Shown here: positions 1 to 64,000 of the stretch, one piece after another
How positions within the stretch are numbered: position 1 is the stretch's first letter
Layout of the letters: every line of letters starts with the position of its first letter
DNA from: Ectocarpus siliculosus
Lineage: Eukaryota > Sar > Phaeophyceae > Ectocarpales > Ectocarpaceae
Length of the DNA: 64,000 nucleotides
NCBI GenBank assembly: GCA_000310025.1
Contig: FN649732.1
Location: forward strand, 947,712-1,011,711
Direction of reading: 5' to 3'
Notes under the pieces: model-generated
Database searches by the model: none
Told to the model about the DNA's origin: nothing
What the model saw: only the letters and a program-made list of their open reading frames with translations
Made by a program: the position numbers and the translations under genes

Positions 1-1766
1 GGGAGGGGGGGGGGGGTAGCGTCCACCCGTGTATGAGTTACAACCCCACCACCGATAAGTAACTTGGAATCTTATAACATTCACCCCTTTGTGTACATAT
101 CATCGCGCAAGTGACCATTTATCACCTGGTTCTCTGGACTACCAAAGCATCTATTCCCCAGAAACCACGACTCTACCAACAAGACACGGCCGGGCACTTC
201 CGCCGTGGCAAATTTAGTCGAGCTTAAACTCTCGCGGCATGACAATTTTTCGGTGTTGTGTACAATGTATCGGCTATCGGTCGACTCTTACCTTAGCGCC
301 CGCCGGCCCGTGTCGTCCCGCAGCCTCCACGCGCGCTCTCTCCAAGCCAGGTTCTATGGTACAACAGCCGCACCGGAAAGGACGGGGGCATGCGGACAGG
401 AGAAGGTACTGTAAGCTTGCATGGGGACCGGCAGCGACTAGCCCAGGACTTTTTTTTTTTATTCGGATAGACGTCGACGTGAACGCGAAGGCGTATTCAA
501 AACAAGGAAAACAACAACAACGACAGACAGACAGACAGTGGGTTAAGACACCCAGCTACTGTTAAGTAAGCAGGCGCACAATGGCCGGCCTTGAAAATAC
601 ATTTATCGATACGACCAAGCGTACTATTGGGTAGGTGAGAATGAAGCGTGGCCGTACAGCACCAAATACCGGTCCTCCGGGAATTCACACTTGTTTGCTG
701 TCGCCCGGGACTGCTTTGCGAAACGATAGATTCAAGGTCGACTAAAGGTATAGGACTCGTTCTCAGCAGGGTCAGGCTACAACTTCGACTTGTGTTCACG
801 CCCACCTCACCTCTTTGACGAAGGGCTCTAGGCCCAGTCGGGTGTGGAAGTCGCACCGCATCCTAACCTTGTCTGGAAGGTGTCAAGACCCGTCTTTCAA
901 ACGGCTTAGGTGGAGCACACCGTTCGACGGAAGCTTCCCCGAAAACGGTTCTCATGTAGATGGGTGCGTCCGCCCGCTGAGATAGTTCAGAAAAAAAACC
1001 ACGTCAATTCATCGGGAGTCAGTTGCTTGAAGATTGGGAAAGAAGTTGCCAGCCAGCGGGTTCGTCAAAGGGGCGGTATTGGCGACGATTAAATACCGCG
1101 ACACCAGAGAAAATGCGCGCACACGAGTGGCGAAAACCCCCCACACGAGAGAGAGAGAGAAGGGGGGGGGGGGGGGGGTTCTCGTTGATCGGTAGAACAG
1201 TCGCAAGACTATTTTTCTTTTAGCTTCTTAACACTCATCAAGATTTTCACAATCAACCCCTCCTCCCCCACTTCAACGACACGCCACTACCGGGATACCT
1301 CGAGCGCAATAATAACACGTCTTTAAGAAGCTGCAACCTCAAAAATCCAAACCTGTTGCACCCTCCCATCCACCCCGTCATCCCGAGCGTACCCTTCGAT
1401 CGTCTCCTTCTCCATGAACAGCCTCAAGGGCTACCTCTACCCCAGGCACGTTCTTGAACCCCAGGTCACGCACACGAAGTCGTCTCCCTCTCTTCCTCAC
1501 ATCGAAACCATCATCCGCGTCTCCTCCCCCCTCGACGCCCCCCTTGCTCCCCCCGTTGCTGCCGCCACCACAGCGGTCCCGGCCACGGAGTTGGCGGCGG
1601 CGGTCGCACGCTGCGGGCAGATGAGCAGGGTGAGGCAGGGTCGACATGGTATATCCCATCAACGTTGACGTGCAGGAGAAACCACAGACTCTTAAGGACA
1701 CGCTGGAGGCGAGGGGTTAGCAGCAAAAAACGGGCGAAATGATCGTTTTTTGGGGGGTTTCACCAA
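1..1766. other. No supported gene; simple repeats only
   Basis: Short open frames occur on both strands here, but none shows family resemblance, consistent splice sites or codon bias. A purine run of GA dinucleotides followed by a G homopolymer lies at about 1145-1178. The stretch at 1400-1660 is C-rich and low complexity on the plus strand (Gly-rich on the minus strand) and looks compositional rather than coding. It could be the 5' flank or untranslated leader of the gene that follows, which I cannot show. Confidence 0.4.
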
Positions 1767-3424
1767 ATGACCCGCGGTTTTCTCGGTTCCTGTGGGAGAG
1801 CTGTGCATGGCAAAGAAGCGCCAGGAGGGGGGTTAGGACTGTGCTTCGCCTGTGGACGTCCCGGCTGCCGCGACGGGTACTCGAGCAGGTGGAAGCACGT
1901 TGGACAGGGAACATATTGGGCGGAGCTGGGCGAGTGGTCTGCCATAGTAGGGGAAGAGTGGCCTCATGAGCGCGACATCTGTGGAGACCCTCTCAAGGTG
2001 GGAGAGTGCATCTGTACATGGCCCGACTGCGTCGGCGGGATGTACAAAAAGTTCAAGAGGCGCCGAGAGAAGGAAGAACACGGGTCTAGGGACAACACGG
2101 TGGTTGGGCAGCCGTCACCGATGGGCCGATACCCTTCCACGGGTTTTCATGTATTTTGTGATGAAGGGGTTGACGGAAGGGTTCCCTGCAAGAAGCACCT
2201 TGAGCAATTCTGCTCTGCTGCCTCCCCGCAAAGTGGCTCATAGTCGGTGTGCTCATCTCTCTCTCTTTGCATTATTTGGCTGATATTAGAATGCGCCCAT
2301 GCGTCCATGTCATGCAATTTCAGGTTCGAGCTCTTGTGGAACACGTGGATGTAGAAGGCCGCGTGCTAGATTGCTGAGGCGCCGGACAGGACGCAGTCAG
2401 CACGGTGCTGGCAGCGCGCGGTCTTCGTGTTGCTACGAACGACTTAAGCCTCAGGTAAGCATATGTGTGTCTTGCGGCCTCTTTCGAAGCCACCTCGCGC
2501 GGGTGTGCATGCTGGCTTCCTAGACTCCGAGCCCCCCACCCTGCTGGCAGGTCTACCGTTGTCTAGAAAAAATCTCACCATGGTTGATTTATTGTCTGCA
2601 TGAACGAAGCGTTTCATAGCGTTTTGTTTCTTGGCAGGGTGAACGATGTGTTTGACGATTTCAATTTATAAATTTTTATAGGGAAGTGATGTGTTCCAAA
2701 ACACAGCGCTTCTGGCAAGTACCTGCAAGCAAAATCCTCAGAAACTGATTACGCTTTTAGAAATCCCAAACAATACTGTATAACTAACACAACCCCAACC
2801 CCCCGATCTTTCCCCCGAATGGGACACAAGTTCGAACAAACTACCCCCCCCTCCCCCGGCAGGAATACAACTTGAGATACTTGCGTCAAACATGAATTGT
2901 ATCTCCATATGTTTGGCCTCCCTCTCACAGGTTGGTCGCCGATACCCACCTGGACGCCACGACAGATGCTCTTGCCGAGACGTACCTAGAGGACACGCGC
3001 CACCCGGACTGGGTGGTGACAAGCCCGCGTTACAAAAACGCGTTTTATGTTTTGAAACAGCCGTTGCGGGTCGGGCGCGTGGGAGTGGCATTCAAGCTGA
3101 GACTGACTTTTCTCGAACCTGTAAAAAGCAGAGGGCGTTGGCTAAAGGATAACCCTCCTGACAGGATTGTGATGCTCCCGCGCGCTACTTACCGCGGGAG
3201 GAAGTGTAGCTCTACGGAGGCGTGGTTTGTGTGGGAGGCAGTCGGGAACAGAAAGAGCACACCAAACCCGCAATTTTCTTTTCCTTGCCTGGCTAAGGTC
3301 TGTTGCACTTATGTGAGAGTTGTGAGATGCGGACCCCGTGCATTGGAGGTTACACCGTTTTTCTTTGTTTTTCTGTGTGTGCGTGCTGGTGTAGGATTTC
3401 GACGAACCGCCGGCTATGGCGTAA
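1767..3424 (+). pseudogene. DNA adenine-methyltransferase-like gene with Cys-rich N-terminal segment, in-frame TGA
   Basis: The first segment (ATG 1767 to about 2240) has clustered cysteines (CFACGRPGC near residues 26-34, later CGDP and CICTWPDC) and suggests zinc binding. After a short intron, exon 2324-2454 encodes a Rossmann-like SAM motif region (VLDC, then GAGQDAVSTVLAARG and ATNDLS). Exon 2931-3297 continues in phase with HPDWVVTSPRYKNAF, which resembles the TSPPY catalytic motif of N6-adenine methyltransferases, then FLEPVKSRG and CSSTEAWFVW, typical of that family. A last short exon 3395-3424 (DFDEPPAMA, stop) fits phase but is tentative. Two defects point to decay: a TGA at 2375-2377 inside the SAM motif, and Arg where the family has the second Pro of its PPY motif. 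The donor linking the Cys-rich segment to 2324 is unresolved, so that segment could belong to another gene. The family call is from recognition of motifs, not a search. Confidence 0.5.
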
Positions 3425-4208
3425 TGTTGGGACCCCAATGATGTGTTATGAAGCAGACGACCAGCAGTTGGATGATACTGTTGGTCTTGGGCTGGTGTGT
3501 AACGGTGCAGGGTACATGTTGCAATCCGTACTCCCGCACACGTGAGGGTCATCCCAACATGTGGGCGACAGGTTGCTGTTGTTGTTGGCTTCACATTGAA
3601 CTATCGTTCCGGCTCCGCTGTCACCAGCCAACTACCCAAAGAAGGGGTGCACCTTTGATAGAACTAAAAGCACGGAAAAAGAAAACGACCCAACAAAAAC
3701 AACCTCCAAGCGCCATAATACAACATCACAAAAAGAGAAAAACTTCGGTCGCCAGACGAAGCTCATGTATACATATAACACACCAATCACGGAGCAAGAG
3801 AAGACACCTCTTGTGCGACGAAACAACAGGAACTTAGCAGGTCTACAATCCTGCCAGAAAAAAAAAGCCGCACATTGCTGCACCCTCTTGTGATAGCAAC
3901 AGACTCGGATGTACAGCTGAGGACCATCGGTAAGCTGCGACACGGATGATAGAGCAAGACGTGCACGGAGGGTGGCGGGGGGCGGGGGGCGCGCGTGCGG
4001 GGGAGGAGGGGGGGGTGGTTGTGTTGTTGGTTTCGTGGGAGAGAGCAGGAAAGTGGAGCTATGACGCTCATCTTGTATTCTCCATCCACGTACTGCTACA
4101 ACACGTACTGCTACAATATGCATGTCTCCCTGGTCGCCTTAGATGAAATGCAGGCACGACCAAGGACGACCGCGATCGAAAAGTATCACGCGCATCTACG
4201 CACATGAA
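3425..4208. other. No gene seen
   Basis: Frames on both strands are shadows of low-complexity sequence. A G-rich stretch lies at 3968-4018 and a direct repeat of the motif acgtactgctacaa at about 4089-4115. It contains the 3' flanks of two convergent genes (the methyltransferase-like gene and the minus-strand membrane protein). Confidence 0.4.
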
Positions 4209-5862
4209 TTATGACTCGTCGTAATCCAAGACGTCCTGTTCTCCTTCCAGCTCGAACCCGCCGTCGTCAATACCGTCTATCGACCCGTCGTCTTCGTCGC
4301 TGCCCGCTGAACCTTCCTCCACAAAAGTCGTCGAAATTGTCTACGAAATAGGTCCAGGCGCAACACAAATTTGTCGACTTTGAGAGGACACACGTATTGT
4401 TTATGATGGACACGCAACATGATGGACGCCAGAGAGGGTTCCTCACGCGCTACAACGAAACCGCGCCATAGCAACTCGGGGGGGTCTCTCTGATCGCCGT
4501 GGGCTAGTCCGCGGCGACAACTCGATGGTCTGGTGTACTGCTGGCTGAAAACACATTTTTTGTGCTGGTTGCGCGGCGCCAGCAGCTTTGGATAGCAACA
4601 CAATTCGCTTCAGTATCTTTATTATGCGCCCCTTATTTGAAGTTATGGCGTGGATAAACGACAACCTGTCTACGAAACACACATGCGGTCGCAGCAACGG
4701 AACGGGATTGGACGCATCCTTACCTTCAACAGCTGAGGTGTCCAATGCACAGACAGACGGGTTTTGTCTTGGCACCACGTTGTTTCTAGCTATCATTTCT
4801 TGTGTGGGTCGTGGGTAAACAACTGTTCCGGCGACACGAAAACCAGCCCATGTGCCTTCCCCTCACCGTTTCCTGACCCAGGCACCCGCCGGTCCTCCTC
4901 GTCGGGCAGTGGTCGGCCCGCTTTTTCGGGTGTTTCCTCCTCGTCTCCACCCCCCCCCTCGGCAGGCGCCCCCATCTCTGTGCCACCTTCCTCCAAAGGA
5001 TACAGCCCTCCCTCGGATGTTTGACCCTCGCCCCCCTCTCCTGTGCAAACGCCCGGATCGCTACCCGGTGTTTCCTCCTCGTCTCCCCCCCCCGCCCCCG
5101 CAGGCGCCCCCACCCCTGTGCCACCTTCCTCCAAAGGATACAGTCCTCCCTCGGATGTTTGACCCCCGACCCCCTCTCCTGTGCAAACGCCCGGGTCGCC
5201 ACCTGGTTTTTCCTCCTCATCTCCCCCCCCCCGCCCCCGCAGGCGCCCCCACCTCTCCACCAGCTTCCTCAAGAGAATCGACCACCTGCCCGGACGTGGT
5301 CTCTCCCTCCTCGGGGTTTTCCCCCCGTGCTTGCTGCATCCAGAGATAGACCGCTTCAGCTGCTCGGGCCATGAAGCATCATCAGTATCATCAGCCGACT
5401 TTTGCGCCGGTTGGATAAACCTTGCGACGAATGCCACGGCGTACCGAGCCCCCCAAAAAACTGAAGATCACGACAAACTCAGCGGCAGAGGCAGCCATAT
5501 CTGGTTTGGCACACGCCCAGACCCAGGCTTGAAGACAAAGCTGTGGGGTCGGTCTTGGTAGGGCCAGAGCGCCAGCAACCAGTCCAGCCAGGAATTCATG
5601 CGGACTCCACTGCAACACCCTCACGACGACCAGCTTCCCCACCAAAAGTAAGACCTTCACCACAGCCACCACGAATGCATCCCGCGACCCGCCCGTGGCT
5701 CGTTCCCGAGCAACCGAGGCCCAAAGGATATACAGCAGCCCCAAAAGACCTGCCACCACGCACGCCTGCACCGATGTGTCGCCCAGAAGAGCTAGAGCGA
5801 CACACCACCATACCAGCATCGTGACGAACCTAGCGATCGTTCCAACCGGAAATCCGGAGTAC
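4209..5862 (-). CDS. Multi-pass membrane protein with acidic Gly/Glu repeat tail (frameshifted as assembled)
   Basis: Unknown family. Read on the minus strand, the segment entering at about 5862 (acceptor ctgcag) encodes hydrophobic stretches: FVTMLVWWCVALALLG, ACVVAGLLGLLYILWAS, AFVVAVVKVLLLVGKLVVV and EFVVIFSFLG. These could form four membrane spans. The frame then breaks at a run of six C and six A on the plus strand (about 5450-5461). The continuing sense sequence (ARYAVAFVARFIQP, then SADDTDD) is in the next frame. It leads into a Gly/Glu-rich tail made of 46-residue repeats (core CTGEG, QTSEGGLYPLEEGG). A final exon 4316-4209 is strongly acidic (GSDEDDGS, DYDES, stop TAA at 4209-4211). 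The donor upstream of that exon lies near 4810-4840 and was not fixed. The 5' end is unknown; the open frame extends to 5966 with no convincing ATG. The shift may be a sequencing error. Confidence 0.45.
4930..5275. repeat. 138-bp coding minisatellite
   Basis: Two full direct copies start at 4981 and 5119 (period 138 bp, 46 codons), with partial copies on either side. Copies share the segment tgccaccttcctccaaagg and differ by scattered substitutions, so the protein repeat is conserved. The period is a multiple of three, as expected for a repeat tolerated inside a coding exon. It forms the acidic tail of the minus-strand membrane protein. Confidence 0.75.
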
Positions 5863-6125
5863 CTGCAGTTCAGCCGGTTACGTGTGAGCGCGCGCGCGAT
5901 CGGCCAACATGTCAGACGTTTTCTTGCCTTAGCATGGAAGGATGCAAGTACGCCTCCCGTATCCAACCATTAACAGAACTAGAGCGGAACGCAACGAATC
6001 CCGCAATCCTGCATAACACGCGGCTTCCAGGCAGCCCTGACCAGGGCAATTTACTACAGTGCCGCGAGTGCGACCTAACACGCCGCCTGACCGATAATAT
6101 TTGTTATCAAATGCGTTGTGTTGGT

Positions 6126-6186
6126 GTGTCATTGCTGATTCCATTGTCGTTGTTGTGTCATTGCTGACTCCGTTGTCGTTGTTGTG
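6126..6186. repeat. 29-bp direct repeat, two copies
   Basis: Two adjacent copies of a 29-bp unit beginning gtgtcattgctga differ at two positions. It is intergenic with no visible function. Confidence 0.6.
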
Positions 6187-6410
6187 TGGTACAATAAATA
6201 GCAAAAACGCGCAGGACTCTGCACATTGAACAGCAGTACGCAAGTCGTACCACGAACTCTAACGCGTCAATATTACGTTCAGGAGGGCTGCACAACAACT
6301 GAAAACGTGAATTGTTAGGGTCAGGTTAGGATACTGCACAGGTGGGCGTCAACAACGGAGAAGGTAGTCATGTTACGAAAGAGTTTCAAAGTGTACGCCC
6401 GCCGTTCTCG

Positions 6411-6608
6411 ACACAAGATACCACCCCCTCTCGACCAATCTTCCAAGCTCGAATATTCCTCCACAGATCTATTACCGTCCAAAACGGCGGCGTTCAGCCC
6501 GTTTCGTCGAGAGCTTTCCTCGAAGTATCGTTTTGTTCATACATCCTCACATACATGCGGAGTAATCGAGCTTCGGGGATCGGTCCAGGGGGTGTGGTAT
6601 CTTGTGTA
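6411..6608. repeat. Imperfect inverted repeat able to fold into a long hairpin
   Basis: The left arm 6411-6462 (acacaagataccac...) and the right arm 6559-6608 (ending ggtatcttgtgt) are reverse complements over about 50 bases with a few mismatches and small bulges. They are separated by about 96 bases. Outer arm ends match best (acacaagataccac). It could be a MITE fragment or the stem of a transcribed hairpin RNA precursor; nothing here decides between them. Confidence 0.55.
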
Positions 6609-6615
6609 ACCCACG

Positions 6616-6942
6616 GTGGATACCAGTGTTTTTTTTTCGTCTGCTGCTGGGTGCACAGCTGTACTACGCATATGTACCTTCGCCAACCGCCGTACAAAAC
6701 TTGAGATTGCAAGGGCAAGACCTACACTATCATCGCCGTGGGCGGGCGGTAAGACACACAAACCTCATTTTTCCCCACATGCCAAAAAGGAACTGCAACC
6801 AAAAGCGGAGTGTCTCCAACAATTAAACGCGCTGTACGATATCGCACGGGAGTTCGCCGCTGCAAAAAGTGTACAGCAACACGGGCCTACTTACATCCAC
6901 TTCGCCCTTAGGCGAGTAACAGCCGTGCCATCAACAGGCTGA
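6616..6942 (+). CDS. Possible coding exon, unknown protein
   Basis: One open frame ends at TGA 6940-6942 and has a protein-like composition (for example AECLQQLNALYDIAREFAA and QQHGPTYIHFALRR). No start is identified and no family is recognised. It may be the last exon of an unresolved gene or a chance open frame. Confidence 0.2.
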   Translation: MDTSVFFSSAAGCTAVLRICTFANRRTKLEIARARPTLSSPWAGGKTHKPHFSPHAKKELQPKAECLQQLNALYDIAREFAAAKSVQQHGPTYIHFALRRVTAVPSTG

Positions 6943-7398
6943 GGGCGCGTAACATCATGGGTACAAAGCAAACCGCCACCGCAACTCGTGCGGCCGCGTA
7001 CCACCGCCCTGTGTGTAGACCAGACAGATGTGTCTGTACACACCACACACACGACACACGCGCCGGAGCATGTTCACGCTGACACACAGACGTTCGGAAC
7101 TATGCCTACTCGTTCACCACTACAGCAGTAGTATCAGTTCCGATATTCAAGCGTGGACTTTGATCGCGAAGCCCCTCGCCGAGAGGAGCAGAGGCAACCA
7201 ACATGATCTCACAGACGCGGAGTGTTCCAGAGCGCTGGTTGGTGCAAGTTCAACTTACGTGTTTTCGGAAGGTCACACTTGAGATGGCCAGATATTGTGG
7301 GGGCTAGAACGCTTTCAGCCCAAACCACTGCCAATGGGTAGTCACACACCTACTCCACCGTGACCTACTCTCCTGGTTTGGGATTACCCTCGGCCTAG

Positions 7399-7534
7399 CT
7401 GAGCTATCCGGCTGTTCGTGACCGTGTTCACGAGTACCCTGTGGCCAAGTGTCTTAAGTTCGGTTCTGTGCTCCCCTCTCTTTTCAAGTCTCGTCCCCCC
7501 GCCATCAAAAATGCGGCAAACTTATTCGTCACAG
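7399..7534 (+). CDS. Possible coding exon, unknown protein
   Basis: After an acceptor-like cctag, the frame reads LSYPAVRDRVHEYPVAKC and later LPSLFKSRPPAIKNAANLFV, with balanced composition and no stop. The donor (gtcgat) is weak and no partner exons were found, so this is a hint only. It might be an upstream exon of the small gene at 8314-9206. Confidence 0.18.
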
Positions 7535-8313
7535 GTCGATAATAATATATGCCAGCTGCCAGCGCCTCAGCAGAGGCAAGAACCAACCAACTGCTGTGCT
7601 GTAATTCACAAGGTTCCGGGACCGAGAGCTACCATTCTTTTGTTAGACAACAAAGGCTAGTCGTCAAAAACATCGTTGAAATGTTCACAAGTATAGTGTG
7701 AATCACATGTGTCTGCGACTGAACCTGCGGACGGGCTGGCTTGGCCGCAAGCTGACTGGTCTATTTCTTTTTATTTTTTGTGTCTCGGGCTGAAGGAAGA
7801 GGAGGCCTCTTCAACCTTCAACTGGATTATTTCTTATGGATGATACCTGCAGACCGTAGAGAGAGAGGCTCTCTACTCTCTACACTACGGCGCGCAGGTA
7901 GACTACGAGAGTAGTATGCAGGTATGCTTATACTGCTCCTCCTGTTGAATGAAGTGATGTCGCGACGGCGGTATTCACCCGAATCAGGAGTGCCAACGGC
8001 AATGGCGTCTCTCCTCCCGCGGCGCTTGCCGAACGCTTCCCGTAACCCGTCGAACGTACCCGATGGTCCATGAACCATGAGCATTTTCACATCCCGGCAA
8101 ATCGCCGTCCGACCACACGGGACTGTGGGTTTAGTGTGGCGGTCCGAGTGGTTTTGAAAGATCCAAGCTTCCAAGCTGCAGCTTGGTGCTGCTGTCGATA
8201 AAAAGTTGTTCCGACGGAGTTCGAAAAAGTCAGCGGCATCGCAGCAGCAGCAGAAGGATTGCGTGCAGCACCCAGTCCGATTGAACATAGCAGTACATAG
8301 ACTAGTACAGTAG

Positions 8314-9206
8314 TTTCAATTCGCCGTCAACGATTTGGGGTTCTTGTCGAAATCGATACTCGACAAGGACGGCCACATGGTACATTATAGGTCTATGGGG
8401 TAGTTCTGAGCCGGAGCCGGTATTCTATCACCCCGCATGAAAGAGCAAGATCTTGACAGGGCTTAAGAATTTTTGAACCAGCTGTCCCCACCGACCAGCC
8501 ACCACTCCCACACCCGCTCGCTCCTCCCACGCCACAGGTCGTGACCTGAGCGTTCTATTGCAGCCCGTACACTCCCTGTGCCAGCTGCTACAGAGCCGCT
8601 TGGAACACGCAGCGCATCAGGTAGGTACTTTTGTGTACTGCTGTACAGTGGGTGTCTCCGCAATGCGTATGTCGAACCCGTATGCCGTATGAGTGAGGTG
8701 TACACACACATGTATATGTATATGCACATGTATGCCGGTTGTGGTATACAGCGAGCGGTTAGGGTTTGTTGTCCCGTTGTCCCGGGTCTCATGGCATGGT
8801 CGTCGTGCAGAGGGCCTGCGACGACAGCAGTTAGAAAAATACGACGTTCCAGCACGCACGGCTTGGTTCGCTGTGTCTTCTCTCGATCGTAAGTTCTGTT
8901 CACCCGCATTGCCTTGTACTCTCTTCTTGTCGAAAGCGATTCGCCCCACGAGGGCCGAGATGTGTCGGCAATCATCAATCAAAATCTTGTTCTGACACAA
9001 AATCACGTCAAAACAATATCTCAACCTTCCCTCCTCGGTATCACTGCCGTCTATGGAGGGCCTGCATGCATGAACAGGCATCAGCGTTGCATTGTATGGT
9101 GTGTTTTGTGTGCAGACAGACAGGCAGAATAGATTACATGGCTACTACTGCACATGGCTTCCACAACAATTCCGGCGGCTCGCAGCTTGACCAGCGGTCT
9201 GAATAG
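8314..9206 (+). CDS. Hypothetical small protein, four phase-compatible exons (5' end missing)
   Basis: Exons 8314-8379, 8564-8620, 8813-8888 and 9124-9206 join without stops in one frame and end at TAG 9204-9206. They give 93 residues, including FAVNDLGFLSKSILDKDG, HSLCQLLQSRLEHAAHQ, LRRQQLEKYDVPARTAW and RRIDYMATTAHGFHN. The donors after exons 2 and 3 are strong (gtaggt, gtaagt); the first (gtacat) is weaker. All four phases fit, which is unlikely by chance but possible. No family is recognised. The start is not visible; earlier exons may lie between 6.6 and 8.3 kb. It ends 440 bases before the deacetylase gene on the same strand. Confidence 0.38.
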
Positions 9207-9647
9207 AATACGCGCCGGAGTATTTCATTCGATACGTGAACCAAAAAATAAAAGTACAGCAATACGCGACGATTTCAACCGCTGTTCTCGTCAATTGGTT
9301 CTCGTTGTCTCCGAGTTCTTGCCACCTTCCCCTGACACGAGGGCATCGGTAAAAGCGTGATATTCTCGCAGCCATGAGGCGTCAACAATTTTTATGCGAA
9401 AATGTTTTTGAGAGAGACATGTGAGAGAGAGAAATGGAACGCCTCTCTCTCTCGGCTTTTCGAATTCTCGTTTTGTGCTCTTCGGGAAATTTTTGCGATC
9501 TTCGGTTAATTGGATCTACCGTGCACGCACAGCGCACACGGAGAAGCACAAAAGCTGTTGTACGGTTGTACGGCTTCACATGCCACACTGCAATCTTATC
9601 GTCCTTGGTTACTTTTGTCTCTGTTACCGCCTTGTCCGGCAGTGCCC

Positions 9648-12600
9648 ATGGTCGGCGTGATGGATGCTCGTTCGGCGCTCAAAGCGGCAGGACTTTTCGG
9701 CTTGTGCAACCTACTCGGACAGAGCAGCGGCGTGCTTGCCGAAAGCCATGCACCTCACCACGACCGTCGTGGCCTTCAAACCAGCTCAAACATTGTGTTC
9801 ATCGAAGCCGTTGTAGGCACGGCATTCACCACTGATGAGCAGAGCGGGCTGCAGCTTCAGGTACAAACTGAGTGCCGGGTGTTGGGCTCGGAAGGTTGAG
9901 AATTTTATGCTGCGGTGATTGACTGCCTGCCGCTGCTGCTGCTGCCGTGATTACCTAGTTCCCCGCTCCCGGCGCTTCTCCACACGCGCCTCGAGGGTCT
10001 GCTGTGTCTACAGAAGGTTAGCCGAAACCAATTGTTGCTGGTACCCACTAACTACAGCAGTTGCTGTACAGCAGTAGACTGATTGTTTGTTTGCCCCATT
10101 GATGTCGACCACAGAACGCTGAGCGCGGTGTGGCCGGAGATGCGGCGACGACCATCACCACGTCTGCCACAGCGCAGGTATTTGAGACGAGTTTAGACAT
10201 CTTCGAAAAATTCGTATTGGCGCGTTAGCCATATGGAGTTTGGGGACATTTGCCCACAATATACAGTGTGTGTATGATATGTAGAGTATTGCTTTATTTA
10301 TACACGTGGCAGCAGTAGACGCACAGTAGCACATTAGACTAGACTAGAACCCAACCGTGATGTACAGTTGTGCTGCTGTTTTTGTGGAAGAAGACGTGTC
10401 TTGGTTTTCTGAGTCCGTCGTGTGTGTCAGCATGACCATCATGTAGTATCGTATGTGGCTCTCCTGTGTAGCCGCTACCTGAATACCGGTATCTGTGACG
10501 CTCTCTCCTCTCGCTGCTTCTGCCACTTGCGACCTACCGCGTCCCCTCTTGTTTACAGTACGAATTTTACTTCACGCCGCCGAGCATCGCAGGGGCCACG
10601 GTAAGAGCGTCGCGTGGATGCATGCTTGCCACTTTGTCACATGACACGCATCTATGGGGGAAGTAGCCCCCCACCCCCGCACGCGTGACACGTTTGTATT
10701 TAGCGGGGGGTGGCGCACATATGGGCAGGGACAACTCTGGCACTTCAGACTTTTTTCTTTGGCGTGGTACATTTGTGGTACGTATATAGCAGCAGAGGCA
10801 CGACGGCGGCTACTGTACAGGCAGGGTTCCGAATTTCCTTTGGATCTCCACCCTTTCTTATGCTACATGTACGATTGTAACGTTCCAAGGGTGTGCAAAA
10901 AAAAATTACGTGATTTGTTCCGTGTAAGCTCCCAAGTGGTCGCCAGTTGCTACATACTTTCGAGTATTGTCGAACATGTTCTTGTGATGGTACCGACGTG
11001 TAATGACGGTAGGTGTACAGGTAGTACCGACTTGTAACGACGGTAGATGGACGATAACAAATTTGTCTGGCGTTCACCAACGCGTGGCCGGGGGCTAGTG
11101 AGGGGTGGTTAGGTGCATGGAGTGGGGGAAGGGAAAAAAGCCCAGGAACTCCAACATTGAGTGCGTGACGTAGTTTTGTTGTTCCCTCCCCACCTCTAAC
11201 ATGTGCGATGCGTTCTCTCTCGGCATGTGGAAGTACAGCAGCAGTCATCGAACACCTCAAGCCCTTCTTTGTATTGTCGACTACAAAAAAGAACTCGAGT
11301 AGTGTAGTGTAGGCATCTTCTGGGTCGATGTTGCAGCGCGTGCAACCCATTGTCGGTATCGCATGGCATGGATGGTCGTTTACCCGATACCCTTTCTTGT
11401 TCTGACAGGGTTTCACGCTGAGCTTCGTCGGGCAACTGGATGGTGCGGATTGGACTGTCGACATCTTCGATTTCAGCACCGATGTCAACACCTGGGTCAC
11501 GGCGGGCACCCTAACAGGGAGTAAGTTCTGCTCGCTAATCCTACGATATTTCGCCCGTTTTGTCTTGTCCCAAGCGTTCCAATAATGGCGGCTTGTGAAG
11601 CCCAGCTTTGTCGGGCGATTGGGCACCCATGCCTGGATAATGTTTTCTCATTCCACCCTGTGTAAAACCGTGCGTGCCTTGCTTACGATTCCGTCGTGTC
11701 TACTTCACAGTGACTACTGCTGGGTGGGGGGACGTCGACATCGACTTCCCCACCACGACACCTGCCAACTTTGTCGCGGATACGTCGGTAGTACTGGTAT
11801 GTGGTCAACTCGCCGAAGAAATTGGGGCAAATCTCTGGCCTACGTAGTGGTGTGTGTCGAGGAGATTGAACCTAATTGAGTCAGACTATTCGTTGCCCGG
11901 TGTCGATCACGTCGGAAGAAGTAGCGCTTCAGAAAAGCGTTCGGGTTGTACTGCACGAAAGTTCCGCGAAGAGTGCTGTCGAGATCTATGTCCGTTCGCT
12001 CATGCATTGCGCCCGCTCGGCTCTACCGGTGTTGTTCAATGCCAACCCACCATTTTCACATGTTTTCGAGTGCGCCAACGAACCACCCCTCACCCCTCCT
12101 CACCATTATGCTTGCCTGTCGTCGCCGCCGTCTGTCGTCGTGCCTTTTCCTATCCTTGTTCTTTTGTGTCTGCCACCATACGCATGCTACCTGGTGCCCG
12201 AATATCCCGCCGTGCCGCGGTGCCCACTGCCTTGACTCCAGCTGCAACTGACCGCCACTAGTACTGATGTAAGCAACCTTGGCAGAAGGGGTTGCCCAAG
12301 TATGTTTTTGTCGCTCTGGTACAACTGTTATACCCTGAGAGCGAGATGCGGCGGTGAAAACTCGCCTTCATAGGAAGCCGCCACCAGCACTGCACTAGGT
12401 AGACGTACTGCTGTGGTGTACAAGCAGGAACACTCAACTGGTGGTCCGGTTGGGTGACACATATTTCGCTTTCGTTTTCATGGAGAAGATGTCCGATGCA
12501 TCTACCCTATACCCTAACCCTAGCCCTAGTCCCAGTGCCGGCGAACCGGTTCTCCTTCAAAGCGCTACTTTTGCTACACATTACATGTGCATGTATATAC

Positions 12601-15600
12601 AGTAGTTGTCAGATTCTACTGTTTTGGCTATTGCGAGTTGTCTGCTGGTCGAACACTGAGATATATTCACACCCATTCCTGGCCAATGCACTTCTCTACT
12701 CTACTCTTTTCTACTCTCAGGTGGGGTACCTCGACTACGTTGCGGTGAACGCCGTCGGAAGCGCACCAACGCCGACGCCCACGGCCCCACCCGTAGCTGC
12801 ACCCGTAGCTGCACCCGTAGCTGCACCCGTCGCCGCGCCTGTTACCCCTGCCGGGGGCGCCACCGCCGCATTCGTGGGGGTAGAGTCCGGTGCCGCCATC
12901 CTGGCCGATCAAATCGGGGGCTCACCACTCACGGTGAGAGCATCCTCGACTCGCGACTGTAGTCTACACTACACTTTGTACGGTGACTCTGAATAGGCAT
13001 CCGTACACTCTGTATGTTTCATGCTGGAGAAGCTGAAGGTCCTGTAGAATATTCCGTCGCCAAGACTCGCGTCGTCAAAACGTTTCTGAACCTCGTCTAC
13101 GCTGCATCGCTCGTGCAGAGTGCTGAAGAGGCGGCCACTAGTGACACGAGCGCTTCTATCGAGTTCGCGGCTACGTCCAGCGAGGCTGCCGCGGTAAGGG
13201 GCTCGACGATTCCATTGGGCCATCCTAGGGATGCTACTATATGGAGGGATGGAAGTAACACTTTTTGTCCCAATTTCGCGGATGTACTTATGCAGGGTAC
13301 TTGGGCCGAGTTAGCTTTATGGTATTCTGGATGCGGGCAGATTCTCACCGCACACAGTTGATGATACAACCGAACAACCGTTAGGTTGCAAACTGCTGTA
13401 GAGAGGTATGTATACGTCAGTGGCGGCCGTCTCTAACCATCGCGGCCAGATCCAAACGCTAGGTGTCCTCGACGACTCCGGCGCGCACTAACCCATGTGT
13501 CTTCCTCAATCTTGCCGATTCTTGAGGTCTAACGGGTTGGTCGATTCTAGGCATACATGTCAACATGTCAACCTTATCCGGCCCTACGCCTGTCCTGACT
13601 GGCTCCACTCGACTGGTACGTTCTTACACTTCCCTCTATTTGCCCCTTGCATGCGAACAGTACGAGATGTACTTCCCCGCACCTGCGGCCGTCACGGGCC
13701 CGTTCACGATCACCATCACTGCACAGCTGGGCGCCGGCGCCGTCGCCAGCGACTGGAAAGTTGACATGTACTCGTTCTTGCCTGTAGACAGCGACGCCTA
13801 CTTCGAGGTCGGCGATCTCACCGGTGGTAAGCCATTCAGCTACCTATTCGTGGCACGTTCCACCATGTAGCCGACGGAGGTGTACTGTAGAAAGTCGTTT
13901 CGATAGATCACCGTTTCCACCATTTCCGCAAGCTCCGTTCGCTCTTTCTCCGCGTCTGGGAAACGACGCGAAATCGTTTCAACCTGATCGGATATTTGTA
14001 CATGCCCCATCCTTGTGCTGTTTCGTTTTCTTCGTCCGCAACCTTGGTGCTTTGTGTGGCAGTGACGTCTGGATCTTGGTCGACCATTACCCTTACCTTC
14101 GATCCCGCGACCCCTTCCAACTTTTTGTTGCCGAGCGCCATCGAGTACCTGGTGAGTGTACATGTACCGTAACTGTACCTATCTTCTTGTGTTCGAGCAC
14201 CAGGGACTCATTAATCACGTGTTGTACGGTAGTTTTGAAATTGTCGATTGGGGTCACGTGGACGAAGGTCTGGGAGGTCTGAGTCAACTTGTTCCGCAAT
14301 GAAGCACCCTGTCGGGCGTGAAAGCTACTGTACCATTTGACACTTACCTCAAGGAGAACACATGTGATGCATCAATGTTAATGTTGCTAAAGCTCCGCCT
14401 CTCTCCTAACACTTTAGTCTTACCCCGTCCTATTCCCCCTGACGCACGCAACACTTTGCTTGTGCACTGCAGGTCCAGCTGAGGACCGAGAGTGCCGGTG
14501 CCCAGGTACGTCGTCTAATGTAGCGTCCCCACTACAGTAGCGTACTAGTGTAGAGTCCACCTCTACAGTAGTACGTTCGACCTCCACTTGGTAGAGAGGC
14601 AACCGCTGGAATGAAGGTCCTTCGGAGGACCTGCCTACTCTTCGACGTAAATAGTCCTGTTTTGCGCACGTTGTCGTTGTCGTTGCTGCTGTTCCCTCTG
14701 CACTTCGGCCAGTCCATCTACGTGGACCAGATCGTCGTCTCTGACGGAGCACAAGGGCCGTCCCCTACCCCAGTGACACCTCAACCCGTTGCTGGACCGA
14801 CTACGCCGCCTGTCACGGCTCCACCCGTCGCTGGGCCGACTACGCCTCCTGTGACAGCTCCGCCTGTGACAGCACCGACTGCTCCGCCTGTAGCTGCCCC
14901 CACGGACGGGGCCACCGCCGCGTTCGTGGAGGTTGTGAGTGGTGCCGCCATCCTGGCCGATCAGATCTCGGGCGGACCACTCGCGGTAAGAGCATCCTCG
15001 ACAACCTGTTAATTATGTTACTCTGAAATAGGTATCCGTAGGCTGTGAGCATCTTGGGGGAGAAGACGATGACGGTGACGGTCCCGAAGAGTACATGTGT
15101 TCCATCGTCGCCAACATTTTCGTCGACCAGCTTTTTTTCGAACTCTATGCTTGATCGGCTCGTGCAGGTTGCCGACCAGGGGGCCACCAGCGACACGGAC
15201 ACCTCTATCGAGTTCGCGGCTACGTCCGGCGAGGCTGCGACGGTAAGGGGCCCGACGATGCCATTGTGTCACCTTAGGGAAACCATACCATGGAGGCTGG
15301 ACGAACATAAGTATTTCAAGTTTGTTCTTTGTTCGCCGATCGTCATAAAGGGTGTTTGAACCGAGTTAGCCTCGTGGCGTGCTGGATCCGGACGGATTGC
15401 TCACCCGAAACACTAGTTGTTCTCGACGATTCCGGCGCGCACTGCATGCGTCTTGCTCGATTTTGCCGTCGAGGCCGAACGGGTTTGTCGATTCCAGGCA
15501 TGTATCCCAACCTTTGTCCCGCCCTGTGTTTGGTGCAGGCTTGTTCTGATTCCTCCTAGTTCCCTCTATTTGCCCCTTGCATGCGAACAGTACGAGATGT

Positions 15601-18600
15601 ACTTCCCCGCACCTACGGCCGTCACGGGCCCGTTCACGATCACCATCACGGCACAGCTTGGCGCCGGCGCCGTCGCCAGCGACTGGAAGGTCGACATGTA
15701 CTCGTTCTTGCCCGTAGACAGCGACGCCTACTTCGAGGTCGGCGATCTCACCGGTGGTAAGCCATTCAGCCATCCCTCGCACGTTCGGTCATGTAGCGGA
15801 CGGCGGCGTAATAAGCTTCGTTGGTACTCCGCTTGGCGATTCAATGGAATGAGGCACTGTCTTCCCAACTAGTGTGTTGTCATGCACGAAATGACCGTTT
15901 GCTCCCAACGGACGCAAGCCGGGAGATAACGTGAGATCCCTCCAAACCTGATCGGATTTATGCACATGCCCCATCCATGTGCTGCTGTTATTTTTTGTCC
16001 GCAACCTTGTTGCTTTGTGTGGCAGTGACATCTGGATCTTGGTCAACCATCAACCTGACCTTTAATCCCACGACTCCGGCGAACTTTTTGTTGCCAAGCG
16101 CCATCGAGTACCTGGTGAGCCTAACGTCGCGATTCTTCTTGTGTTCGAGCGCCTGGGAAACAAGGAGAGCTTGAAGCATTGAGTTGAAACTGTCGACTTG
16201 GGGTCATGTGGACGGAGGTCTGCGAGGTCTGAGTCAACTTGTTTGTCGATGTAGCACCCTGTCTTCGACGGGAAAGCTACTACCCTACTGTACCCTTTCA
16301 TACCATACCAAGTTCAAGGGCAAAACTTTACCACAGAGATCCTACTGTTCCCTAACCGTTTTTCCTTGCCCTGTCCTATCCCCCCTGACCTACGCAACAC
16401 TATGCTTGTGCACTGCAGGTCCAGCTGAGGACCGAGAGTGCTGGTGCCCAGGTACGTCGTCTAGTCTAGCGTCCCCACTACAGTAGCGCACAAGTAGAGG
16501 CAACCTCTATTTAGTACGTCCAGCCTTCGCGTGGTAAAGAGCCAAATAGAGGAGTAAAGGAAAAAGAACGGCCTTCGGAGGAGCTAACTAGCCTTGAGAA
16601 CAACATTCTTATTTCGTCTTGCGCACGTTTTCGTTGTCTTTGCTGCTGTCCCCTCTGCACTTCTGTCAGTCTATCTACGTGGACCAGATCGTGGTCTCTG
16701 ACGGAGCGCAAGGGCCGTCCCCTGCCCCAGTGACAGCTCAACCTGTAGCTGGACCGACCGCTCCGCCTGTGACGGCTCCGCCCGTTGCTGGACCGACCGC
16801 GCCTCCTACAGTTGCCCCTACCGTCGCTCCTACAGTTGCCCCCACGGTTGCCCCCACCGCGCCGCCGACCCCCGGTCCCGTCCAAGTGGACATGGTCCCC
16901 TGCATCTTGGCCTCGGAGTCGGTGGTGAGTGGAAAGGACAGGACAGGACACATAAATGGATTGCGGTGTGCAGTTCCTTGTGTCCATAGATAGCGGGGTA
17001 TCCGGTGGTGTCGTGTCGACCATCGGCATGTGTGGCGTGATTGTCTCCCCCCATTGGCTTGCCAAGGTCCCGCCGTCACACGAGCATGGCATGGGTAGGA
17101 CAAAGGTCTCTGGCCGCAGGATGAAAATGCCGGACTCGGACGCTCCATGACGGACCCAAACTGATCATCCTTCGTTGCGTTTCTCCTCCTGTCCGCAGGA
17201 GAAGGACGTGGGTCCCGTGGCTTCGGCGTACCTGTTCAACGAATTCTACAAGGGCTTCTGGACCGCCACTCAGGTAAGGAAGGCCTTCTATCGCAGCGAA
17301 GTGTAATCGCATACTTTGGAGGAGGTGGATGCAGGAGAGGGTAGCACTAGTATATAGAGCAGGTATTGGTCGGCGAAACGCCGGTAGTGGTTGCCCCCAG
17401 GCCAGTCTGACTGGCTGGACGATGACCCACGTCTCGTACCTTGCGACCAGGAAGGTACATTCATCGCGATCTAGTTGTTGGCTCGGGAGAAAACGAGCGG
17501 TTACCGAATCGCGTTGGTTGAGACTTGTCTCTTCCAGTACGTTGTTTGAGTGAAAGGCGGTAGAAACACTCCAGTGAACCATTGTGAATTTGGCATTGCT
17601 TTTCTGAGGTGCTCTCCCTCGTAGTGACCTCTGGCGCTGCGAAAAATGGTTGTTGTTGTTCCCATCCGTGGACCCCCCATCCGTGGACCCCCCAACCGAC
17701 GTCGCCCCGTACCTTTACGTTGGCCTTGCCGATGCGTGCCACCGGCATCAGAACGTCCAAGCACCCCCTGCCGCCGTGCTGGACCTCGTTGAAGCTTTGG
17801 ATGCGGACCACGGCAAGTGCAACGTCGTCTACGTCGGCATCGTTCCCTCTGCCGCCCAGAAGCAGCAGCTCCAAGACTACTCCCGCAAGTTCAACGTAAG
17901 CTGACGACGGTTTCGGGTGGCGTGGTAACTGCTGTGCAACCTCCAACGAAGCGGAGCACTTGGAACACAAGCACAGCGCATCGTGTTCGTATGGACACGA
18001 CCTTGTCTTGTGGTAGTGGCCGCGGTATTTCATATCAAGCTTTTCGATCGTGGTGTAGGAAATTCCTTCTTTCCGTGAGCTTTTTGGATAACCTCGTGCG
18101 ATGGCCGCGTGTCTCCAGGTACCTGCTAGAGTCTAGTCTACTTGCCGCGCATCTTTCCGCGCGTTCGGCATCACGTGCATCTATGTCACCTGCTGTTACT
18201 CTTTGCTCGCGCCGTCCTTCCTTTCTGACAGGTCCGCATCGTTTACTTCGACGCCGCCGACACCATCCTCGACACGGAAGTCCAAGCTAGGCTGGGCATG
18301 CAATCCAACTTCGACCAACCTTTCGTGGGCGCGCCCAGGGTCAAGCGGACAGGTTTGTGTTTGAGGGTCAAGCGACCACAGTAGTGACCTGTTGACGTGC
18401 TTTGGGGGAAGTGCATCCTTGACGTTCACAACGCATGCCCGCGGGTGCCCAACGAAGGCGCAACTCGACTTGACTTGGCGCATGTTTTCCCCGTCAATTC
18501 ACCCAACCCCAACGGTTTCTTGCTGTATTGACGATACGCAGGCGGGTCGGCAGACAGCATCGCCCCCGCGGACATGCTGACTGACCCCAGCCAAAACAAC

Positions 18601-21600
18601 CTGTTCAACAGACCGGTCGTTACCACGGTAGACACTCTCCCGGCCGGCGTCAGCATCATGGCACAGTGAGTGATGATGCACGACACCACGCCTATTGGAG
18701 TACTTGCCCGAGAACCCTTGGTTTCCCCTGGATGATAAAGCTGGGTCACGTAGAACCGCAGCGAAATATTTTTTCGTTCTTGGCAGCAGCCCTTGATCGA
18801 TCAGTGAAGGGCAAACAAAAGAAACCGGCATGCATTCATTATTATGAAGAACTGATTCTATGCCGTCGAAATCGAAGAGAAACATGGCAACGTGTTGGGT
18901 TGGCCTAGATTTGGCTTCAGCGTCCGGAAAGAAAGAAAATTGCTTGCCTCTTTGTAGCATCAATCGACCACTCATGCACTACCGCCTATTTTCTGGATTT
19001 GTTTTCACGTTTGTACCGTCGTCATCATCATCATCCATCATCAGGTACGCGGACGAAAATGGTGACGTCATTGCTGGCGTGCTTGCGGGCGTCACTAACC
19101 CCGAGAGCGCTGCCATCGTCGAGTACATCGGCACCGACGGTCTGGAAGAGATGCACGTGTTCGTCAGTCTGGCTTGGTTCGACACAGGATCATGGGCGTG
19201 GGGGCACTTCATCTCCGAGTGGGGTACCCGGGGCATCTTCCAGGCAAGAGCCACACTTAGTTTGGCTTTCGACAACGGCACCACAAAAAACAATGCGGAT
19301 CGGCACAAGAGGTTGTCGCGGATAGTGTTGGTACCAACGACCAGACCACGCGATTCAATGGTGTGACCGTACAACTTTGGAAAAGGCTCAGACCGACTAC
19401 AACGTGTTCGCCTGTGGTAGCCGTACGACATCCTACAAGCTACAAGTGTGTACTGTAGCTTCCACCTCAACATCGTTCGTTCGCACACGTTCCGAAACAA
19501 TGCCAATGGCGGGCGCTTGAGCTAACTCCGAACCTCGTCGACATCCTTCTGGAATTGTTCTCTTCTCCTATTCCCAGGGCGAGCGCCGCTTCTACCTAGG
19601 AGGTGTCGTCGATGATCTGTTCCTCTCAACAGGTGGGTGTGGTACTGCGGCCTCAAGCAAAATCGAACGAACGAGATGCATACGTTTACATAGTTCACGA
19701 ACGGGTGTAGCCAAGATGCTGCCGACAATGTCAGACTTGAGGATGTTGGCTTTGTGGATACACTACTGTATCCCTTCTTTCCCTCGTAGGGAAGGGAACA
19801 AGTTTTCGACGACGGTGGGAGGGTATGCATGAACATGAGCCTTGCACACTACGGATTGTTCGGAACGGAGGGGAGGTTAGCCTGTAGATGTAGATGTCCG
19901 AGCCACTGGGGCACAGATGCAGAAGAAGCGAACCATATTGTACATATCACATGACCGTTTATCCACGTGCCACACCTTCAGGTGTCTGGATTTACGACCC
20001 TCCATCCTTCTTCGGGCCGGAGGTGAGAGAAATATACTCAGTATTGTTGTTCGATGCAGTCAAAGCAGTCGATGCAAGCGACTTTCACTGTTTGGCCTTT
20101 GGCCTTTGAGCCTTTGAGGATGCGACGATGGAAGCGTCGCGGGGTTCCCCCCGAGAGGCCGAGTACACGCATGACCACCAGGGGAAAATAAAGCGTTTCA
20201 GAAAAACATAAACATACTTGTATACATACTGGAAGTATTGGTATTTTAGTGCACTCCGTATTGCTTGCCTCCTCGAGCAGCAAGGCTGCGGTTCAAAAGG
20301 AATGCCTCGGGTACTGCATGACGAGCTTAGCGCTGATTCCGACTTACCTGCTGGATACTGATTCCTGTGTCGTGTACGCATGTGTATCCGGCTTGTTGGT
20401 GATTTTTTTCCGCCCCACGCAGGAGAGACTTTCGGGAGCCGACCTCCAGAAGTTCCAGAACTCGGAAGCGGCATTCAACACCGCGTACGGAGCGTCGGTG
20501 AAGACAGAGCACGCCTTCAACGGGCTCGGTGTCCTCGACAAGGTGACAACGACAAGGGTAGATGGTAGATAGCAAGGAGAAAGCGCTCGTTGGTGGTGGC
20601 TACTGCCGAGATGCACGTTTCGACTGTGGCGTGCGTGCTGTTGGTTGTCGGAGCGCCAGACGGGCTTGCCTTCATAACACAAACACGAGTTGGTTTTGAC
20701 GGCCATTTTTCAAGACTCTTGATGATTGCTTAGAAGGTAGCTTACCGCAAAGGTTGAGACGTTGCTTCCTCTTGATGTTCTGTCGCGATGCAATACTGAC
20801 CATGCACAGGTGGGGTCTACGCGGAGGAGCTGGGTGGGTGCCGACGCCGACATCGGCCTGCTGCCCAAGGGTGACCCGCCGAACCCCAGCACAGGTGCGT
20901 TACCCTTGCCGCAGCAATCAATCAACCGATCTCGATCCTGGGCACGCCGTCAGCAAGAGCCGAATCTCATGGAATACCGAATCAACATGCAATCGTGACG
21001 TGTCTGTCTGAACCACCGAATACACACGGATGTATATGAACATCCCTCAGGTATCCCCCAAATCAGCGACCCCAACTGGCTGAGCACCCAGTTCAACCCG
21101 GCGGATGGAGAGCTGGGGATGCAGGACGACTACGACGCCGGGCTGTTCGATTCCGACGACCTGCTTGCCCGCGTCCAAGCCGACCTCGACGCATTCTTTT
21201 GGCAGAGCCACACCATGACCCACCTCGCCCGCGACAACCTTGGCAAGAACGACTGTGACATCGAGGACGGAGGTGGGTGGTTTCTGTCACGTCATGTCAC
21301 GTCATTTCATGTCATGTCATGTCATGTCATGTCATGCAGTCGGTGGCCGGTGGGGAAGAGTCCTTTTTTGTTGGCACTCCCGTACATGCATGTGGCAGGT
21401 CGACGTCGAGGTGACATTCCAGATATAATATTACTTGTCGAAAGCGTTCGGGTTAGGGTTGGGGTTAACGTCATCTGAATTCTGGTTTACCCGCGGCCGG
21501 CCGCCAACGCCTTGCCCAGGCAACGTACGGATGGCTATAATGTTCGGCATGTTCGACAACGACAACTACAACTGGCGCAGCATGACGAGTCCGGGTATCA

Positions 21601-24600
21601 CGGGGCTGTTCAACCCCAACTGCCTCCAGTCCGGCGACGAGAACCTCATGAAGTGCTACCCCGGGGACAACACCTACAGCGGACCCCCCCTGACGGACGT
21701 GTTCCTGATCAACGAGAACAACCAGTTCCACTCCCTCACCACCACGGTCGGCACGAATGGTGAGAGAATGAGAGAATGAGAACAAAGGAGTCGTTGGGAA
21801 CCGTGGTGTGGCTGTTGTCTCAACCCTTTCGTCTGGAAGGTGGCACGGACATCGCCGTTTCGTGTCGACGCCGAGATTTTGGGCGCCTTGTTGATGGGGA
21901 GTTCGGCTGTCTTACGAAGACACTGCAAGTTCCATCCCATATCTATTGCAAAGCGCACGCCGCGTGTTGACAGTTGGCAGCGTCCGTGTGGTAGCTGGAG
22001 GGAGGTATACGTCAGGAAGAAGCTTGTTGAAGACGGGGTTCCGAAGGCAGAAGCGAGACAAATCTCAAGAAACTTCTCGTGTCTGTGTTGCTATTGGCTG
22101 TAACCCCTCCCGATAACCGGTCCTCCCGATGTCTTCTATTCCTCGATTTTTTTCAGGTTACGCTGGAATGCAGATCGTCCCTCGCTTTGCGACGAACGTG
22201 TACTACAACTGTGTCACGGGCCAGGTAAGGGTAGATCAGGATGTACTTTTGGACCAAGGGAGAGAGGGAACGAAATCAATATTGGTGCCCTTCGCAAAGG
22301 CAAGGCGACTAGAGAAGGGCCTCTCTTTGTGGCCGTCTTTCGCTGCGTCACTCACACCCGTAGCACGGCCTGGCTGCACGTATCCCAGCCGACAAGTGCT
22401 GGCTGCACCACGAAGGTGATGTGACGCGAAGAATAAACCTAACAACCCTCGTTGCGCCTCTCGCCCCGTGACCATGTTCTTTTTCCTTTCTTGCTGACTG
22501 CAGTGCCTCATCGACGAGAACGAGAAGATCCGTCGTGACGTGTGCGGCTGCACCGACCTCAACCCAGCCAACCCTCAGGTACATTGTGCGCGTGAAACCG
22601 GTGCTACTTGCGCGCCGACCGGAGGAGACATGGGCCCTGCCACATGCTCATGCTTTGCGTTTGGCCCACCTTGTTTGTACAATAGTCCACAATAGTCTAC
22701 AATTGCAACCTACTGTAAACCCCTCGTTGCTTCGCTCTGTGTCGTGGATTAGTTGCAGGCGTGCTGCTTGGTCAGCCGCCACGATGCAGTGCCACGGTGC
22801 AAGACAACACTGTCTATGCAACGTTGCCGCGTAAATCTGTGTCTTGTGACTAACGAACGCGAGGTGTGCACCAACCCTACCCAAACGCGTCCCTCCCATG
22901 TTCAATACAGGGAACCTGCTCCGCTTGCCCCTCAGGCACCCAGAGCTTCAACGATATTGCCTCTTCCGACCCGTCGATCGGACCGCTCGAAGCTCTCTTC
23001 CAGACGGAGGAGCGAACTACTACCCGCTACATCCTCACCGGACGCAGGTACAAATACGGGTGGCCGGTCTCGCGAGTCGGCGATGCTGTCGCGAGCCGCC
23101 CTCTGGATTCTTGGAACTACGCGCAGAAGCTCGAGTGCAGATCATTTTCTTTTCGTGGAAATTTGTGGGCGCCGAAGCGGGCCACTTGCCGTTGGCAGTG
23201 AGGGCACATCGCTTGTTCTTCCAGACTAGGTGCTTTGGCTCTTTCAACGTTGTGCAAGGGCATTCTCCTGAACGCAGTGTAACCTCCCCCCCGTGCGCGC
23301 GCTTCTGTGCTTTTGACGGCGACAGAGACAAGTACATGTTCCACCAAGCGAACGTGATCAGCACGACTTGGACCACCGACACGTCGGACCCGATGTACGT
23401 CAGCCCCAGGCCCACCAACAACCCTTCTCTCCTCGAGTACTGGTACATCCGCGTCCTTGCTGAGATGGCCAGGTTCATCAACACGGGTTCCTTCCCCATC
23501 CAGGTTGGTACTGAACCATTGCTGGCTTTCCTTTTCCAAGTGCTAAGTTTACATTCCGGAGCGAGAGTGCCTGTCTTCGACATCGTGGTGACCCATGCTC
23601 CCCAGGGGCAAGAATACCACAAAATAGGGCACCTCCACAAATGATTCGACGAGGGCACAGCGTTTCGTTCCAGCTTCGCCCCCGGCCGCAGCCCTCAAGC
23701 CAAAGGGCGTTCCTTCTTTCGGCGACATCCAGTCCCTCTCACTCACCCCGTTCCGACCGTCCCTGTGTTTGCTTTGTATGATGGAGCAGACTCTCAAGTT
23801 CGACAACCTGTGCCACAACTTCTACCAGCACGAGGACCTGGACAGCTCGGGTGCCGTTCTTACGGCCACCAAGGACCCTTCCGGTGCCATCACCGGCTTC
23901 TCCCTCGAGACTTCTTCCAACAACGGCGCTCCCATCCCGTTGACGGTCCCCACAGCTAGCGCCGCGGAGGTACGCTGTCCGCTTGTTGTTCGTCGCACAC
24001 CTTTTGATTGGTGGATGAATGTGCTGCAGTTGCTGGTGCTTGGCACGCGAAAGACACGCGAAGGCAGTGTTTGTGCTGAGTGCATGCAAAGCTGTTGGAA
24101 TAGTTCGTGCTTGAGAGGCGCATGCATCATCATCATCGTCTAAACTCGTCTCCCACACGTTTGTTTTTTCTCTGGCGCCCTCGGGTTCACACGACAGATC
24201 GATCTGATCTTGGCCGCGGGCACCCTGTCAGCCTCTGCGACCGAAACCTACGGCGCCGACACCACCTACACCTTCGCAGCAGGCACGCTCAACACCGGCA
24301 CCCTCTCCAAGCCCGACGTCAGCGAGTGAGTCTATGGCTTGATACCATACCTGACTGGTACAATACCCTACCCTTGTCCGATAGACCTATTAATACCTTT
24401 TCCTACGGCAAGAGATGACATTGTCTCTCCGTCTGATGCTTCCCCGTTACGCGTGACCCTAGTGACCCTAGCGCGGTCGAGCGCATACACCACCGTTACC
24501 TTCACTCATACGTCGTCAGCGTTGTTTTTTCGATCGGGATATTAAACGTGGCGTGCCCCCGCGGTCTACGGGAAATTGGCTGGTAACTATCGCCACTGAC

Positions 24601-25308
24601 CTCCCGATGTGCCGCCCCCCGCCCTGCGTCCACTCTGTTGGTTCTGTGTGCCACGTCCTTGTCCCTCGTCCTTCTCCTCGTCCTTAGGCTCCCGACCATC
24701 CCTCAGGCAACCCTCACTCCGGCTGAACAGGAAGTCGTTGAGGAAGCGGCGGAGGCGGAACTTGAAGAAGAGATCTCATCCATCGTCGATGTTGCGGTAA
24801 GGTCCTCGCTTTGGCCCTTGTGGCTGTTCTGAAGGCCTTGTATTTTTCGGGGTTTTGAGTTGGTGTGTATGTTGCTCTACTGCAGCTGCCAAGCCAGTTT
24901 TCAACAAAGGTCTAGCTAGGTGTGGGTGTGTTGGAACACCAGAGAACCACAACCCTTACAATTACGCAATCCCTTTGGCATGTACCCTGCAGCATCAGAA
25001 CCAAATGCAAGGCGAAGGAGATTCTGTAAAATTTGGAGCATCAAAGAAATTGTACTGCAGAACGTTTTTAGTGTTTTCTCTCGTGATGAAAGAAGTGAAA
25101 TAGTCCATAGAACAATTCGCAGGCTCGTGCCATCTTCGACACCCAACAATGTGTTCTCATCCCCTTGTGCTTTCGTAACGTTTATTGATATCAGGAGGAT
25201 GCCCGGGAGGACATCGAAGAGGAGGCCGGCAACCAAGGCTTCGTCGTGGAGGACTTGGCCGGAGAAATCCTCGTTGATCCTGTCGAATCGGCTGCCGAAA
25301 CTCCCTAG
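9648..25308 (+). CDS. Secreted Agd3-like (CE18) polysaccharide deacetylase with three N-terminal beta-sandwich modules
   Basis: The model has 36 exons, about 1,522 residues, ATG 9648 (or 9660) and stop TAG 25306-25308. Residues 1 to about 28 form a signal peptide (LKAAGLFGLCNLLG). Residues about 45-190, 225-385 and 435-595 are three repeats of one putative carbohydrate-binding beta-sandwich module (motifs QYEMYFPAP, DWKVDMYSF, YVDQIVVSDG), joined by Pro/Thr/Ala-rich linkers. From about 675 on, the protein follows the fungal Agd3 pattern: a CBM87-like region, then a NodB-like motif 1 (GGVVDDLFL, about 948-956), motif 2 SHTMTH (about 1092-1097), TTTVGTNGYAGM, FATNVYYNC and YMFHQAN (about 1290). 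The Asp plus His-x3-His set matches metal-dependent de-N-acetylation. An acidic tail (EEAAEAELEEE) ends the protein. Exons are 9648-9860, 10115-10177, 10559-10600, 11409-11520, 11711-11796, 12242-12268, 12721-12933 and onward to 25195-25308. The exon at 17609-17895 breaks phase, and one intron uses a GC donor. The substrate is unknown; Agd3 acts on galactosaminogalactan. Confidence 0.72.
12721..14985 (+). repeat. Beta-sandwich module 2 (exons 7-12) of the deacetylase gene
   Basis: The exons are 12721-12933, 13119-13193, 13661-13826, 14063-14151, 14473-14505 and 14713-14985. The module runs from GATAAFVGVESGAAI through QYEMYFPAP and the short exon VQLRTESAGAQ to SIYVDQIVVSDG. It is bordered by phase-0 introns on both sides, so it can be duplicated without a frameshift. 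It is nearly identical in its central exons to module 3, which lies 1.93-2.05 kb downstream. Confidence 0.8.
14713..16924 (+). repeat. Beta-sandwich module 3 (exons 12-17) of the deacetylase gene
   Basis: The exons are 14713-14985, 15168-15242, 15591-15756, 16026-16114, 16419-16451 and 16670-16924. Order, lengths (75, 166, 89 and 33 nt) and phases equal those of module 2, and the start of the intron after each 166-nt exon is also conserved (gtaagccattcagc). The closing exon adds a Pro/Thr/Val-rich linker (APTVAPTVAPT) before the deacetylase region. This is direct evidence for a segmental duplication covering exons and introns. Confidence 0.8.
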
Positions 25309-28300
25309 AAGCTCAATTCGTGGAAGCAGTGCGCGTGATGCGCCTTACATAGACTACAGTAGGCTAGTCGATCGAAGGGTGGTCTTTGTTTTTATCAACT
25401 GCTGTTGTAGCTAATTTTAGCCTTCTTTTGGCGAGAACGGATATGGTGTAGATCCCGCCACGTACATGTACTCTAGTGTGGTTGAAGAAGTGGTGTATGG
25501 TAGGTGTGTGGTTGTAGAAGTGGCTCTTGCGTTTGGAACGAGAAACGGTGTACGTTGGTGATGGAGGAGTGCCTGTTGCCCACTACAGTAGTTGGCAGAG
25601 GGGCCGGACAACTTCTTCTTTGTTGGTGGACTTACTTCATCACGATGCACGATCAAGGACACCGTGATGGCATCCGCACGTCTACCCAAGTGCACTAGAC
25701 TATACTACTTATTTCCCGTATTTATCCAATCTGGACATGATTGATCTTGTAGCTCTTCTTCGCGATAGTGTCGTGTGGTATTATTTCATGCTGTTCGTGT
25801 AGTATACTGTAGTCGAGGCTGATAGGAGTTAGCAGGTCATAAATTGTCGTGATTCCGTCGTCAAATCGACAACTACAACTCCCTAGAATCATCTCTTGTG
25901 TGCAAGCAGTGTTCGCGATGTTTCATTTCTGTATTCGCGGTGTTACTCAATTTCATGTAGGGTAGTGCGTTCCGAGAAGGGCGCGCTCTATGTGACAATG
26001 TAGTCTACAGTAGTAGCTTTCTGTGGCGAGGACGGATGTAAGTTCCACCACTCTCTCTTTGTATGTATGACTGCATGTCTAGAATCTTCGACGCTGCGCA
26101 CTCGATCGTAGAAGCGACTCTCCTCGTGTTCGGAATGAGAAAGAGAAAGAGAGCGGTTATCTCTTGGTGAAGGAGAGGTGCCCGTTGGTCGTCAGCATAT
26201 AAATAGTCGTCAGGCGATCGCAATATGGCCAGTTGGGTCAATGTTGTTCGTTCCCGGATGTAGGAAGGGCAGGACCACCTCGCGTTTTCAGTGTAGACTA
26301 TTCTCTGCTCTTTTCGCCACGCTGCACTGCAAGGACACGTGCTCAGCGTCCACGTTCCTACCCCTGCGTGTTCGCAGCGTAGAGAGAGGCGATGTGCCAA
26401 GGAGGTGTCGGCCATGTGCCGTGGTATCCCACGAAACACGCCACAGGCCGGAATGTGGTAAAGAGCACGAGATCACGTCCGGCAGTGTTTTTTGGGCCTT
26501 GGAGTGGTTGAAATGGTTGTGACCACGACTCCACGAGGGTAATGAAACGCCAGGGTCTGAATGTTACTGTTTGATTTCCGACTGGTAGAAAACATCTAAC
26601 CCTACTGTGCAGAGCCGCATCCATGCCATCACGTATAAGTAGCTAGCGAAACGAAAGATAATCAATTTCGAGTCAGGCCCACCGTGTACATACATCTGAC
26701 GGTTGATGGCTTTGCTGCTTCTCCGACCATGTATATGCATGCGTTCAGCATAACGTGTGAGTTGCCACAGATACATGCGCACCACGTTTTCGGAATCAGT
26801 GCTACTATTGTTGTGCCGGTGGGATGCGGGTGGGGGATGGATGGGCGGTTGCGCGAAAATGAAACCTCCGAAAAACGAATCAATGAATATAGATGGATGG
26901 GTACATAGATGAGCAGGCCTGCCGTCTCCCCGCGTGTGAGAGAGCACTGTAGTCTCCTTGCTGTGCCAAAAATACAACTCGTCATCGATCATCGGTGTAA
27001 TCATACATCGAATCATGGGGGCCGCCTGACAAGAGGAGACGACGCGATACAATTTTTTCGACACAACCACCACCTATTAATAGCGCTGAATGGTGCATTT
27101 TTTCGTCATCCATTCTGTAGGGCGAATAATATGTATCTAGAGAACATTTCATCCTGGGAGAGAGATCGCCATGCAGTCGGTGCACTTGTTCCTGCCTGAA
27201 ACTGGCGGACGAGGATGATGCCTTCATCCTGGAATGTATGGATCCCCAACGCACATTAGTGCGCACTGGCAAAAACCGCCCGCGTCCCCCCCAGACAGTT
27301 CGACCGACGCGAGTCAAATTGCAAGACCACAGGTCACGGGGCACAACATATATACTGCAAGCCAACAGCACAGCAGCATATATACAATACGTTGTTGATT
27401 GTTGACACTTCGTAACATAGTTCAACCGAGAAAAAGAATCTCGATCGCGTCCCCATGCGAACAGCGGCGGGGTCTTGTCTCAGCAGTACGAAAATATCTT
27501 GCACGGACCAATGGGGATACATCGATTCTTGTGCATCCACAGGTTGACAAAATAATAAATTAATTTGACACACCATTTTAAGCAACGCTTCGGGCCTCCC
27601 GCCCTCCCTCCAGCACCGGCCTACTGCCACCCGATCTACCGACCCAACGCTTTAGGCTCACCTGTTGACACACAGTAACAGATGGCATCACAACTACGAT
27701 GCGATAACAAGACGGGACGAGAACTGTAACAATCTCTTCTTGTACCCGGAGGTCTTTTCTTGCTTTCTTGTGTGGAAATCAGAAACGAAAGGGATTCATG
27801 TTCATAATCTCAAAAACGATCAGCCCTCCAATGTTCTATTTGCCAGACTCCAAATTAGCAGTGTCTGAATCTATTTAAGACCGCCTTACTGGTCGAAGCT
27901 CTTCGAATGCCGCAGGACATGGAATCTGCCATGGGCCATGGGCACTGGAGAGAGACGAGACGAGAGAAAGCAGGGCTGCCAAAGCCCAGACACGGCGGGC
28001 ATCCTCCCTCCCACCCAATCTCGATTCTAAAAGCGTAAATCGACACGGCTCTCCAGCCTTGCTATGAAGATACTTCCTCGGTACCTGGAACCAGCTACCC
28101 CACCCCATAGACTAGTTGGATTACACCCAAAGCGTATCGTACTTCTTCAAATCGTGCGGGTGGGACAAATAAGCAACAGGAGAAGAGAAACACCTATTCC
28201 TGGCCTCCCATCGTCACAACCCTAAATATGTCTTCCCAATAAGACTAAACAGCTAGCCCGCCTAACCCTAGCCTAAACCACAAACCAGACAGACAGACAG

Positions 28301-28452
28301 ACAGCGAAAGATCCACCAACTATCGCCTCCTAGCTCTAACAACAAAGAAAGCCAACAGTTAGAAATCCTCCAAACGCCGGACCCTAACCCTAAGTTGCAA
28401 GGCCTGGCGGCTGCGGCGAGGTCTACTAACATTGTCGCCTGTTGCGGCGCGT
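25309..28452. other. Intergenic region with a diverged tandem duplication; no gene seen
   Basis: The stretch holds the 3' flanks of two convergent genes. Sequence at about 25315-25600 recurs in diverged form at about 25895-26195; shared blocks include the tagaag-tggctct and gtgcctgttg regions. A minus-strand open frame at 26564-27073 was examined and not accepted. Telomere-like accctaa motifs occur around 28265 and 28381. No tRNA was recognised. Confidence 0.45.
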
Positions 28453-31400
28453 TTACATCTTAAAGAAGGGGAGAGCGGTGATGGAGCACATGGACAAGAA
28501 CGCCATTAGCTGGAACACCTGCTCCCAGGTCCAGTCCATCGCCATGAGGCTCTGCAACGAAAGGAACCAACCAAGGAAGGCGCTTTGAAGTCAAACGGTC
28601 GGCCAAAAAGACCCTCGGGATGCAAGGATTGGACAGGAATGGCGACACCGAAAAGGACAAGTCCTGGAGTGCTGTGGGGCAGAATCCAACGTGTTTGGTT
28701 ACATGTAAACATGTAGGGTTTGAGCGGGAGGACGTACACAAAAGGACGGTATGGTGTCGTGTGTTGATGGTTCACGAACACCGCTCTGTTCAAAAATAAA
28801 GGGGCCATTCAAGCGGGTCGCCCCGGAAGTCGAGTTGGTACATCTATTCTCGAAAACCTTCTGGTGGTCAGGGTCAGGGTCAGGGTCAGGGTCAGGGTCA
28901 GGGGTTCGAACCCCGATGTAAGCGAGCTGTTCTTGCAAAGCGAATTTTTCTCTCGCTTCCGTTCCTGGCCTGGGTGGAAAGCGCTAGTTCGTGTACACAC
29001 CGAGGGAAGAGAGTGCTGCACTCTTCTCGCAAAAATAATCGGAGCCAAAGTACCACAGGAGGGGTTGGGTAGGGGACCTGACGGAGAGAAACCCTTCTGT
29101 GTGACTGACCACGGGTTGGAGAAAACGGCACAACAAGTGCTGTGAGCGCTGACTTGAAGTGAAGACAAAAAAGGAAACGGATACAAGCGCGAATACCACA
29201 ATGATCCCTATATTTTCAAACAGAGAGAAAATTCAAAACCGGTCATTTTCTCACCTTGGTGAGGAAGGTACCCGAAATGCTAGCAACAGCGAAGGCCGTA
29301 AACAAGACGCCGTAAACCTTGGCCCCGATCGCTCCCCCGAACACCTGTGTCGACAACAAGAGGGGGGAGGCAGCGATGGCGTATTTTACAAGACAAGCTC
29401 TTGCTGGCAGCATGAAAGGCCGACACAGTATGTTGTTCTCGGGCGGTCGAAACCAAGATAGATACTGTAGGTAGATACAGAGATACATGTAGGAGGGGAA
29501 CTACGTCTTTTGCTTTGCGCAGAAGACAACGGGGAGATCGGCAGGCACAGCTTCTATAGGTACGGCATGCGCACCAGTAATAATAACAATAAAATAACAT
29601 GCATTCAAAAAAAACTCAAAAACATCTTCCGACTGAGCGCGATGAATGCACCGAGTACTGCACTGACTGTTTTCATCGGTCGCGTCTGTCTGTCTGTCTG
29701 TCTGACCTTGGAGCAAAGAGCGGGGAACATGGCGAAGTTGCCTCCGAGGCAGAAGAGCAGGGTGCCCGTGCCCACGAGGTATCCCGCCTTAGACTGGGAC
29801 AGCACCGTGTAGAATGCCGTTGCGCTGCCCTGGTTATCACGTGGTATTCGAGACGTACACATCGGGGGCGATAGAGGGAAACGGAAACGGTTAAAGGCGT
29901 GCATTTCGATAAATAACAACTTGGGACAACTGAGGGGTAGGATTTCCGAAGGCATTGCCCTCGAAGCTACGCACACTACTACACACTACTTACCCCGCAG
30001 CGGATCTCTCGCTAAAGCAGACCGAGGGTTCACGACAAGACGCACCAACAATGGTGAAGCGGCCACACGAGTCAGAGAGAGACATTAACAGGGGTGATAA
30101 CAATCAAAAACGAAGTCAAACTGTTCAGGAAAAGCAAGGGGACACAATAGAATTTGCTAGTTAATTCCAAGTGTGGTGTTGGGGAGGACGCATGCTGCAA
30201 CCCGACGATCGATTATCGTATCGAACTCCAGCGCCCGTAACAAGGGGAACACTATTACGCATGTACCCAACCGAACGAATTTGCCATCTGATAGCGGTGC
30301 ACATCAACACCAACAAGGGATGGGACAGGAGACAAGGACAGCAACAACAATGACACCCACCTGAAGCACCGCGAGAGCGGCGAACAATGACTTGAACTGC
30401 ACAACGTCGAGCAAGTTGCCCCAAAACAGTCGCCCTGCTGCGTTGCACAGCGCCGCCACCGATCCAACCAAGGACTGGAATTGGTCCGACTATTGTGTGT
30501 TGAACGGATACGACCGCGGGAGACGGGGGGCGGTGGGGGGGGGGTCAACGTTCGTTCTTTATCGGGGGAAAGTAATTGTAATTGTAGTCTGGCACAGAGC
30601 GGGCCAGCTTCCATCTTGACACGGTGTTCATTCATCATGCCAATCAGGAGCCCTACATTTCGTCATCTGATGGGCAAGGAACACTGAATGTTGAACGTTG
30701 TCGTCGCACGTGAATTAGTACAAGCACGTGGTATTGTGTTGGATCTGTGTGCCTCGTTCTCCAGGTCAACAACGCAAAGCTCGCCGTCAAACAACAAAGA
30801 ACGAGCAAAGGCGAACCAAAAAAAAGCTTGCATTATGCACCGCAACTCGTTATCCCTCGGGGGAGCCAACATCATCCGCAGCATCTTCTTATTTTCGCGT
30901 CGAGGTGAGAGTTTCAGACTACCAATATTTCTTTTACCCGTCCCCGTTGTGCAGAAAATCGGGCAGAAAGCGTCGCGCCTGCTCCGCCTCAAGGGCAGCT
31001 CAACTGGACAGCCTAGCGGAAGGATACCGTCGCCCCGCACAGACAACACACCCGTGGCTTGCCCCAAAACACACACCACACCAATAATTGTCAGAAAAAA
31101 AAAAGCTGAACCTGGTGCTGCCTGCCTGCCTCCATCCAAACTATGCCGGTGCAAGACACAGGCAAATACAACAGCACCTTGAGGATGTCGACACTCCCAC
31201 CGTACTGCTTGTAGCAGTTGGCGACGTTGATACCGCTAGTGCCGATCATGAGCGCCTGCGCGGGCAGAGGGATAAAACGGGTGCGCGCCAAGCATCAGCA
31301 ACGGGACGGACAAAAAAGGGTGCCCACGCAGCAAGACAATCTACCTGCGTACCGAAAACCCTAATGAAGTGCCAAGCATCTTCAAGCGAAGATTTATATA

Positions 31401-34400
31401 GAACTTCTGTGCGGGGATGGCCTGACCTTGTCTGTAGAACAGATTCATCCTTTCTCGATGGGGGGGGGGGGGTGTACTCATAGTCGTGCATGCCGTAGTC
31501 GTTAGACCATTGACCTCGCATCCCTACAAAGCCGGGACGGAGCACGCCGGGTTCTCACCGGACCAGGCTCTCACATCACCAAGCGCGAAGCACCGTGAGG
31601 TATTCGGCGAGTCGCATGAAGGATGAGCTGCATCCTGCTAAGGGTGTTCGGCATCTTGTGCTTACTTCCTTGCGTACGGATGACAGCTGCGCATGACTTA
31701 ATTTATTTTCTGGTGCGTTCACTTCCAGAGACAGTTACAAGCACTGTGTAGCTGCCTCGAGGATGCTTGACCATTTTAACACAATGTGGTGCGATCATCC
31801 CCCTTGCCCGGAGTGAGGTTTCTCCACCCCGCACAACATGATCTACTCGACCACCATTATGGTTACCGCCAAAAAAAAAAACGAGGTAAAAAACAAAAAA
31901 CGGTAACCTGGTTGCCAAGTTCACGAAGTGAATTGGCTTGTTTTACAACGTCGTTGCCAAGCGACGAAAACCCAATCCCGATGGCAAACACCGTCGTGCA
32001 TGCCGTAGTCGTCAGACCATTGACCTCGCATCCCTACAAAGCCGGAACGGAGCACGCCGGGTTCTCACCGGACCAGGCTCTCACATCACCAAGCGCGAAG
32101 CGCCGTGAGGCATTCGGCGAGTCGCATGAAGGATGAGCTGCATCCTGCTAAGGGTGTTCGGCATCTTGTGCTTACTTCCTTGCGTACGGATGACAGCTGC
32201 GTATGACTTAATTTATTTTCTGGTGCGTTCACTTCCAGAGACAGTTGTAAGCACTGTGTAACTGCCTCGAGGATGCTTGACCATTTTAACATAACGTGGT
32301 GCGATCATCCCCCTTGCGCGGAGTGAGGTTTCTCCACCCCGCACAACATGATCTACTCGACCACCATTATGGTTACCGCCAAAAAAAAGCCAGAGGAAAA
32401 AAAAAACCGGTAACCTGGTTGCCGAGTTCACGAAGTGAACTGGCTTGTTTTGCAACGTCGTTGCCAAGCGACGAAAACCCAATCCCGATGGCAAACACCG
32501 AGGGGGGGGCTTGTTTTACAACGTCGTTGCCAAGCGACGAAAACCCAATCCCGATGGCAAACACCGAGGGGGGGGCTTGTTTTACAACGTCGTTGCCAAG
32601 CGACGAAAACCCAACACCGGGAGGGGCGGCATGTTTACAACGTCGTTGCCAAGCGACGAAAACCCAACCCCGACGGCAAACACCGGGTGGGGGGCAGGGG
32701 GCAGGGGGGGGGGGGGGGGGCACCCTTTATTTTTTGCCCCCCTTACGGGTAAAACCTTTGCCCCCCCCCCCCCAAAAAAACGNNNNNNNNNNNNNNNNNN
32801 NNNNNNNNNNNNNNNNNNNNNNNNNNNNNNNNNNNNNNNNNNNNNNNNNNNNNNNNNNNNNNNNNNNNNNNNNNNNNNNNNNGGGGGGGGGGGGGGGGGG
32901 GGGCGTACTCTTATGTTTTGCACGCCTTAGCGGTTAGACCATTGACCACGCGTCCTCGAGAGTACGGAGCATTGTTCCCACAGGACCGATCACCGATGGC
33001 CAATCGTTCCTTCCTACTTGCCAAAGGTGGCTCAAAAATGTGTTCCCTAGATTATCTATCCTATTGATATCACTTCTCGATGGGGGGTGGGACATTTACC
33101 AGAGCTGAGGGTCCATGCCCACGACGAGGAACGCTCATGGTGCCCAACAGCCCACATGGACCACCGAAATTCTTGAGGCCGTAAAAAAATGTTTTCGTGG
33201 AGGTTGAACAAAGGACTAAGACGGCTAGTGGAAAAAACCGAAACTAGACCCAGAACTTCGGTCCGTCGTTCATGCCAACGTTCTACCCCCGTTGCCCCTA
33301 GCCCAGCGTAGAGAATACTTGAACGTCAGAACTTAACGCTAGTCGCAACCCTACCTGTTCAATAACGCCTTACATGCTCGTGTGATAGACCGAACATGTA
33401 AATAAATACAGCGTGTGTAACGACCTGACGTCAAAGGTGTCCCATGGGAGCATGGAAATGGGCGCAACGGCTGCTGCGGGTCGGTTGGTCAGTAGACACC
33501 GCCATGTGTTCGGCCAATGTTAAATGTTCTCACAGAGATCGATCGGACTTCGTCCACAACAACCAACTGTTCCAACACGTTGTGGCCGTGCTGGCTCGAT
33601 ACTCTACAATTGTGTTCGTCACCGTGACGTCTTTCGGAGATCATGTGCAACACGGACACGCGCCCCTTCGAAACGGACGGGTCGTCGTTCTGTGCATTCG
33701 AGCGCTGAGGCGCGATTGAGACTGAACATAAAATCTTAACGAACCGTGTCACTTGAAAGCAAAACGTTGCGAATAACAGTTGCTGTAGTGCTGTAGTAGA
33801 CCGAGTGGAGTTCCTGCAGCGAGGAATGGCAAGGTAAGGTCTCATAGGATGGGGGAAGAACGAACTCGTAGGATGGGGGAAGAACGAACTCATGCTCGCC
33901 CTCCCTCCTACCCGAAACACGACGCAGTATGTACTGTTATGTTCTGTTCTGTTCTGTATCGCACAACAGCAACGTGAGAGTGACGCAAGGTAAGACAAGA
34001 CAAGATACACCACAACACAATACCCGAACGAACAAGCGCTTCTTTTCTGCACAAAAAAAAAAAGAAACAAGGCACGGGACGGCACACACACAAACCCCAA
34101 AAGCCGCCCTTGAAGACTCCCTCCCTCCCTCCCTCACTCACTCACTCCCTCACTAACTCACTCAACTCACTCATTCACTCACTCACCATGAACCACATGA
34201 GCCAGAACCTCTTGTCCTTCACCACCTGCTTCAAGCTAGTCCCCGTCGCCGCCGCTTGCACCTTCCCGTGGCCCCTGTTGTTCCTGCCGCCCTTGGGAGC
34301 AGCTGCGACGGGCGGTGGCCTGATGACGGTGGATCCCAAGGCGGCCACGAGGAAGTAGATGAGGGCCAGCTTTCGGAGCATGACGGGGAAGTTAGCGTAG

Positions 34401-36603
34401 ACCTCGTCGGGGTAGACTCCGTCGACGGCGTCGAGCCCCTTGGGGTTGATGATACCCGTGCCCACCTTAGGTAAGGTCGGCGACATTTTCAAACGTGCGA
34501 ATACAGTTCTCATGCCAACGTCCATGGCAGTGGGGTGGAGTAGGGTTCGCCAACGAGGGTGTAAGACTCACTCGCGGTGCCCATGGTTTGAGGTGCTAGT
34601 CTCTAGGGTACGACTGAACCGAAACGATTGGTATTCATGTGGTCTCCAGCAGCTCAGGCGCCAGCCACGCCGAGCGCGTCACAAACACCAAGTATATATG
34701 AATACAAACACAAACATAATTCACATGAATAAAAACCACCCCCCGAATAGACACTCGGGACACGGCACATTACAGGACCGTGACCGCTCGCAAACTGCAT
34801 TCATGTAACACGGTATCCTTGTGGCTGCGAAGAAAGCATTCTGAATATGAACGTACGCGAAGCGTTCTGGCATCGCAAGCAAACAACGGTTCCAAAGTCC
34901 GCCTTCCGTCAAGCTGGAGGCCATCAACCACACAAGGCTAAGACTCTGCTTCGGTTCGCCTTACAACCCTGACCAAGACAAAAAGAAAAGAAAAGAAAAG
35001 AAAAGAAAAGAAAAGAAAAGAAAAGAAAAGAAAAGAAAAGAAAAGAAAAGACAAGGGAAGGAAATACCGCACGGCTCCCAAGTCTCTGCATCATGCAGGC
35101 GGGAGCGCAATAGCAACACCGACACCACAAGCGCGGGCCTCACTCACCTGGTTGAAGACGAACCCGCCGGCCCCGAATCCGGCTACGACGGCACCGCTCA
35201 CCATCCCCTTCCTGCTAGGGAACCACCTCCAACCGTTCACCATGGGGGCGGTGTAGGCGAGACCGATCCCGGAGCCGAACATGAACGAGTAGCAGAACAT
35301 GAAGATGGCAAGGTTTGGTGCATACGATGACAGGAATACCCCCAGGGCCATAATCCCGCAGCCCAACGCCGTGGTCGCCTGGTGATATCACGCATGTAGG
35401 GTTTCGTGTAGGTTGGGCGAGTAGCGGGGTAATGTTGTGGGTAGGGTTGGGGCCGGAGGGGGACGGAGACATCAAAGTCGGGGGCAACGCTACGAGGGCG
35501 ATGTCAGAGAGGGCCCTTAGATCCACTACTGGTACATTACAAGTACGGCTGCAGTGAACGCCTATCAAACATAACGTCTGTGTGTCGGTGCTGTCTTTCA
35601 ACTGGCGATTGATGACCTCCAAATAGGAAGGACGATACCAGCAAACAACAAGGGCTGGACCACGCAACGGAGACACCCCATCTGGCTCGTGCGAGCTGCT
35701 TCCAACTCGGTGCTGCTGACGCAAATGGACTGCGACTACCATACGCGGGGCAATTTGCAGAAACAACGCCATCCAGATCGGAAAAGCCCGCGGCCCTCAT
35801 GCTTTGGGGGAGCCCACGGAATAGCAATATTACGGCCTGTTGAAAGACCGACATCCTTTTGACCATCAACCCGCCAGCACCGCCGTCGATGCCAACTACC
35901 AAGAAAACGCTCGACTTCCGTGTACCTTAGGAGGGGAGTGGTTTCAGGACCTCCTACCTCCTACCTGGCATCCGATCTTCTCCTGGAAGTAGGGGCCGAG
36001 CGGCATAGCCAATGTTTGCGACACAAAGGTTGCGGGCAGGATGTAGGAGGCGTGGGAGCAGCCAGGGGCGCTGCCAAAGCACTTGAGCCTGCAGTTACAA
36101 TCGCCGTTAACAAGAGGAGGGGGGGCGCGATACCATGGGGCAGGAAATGCTTCAGCGACGGCTGAAACTCTGGGCATGCAGGGATCAACAGGGCCGGGGT
36201 GCGACGCGATAAAAGCACGAGATACTCTTGTACACTCGTGCCCGTACTGGGGAGGCTGTGACGATGCGACAAATGCACGACATACATGCATACACTCGCG
36301 TACGCTGGTCGGCTAACTGCACTAACGTGCTCGTGTAGGTGACTAGTTTCTTTCTCACTTTTCGGGCACGTACGGCACGAAGTTCCCCCAGCAGTACGTG
36401 GTACCCAGAACCAGGTGGCACAGAGCTCCGCCCAGCACGCCCAGCACGCCCACCCTAGCCCTTCGCTGTACGTCGCCAGCGTACAGAAAGCGAGTAAGGC
36501 GGAGGTCAGACACATGGCACCCAACGCTGGAGATTGTGAAGAGAAAGAAAGAGAGAGGTGGTCTGCGACGAGAACCCCTGGCTGAATCGAACACAGATCG
36601 CAT
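28453..36603 (-). CDS. MFS transporter, oxalate/formate antiporter (OFA)-like
   Basis: Nine minus-strand exons join in phase: 36465-36359, 36088-35965, 35378-35148, 34465-34187, 31255-31178, 30474-30361, 29829-29707, 29344-29255 and 28551-28453 (stop TAA at 28453-28455). About 414 residues carry twelve hydrophobic segments, from GVLGVLGGALCHLVLGTTY to LMAFLSMCSITALPFF. The central NGWRWFPSRKGMVSG followed by AGFGAGGF is typical of OFA-type carriers, whose members exchange or import small carboxylates. A hydrophilic Gly/Lys/Arg-rich loop (APKGGRNNRGHGK) lies in exon 34465-34187, as in the usual central loop. The N-terminus is unresolved: the frame stays open to ATG 36603, but a pyrimidine tract with an acceptor near 36527 suggests an upstream exon. 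The 2.9-kb intron 31256-34186 contains repeats and an assembly gap. The substrate is not predictable. Confidence 0.68.
28868..28903. repeat. Telomere-like hexamer array (TCAGGG)n in an intron
   Basis: About six tandem copies of the 6-bp unit cagggt occur within the last intron of the MFS gene. The unit differs by one base from the common TTAGGG telomere repeat. Shorter related runs occur near 12505, 28381 and 63402. Confidence 0.75.
31483..32690. repeat. 510-bp tandem duplication followed by a 54-66 bp minisatellite
   Basis: Units 31483-31992 and 31993-32502 are near-identical direct copies (period 510 bp). Their 3' ends continue as four short copies starting near 32444, 32510, 32576 and 32630 (core acgtcgttgccaagcgacga). 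Each short copy is followed by a G-rich run. Sequence after the gap (about 32900-32950) resembles the start of the 510-bp unit, so the array continues through the gap. It lies in the largest intron of the MFS gene. The core contains a short palindrome around gttgccaagcgac. Confidence 0.85.
32783..32882. other. Assembly gap (100 N)
   Basis: Exactly 100 unknown bases are bordered by C and G homopolymers within the repeat array, the usual placeholder for a gap of unknown size. Confidence 0.95.
34980..35050. repeat. Pentanucleotide microsatellite (AAAAG)n
   Basis: About fourteen perfect tandem copies of aaaag lie in the intron between MFS exons 35378-35148 and 34465-34187. The run sits about 98 bases downstream of the donor of the 35148 exon on the transcribed strand, where it is pyrimidine-rich (CTTTT). 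Confidence 0.9.
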
Positions 36604-36834
36604 GGACAATCCCTACACCCCGAACATTCCTGGCAAAGCTTTCTTCGTAGAGAAGCATGTGTGTGCGCGACCTCTGCTCCAACCAAGCATCGTTGACAAA
36701 GCATTTTCATTCCATGCGAGACACATAATAAAGATGCGGTGTGATAAGATGAACGTGAGATGTGGGTACTGGTGAGGTGTCGTGGTTGACTACGGTAGTT
36801 TGGGTCCAGGGTGGATGTGATCATGCGATGCATA

Positions 36835-37524
36835 CAAGCTGGTCTGACCAAGAAGCTAACTTTCGTTCTTTCATGTCCCACTCTGCTGTTTCAACGAATT
36901 TAGACTTCAAACTTGGCGGGTCCTCGTATAAGACCATAGGGGATGCGCAGGTGCCGGAATTTTTCGGATCTGAGTTGATTTTAGGTATATAACTATCAAT
37001 TGGCGGCAAAGTTGGGATACTTCCTGTACTGAAATCAGCATAAAAAAAGGTTTCTCAGATCAAGCTGAAAATTGCTGTGCATGTACCTGGGAACATCGCG
37101 AGAGCAAAGATGGTAGTTTCAAGGCTCACGGCATCTTCCATCAGAAGTTATGGCCTATTAAAGAATCCGATACAACACACGAGATACCTGAGGCAACGTA
37201 AGGATTTCGCGATTCCCACGCTGTTTTTTCGAATTAGAAGCTGAAATTTCGACACGGCATCCCCATGAGTACCACAAACAAATAAGCCACTACGCCATTT
37301 GACTTTTTTCTTTTTTTCTGCGACTTTTTGGCATAGCAAATATTCTCATGAATACTAATATCAGCCTAACTTACGAAATAAAAAAAAAATCCAAATAGCG
37401 CAGTGGCCTTTGTGTTTATAGTACTCATGCAGATGCCGTGTCAAAATTTCAGGTTCTAACTCGAAAAAACCGCGTGGGAAATCCGCTCCAACCTTCAAAT
37501 TTGCGTCTTGGTCAGACCAGCTTG
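36835..37524. mobile_element. Foldback/MITE-like element with terminal inverted repeats
   Basis: A perfect 18-bp inverted repeat (caagctggtctgaccaag) bounds 690 bp. Inside, a second and longer inverted repeat pairs about 37201-37319 with 37376-37489 (for example gacacggcat against atgccgtgtc) with few mismatches and a loop of about 56 bases. No coding capacity is seen. A clear target-site duplication was not found (flanks end gcata and begin cagta). This fits a non-autonomous DNA transposon. It sits upstream of the MFS gene and downstream of the small membrane-protein gene. Confidence 0.7.
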
Positions 37525-37951
37525 CAGTACTGCTGTACAGCGGTCGGCAATGAAGAATACAACAGTACGAACAACGCACCCCCGAAGAAAGAAAGAGGGT
37601 ACTGTAGGTGCTAGTAAAGTGAACGAGTTCCCTACAGCCGTATTCCCTGACTTCCGTGGCGCCAACCGCCTCCAACACAACATCTACTTCAGCATTTAGA
37701 CCTCCAGCACAACATCTAGGATTTAGACGCCGTTGTGTGGAGAAGTGGTAGCGATTCAAGCCTTTCAACATGATATGAAGTATAGTACGTGATACCCATG
37801 TCCACGAGATGCAGAAGGAGCGTTGCTTCACCTTCATTCCCCACAGTCTGTTCCTCTCTCGAAATCGCAACACCAAACATCAAACATGTTTCGCGCGGGC
37901 TCAATTGGTCAACAAGATGGTCGACGTGATACGGAATATAACACCCACCCA

Positions 37952-38723
37952 CTATTCTTCGTGATGTAGATAGAATACGAACATCATCAGCAACAACAGC
38001 ATCAGCATGCATTGCACCCCAAACACACAAACGACCAGACGCGTGCTGCCTTTGTTCGTGACGGTGGCTATCAACATCTCGCGCAAACCCACCTGAACTA
38101 ATTCGAGAGGGCAGTAGTCTAGCGAGAATGAAGACAGACCGTATGCAAGGCTCCCGTATGAATACGTGCCTTGTTTTATGCATACGATCAATGCTCGCTA
38201 TTACGTGCACTTGATCGCCAAAGGAGCAGGCCACCGCGAGCATGCAATAGTGTTGAGTGTTGCCGTGCTCAAACAACAGAACGCTTTAGCGAAAAGTCGC
38301 TCGATGGTGGATTGTATGCACCACTGCTGTAACCATGGGTGAATCTGCGAATGCACACAGCCGGCGTAAACGGACGGGTGTGTTGATGCACGAGATCCAG
38401 CACGACGAGCACAACACAGCTGCGCGCGCAATGGATCCCACCGTTGCAAGACCCACCTGTTCCACTGCCTGCCCTCCAGTCACCGCGACGGCAGTCTCCC
38501 CTGCTCCGCCTGCTGCAACCTCAGCGCCAGTAGAAATGAGCGGTTCCTCATGAGCAGCAGCATGCATAGCATCCACGCGAGGGTGGGCAGCAGCAGCAGC
38601 AGCGTTGTGCAACATCGAGGATACTGGGGCGCGAGCTCCAGCAGACGCGGAGTTGGCCGTAGCCAACGCGAGGAGCGGTGCTGCCACGGCCAACACGGCC
38701 TTGAGTCCACCTGCCGTCCTCAT
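37952..38723 (-). CDS. Small Ala-rich protein with signal peptide and C-terminal membrane segment
   Basis: Two minus-strand exons, 38723-38457 and 38092-37952, join in phase 0 (donor gtgggt, acceptor ttcag) and give 135 residues. The start ATG at 38723 opens a classical signal peptide (LKAVLAVAAPLLALATANS). An Ala/His/Glu/Gly-rich middle follows (MLHNAAAAAAHPRVDAMH). The second exon ends in a strong membrane span (CMLMLLLLMMFVFYL) and a short tail HHEE. Topology would be a type I single-pass protein, or secreted if the span is not used. No family is recognised. The exon 2 call depends on the splice model; without it the first frame runs on to 38286. Confidence 0.5.
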
Positions 38724-40808
38724 GGTGCCTCTGTCGTCGTCGCCTTCAATCCAGAGGAAGGCTGCTGTGCTAGAGCTGCACGCTAAAAGGGCGGCTGGCG
38801 GGGCCTCGCAGCTTGTGCGAACGTTCTTTCTCCTCGTCAGTATGTACTATAATGTGAAGAACAACAACAACAACAACAACAACAACAACTCCCCCCCCCC
38901 CCCCCCAAATTTTTATTTTTCGGCGCCACACATCCCATGCGGTAGTGTCTACTTTGCTCAGTACATCTCGCTGGATCATGAAATGCGTTGGGGAGAAGTG
39001 TGCTGTGCTCGGGAAGACGTCGTGGGTATTGCTGGGAGAGAGCACTGCGACCCACTGAAGAACATCAACGACAACACTACAGGAAAACACACATGGAACA
39101 AGTCACAAAAATAATGAATGCCACAGACACCGCGGTCGTGCATCAGAGAGAGGCCCACTCCCACATAGGTAGGTCACCTTGTGCTTGCGAAGGTTTTACA
39201 AGACAATCACCACTTGAACAGCCAAAACGTCGAGGCAACACTATAATAGCGTGAACGCAACGAACATGCGGTTTGTTCTCAACGTACTACGATATAAGTA
39301 TTCATATGGTACCACCAAAAGTGTTAGTTGCCCCGAAGAAAATAGAGTGAAAAGCCACACGAGGAGTCACAAAAGGAAAACACTTGGCTGGTCCGAATGA
39401 CAGACTAAACATCACCAGCTAAGCACAAGGAAGTCCTGGACCAAAGCCTTTAGCTCTACATGTACCTCCGTGGGCCGAGAAAACTCTATGGCCATTTTCT
39501 ACCCTATGCCAGCGTGCAGCTGGGCAGGAGACCCCAAAGACCCAGCCGACCGTGTTAGTTCATGAAACCACATCATCAATCATCACAAAAAACATAAAAA
39601 AAACACCATTATTTTTGCAGTAACAACTGAGCGCAAGGCCCGCCCGTAAAACTCCAACCCCCACAACGAGAACATTCCATGCCGTCTGTCAAAATGCAGT
39701 CCTTCAAAATTGTTGTGTTCAAACATGAACCGCACCCAGACCTCTCGCAGAGTGTGCGCTGACGCATGATGCGTTACCGCACGTGATTCGCTAAAACGTC
39801 TTGCAACTTGCGTAACTCGTCACCAGTACCAATCGCTGAACTGCATCGCCTACAATCGTGTCAAGATTTCCCTTAGCATCATTGACTGGCCTTCAACGGC
39901 ACTACCATCACGCGGCATTCGGGCCGTGCACTTCAGGAAGGAAAAACCTTTACCTTTTCCTGGCCAACGTGAACTCCCAGAAATAGTTGATTCAGCTACA
40001 AACGCCCTTCGGAATGAAAAATAAAAATCCATGACGAGCACAAAGAAAAGACATCCCCCCATCGACAAGGAAATCGACACTCAGCGGGTCCATAGTCCAT
40101 AGTCCAGAGGCCTCCCGGTACAGCTAGCTGTGTCTACTCACGGGCGGGACTCGAGGTAGTGCTACAACAATACCTGTTATGCGTCTGCCCGAACAGCCAT
40201 TGGAAATGTCCTCCTGCCAAACGTCACCCCCTTCTTCAGGACACAAGTCGAGGTCTCACATATTTAGAGCCTGAGTGTTGGGAGATTTTTCATCTCCACT
40301 TCCTCCATGTAGATCATATCTCGTCTACTTGTACAGCAGTACTGTAGTATCAAAACTGCCTTGGCGTCGTCCCTCTCAAATACCTCGTTCTAGAGTTACA
40401 AAACTTAAATTCCAACTATTGTAGAGGAACCTTTCCTCCTCGCTCACCGTCAAAACGTACACCGGAGTATGGTCTGCATAGAGACGCGCCATGTTCACAG
40501 CACAAGACAGCTTTGCACAGAGTCCACACTAGCAACAACAACAGCCAAACAGTAGCACACTCTTCTTACCCAAGCAAATGACAACACTTGCGGTTTGCAC
40601 TCCATCCCCGTGTATGGTAACGAAGTGCTACAACACGAATCGACACAACGACAGAATAAAATCCTCTACACAAATCGGCATCTTGAAGAGGGGGCCATAC
40701 CCTCACTCACCACCTGACAGCAGTCAAGACACCCTTCCCACTCAACAGTGCCTCCTGGTAACGGCAGACAATAGGCTGACATTATTTGTATACGAAACGG
40801 GCGACAAA
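38724..40808. other. No gene seen; microsatellite
   Basis: An (AAC)n run followed by a C homopolymer lies at about 38860-38905. Beyond it, frames are short and unconvincing on both strands. The right-hand part is the 3' flank of the carrier gene. The left part may be the 5' flank of the small Ala-rich protein gene. Confidence 0.4.
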
Positions 40809-43800
40809 CTACTTTGCAGCGAACATCGTCTTCAAGCCCCCAGAGCACAGCCACTTGGCGAGCTCCGTGTATTGCTCCTTGATGAGGAAGAGGATGACCG
40901 TAAGCGTTCCCTTGGCCAGCAGGTAGGGCGGGAATCCTGTCCACAGGGACCCCAGACTCTCCGTCCTCGCGATGGTGGCAAGGGCGTTGAAGGTGCCCGT
41001 GTATCGCGGTTTGCTGCCGGCCTTTTCCTGGCAAGCAGTGTCAGTGCGTGGTTAGGGCTGGGTTAGTGGAAGCAATGACAAGGGACGCAGGGGTCGACCT
41101 CACGCAAACCTCTCTTCAAATGGCGAAAGACAATCATGTCGACGCAAACTAAACTAGACGTACATGTACATACGCTTGTCCCTCAAGAAGGAACGACGGG
41201 AATAGCACCGCCACCACCACCAGCTGTGGTAGCAGCAGCAGCAGCAGCAGCAGCAGGAGAGTCGGCAACAGAGAATTTGCCACTCCGATGACCGGAAATG
41301 CTACATCGCTGTACTGCACCTGCTGCACACGTGTCTTGACGGTGTCGAACGGCATGGAGATGGTGGTGAAGGTGAGGGCTGAGATCACGCCCGCCACAAG
41401 GTGCTGTCGGAAGCCCTGGACATACGGGGCCAGCGATGCCTTCGCCTGGTCGTACGTCGCGATCTGCGACACCGAAACCACCATCGCACGCAAAACTGGC
41501 AAGGGAAGGGAACGGAAGGAATAAAGAGGGAGAACGTGGTCGTTCGAGGGGTTGGATGCGTGAGCCTACATTGCAACGAAGCCATCACGCTTGGTACCGG
41601 AACAGAAGGGGCAGAATAGAAAAAATCCACAACAGTGCTGCTCTACGTAGGAAAATCGCCAATTTAACGACAGCTTGTGTCAACGTTCCAGAGCTTGCCA
41701 AGACTATAATGAGTACGTTCCACGGTTAGCCAAGACCGGCTCATGCTGACGCCGGCTGAAAAAATGAAAAACCCTTTCAACTTCGTCAATATGTAACATC
41801 TCGGTACACACACACGCGAAGCCTTTGAACGACACTCGGTCGGATTATTCCACCCTCCGGTTTTAATTGTCTTCTACCGCCCCAACCCAATCCCCTTTTC
41901 ACTTGTTTACGACAGAGTGAGCAGTGAAAGGAGCCATCGGGGCACGGGCTCGCCCTGAAAATGACGTACAGGCATGCTCAAACAAGTAGGCTGCTGGACC
42001 CATTTCTACTGTAGTACCATGCCATGATAGCACAGGGCTCTGGCATGTCATCAATAGCCAGGACGGGGACCAACACACGCAGTCAATGCCAAGCACGACA
42101 ACAAGCGAAACGGTTTCATGACCTCACCAGTGGTGCCGCCACCCCGCCAGTACGCCAGGGCTCCCTCGTCCCTGGCTATCCTGTACAGGGCGTGAAACAC
42201 GCCGCGATACCCCCGCTGCTGATCCTTGGGGAGTTTGCCGTCCGCCTGCCATTCGCCCACCGATAGGTCAAGACAATATTTCTCCAACAGATTACCACAA
42301 CAATACGACCGCTTCGTGCCGGGGTTTATAGCGTTTGTTTCGCTTCAGCCGCCAAAAGGAAACCGTCACCTCTCTCTGATTGAAGCAAAACAATATGACG
42401 TCCGTCTGCCTGTGGGAGTGGGGTTAGATGTAAGGGGCGTTCCATGAGCGCGTTCTTACATAGGATATGTGTGCGGTACAGTAGTACTATTGAGAACGGT
42501 GTAGGACACACCTGAATGGACCTAATGCAGTTCGCACATGTTGACACAGCATGAAATAAGTAATAGTGGGGATTGTTCAAAGTGGGTGGAAAGTCTTTCA
42601 AATCCGCATGACCGAGAACTGAAAACGCGTCATCATCACCTGCATCCTGACAAGGCAGACCTCTATCGGACAGGAGCAAAAGGACGCCATGCCTCCAGAG
42701 ACGGCGCCGATAAGAATACGCAACAGCAACAGCTGCACGCCATTCATGTCGGATGTCCCTGATCAGAACGGCACCCCGACAGGTGGTAGCACGAAACAGC
42801 GGTCGAGAGAGAGGGAACGTGTGATGCCGACTGGAGAGGAAGATATGACAAAAAAAAAGAGCCAAGATCTGTAAGACCAGCTGCAACAGCATATTGCGGA
42901 AAAAAACTCTACAGCCAAGAACTTCTCACTGCTGTCGAGGACGAGCCTCCTGAGCAGATCGTAGAGCCCTAGGCGAAGAGTGGTGTACGACGCCTGCCTG
43001 GCCAGCGCAGCCGATAGCCCCGCGTAGAGAGCAGTCACGCCCTCGTTCTTGACCTATCCAAAGGTTCGACGTAGTAGACAGGCACGGCACGGTGGTTGAG
43101 TTTGGGAGTACCCTCAGGTGGGTGCGCTAAAGCGTCCTGTCCAGACAAAAATACCCGCTTGAGTAGGGCTCAGTGTCAGAAATGGAAACGGTCGAGACCA
43201 TGTAAAAGCGGACGGTACATAACCCCGTACAGAGATCAACCAACCTGCACAGCCCAGAAACAAGGACGCACGCTTTCTTCACACCGACAAACCGCCTTGG
43301 ACTTGTGTCCACCGGACCTCCCACAGCCTTACAACAAGTGCAGCCAGCCACGATCATCACACGATATATACAATATATGCACTAGTCATGTCGACACGCT
43401 AAAATGCTGCTGTACCCAGACTGCTTTGCGAGGAACGCAACTCACCAGGTCCTTCCCGACGGAGACAGCAGTGGCACCCTTTTTGCTGTCCCCCAGCAGC
43501 TGCATCCGAGTCTTGATCAGGTCGGCCGGGTGGATGAAGACCCAGGCAGACATGCCGCTCGCCCCAGCAACGACGAAGTTTGCATACGTCGGCAGGTCTT
43601 GCGCGACAGCCTGTGAGTAAACCACGCACAACGGGGGATGGGCGGCGGGGAACTTAAGCACTCGTTCCGGGTGGGTAATGACCGTGCTCAAAATGAGTCG
43701 TCGTAACCCTGCACTTACATGTAGCTCGCCCAACCATCCAGTGGGGAGTGCCGTGCCATGCACGCGGAGGGGTACAGGGTGTGACTACACAGCGAGACGG

Positions 43801-44401
43801 GATTTCGCAAGTGTACCGTACCCGCACAGGTGTTACAAAGGCTACCGAAGGCCCCTTTCTGCCGATACGTTCTCTTGTGCCACTATGTGAACGACGTCCG
43901 AATGCAAGGCATCTGCTCGCGGACGGACATAGCATTCCACATTTCATCTACGGTGGGCTCAACAGCAGCAGCATGACAGCAATTACTTCTTGCACCAGCA
44001 GACCGTTGAAGGGACGGGTGAGCCGGGGGGGGACTGCGGCCCGTGGCTAAAAAAAAAACGCAACCGTTACCTGTGCAAGCTTATGTAAGTCGGACAGAGG
44101 AAAATCGCATTACGGTGGTTTTCTCTGAGCTGTGTGCCGTAGCAGTGGCGCTGGTGGTGAGGCTAGGCGAGTCATGCTAATGGTGTCCGAGTGTGCGAAC
44201 ATAAGCTCATACGGTTCATGTTGTTTGACTGCGGTTGAGGTCGACGGAGGAACATGCACGCTGCTGTGTTCTTGCAAGGCGTTGCAAAAACGATATCGCC
44301 ACGCTATGGGCTCAACTCACCACAGTAGGATTGGCCACAGCAGCCAAGGCCACGAGGCCAGTGGCTAGGGATCGTAGGAACCGCATAGTTGTGCTGCTCA
44401 T
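40809..44401 (-). CDS. Mitochondrial carrier, 2-oxoglutarate/malate (dicarboxylate) type
   Basis: Seven minus-strand exons, all phase-compatible, give 333 residues: 44401-44321, 43610-43446, 43053-42930, 42758-42640, 42245-42128, 41495-41320 and 41027-40809 (stop TAG 40809-40811). Three carrier repeats are present, with signatures [22 protein letters not shown] and [12 protein letters not shown]. The second has the P-x-E-V-x-L-x-R form found in the oxoglutarate carrier branch. [27 protein letters not shown]-like context and TLRLGLYD also fit SLC25A11-type proteins of the inner mitochondrial membrane. These exchange 2-oxoglutarate for malate and related dicarboxylates. The proposed first exon ([15 protein letters not shown]...) is basic and hydrophobic, like a presequence, and is the least certain exon. 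The gene is divergent from the TPR gene. Confidence 0.82.
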
Positions 44402-45698
44402 CGCTTGTGTAGAGTGGCACAGGGCGGAGCAGTGCAGGGTAGGGAATGCCTGGCCACCTATCGAGCGCACACTTCCCCCCCCTATACTCTATTGTGCAGT
44501 CCCAGTCGCGAGCCCCCTTCTTGCTCACACCTTTGCATTGCTCCCAGAAGAGCCGACCACGCGCGAGCTACGGCGGAGGGAGCAAAGGAAGGTGGCAGAT
44601 AGCTACGCGAGTTTCAAGCATTGCGTCCCTTAGTGTGGTAAGTGGAGGACATGAGTCATTTGTTCATCACTCAACACATGGTCACATTTTTTCTTTTTTT
44701 CGATTGCACCGCCTCTATTGCACACCATTGTTGTGTTGTTGCTGCCGCGCGCTACTACTGCTGTACTTCGGACTTCGAACTATTTACTGCTGCAGAGTGC
44801 CAACCGCTTATTCATATAGGAGACGGATGAAGCTGAACGAGTGTTGTATGTACCTTGACTGTGAAGTAGTCATGACAATTTTAGGTCGCACTCGGGTAGC
44901 GCACGTTCACACAGCAAATAAACACACGGACGCATCGACATAATGTAGTATGCTCAAGTGTTGCGCGGGAGGAACAATCGGTTTGGGACTTGCCTACCTT
45001 GCCTACAAACCGTAACCCATCCTAAACCCAACCAATCTTGTGTTGTATGCCTGTAGCTACGCAGTGCAGCCATCCTTCTTTGCGACTCATGCGTCCTACA
45101 TGGAATCACCACAGAAATTACTACTGCTACATGGTAGAGTTCAGCGGCTCGCCGACGCCGCTGAGCTGTGCACAAGCACGTGATAACACATCCGCATGAT
45201 GCATGGTGCGAGTCATCAAACTCCTACATAGACCGATTTGTTTACAGAAACTCGATGATTGCTCCACAGAGACGAGGGGCGTCAATGCCGAAAATGACGG
45301 TTATGGAAATATCCCGTCGAGAGGCGATCCTCAGTAACATGTGTTTTGTCTGTCGGTTGTTGAATTCGCGTGGTCACTGGAAAACCGAGCTTTTGACACA
45401 AGTCGGACGAATAAGGGTGTGAGGTGACTCGCAGAATTATGGTGCATGACTACAGCAGCATGCGACGATAGACCAGAACCCAGAAGTTGCGCGCGATCAA
45501 GGCTGGCCGAACGACCTTTCCCATCGTCCTCAAAAGCGCAGATCTCACAGCCAGTATCCACCAAAGCGAGTCTCCCTTTTCTCCTGAGTACCGCGAGCTC
45601 GCACGACCCTTTCCACTTCTCAAAACGTTGTAAACACCCTGTGTAAACACCTTTTGAGCAGGAGATATCCAAGAAGGCACGCATCATTGCATTGCAGC
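44402..45698. promoter_or_regulatory. Shared upstream region of two divergent genes
   Basis: The carrier start (44401, minus) and the TPR-protein start (45699, plus) face away from each other across 1.3 kb with no convincing gene between. It should hold both promoters and leaders. A short direct repeat (tgtaaacacc) lies at about 45628-45650, just upstream of the TPR start. No TATA box could be assigned with confidence. Confidence 0.45.
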
Positions 45699-47777
45699 AT
45701 GGGCGTGAAGGGCGACCTCAAGGCCGCGCGGGCGAGGATGCAGGCCGGAGAACCTTCTGAGGCTTTCTCCATGATCCAAAACATCCTGGACAGCTCCCAC
45801 CCGGACCTTAACGACGCGCAGACCCTGTATGCGGTTCTGGTGACGTCAGGGCTGGCGGCACTTGCGTCGCAAGACTTGACCGCGGCCGAGTCCAGCTTCC
45901 GGCGTGCGGCCGACTCCATCCCCGACGCCCCCCAGGTGCATTTCAAAGAGTGTAAAAAGGTGTGGTGGTTTTTACGGACGTGAGTTTTCGAAAAGGTTTA
46001 CCGCTGTTCGCCTGTTTGTACGCAGAAACGTGTGTTTGAGTAGACTAGCGCCAGACTAGATGGAGACGACCACACACAGCTGTCCACATGGCTATTGCTG
46101 TGACACCTCGGAAGGTGGGAAGTCTTGCTCGGAGGGGAACGGTTTCGAAAAAGCTGTTTCAAGACGTGCATCTGAAGAAACAGACGGCAACTGAGGTGTT
46201 GGCATTTCAAGTGCTGTTTTCTCTGAACACTCCAAATGTAGTCTGCCATCTATACTTTAGGGCTGAACCTTGGCAACTTACTGCCCGTCGAGTTTTGGCC
46301 GGAGCTGGTATGAGGGAGGTCAACTGGTCTCACGATATTTGCCGATGCAAATGCTCATGGTAATGCTGGACATATTTAGCCTCGTGCCAGCCTTCCAGAT
46401 ACTGTATGCCGAGTCCCCAGTTCCTTCAGTACCCCGAAATGTAACCAACACCGTCATTATGGCTGCTGCTAGTACAGGCCTGTGGCGGGTGTTTGCTAGG
46501 TTGTGCACAGACCAACCCCCTACAACCATGACTCCAAATCGTTTTATACCAGACGTAGAGCACTGACCATTTTATCTCAGTGTGAAGAGCGATGAACATC
46601 CGCCGTCCCTACTCCTTGATTAGTCCAACTTGCAGCCCTCGTAAATCTTCGTCCCTATCCCTACCCCCAAGGCGTGGAAGGGGCTGATAGACTGCCTGGA
46701 GCGGTCGGGGGCGGAGAAGGTGGGGGCGCTGCCGGAGTGTCTCTCGCGAGCCGCCGAGATCGCAGAAGGGAAGGGGAACCTCGCCAGGGCAAGAGGGCTA
46801 AGGCTAAGGCTGGGGACGGTGTTGGATCACCTCGGCAGGAAGGAGGAAGCCTTGGAAGCGGTGTGTCTCTTGGGTTGTTGCATACCACGTACTGTATTAG
46901 TTTGCTGACAGGCGAGCGTTTCCTCCCGCCACACCAATCCCTAGCTGATGCCACGGAGTGTCTGTTAGTTTCCTTGTGTGTTTTTGCGGAAGGGGTCCGT
47001 CTCGTGATCGACGTGACGCGTGTGTAGGACGAACGCTTTGTTGTGTATTCGCCGTGAAGGATTATTTGGGCGGGCATCCCAGGGCCCACGCCCGAACCAC
47101 AAGTTCTGTACTTACCCACGTGTGCTGCCATGCCCGTGTGAAGAGCACACCTCGTACTCCAGCAACTGTATGCATATCAGTGTGGGAAACCGTAGGTTCC
47201 AGCGTCGCTCGAATCTGTCGTGCTCACGCCAAAACGAACGTCAATTTACAGGTGCTGCGTCATCTCGACAGCCCGGAAGCCATGGCCGCTGCCGCTGGGG
47301 ATGGCAGCGGCATTTCCACAGCGGCGACCGAACGACTCTCGCTGCTGCTCCTCGCCGCCGTTCTCGAGACCGACGAAGAACAGGCGGCCGTCGCAAGGAG
47401 AGTAGAGAAACGCCTGGCCAAGGACAACGGCGGCGGCGGCGGTATCAGCTCGACGGCTAGCGGCACTTCTACGGCAGGCAGCAGCAGCAGCAGCAGCAGC
47501 CGTGCCGCCGCCCTGGCCTTCGATTACCGCGCCAAAGCCCTGGCCAAGGATGATGATAGCGTGGAGGGCGGCGGCCGGGTCGCGAAACGCCTGTCTGATG
47601 CCATGGAAGCGTTGCTCGAGGTGGGACAATCGCCAGCGGATGAGGGTGGTAGCACGGGAGGGGGCCCCGACGTTGGCGGTGGCGTGGGCGGTGCTCTCAC
47701 TCCCGACAACGTGGTGTTGAAACCTCTGGTGGCTAGGTTCTGTCGCGCCTACCTTGGGAGAGCCGTGCACCGCGCGG

Positions 47778-47811
<34 letters not shown>

Positions 47812-50800
47812 GTCGTCAACAAGGTGGCGGGAGGTGCTGGCGGCCTGTGCCCGCGTGGAGAGGGCGGTGGGAGCCTCCGGGTGGGACGACGGCTGGGCCG
47901 CGACAGCCACCCTTCTCTCTTCCACCTACGCGCTACCCAACCACCAGCGCGGAGCCTCTGGTAACGGCGACGATGACAACGAGGCAACCGCGGCGTTGTT
48001 GGAGCTTCGGAGGATCGCCAGGGGTGGCGCACAGGACGAGGCTGGTGGAGACAAGACCGACGGTGCTGCCGCTGCCTCCCCCCGCCGACCCTGGCTCAAG
48101 TCCGAAGCCTGCCTCCACCTCGCCGGGCTCGCGCTGTGGGCCGGCGATGTTTACCAGGCGGACGCCTTCCTCAAGACCGCCGCGGGATCTGCTGTAGCGG
48201 CACGTATTCCGCCGCATCGCCGTAGCTCCACGAAACAAGCAGGGGCACCGTGGGCGGGGGCGCTGTCGGGGCCCGGCAGCGACTGGAGGGAGCTATCCCT
48301 GCGCTGTCTTGTCGACGAGAGGCTGGGCGATGGGGGGGGGGACCCTGCCGCGGCGGCGGCGCTGGGTCTCGGTCGCGTGGACGCCGCGATGACAGCTTTC
48401 GACGAGTCATTCCGGCTAAGGGGCCCGCCTGACGGCGAGGGCGACTACGCCGACGTTCTCGGGAGATTGGGGTTGGCGAGGGCCTCCCTGCTGCTCAAGC
48501 TCGGCGGCGGGCGGCTGGAGGAGGCGCGGTCGGCAGTGGAGATGGCTTCGGCCGGGGCCGTGCACGTCGCTCGCCAGGCTTCTGCTGGTGCCGATGATGG
48601 CATCTGTCGGCCGCCCAGCCTGCACTGCCGAGCGCTGTGCGTGGCCTCAGAGGTTGACCTGGCCGGCGGCGAGAGAGAGCAAGCCAAGGGAAAGCTCAGG
48701 GAGGCCTTGGAGGCGGAGGCGGGTTTCGGGGATGCTCTGAGCAGGCTGGGCTGGCTGCTCTTGGGGTTCGGCGGTGGTGGTGCCGCTAGCGGAGGAGGGA
48801 GGCGGGCGCCGTGCGAACGGGAAGACGTGGAGGCGGCGAGACCGCTCTTGGAGAGGGCGGTGGCAGAGGAACCAGGGTGCTCGTCCCATGCATTCCGGCT
48901 GGCAAGGTACATTGTAGATACGTATGGCTTGTTCGTCTTGTTTCGGCGGAAGTGCTACCGTTGCGTATTGCGTGGTATGGTACGTTCTACTATCCGTGGT
49001 GCTTTACCCTTCCGTACGAAGTACCAAACGCACACTAATGGTATTGTGTATCTAGGCTCTGAATCGCTTGTTTTGTGAAGGCGGAACTAGTACCGCGGTG
49101 CTTGACGCGGTATTTACTATCCATGGTACTTTCGCCTTCCGCACGATGTACCAAACCCACAGGAATGGTTTTGTGCATCTAGGCTCTGAATTGTTTGTTT
49201 TGTGAAGGCGGAACCACTCCCGTGGTATTTTGCATGGTATCTACTGTTGACGGTTGTTTGGCCTTCCGTACTAGGTACCAAACACACAGGAATGGCGCCA
49301 CAGTATCTAGAAATGGTTTCGGCGTCCGGTAGTTGGCTCCTGTCGGAATTGATTGCGGAAGTTTGTAAAAATCCTGGGTGGGCGGGGGGTTGTGCGGTAG
49401 AGGAGCGTCTTTCTCAAGGTACGCCAAGCACATTGATCGTACACGCTTGGCGATTCTAAGCTACTCATCACACACTACCACTTTGCGTCGACCCTAGCCT
49501 ATCCGTAGGGTGCTGACCGCACATGACAGCCATGCACGCCACACTTACCCACGGCAGAGGACAGCCGCACCCTCACACGTTGTCACTGCTTATATTGTAT
49601 GCATACCATGAGGTGAATGTTAAGAAATAATCGTGTTTTGTTGTTTTTGCTTAAACCAGGTGCTATTGGGAGGTTGGTGGGCTGTACCGAGAGGATCGAA
49701 AGTATTGCTTTAACTCTCTTCTCAAGGCCGCTAAGCTTGACCCTTCCAATGCCGAGGTACGTCGGGAATTGTATCATGGTGTTGTGCACCCTCAACCGTT
49801 TCTATGAACATGCATCGGTCAGATTCATTTTCCGGACAAGTCATCAGGCGCGCCATGGCAAGTTGACTGCACGGCGCAAACAGAGTTGGCTCTACGTATC
49901 TACGTTGGAAGTGTGGCTGGTGTACCTGTTCCTGTGGCTATGTTTGGGGTACTTGGGTACAAGATCCGATCTGCAGAGCATGTTTGTGGGGGGGTATACT
50001 GTTGGGAGTCCAAGTGCGGGGCCTCTCGTGAGACCGCGCGCATGTGTTCACTGAAACAGGACCTGTACTGACTTCGGTCCGTGCTGTAAGAGCACGTGCG
50101 TGTGTTAATCGAGGTTATATATCATCTGCATCGGTCCCTGGGTTAACATAGTCCCCAGACATCACTATACTACCGTGGGTGGGCACGGCAACCTCCGTGG
50201 GTGGTCACGGGGGCATGCTCACACGATCAATCGTACAAAGTCCGACCGATGCCGGATTTTCAAGATGCTGCAGAGAAGGCAGCAGCTGCGGAAAGGGCAG
50301 CAGCCGCGGAGAGGGCGGCAGCAAAGGAAAGGGAGGAAGAACTGAGGAAAACAGTCGAACTAGCCATGGGCAAGATCGTGAGAGAGTGCTGGGAGGGCAG
50401 CAGGGGGTCAAGCTGGGCTGGCAGCTGGAAGAGGTGGATATGCCGGGAGTGGGCCCGGCGGTGGGCTTGATGAAAGGACTGCCCAATGGAAAAAAAAGAA
50501 ATCTACGACGGGAAGTTCGCCGTCACCGGCAATTGTTCGAAAATTTAATGTCGAGCGAGGGTCTAGCACACACCCTACATGAGTCCTCGTATCCTGTGAA
50601 GCTGCTACACGGTCCATCCAGGAGGGAGCTGGTTACTATGCATGGTGGTGACCTGGTGGATCAAAATGAGCGCGCTCTCATCATCCTGACGGAGTCCATG
50701 AAAGATGCTCCGTTCATGAGCAAGCTACTGACCAGTGGGTCTGTTGAAGGCGCCTGGGAAGAGGCGATTCGCTGCTGCCTGCTGCCTGACCAAGATGGGA

Positions 50801-53800
50801 GGGAGGCTCTCAGAAAAACGCTGACCGATGCGTGTTGGCCACGACCCGCTCGCGTACTTCGTGGGTTTCAACAAAATCCTCGCCGATCTTGTCGCTTCTG
50901 GAGCCAACCTGTCGAAAGCGGAAATTGTCGCGCTACTCCGCCGCAACCTCTCTTCGGACTACGACACGGAGAATATGTCTATTCTTATGGCCGATGGGAT
51001 GACTCGTGTAAGGCTGGAGGACACTGTGTACTGCGCACATCGTGAGCGCGACCTCGGCAACGCATCGCGGCAGTCTGCTGTGTCTGCTGATCCACACGGT
51101 CTGCGTTTCAGCGGTGGCGGAAATTTTCTGNNNNNNNNNNNNNNNNNNNNNNNNNNNNNNNNNNNNNNNNNNNNNNNNNNNNNNNNNNNNNNNNNNNNNN
51201 NNNNNNNNNNNNNNNNNNNNNNNNNNNNNNNNNNNNNNNNNNNNNNNNNNNNNNNNNNNNNNNNNNNNNNNNNNNNNNNNNNNNNNNNNNNNNNNNNNNN
51301 NNNNNNNNNNNNNNNNNNNNNNNNNNNNNNNNNNNNNNNNNNNNNNNNNNNNNNNNNNNNNNNNNNNNNNNNNNNNNNNNNNNNNNNNNNNNNNNNNNNN
51401 NNNNNNNNNNNNNNNNNNNNNNNNCGCGAGAAAATTCGCCGGGGGTGCGGTTCGCGCTGCCATCGGGACCACTGGTGTTGTTTCTCCGAAAATTTCCGCC
51501 ACCGCTGAAACGCAGACCGTGTGGATCAGCAGACACAGCAGACTGCCGCGATGCGTTGCCGAGGTCGCGCTCACGATGTGCGCAGTACACAGTGTCCTCC
51601 AGCCTTACACGAGTCATCCCATCGGCCATAAGAATAGACATATTCTCCGTGTCGTAGTCCGAAGAGAGGTTGCGGCGGAGTAGCGCGACAATTTCCGCTT
51701 TCGACAGGTTGGCTCCAGAAGCGACAAGATCGGCGAGGATTTTGTTGAAACCCACAAAGTACGCGAGCGGGTCGTGGCCAACACGCATTTTGAAGTCGGT
51801 CAGCGTTTTTCTGAGAGCCTCCCTCCCAGCTTCGTCAGACAGCAGGCAGCAGCGAATCGCCTCTTCCCAGGCGCCTTCAACCGACCCACTGGTCAGTAGC
51901 TTGCTCATGAACGGAGCATCTTTCATGGACTCCGTCAGGATGTTGAGAGCGCGCTCATTTTGATCCACCAGGTCACCACCATGCATAGTAACCAGCTCCC
52001 TCCTGGATGGACCGTGTAGCAGCTTCACAGGATACGAGGACTCATGTAGGGTGTGTGCTAGACCCTCGCTCGACATTAAATTTTCGAACAATTGCCGGTG
52101 ACGGCGAACTTCCCGTCGTAGATTTCTTTTTTTTCCATTGGGCAGTCCTTTCATCAAGCCCACCGCCGGGCCCACTCCCGGCATATCCACCTCTTCCAGC
52201 TGCCAGCCCAGCTTGACCCCCTGCTGCCCTCCCAGCACGCTCTAACGCAGCGATCTTGTCCATGGCTAGTTCGACTGTTTTCCTCAATTCTTCCTCCCTT
52301 TCCTTTGCTGCCGCCCTCTCTGCAGCAGCTCGAGAATCCGGCATCGGTCGGACTTTGTATGATTGATCGTGTGAGCATGTCCCCGTGACCACCCACGGCG
52401 GTTGCCGTGCCCACCCACGGAGGATACCGTGCCCACCCACGGTAGTATAGTGATGTCTGGGGACTATGTTAACCCAGGGACCGATGCAGATGACATATAC
52501 ATACCTTAATTAACATACGCACGTACTCTCACAGCACGGACCGAAGTCAGTACAGGTCCTGTTTCGGTGAACACATGCGCTGGCTCTCACGAGGGGCTCC
52601 GCACTTGGACTCCCGACAGCATACCCCACACACACACATACTCTGCAGATCGGATCTTGTATCCAAGTGCCCCAAACAGCCCCCGTGATTGATACAACAT
52701 ACGATCTTGAAATCCTGTGTGAATAACCATCCAACCCATACAACGCAAGAAACCACTCGAGAAACATCCTCTACAAAAACTGGCTACGCATTTAAGACGA
52801 AGCGTCTCCATGAGTTTATCCATGAACCCTATGTATTCTCAGACCGTCAAAACAAAAGAATCATCCTCAGAAGAGCACCCAACAAGTATCTGCGCTACAT
52901 CAGATGGGCGTCGGAACGGTGACGGACCAATCTGTAAAAACAGCTTCAAACGAGTTGACACAACATCCTCAAACACAAAGTTTCAACTTCTTGACCAATC
53001 GAAACGAGCATTCGGAAAGCACAAGGGCCCCAACCATTATTCGTCAAAACATGTCAAACCCTTCTTCCAACATGTCATACTCTTCTGCGTCCTAGACAAC
53101 AAACGAAACACACGCCCTGGCACACATCACAACTGCGCCCGAGACCGACCGCCGGCCAGTGGCCCTCCTGGCGTAGTCGGAGTCAACATACAAGCGCAAA
53201 TCGATACCCCCCCTGGAACCCCTCTGAAATGTATTACCAATGTGGTAGTACTCGTGAATCTAATGTACATCGCAATTTGCAACGCAGCCCGCCAGTGTAA
53301 GCTCTTGGGCGCATCGGAATACCTCGCAACGGCCCGCACGGCAGCAAGGATATCCGGTCGAGTCTGGTTAGCGAGCTACTGAGATGACCTACCAAAGAAC
53401 GAAAAGGCTCAAGAACATCGGGTTCGTCGGCAGAAAAATCATCAAGCCTCACTCCAACAAGCATGGGGGTCTCTTTGTTGCGTATGACACAAAACTTCGC
53501 AACCGAGTTGACGGTAAAAGTCTCTTGCGACAATGTAAGCGCACCAGCATTTCAATCGCGTGAAGAACGAACTCCCGCATACAAGCGCAACGCTCCGAGG
53601 TTTGTGATGCGAACGTAGGCGTTCAAGTCTCTGCCAAGCTTGTCACACCGACTCTTCCGCCCGATGGAAAATATGTCATCCACATGTACCACAACCACCA
53701 TGGAAAGCACATCATTCTCGATCAAACGCTTGACACACGCATCAGCAGCACAGCAGCCGAGATGACTAATACAGTCAGTCTGGGTTAGGAGGGTGCCGCC

Positions 53801-56800
53801 AGCAGCAGCAGAAGCACCAACAGCAGCAACCGTCTTACCCATCTTACCAGCACACGCTGTTAAGATCGGGGGCAAGGCGTTGTCTTTGCTGTGTTTTGCG
53901 TCAAGAATCAGGGGGGGAGGAAATGTGTCATCATGATTCCAGACGCAGCACTAGAGCGTGCGTGTATATTTTCTTGTGTATGCAGGGCATGTTTCAGCTG
54001 GGGAGCTGTTTCGTATACTTCGATGTTTTGAGATGTCCTATTGATTGAAAAACAGAGAAAGAAGTCGCAGGCAGATCTCTATGTATACATGTTTCGGGAG
54101 ATGTTGCAGCAGGGGGGCTGTTTGCATGGATAATTGCCTACGTTTTCTATCGTCTCGTGGACAACAGCGACGGCACCGATAGCACGTGCGCGCTGTGTAA
54201 GATGTGCTATGTTGGAAGAGGTTTTGACATGTTTTGACGAATAATGGTTGGGGCCCTTGAGCTTTCCGAATGCTCGTTTTGATTGGTCAAGAAGTTGAAA
54301 CTTTGTGTTTGAGGATGTTGTGTCAACTCGTTTGAAGCTGTTTTTACAGATTGGTCCGTCACCGTTCCGACGCCCATCTGATGTAGCGCAGATACTTGTT
54401 GGGTGTATTCTTCTGAGGATGATTCTTTTGTTTTGACGGTCTGAGAATACATAGGGTTCATGGATAAACTGATGGAGACGCTTCGTGTTGAATGCGTAGC
54501 CAGTTTTTGTAGAGGATGTTTCTCGAGTGGTTTCTTGCGTTGTATGGGTTGGATGGTTATTCACACAGGATTTCAAGATCGTATGTTGTATCAAGCACGG
54601 GGGCTGTTTGGGGCACTATCCGATCTGCAGAGCATGTGTGTGTCGGGTATGCTGTTAGGAGTCCAAGTGCGGGGCCCCTCGTGAGAGCCAGCGCATGTGT
54701 TCACCGAAACAGGACCTGTACTGACTTCGGACCGTGCTGTGAGAGTACGTGCTTGTGCTAATCAAGGTTATATATCATCTGCATCGGTCCCTGGGTTAAG
54801 GTATTCCCCAGACATCACCATACTACCGTGGGTGGTCACGGTATCCACCGTGGGTGGTCACGGGGGCATACTAACAGGCTTCATGAAGCCGTTTGCTGCG
54901 ACAAGGTGCCTGCACAGAACATGATTTTGGCGACAACCGTAACACTTTGCACAAGCCATCCTTGGCAAGTGCTCGACCTACCTACAATATTCCCACCTAT
55001 CTGATAGAATCCTTGTTTCTCCACGCCCCTTACATACCGTTACCTATCGTTGAAGGCGTTCGAATGGCTGGGGCACTGGTATCAAGGTGTCGGTGGGGAT
55101 CGAGAGCGCGCACGCGGCTGCTTCCTGCGTTCGGTGAAGCTCGACCCTTCCTTGACGGGGGCGGGGGAAGCTTTGGCTTCGCTGTACCTGCACACTGGAC
55201 AGGTTTGTCGGGACCTAGCTAATTGCTGTTGGTGGTGGTTGGTCGGTAAACTTGTTTCGGAAGGAGGTTTTGTTTTTCTATCTGTGATTCAGCGGGGAGC
55301 GCTTCAGGTACGACCACTGGGTGTTCGCATCCCGGTCCGATGTGTACTCCAAACTCCTGCTTTGCCACACCTGGGACCCCGGCATCATGCGGGGTGGGAG
55401 AGGGGGGGGCGTCCTACTCTTGGACTGCTGTTGTGATGGGCGTGCCAAGTCGAAGATTGTGCCAAGCGTGTTCACTCATCCTGCTATTCATAGAATAGCA
55501 CAGCAGGCGGTGCCAACCCTACTGGGCAGAGGTAGTGTTGAGCGTTGGGCTGTACGTTCGTACCCCAGTACACCCCTGCCAACACTCGCGTAGTTTGTTA
55601 CGCCTCCGGTAGTCACATGCCAAATATCCCGTGAGACATCTTCGTGGACATCGACCACTTGGCTATAATGCTCCACCCGCCTCCCCCCCCAACCAAAAAC
55701 ATTCATCTCCGAATGTTGACAGGAGACGTTAGCTGTGGCTCTGTTCCGGCAGTGCGCGGCTGTGTCCGTGGCGTGCCACTGGGCATGGGCGGGGCTGGGT
55801 CGTACAAAGATCCTCGAGGGGAAGCTAGCCGAGGCTGCTTCGCACGTACAACAGGTGAGTTTCGCGCGGCCGTCGAACTTGTTTCACATACGTTGGGCGG
55901 TCGTTGTCGCCGTCGCCCTGCTCGCCGTTGCCGCTGCTGGTGTTGCACATGCTGATGCCTCTTCTTCTTGAGTTGTTGTTGTGGTGCTACTGTTGCTTCG
56001 TTGTTGTTGTTGTTGTTGTTGCTGCTGCTTCCGTTGCGTCTGTACAACGAGGTTTGGTGTTTTCCGTTCCACCTCCTTCATTCTTTTTCTTCAGCAATGA
56101 ACCAAAACAAAAATCTCGTGTTCTTCCACAAACATATCCGTTTTGCCTTGGTTTCCAAAGGCCATTCGAGGCTGTCCAACTTCTTGGTCGTACTGGTCAG
56201 ACCTGGGGTGGTGCTACCACGCGGAGGGGAAACAGGCGGCCGCTCTCAAGGCCTACACCAGAGCGGAAGACCTCCTCGCCGACCAGCAAGACCCTCCGAG
56301 TTCGGTTGAGGCGGCCGCGAGGGTCAGGGTTAGAACACAGGTGTATGAAATTCTGTTTGTGATCTCGCAACAACCGTGCACCAGCTGGGTCGTGTGGGTA
56401 ATATCCTGCTGTTATCTCGCAGCCGTGCACCAGCTGTGCCTTGTCGAACTGCTGTGTTTTTGTTGTTTTTGTTGGCAAAGTCGGAATGAATACATTGTCA
56501 AAGGCTTCTTCACGTTCCCCTGGCATATGAAGTAAACGTGTTGTTGTTATGGCATGTTCGGTTGGACGGCTTATTGGAAGCAGTCGACAGCTGTGTAGAA
56601 CTGACTTACCCTTTGACAAGTTCGTGCCTTCCACCAGCACTACCATACCGATAATCTACACACCATACCAGCATTCCATCAACCGAACACCGTCCCGCCA
56701 ACGGAAACTCATACCACAGGTTGGCACGATCCAGCGCCAAATAGGCCAGGTGGACGAGGCCGTCTCGAGCTTCAACGACGCCCTCACCCGCGACCCTGAG

Positions 56801-59800
56801 TCCATCCTTGCCCTTGAAGGCTCCGGGGAAGCCTACCTCGCGCAGGCCCACGCGCGGACAAGCGAGGGTCTCTACAACGCCGCGGCGAAGGCTCTTCGAA
56901 ACGGCCGCGACGCGACAAAGAGATTCCTGGACCTGTCCAAGGGTAAGAATGTAGTATAAATAGGATTTATAGTGGGAATAGTAAAAACCTTACTTGCATT
57001 TTACATGTACTATTGGGATATTGTATGTAGGCGTATTCTTAACCCTTTTTTACCTCTGAACTGTATGGGGGTATGTTGGTAAGAGCTCTTAGGGCTGAAA
57101 AGGATGTCCGAGTGATACCCGTGGCGTGCCGTCCAGAAACCTTAACCTTAGGTTGCACGCGACCCCTCGCCCCTATTTTCAAAGCTTGATTGCTCTGCAG
57201 CACAAAATGACGGCGCCGGAACCGCCTTGTTTAGAGCGTCCCGTACACGGAATGTTAATGTTTGGTCTGGGCTTCGTCTCCGTCGTGGAGTACTGGAACC
57301 TTGGAGAATGGTCGAAGGGCGTGGGGGTATCCTACGCAGCGTACGGTAGCCACTGTTGCGATGGCCACAGTCCCTCCCTGTCATCGCTCGCAAGCTTATG
57401 TGGCGGAGCAGCTCTCCAGAAAAGGGTTATCGTGAGGAGAATCAAAGTCAGACGGCCATCACCATCACCACCAGAATCTGTTTCTCGTTTTCAGCCCAGT
57501 ACACACACGCGTGACGTAGACGCCACGCATCCCAACTACTGCTACTGCTACTACTACGGCAGCGACGACGGGAAAAGGCAGCAGCGGCGAAGGCGCCGCC
57601 GCCGTTAGCATGGAGTGCGCGTGGAAGCTGCTTGGGGACCTCCACACCTATGCGCACAAGCTTCCGCCGATGTGTTTCGAGGACGAAGGGTCGCGAGAGC
57701 AGCGGGGGGGCTCCGCGGAAGGGGGAAGCGTTTTGGGCCTGGGGACGTCGCAGGCGGCGGTCGAGCATGCGGTGAGTGTGATCGAGGAATGAACGAGGAA
57801 CGCCAACCTTGTGTGTTACCGCTGATAGCCCGGTAGAGCCGAATGCCCTTAGATCCAAACGACAGTTCCTATATGATAAGTACGACCACCGCTTTGGTGG
57901 GGTGGTGTCACACCACGCGTTCAGCATGACCATGTTTGCTCTCTGTTATATTGTTGTTTGCTCAAGCCAGTGTCGTAGATGTCTCGTACAACATTGTGAA
58001 TAGTGAACGGGGGCGGTCTGTACTGCATTGCACTTGCACTTTGCTATTGAACCGAGGACGATTTACCGCCTTGCTGGTGTATCTTAAGACGTACGCGATT
58101 TGATACGATTGAGTCTATGGTGCTTACTGCACATGCCATAACGATGCATGTGATGAATGTGATACGTCACTCGAATGGGGTGTATGATACGTGGGACCTA
58201 CCGACAGACAGGTAACCTCGCACCATCAATCAACCGCGAGCCACAACGGCGTCATACCTCTTGCTGCAGCTTGAATGGCCTACCCGCTTTACGAAGCGGT
58301 CAGACCTTTCTCGCGGGCGGGCGTGTTTTGTTTTGTTCCTCCAGCGTGAAGCAAGGGCAACCACGGAGTACAGACGTGCGTTTTCGAAACTGTCGTATGC
58401 TGTATACTGTATACAGATACCTGTAACGGTAACCAAGCAAGGTGTTATTCATTCTTCTTGTACTCGCTACTGCGGTACTGCGGTGCTAGAAAAAAAAGAA
58501 TGTTACTGCTGCTTCAAAGAACATGAAAGACTCTCCAAGTCGAACAGCCGTCGGGAAACAGAAGGGAAAAGAACACCCGAACAGCCTCCACCGCTAACGA
58601 CCAGCCAACACAAAATTGTATAACTGTTCTTACTACACACCCCATAATACGATGCATGTGATGAATGTGATACCAATCGAATGGTGCGTGTGATACGTTG
58701 TAGGCAGAGAAAAACATGGCCCACGTTCCATGCGCGAAGTTGCGTTCGCACGTTGTGTGCAACCTGTTGAGTCTTTGTGATCCGAACACGATAAAAACAA
58801 TGGCAGGCCTTGGCCAAAGAAGGCGCTCGCAACAGGCTGGACTTCGTGGCACAAGGGGCGGATGCCTACCGAAACCTTGTGCAACTCCTAGAGGCGAGGG
58901 AGAAGGACCAGGTCGACGGCGGCGTTGATGGGTGAGAGGTTGGACACATGACCCTTGACAGTACTGGTTCGCATCTTGCTGTTATTTGTTGGTAAACATT
59001 TCGCAAGTCGTGCTTTGTTTAATGCGTAATGAATACTCATTGAACTGCTAGCAGGGCTTCTACTGCAATACTTTTGGTGTCTTGCTGATGATGAAGGCGT
59101 TGGTTTGTTTGTTTGTTCGAAGATGAGGTTGGTGTCTGCGGTGTCGCCGAGGCCCACTTATGTTGTCCATTTAGAGTACAGTACATGTCAGTATTGCTGT
59201 TGTCTTTCGATCGAATACCCGTGGTGTTGGTTGATCCTGGGTGGCTGTAAGCTGGCGTTAACCCAGCATTTTTACTATTTTTTCATCCAACACTCTATGT
59301 ACGACCAGGCAAAGCGGTGACACCAGCGCGGCTGAAGGCCAAGGGGCGCTGGTGGTCACGAAGGCTGCCGCATTGTACGACCTTGGGCTAAACTACCTGC
59401 TGAGGGGCAGGCTCGTCTGCTCCGATGCTGGGGAGGGGTCGGGTCTAATAGCACAGGAGTTCTACGACGGTCTCACTGAGGTGGCCGAGCTCACGAGGTG
59501 AAGGGAAGATGAGATCGATAGGCCGTGTCCCTTGCGGCATGGAAGTGAAGCAGCCAACTTGCTGAATGGCGGACACGATCATATCCGCAGGCAACACTCC
59601 CTAATTCTGTTGCCGTGCTGTTTTTCATGCGTACCCGTTACAAGAAGTGCAGGCGTGGGTGGAAGACTCGTTCAAAGTGGTATCTACGTGGAGAGTAAAC
59701 CCAGTGTCCTTCCCGATCCGATAGTCGCTCACTCGTCGTTGCTTGTGCACACGGACAGGAGGGCCGACCTCAACCTTCATCTTCCAAGGCGAGGAGGCGT

Positions 59801-61727
59801 CGGCAAATGGTGCTCCCAGATTCTTGTTGACGAAGAGACGTTGTGCTTTGAGACCCCTGTTTGTTTTGAGTGATGATTCTCACAACCTCGCTTTCTTTGC
59901 ACGATCACCATGTTCGACTCAGGTCGGCAGAGGAAGCCTTCAGGAGGTCAGTCGAGGCCGATCCCGCCTACTCGGAAGCGTGGAACGGTCTGGGCGCCAC
60001 CATGTCCGGGAGGCCCCTTGTCCAGCAGCACTGCTGGGTGCGGTCGGTGCAGCTGGAGCACAACCCCAGCGCGTGGGCTAACCTGGGCATGCTCTACGTA
60101 CGGTGGGGCATGGACATCCAGGCGAGGACTCACAAATCGTTCAGGGAAACTAGTGGCTCCTGCATGTGTTCTACCCCCCCCGGGGCTTACAGCGTCTTTC
60201 TTGACGATCTTGGCTTCGACGTTGCTGCTGGTGTTTGTAGCGTGGCATCTTGACTGTTCTTGACTGTTCAACGGTGAGCTGGTGGTGACGGGAAAATTCA
60301 CTACTTTGTTTCCTTGAAGAACACAGAGAGAGAAGGTTGCGGATAGATATAGGAACGATTTACCAAAAATCACGGCAGCAGCGGCAACAGCAACGACGGC
60401 AACGAATCGTCGGACTGATGGCCATTCTGTGTCGCGCTACCCTCACGGCCGAGCTACGTTTCTGAAGACAAAGAAAAATTCCCTAGCCCCGTTTGTATTT
60501 GCGAGCATGATCAATCGCATCCTCTCCGCCCGCGCTGATTTTCCGATTTAATAGCCCACACGAGATGTTGTAGGATTGCAGTCTACACCGTACGGTTTCT
60601 TGTCGCGCTTTCTCTGCTTGCTTGGACCATAGTGATGCCTCTGGCTTTTTGCCCGTCGCCGTCGTGAACATGCACCAATCAGCAATCAACGGGTTCGATT
60701 GGGACCTTGTGTTTGGTGTACACGCCGGTCGGTGTGATACACGGAGTCTCCCTGGAGGTTGGTACGTGTGTGATTTTTCGGGAGTAGCGGAGTCCCCTGT
60801 GAATTGGGCAGTCAACACGACTGATGCCCTGGTAAACGGAATCACGTCATGTACATCTCTACACGGATCGGCTGCTAGGGTGCTAGGGTTACGTCTGGTC
60901 ATCCACCGAACACAATGAACACCATGACATTCCAGGCGTACGAGTCGTTCGGGGGGCTGCAGGCGGTGACGGACCACCCTACCATGTGGGTTGGCCTTGG
61001 TTTGCTCAAGGAGAAGGAGGCATGTCAGCCTGGCGTTGCCGGCTCTAAGCGGCGGAGGCTTCTTTCGCAGGTGTGAGCTACCGCTAGGGTTGATGTGTGT
61101 GCTCTTGTTGTTGTTGTTGTTGTTGTTGTTGCTGTTGTGATTCTGCAACAAGGAGAAGACTGTTATTTCAGGTTTGATATATTAAGGGTGATGAGGGCGA
61201 TTGCAGTGGAGGGTGCGTGTTTACGGTGCAGGATGCTCATGTTGCAGAGACTTGTCATGTGCTGACTTTAACGCTGGATGTTCATTTGGCGTTGCACGGA
61301 TCCCGTTTCCCTGTGTCAGCCACAACAACCAGACTTTTTTTTTTTTATCATTTCGGACGTACAGGCGCCCAAGACAAATCAAGTCCCAACTGTTTTGTTT
61401 TTCGTTGGTGTTCCTACGTCCCATGGTCACGACGTACACTGTACGTCGTACAATTCTCTAAGGATATCCCTTGCGCTTACCTTGCCCCCCAGAACAAGCA
61501 CCATCACGATCTACATTTGACCCGCATACTTGCCTTGTAACGCTATGCCTCAATTATTTATTTAGGCGAGCGATGCGTACTACTCTTCCCTGGAGACAGG
61601 GCAGCACGTGGATGGGCTACTGGGGCTCGGTACGACGGCGGGACAGACTCACAGTCAGGATGACGCCCTCGTCGCGCTGCAGCAGCACCTCGACCTCAAC
61701 CCAAGCAGTGCTCAGGTCAATGCTGCG

Positions 61728-61764
<37 letters not shown>

Positions 61765-63952
61765 CGCATCTAAGCTGTGCCCACCTGGTCACCCATGACA
61801 TCAGTGTTCAAACACGTTACCCCCCCCGCCCCCATTTCGGCACTATTATGTTTAGGCTTGGAACTACCTCGGGGCTGCCTCAGAGCTCGCAGGCAGAGGT
61901 ACCCAAGCCGTCGCCGCCTACCGCCGCGCGCTGGGGTTACTCGAGGAGCAAAGGGAGAGGTTCAAAGCCACGGCCGGAGCTGAAGGACGCAAGGTGTGGG
62001 GGGAGGCGGTGGCACTTGCGAAGGGGAACGTGGGGAGAGCGCTTGTGCTGGTGGGGGGAGTGGAGGAGGCTGTGGCTTGTCTTGGGGAGGCTGATCCTGC
62101 GCAGGTATGTATCAGACTGTAGTTATTCGTTGTCGTTTCTGCCGTTATCACTGTTGTTGTGATTGTCGTTTATCGTTGCTGACGGCGGTGGCATTGTGTA
62201 TAGTATGTTACCTTGTTGGCCGGTGTTTGGGAAATGACCTCTATTTGCCCGTCTTGTTGCGCCCTCTCGCTATCGATATTTAGTTGGGTTTCGTTTTTCT
62301 TGTTCTTTAGTTTTTATTTGTTGCTTCTGCGGCACAGTTTGACAGCCAGTCAGCCAGTAGCCAAAGGGGACCGAAACGTGTTACAAATATGTTTTTCGTC
62401 GATGATGTGTCGATGATGCATGTAACGCTAGGTAGATGATAAAAGTGACCCGTCTAAGAGTTAACATCGTTTTCAGAAGATGCTGACATCGGTGGTGTTG
62501 GTTTGTGTCTGGTCGAACACTGCCCCGCAGGCGGATAACGCGCTTCAGCTCGGGCGTGCCTACGCACTGCTGGGTAACTGGGACGCCGCCCTTGCTGCCC
62601 TCGAGGAGGAGGTAAGGGTAATCGAGTCGTCAAGCTTCTGAGTCGGTTCGATAGCGGTTGGGGATGCAACATGAGCGTTGGATGGCGAGCATTGCCGGGG
62701 CAGTCATGGAGCTAACATTTGCGGCCTCTTTCGGCAGAAATATCTGCGCGTGGACAGAAGCGGTGTACACCAGCATGTCCAAAGATCACAACCTACAGCA
62801 GTGACAGCGGGTCGATTTGCCCTCGTGGGCACGGTGCTGACGACTCTGGCCTTTATACTCGGGGGGATATAGGAGGTAATAGGGCAAGGTAGAAGGTAGA
62901 CATACGGTTGGAGTTGGAGATAACTCTTGTCGCTGATCCCACTACCCCACTTTTACACTACTACACTTTGCTCCGTGTTCTTGGTTCGGATCCCGAAGAG
63001 CCCTCTGGGAGTGGATGGTCTAATCTCCGGTGCAGCCGTGAGGTATCTCCGAGGAGACGCTAGCGGTGCAGCGGCAGCGGCAGGCACCTTCATGGCACAA
63101 CGTCCGGGGGACCGGCGGGTGCTCCACACTGTGGTCTCTTTGGCAGCTCTCGCCGGTGATTCGGGTCTGGTGCAACAGGCCTCTCGTGCTCTGCAGGCGA
63201 GGGAGGCATTGGGGTGATCGAATGTTTACGGCATGCATGCTTTTGTTTGTGAAGACGTAAAGACAGCAACAAAACCACGTGCGACTTGGTACTTCGGACG
63301 ACACAGGAACAGACAGTGCAATCGAGATCTACGGGACCAGACAGTCTCATCTCTCGAAGTCTCTTTCGTTAGCCGTGTCTCTTGACAGCGCCGTGTTGGG
63401 TCAGGGTCAGGGTAAGGGTTTTGGCTTCCGAATTGTTTATCTTACAGCAGCTTCAAGCGACTGGAGAATGCCAAAGCAGCACTTGCCCGTGTCTTGCCAC
63501 CCGCGTGTTCAGTGTGGCGTTATCAGGTACAGTCGCCTCCTCACTTTTTTTCCGTGTGCGTCTTTTCCTTCCGACTACGTATGCATTTGGGAAATCCCTA
63601 TCCCAACCCCATGTCGCTGGTCCCTTCATGTTGGTGGATTTTTCCATCGCCAGACCCTGTTTCGAGTGACCCACTCCGTTTACCACTTGTGTTTCATAAC
63701 CCTATCGTCCACGATAAGCCTGGGCCATCGGACCACCCCCAAGCCCCACCACCACGAGGCAGGCCCTTCTCCAACCATGTGCTGTCGCCGTGCTCCATAC
63801 GGCGATGCTTCGTTGTTGTTGCAGACCTTGCCTAAGAGGGCCACCTCCAGCGATCCCGGCGGGAGCTTAGCTCGCCAACACGCTGCGGAGGAAGACCTGT
63901 GGGCGATCCACCTCGCCATGAGGGCCACGGGGGTTCCGGATTCCGAGAGCAG
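45699..63952 (+). CDS. SKI3/TTC37-like tetratricopeptide-repeat protein (3' end outside window)
   Basis: About 21 exons give roughly 1,530 residues before the window ends in an intron after 63952. Exons include 45699-45935 (ATG), 46672-46860, 47252-48906, 49660-49756, 55056-55202, 55293-55307, 55723-55854, 56161-56340, 56720-56942, 57563-57771, 58807-58931, 59315-59497, 59923-60097, 60936-61070, 61566-61715, 61856-62104, 62531-62611, 63036-63213, 63448-63526 and 63825-63952. TPR-type helices recur (AWKGLIDCLE, RARGCFLRSVKLDPS, SYWSDLGWCYHAEGKQAAALKAY, AWNGLGATM, ALQLGRAYALLGNWDAAL). The order, the AWKLLGDL and NPSAWANLGMLY segments and the length match SKI3. SKI3 is the scaffold of the cytosolic Ski complex, which feeds mRNA to the exosome for 3' decay. 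The 1.65-kb exon carries Gly/Ser/Ala-rich insertions. An exon may be missing between 60097 and 60936. The join from 62611 to 63036 is ambiguous (a short exon at about 62737-62761 fits). Confidence 0.62.
48960..49310. repeat. 127-bp tandem repeat in an intron
   Basis: Three direct copies are recognisable by ccttccg...gtaccaaac at 49008, 49135 and 49262 (period 127 bp); the third is partial. They lie in the intron between TPR exons 47252-48906 and 49660-49756. No coding potential is seen. Confidence 0.8.
50262..51130 (+). pseudogene. Retrotransposon gag-like frame, forward copy, cut by gap
   Basis: Protein similar to copia-group gag: a coiled N-terminus rich in Ala/Glu/Arg (AAAERAAAAERAAAKE), then LLRRNLSSDYDTENMSILMA and a Ser/Gly-rich region entering the gap. 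Compared with the reverse copy, the frame is broken at about 50830, where the reverse copy reads through TLTDFKMRVGHDPLAYFVGF. The coding order is the same as in the reverse copy. Confidence 0.6.
51131..51424. other. Assembly gap (294 N)
   Basis: 294 unknown bases lie exactly at the centre of the retrotransposon palindrome. The specific length suggests an estimated gap from paired reads. Confidence 0.95.
51425..52270 (-). pseudogene. Retrotransposon gag-like frame, reverse copy, cut by gap
   Basis: This is the longer intact gag-like frame: KLLHGPSRRELVTMHGGD, SGSVEGAWEEAIRCC, DPLAYFVGFNKILADLV and LLRRNLSSDYDT. It ends in the gap after NRTPGEFSR. It differs from the forward copy by scattered substitutions and small indels, so the two are related but not identical copies. 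The N-terminus is in a different frame upstream of 52240, suggesting decay. Confidence 0.6.
58130..58702. repeat. Dispersed direct repeat in an intron
   Basis: Segments at about 58130-58196 and 58634-58702 share gatgcatgtgatgaatgtga and flanking sequence (cgaatgg, gatacgt). They lie about 505 bases apart in the intron between TPR exons 57563-57771 and 58807-58931. The bases between do not repeat visibly. Confidence 0.6.
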
Positions 63953-64000
63953 GTGAAACAATATTTCATTCAGCTTCAAGCTTTTGTCAAAACGAAAAAT

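Follow-up and report, generated by a model that had tools for sequence, protein, structure and literature searches.

Gene structure and host

The window, that is, the whole 64-kb stretch of DNA analysed on contig C7, carries a CE18 gene on its forward strand. Its open reading frame begins with an ATG at 9648, ends with a stop codon at 25306–25308 and contains no inner stop, the coding sequence being divided into 36 exons of 27–273 nt by 35 introns of 156–808 nt (Table 1). The splice sites are GT-AG in 34 of the 35 introns and GC-AG in the remaining one (19244–19577). The start of exon 19 at 17752 was fixed by comparison with a near twin of the gene on contig C21, which shows the same exon plan over the part compared; a start at 17625/17626 was rejected because it clashes in phase with exon 18, and the twin places the acceptor before 17752.

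The first-pass annotation had given exactly these gene limits, and the five motifs quoted in it all lie on the forward strand in the order stated: GGVVDDLFL in exon 19578–19632, SHTMTH in exon 21051–21272, TTTVGTNG in exon 21520–21759 (the codon of its last glycine is split across the intron), RFATNVYYNC in exon 22157–22224 and YMFHQAN in exon 23326–23503. An Rfam search of the 64-kb window gave no match. The algal host named in the same annotation is borne out by matches to the EsV-1-7 domain, a family expanded in brown algae, of which at least 150 are present in the genome (150 scored among 880 candidates). The host is most likely a brown alga.

Table 1. Features of the CE18 gene, in window positions, and CE18 copies of the genome, by contig
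Feature	Residues	Position	Strand	Basis or Agd3 equivalent
Whole CE18 gene	1474-residue protein	9648..25308	+	36 exons; one frame, single terminal stop
N-terminal leader, possible signal peptide	1–47	9648..9788	+	sequence only
GH114_assoc module 1	48–193	9789..12756	+	PF14741
Linker 1	192–231	12751–12870	+	Pro/Thr/Ala-rich
GH114_assoc module 2	230–385	12865..14748	+	PF14741
Linker 2	398–437	14785–14904	+	Pro/Thr/Ala-rich
GH114_assoc module 3	442–597	14917..16705	+	PF14741
Linker 3	610–656	16742..16882	+	Pro/Thr/Val
CBM87-like domain, limits approximate	672–892	17202..19580	+	PF25116, weak
CE18 catalytic domain	892–1298	19578..23503	+	PF25115, 6nwz
CM1	D903 (predicted base), D904 (predicted metal ligand)	19611..19616	+	D377, D378
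CM2	H1045, H1049 (predicted metal ligands)	21209..21223	+	H510, H514
CM3	R1155	22183..22185	+	R613
CM4	H1245 (predicted acid)	23342..23344	+	H668
Probable C-terminal domain	1299–1401	23790..24688	+	6nwz alignment extends into it
Acidic C-terminal tail and stop	1402–1474	24689..25308	+	residue composition
CE18 copy of the window		C7	+	spliced model
CE18 near twin		C21, near 3.51–3.53 Mb		spliced alignment
CE18 array, five copies (copy D with in-frame stop)		C12, 736–846 kb		
CE18 single copy		C12, 2.45 Mb		

Catalytic and CBM87-like domains

The C-terminal half of the protein matches the Agd3_CE profile PF25115 (E 9.6e-41, 140.4 bits against a Pfam cut-off of 27.6), and the sole match among all PDB sequences, at E up to 10, is Agd3 of Aspergillus fumigatus (PDB code 6nwz, E 2.3e-31). 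The query in both cases was an earlier model of the C-terminal half, the first 42 residues of which are intronic while its CE part is unaffected. The Agd3-type catalytic half that had been proposed for this gene is borne out by these two matches. When seven single-exon stretches were scanned separately, PF25115 was recognised in two of them (2e-6 and 1.1e-4), an unrelated weak match was obtained in one and nothing in the other four.

The six catalytic residues of Agd3 are named in excerpts of PMC7229062, and the published numbering equals the chain numbering of 6nwz plus 122, an offset that is constant at D377, H510, H514, R613 and H668. At the sequence level the Asp-Asp pair (D903 and D904) and the His-x3-His pair (H1045 and H1049) align with those of Agd3, and the elements SHTxTH, TTV and AGMQ are alike in the two proteins, as are the catalytic residues. 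Every one of the eight CE18 copies in the genome retains the motifs DD, HxxxH, PR and MFHQ. The alignment indicates that the residues for metal binding and for acid/base catalysis are all present, and deacetylase chemistry may be considered well grounded in the sequence of the window protein.

The region in front of the catalytic domain is described as CBM87-like and strongly diverged, because the CBM87 profile PF25116 matches the window copy in the right place but below the Pfam cut-off (E 0.0013, with nothing aligned to the first 76 profile positions), and 6nwz was not among the PDB matches, up to E 1, of a profile built on this region in five algal copies. The best PDB matches of that five-copy profile are zinc-binding lipoproteins, at 0.015 and weaker. 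Of the 8 copies in the genome, five were compared with PF25116, and all five match it, with a best value of 1.8e-6. By hand counting of the position, W869 aligns with W344, which is the residue of the Agd3 CBM that diminished binding most when it was lost (PMC7229062, in excerpt).

N-terminal modules and C-terminal tail

Three stretches of the N-terminal half match the Pfam domain PF14741, GH114_assoc (E 2.6e-47, 160.5 bits against a cut-off of 22). The three N-terminal modules (putative beta-sandwiches), the linkers of Pro/Thr type and the acidic tail are present as the first-pass annotation described them; the modules had been called novel, which they are not, since they match this named domain. 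The domain takes its name from GH114 proteins, whereas in the window protein it stands before a CE18 domain, and this position is its unusual point. Residues 1–891 have no match in NCBIfam, and module 3 has none among PDB sequences.

Identity between modules 2 and 3 is 88%, and between either of them and module 1 it is 32–36%. The corresponding modules 2 and 3 of the C21 twin are 97% identical to each other and 79–81% identical to those of the window protein. Modules 2 and 3 are thus more alike within each gene than between the twins, which indicates that they were homogenised or duplicated within each gene.

A signal peptide in the leader is only plausible. The window protein has no membrane span, as the best 19-residue hydropathy is 1.41, and no GPI-type tail is seen in it by eye, so that the tethering to wall or matrix suggested earlier finds no anchor of either kind; the enzyme would be retained through glycan-binding modules. 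The phmmer alignment to 6nwz extends past the CE part, up to chain residue 649, over a region that has no Pfam match and may correspond to the C-terminal beta domain of the CE18 family. Acidic residues dominate the end of the protein, with 25 Asp or Glu against 2 Lys or Arg in the last 90 residues.

CE18 paralogs in the genome

The genome searched comprises 189 Mb in 492 contigs, and profile and protein searches combined with spliced alignment reveal at least eight CE18 copies in it. A 32-residue CE18 match (5.8e-4) was also noted at C3:6085533.

The window protein and its C21 twin are 88% identical (1245/1410), and the two genes are under purifying selection, with an overall dN/dS of 0.18 at an overall dS of 0.39. 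The ratio is 0.071 for the CE18 part, 0.10 for the CBM87-like part and 0.27 for the N-terminal half, with dS of 0.36–0.41. Within the DNA compared, which on the C21 side extended to about 4.9 kb upstream only, the two loci resemble each other over 9684–24832 of the window and nowhere else. The surroundings of the motifs vary among the copies, with HHTLIH in the C12 array and TTT for TTV in copy A.

No GH114_assoc module was matched at the C12 CE18 loci in a module-profile search. Upstream of the array copies, and on the same strand, lie eight WSC-type cysteine signatures, which are distributed over four of the five (the region upstream of copy A was left out); the window, the C21 locus and the single-copy C12 locus have none. 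Four of the five array-upstream ORFs scanned for WSC match PF01822 with values from 0.002 to 5.9e-6, all below the cut-off, and the fifth gave no match. The N-terminal half of the profile stays uncovered in these four, as would happen with a domain interrupted by introns. A sixth ORF upstream in the array is a Pro/Thr linker resembling extensin, below the cut-off of that family. We infer from their order and strand that the WSC-like and extensin-like pieces belong to the array CE18 genes.

Relatives in fungi and bacteria

The CE18 family was founded on the fungal enzyme and has homologs in fungi and bacteria, a count of 266 eukaryotic species being given in excerpts of PMC7229062. Like Agd3, the algal protein has the CE18 catalytic domain with every residue of the four motifs, preceded by a CBM87-like region, and it probably also has the start of the C-terminal domain. 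It differs in its weak CBM87 match, the low identity over the CE part (32%), the algal host and the lack of a recognised gene cluster. Where Agd3 has, as far as its available description goes, a serine-rich N-terminal stretch, the algal protein has the three GH114_assoc modules, and it carries an acidic tail in addition.

In bacterial genomes, none of 59 pattern matches was confirmed with the algal and fungal CE18 queries only, while with two Burkholderia CE18 queries added 12 of 67 were confirmed as CE18 loci, 21–29% identical. Bacterial CE18 proteins come from Pseudobacteriovorax, Burkholderia, Acidobacteria, Actinomycetota and Myxococcota. The catalytic residues are shared with the algal protein, as compared in two Burkholderia proteins, and two Pseudobacteriovorax proteins have the same CBM87-then-CE order. 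Close to the genes of the latter two lie DUF3492-GT4 genes together with genes for an LRR protein and an NDP-sugar epimerase family protein; in the algal genome no DUF3492-GT4 gene was found. CE18 was confirmed for 0 of 25 and 0 of 48 matches in viral contigs; among plasmids it was found in one record with the algal query and in two with the fungal query, all of Burkholderia stagnalis.

All eight algal copies group together as a clade (100/100) in a 22-sequence tree, and the stem leading to them is long, at 1.98 changes per site. The tree places them next to the fungus and one Myxococcota fragment, but with a support of 92/92 only, and a topology in which they join Pseudobacteriovorax instead passes the AU test (p 0.081), so that no donor of a transfer is named.

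GH114 and synthase searches

Six GH114 N-terminal exons are present in the genome (14 matches in all), three of them on C26 and the others singly on C2, C5 and C13. A paper on brown-algal enzymes reports about 5 GH114 genes per genome, with no role stated in the part of its text available (PMC11468063). The module-profile search gave no significant GH114_assoc match in the short stretches flanking the GH114 exons, and 10 ORFs scanned next to the window gene included none recognisable as GH114, synthase or epimerase.

CE18 genes of bacteria and fungi are often found near GH114, and the GH114 enzyme Ega3 is specific for deacetylated GAG (excerpts of PMC7229062). At two Pseudobacteriovorax CE18 loci a scan of 8 neighbouring proteins turned up no GH114, and none appears by name among the 15 annotated features of a Burkholderia CE18 locus, so the link between CE18 and GH114 is not universal.

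Searches of the genome with the PelF-type profile PF11997 (DUF3492) and the PelG profile PF16933 gave 0 candidates each, and each profile was positive in 1 of 14 control genomes. Exon-split genes are easily missed in such searches (the C21 twin escaped PF25115, and the modules of the window itself escaped PF14741), and the absence of PelF and PelG is therefore suggestive only. Spherulin4/GH135 (PF12138) had no match in the genome, and its controls were silent too.

Proposed function

The window gene probably encodes an N-deacetylase that is secreted, depends on a metal and acts on a GalNAc-type polymer; it would be held on glycan and act before or together with GH114. In the proposed mechanism, a divalent metal would be bound by D904, H1045 and H1049, D903 would serve as the base, steadied by R1155, and H1245 would serve as the acid, so that acetyl groups would be removed from a polymer rich in N-acetylgalactosamine, as is done by fungal Agd3. 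The CBM87-like domain would lengthen the binding cleft, and the three GH114_assoc modules on their Pro/Thr linkers would most likely keep the enzyme on its glycan. The galactosamine stretches thus exposed would then be the substrate for the GH114 galactosaminidases of the alga.

CE18, CBM87, GH114_assoc and WSC are each already known. Neither three GH114_assoc modules joined to CE18 nor an expanded CE18 family in a brown alga was met among the openly available papers searched, and the term CE18 is absent from the available main text of PMC11468063, which deals with brown-algal enzymes. The presumed substrate had been called a polymer not usually ascribed to brown algae. That view needs qualifying: GH114 is already reported from brown algae (PMC11468063, in excerpt), so that enzymes of galactosamine polymers are not wholly new there, and the CE18 part was not met in the literature searched.

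The presence of at least eight CE18 copies besides the GH114 genes would make the brown-algal GH114 entry part of a testable pathway. A CE18 family in an alga suggests that the alga makes or attacks such an amino-sugar polymer, and raises the question whether a galactosamine polymer is made within a polyanionic wall or microbial ones are dismantled; either answer touches wall chemistry, adhesion and the fouling of seaweeds. Quite tentatively, brown algae may run a separate, expanded CE18 and GH114 system outside fungi and bacteria, in which secreted deacetylases, holding on to glycan through either GH114_assoc or WSC modules at their front end, would unmask galactosamine polymers for GH114, with no known synthase encoded, the target being either microbial biofilm on the thallus or the alga's own amino-sugar polymer.

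A target in the alga's own matrix, where a minor amino-sugar polymer or glycoprotein glycan would turn cationic and crosslink alginate and sulphated fucans, is a real possibility, if one short of an even chance. Purifying selection between the two paralogs is consistent with it, and so are the matrix-type modules, that is, GH114_assoc in the window gene and the WSC-like half-domains and extensin-like linker upstream of the array copies. It is weakened by the lack of any known polymerase found in the genome, and none of the literature matches listed stood out as dealing with such a polymer.

It is somewhat doubtful that the target is instead foreign, in which case CE18 and GH114 would attack Pel-like or GAG-like polymers of bacteria and fungi living on the alga and disperse their biofilm for defence or food. 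Both families are multi-copy, and the GH114 enzyme Ega3 is said, in the title of one paper, to disrupt microbial biofilms. The absence of PF11997 and PF16933 matches, with positive controls, points the same way, but an exon-split or different kind of synthase may have been missed; the failure to find a synthase favours a microbial target, and the selective constraint and the modules of matrix type agree with an own-matrix target as well. Dispersal also sits poorly with A. fumigatus, where deacetylation promotes adhesion and biofilm (excerpts of PMC4817252) and the CE18 enzyme Agd3 makes the biofilm polymer fit for adhesion. In Neurospora the acetylated form is the better glue for particles (PMC11356417, in excerpt), and with these opposite effects the consequence of deacetylation is not transferable from one organism to another without a test.

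A shift to another N-acetylated glycan, such as GlcNAc polymers or N-glycans, in which case CE18 membership would cease to indicate what the enzyme acts on, would agree with the long algal stem, the diverged CBM87 and the drift in the surroundings of the motifs. Such a shift is nevertheless unlikely for the window copy, which keeps the catalytic residues, the Trp equivalent to W344 and the SHTxTH, TTV and AGMQ elements of Agd3. A pseudogene or wrongly joined exons, which might be suspected from a model known from DNA alone, its one GC-AG intron and the in-frame stop in array copy D, is very improbable in view of the single open frame over 36 exons, the matching exon plan of the C21 twin over the part compared and the low overall dN/dS between the two genes.

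Modules 2 and 3 and related domains in the host genome

In the window gene and in its paralog on contig C21, modules 2 and 3 (window 12865-16705 in the window gene), which are copies of the GH114_assoc domain (PF14741), resemble each other more closely within each gene than they do across the two paralogs, which is a sign of gene conversion or of separate duplication. Elsewhere in the genome, the GH114 genes account for 14 exon matches, and at least three of these genes lie consecutively on C26. The genome's search for GH114 exons returned no GH114 match on C24 or C48, the contigs that carry the five further GH114_assoc matches.

CE18 genes on C12 and in Pseudobacteriovorax

Four of the five CE18 copies in the C12 array are preceded by WSC-type half-domains, and a long (PTTAP)n linker lies upstream of at least one copy. 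Copy D contains an in-frame stop, located within the exon bearing DNYN*RSM. At two Pseudobacteriovorax loci, CE18 is flanked on both sides by DUF3492-GT4 genes, and a gene of the epimerase family occurs there together with one for a leucine-rich-repeat protein; the region is a putative exopolysaccharide locus.

Other features of the window

The frame with the gag domain is a retroelement remnant, and the 709-codon frame matches no Pfam family at E values of 0.1 or below. The segment 28890-29172 is a dispersed repeat, with 78-79% identity to three places in the compared C12 region.

Features of the window and of other contigs (C numbers) of the host genome
Feature	Location	Strand	Match
Tandem repeat, period 138 bases	window 4929-5270		
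Tandem repeat, periods 66/53 bases	window 32442-32673		
Open frame, 709 codons	window 46949-49078	+	
Tandem repeat, period 127 bases	window 48986-49295		
ORF with copia-type gag domain	window 51108-52238	-	PF14223, 2.5e-6
CE18 array, five copies	C12:736-846 kb		
GH114 genes	C26 5.095-5.107 Mb; C2 4.843 Mb; C5 1.313 Mb; C13 0.291 and 1.090 Mb		14 exon matches
Further GH114_assoc	C24 2.301-2.313 Mb; C48 227-230 kb		five matches
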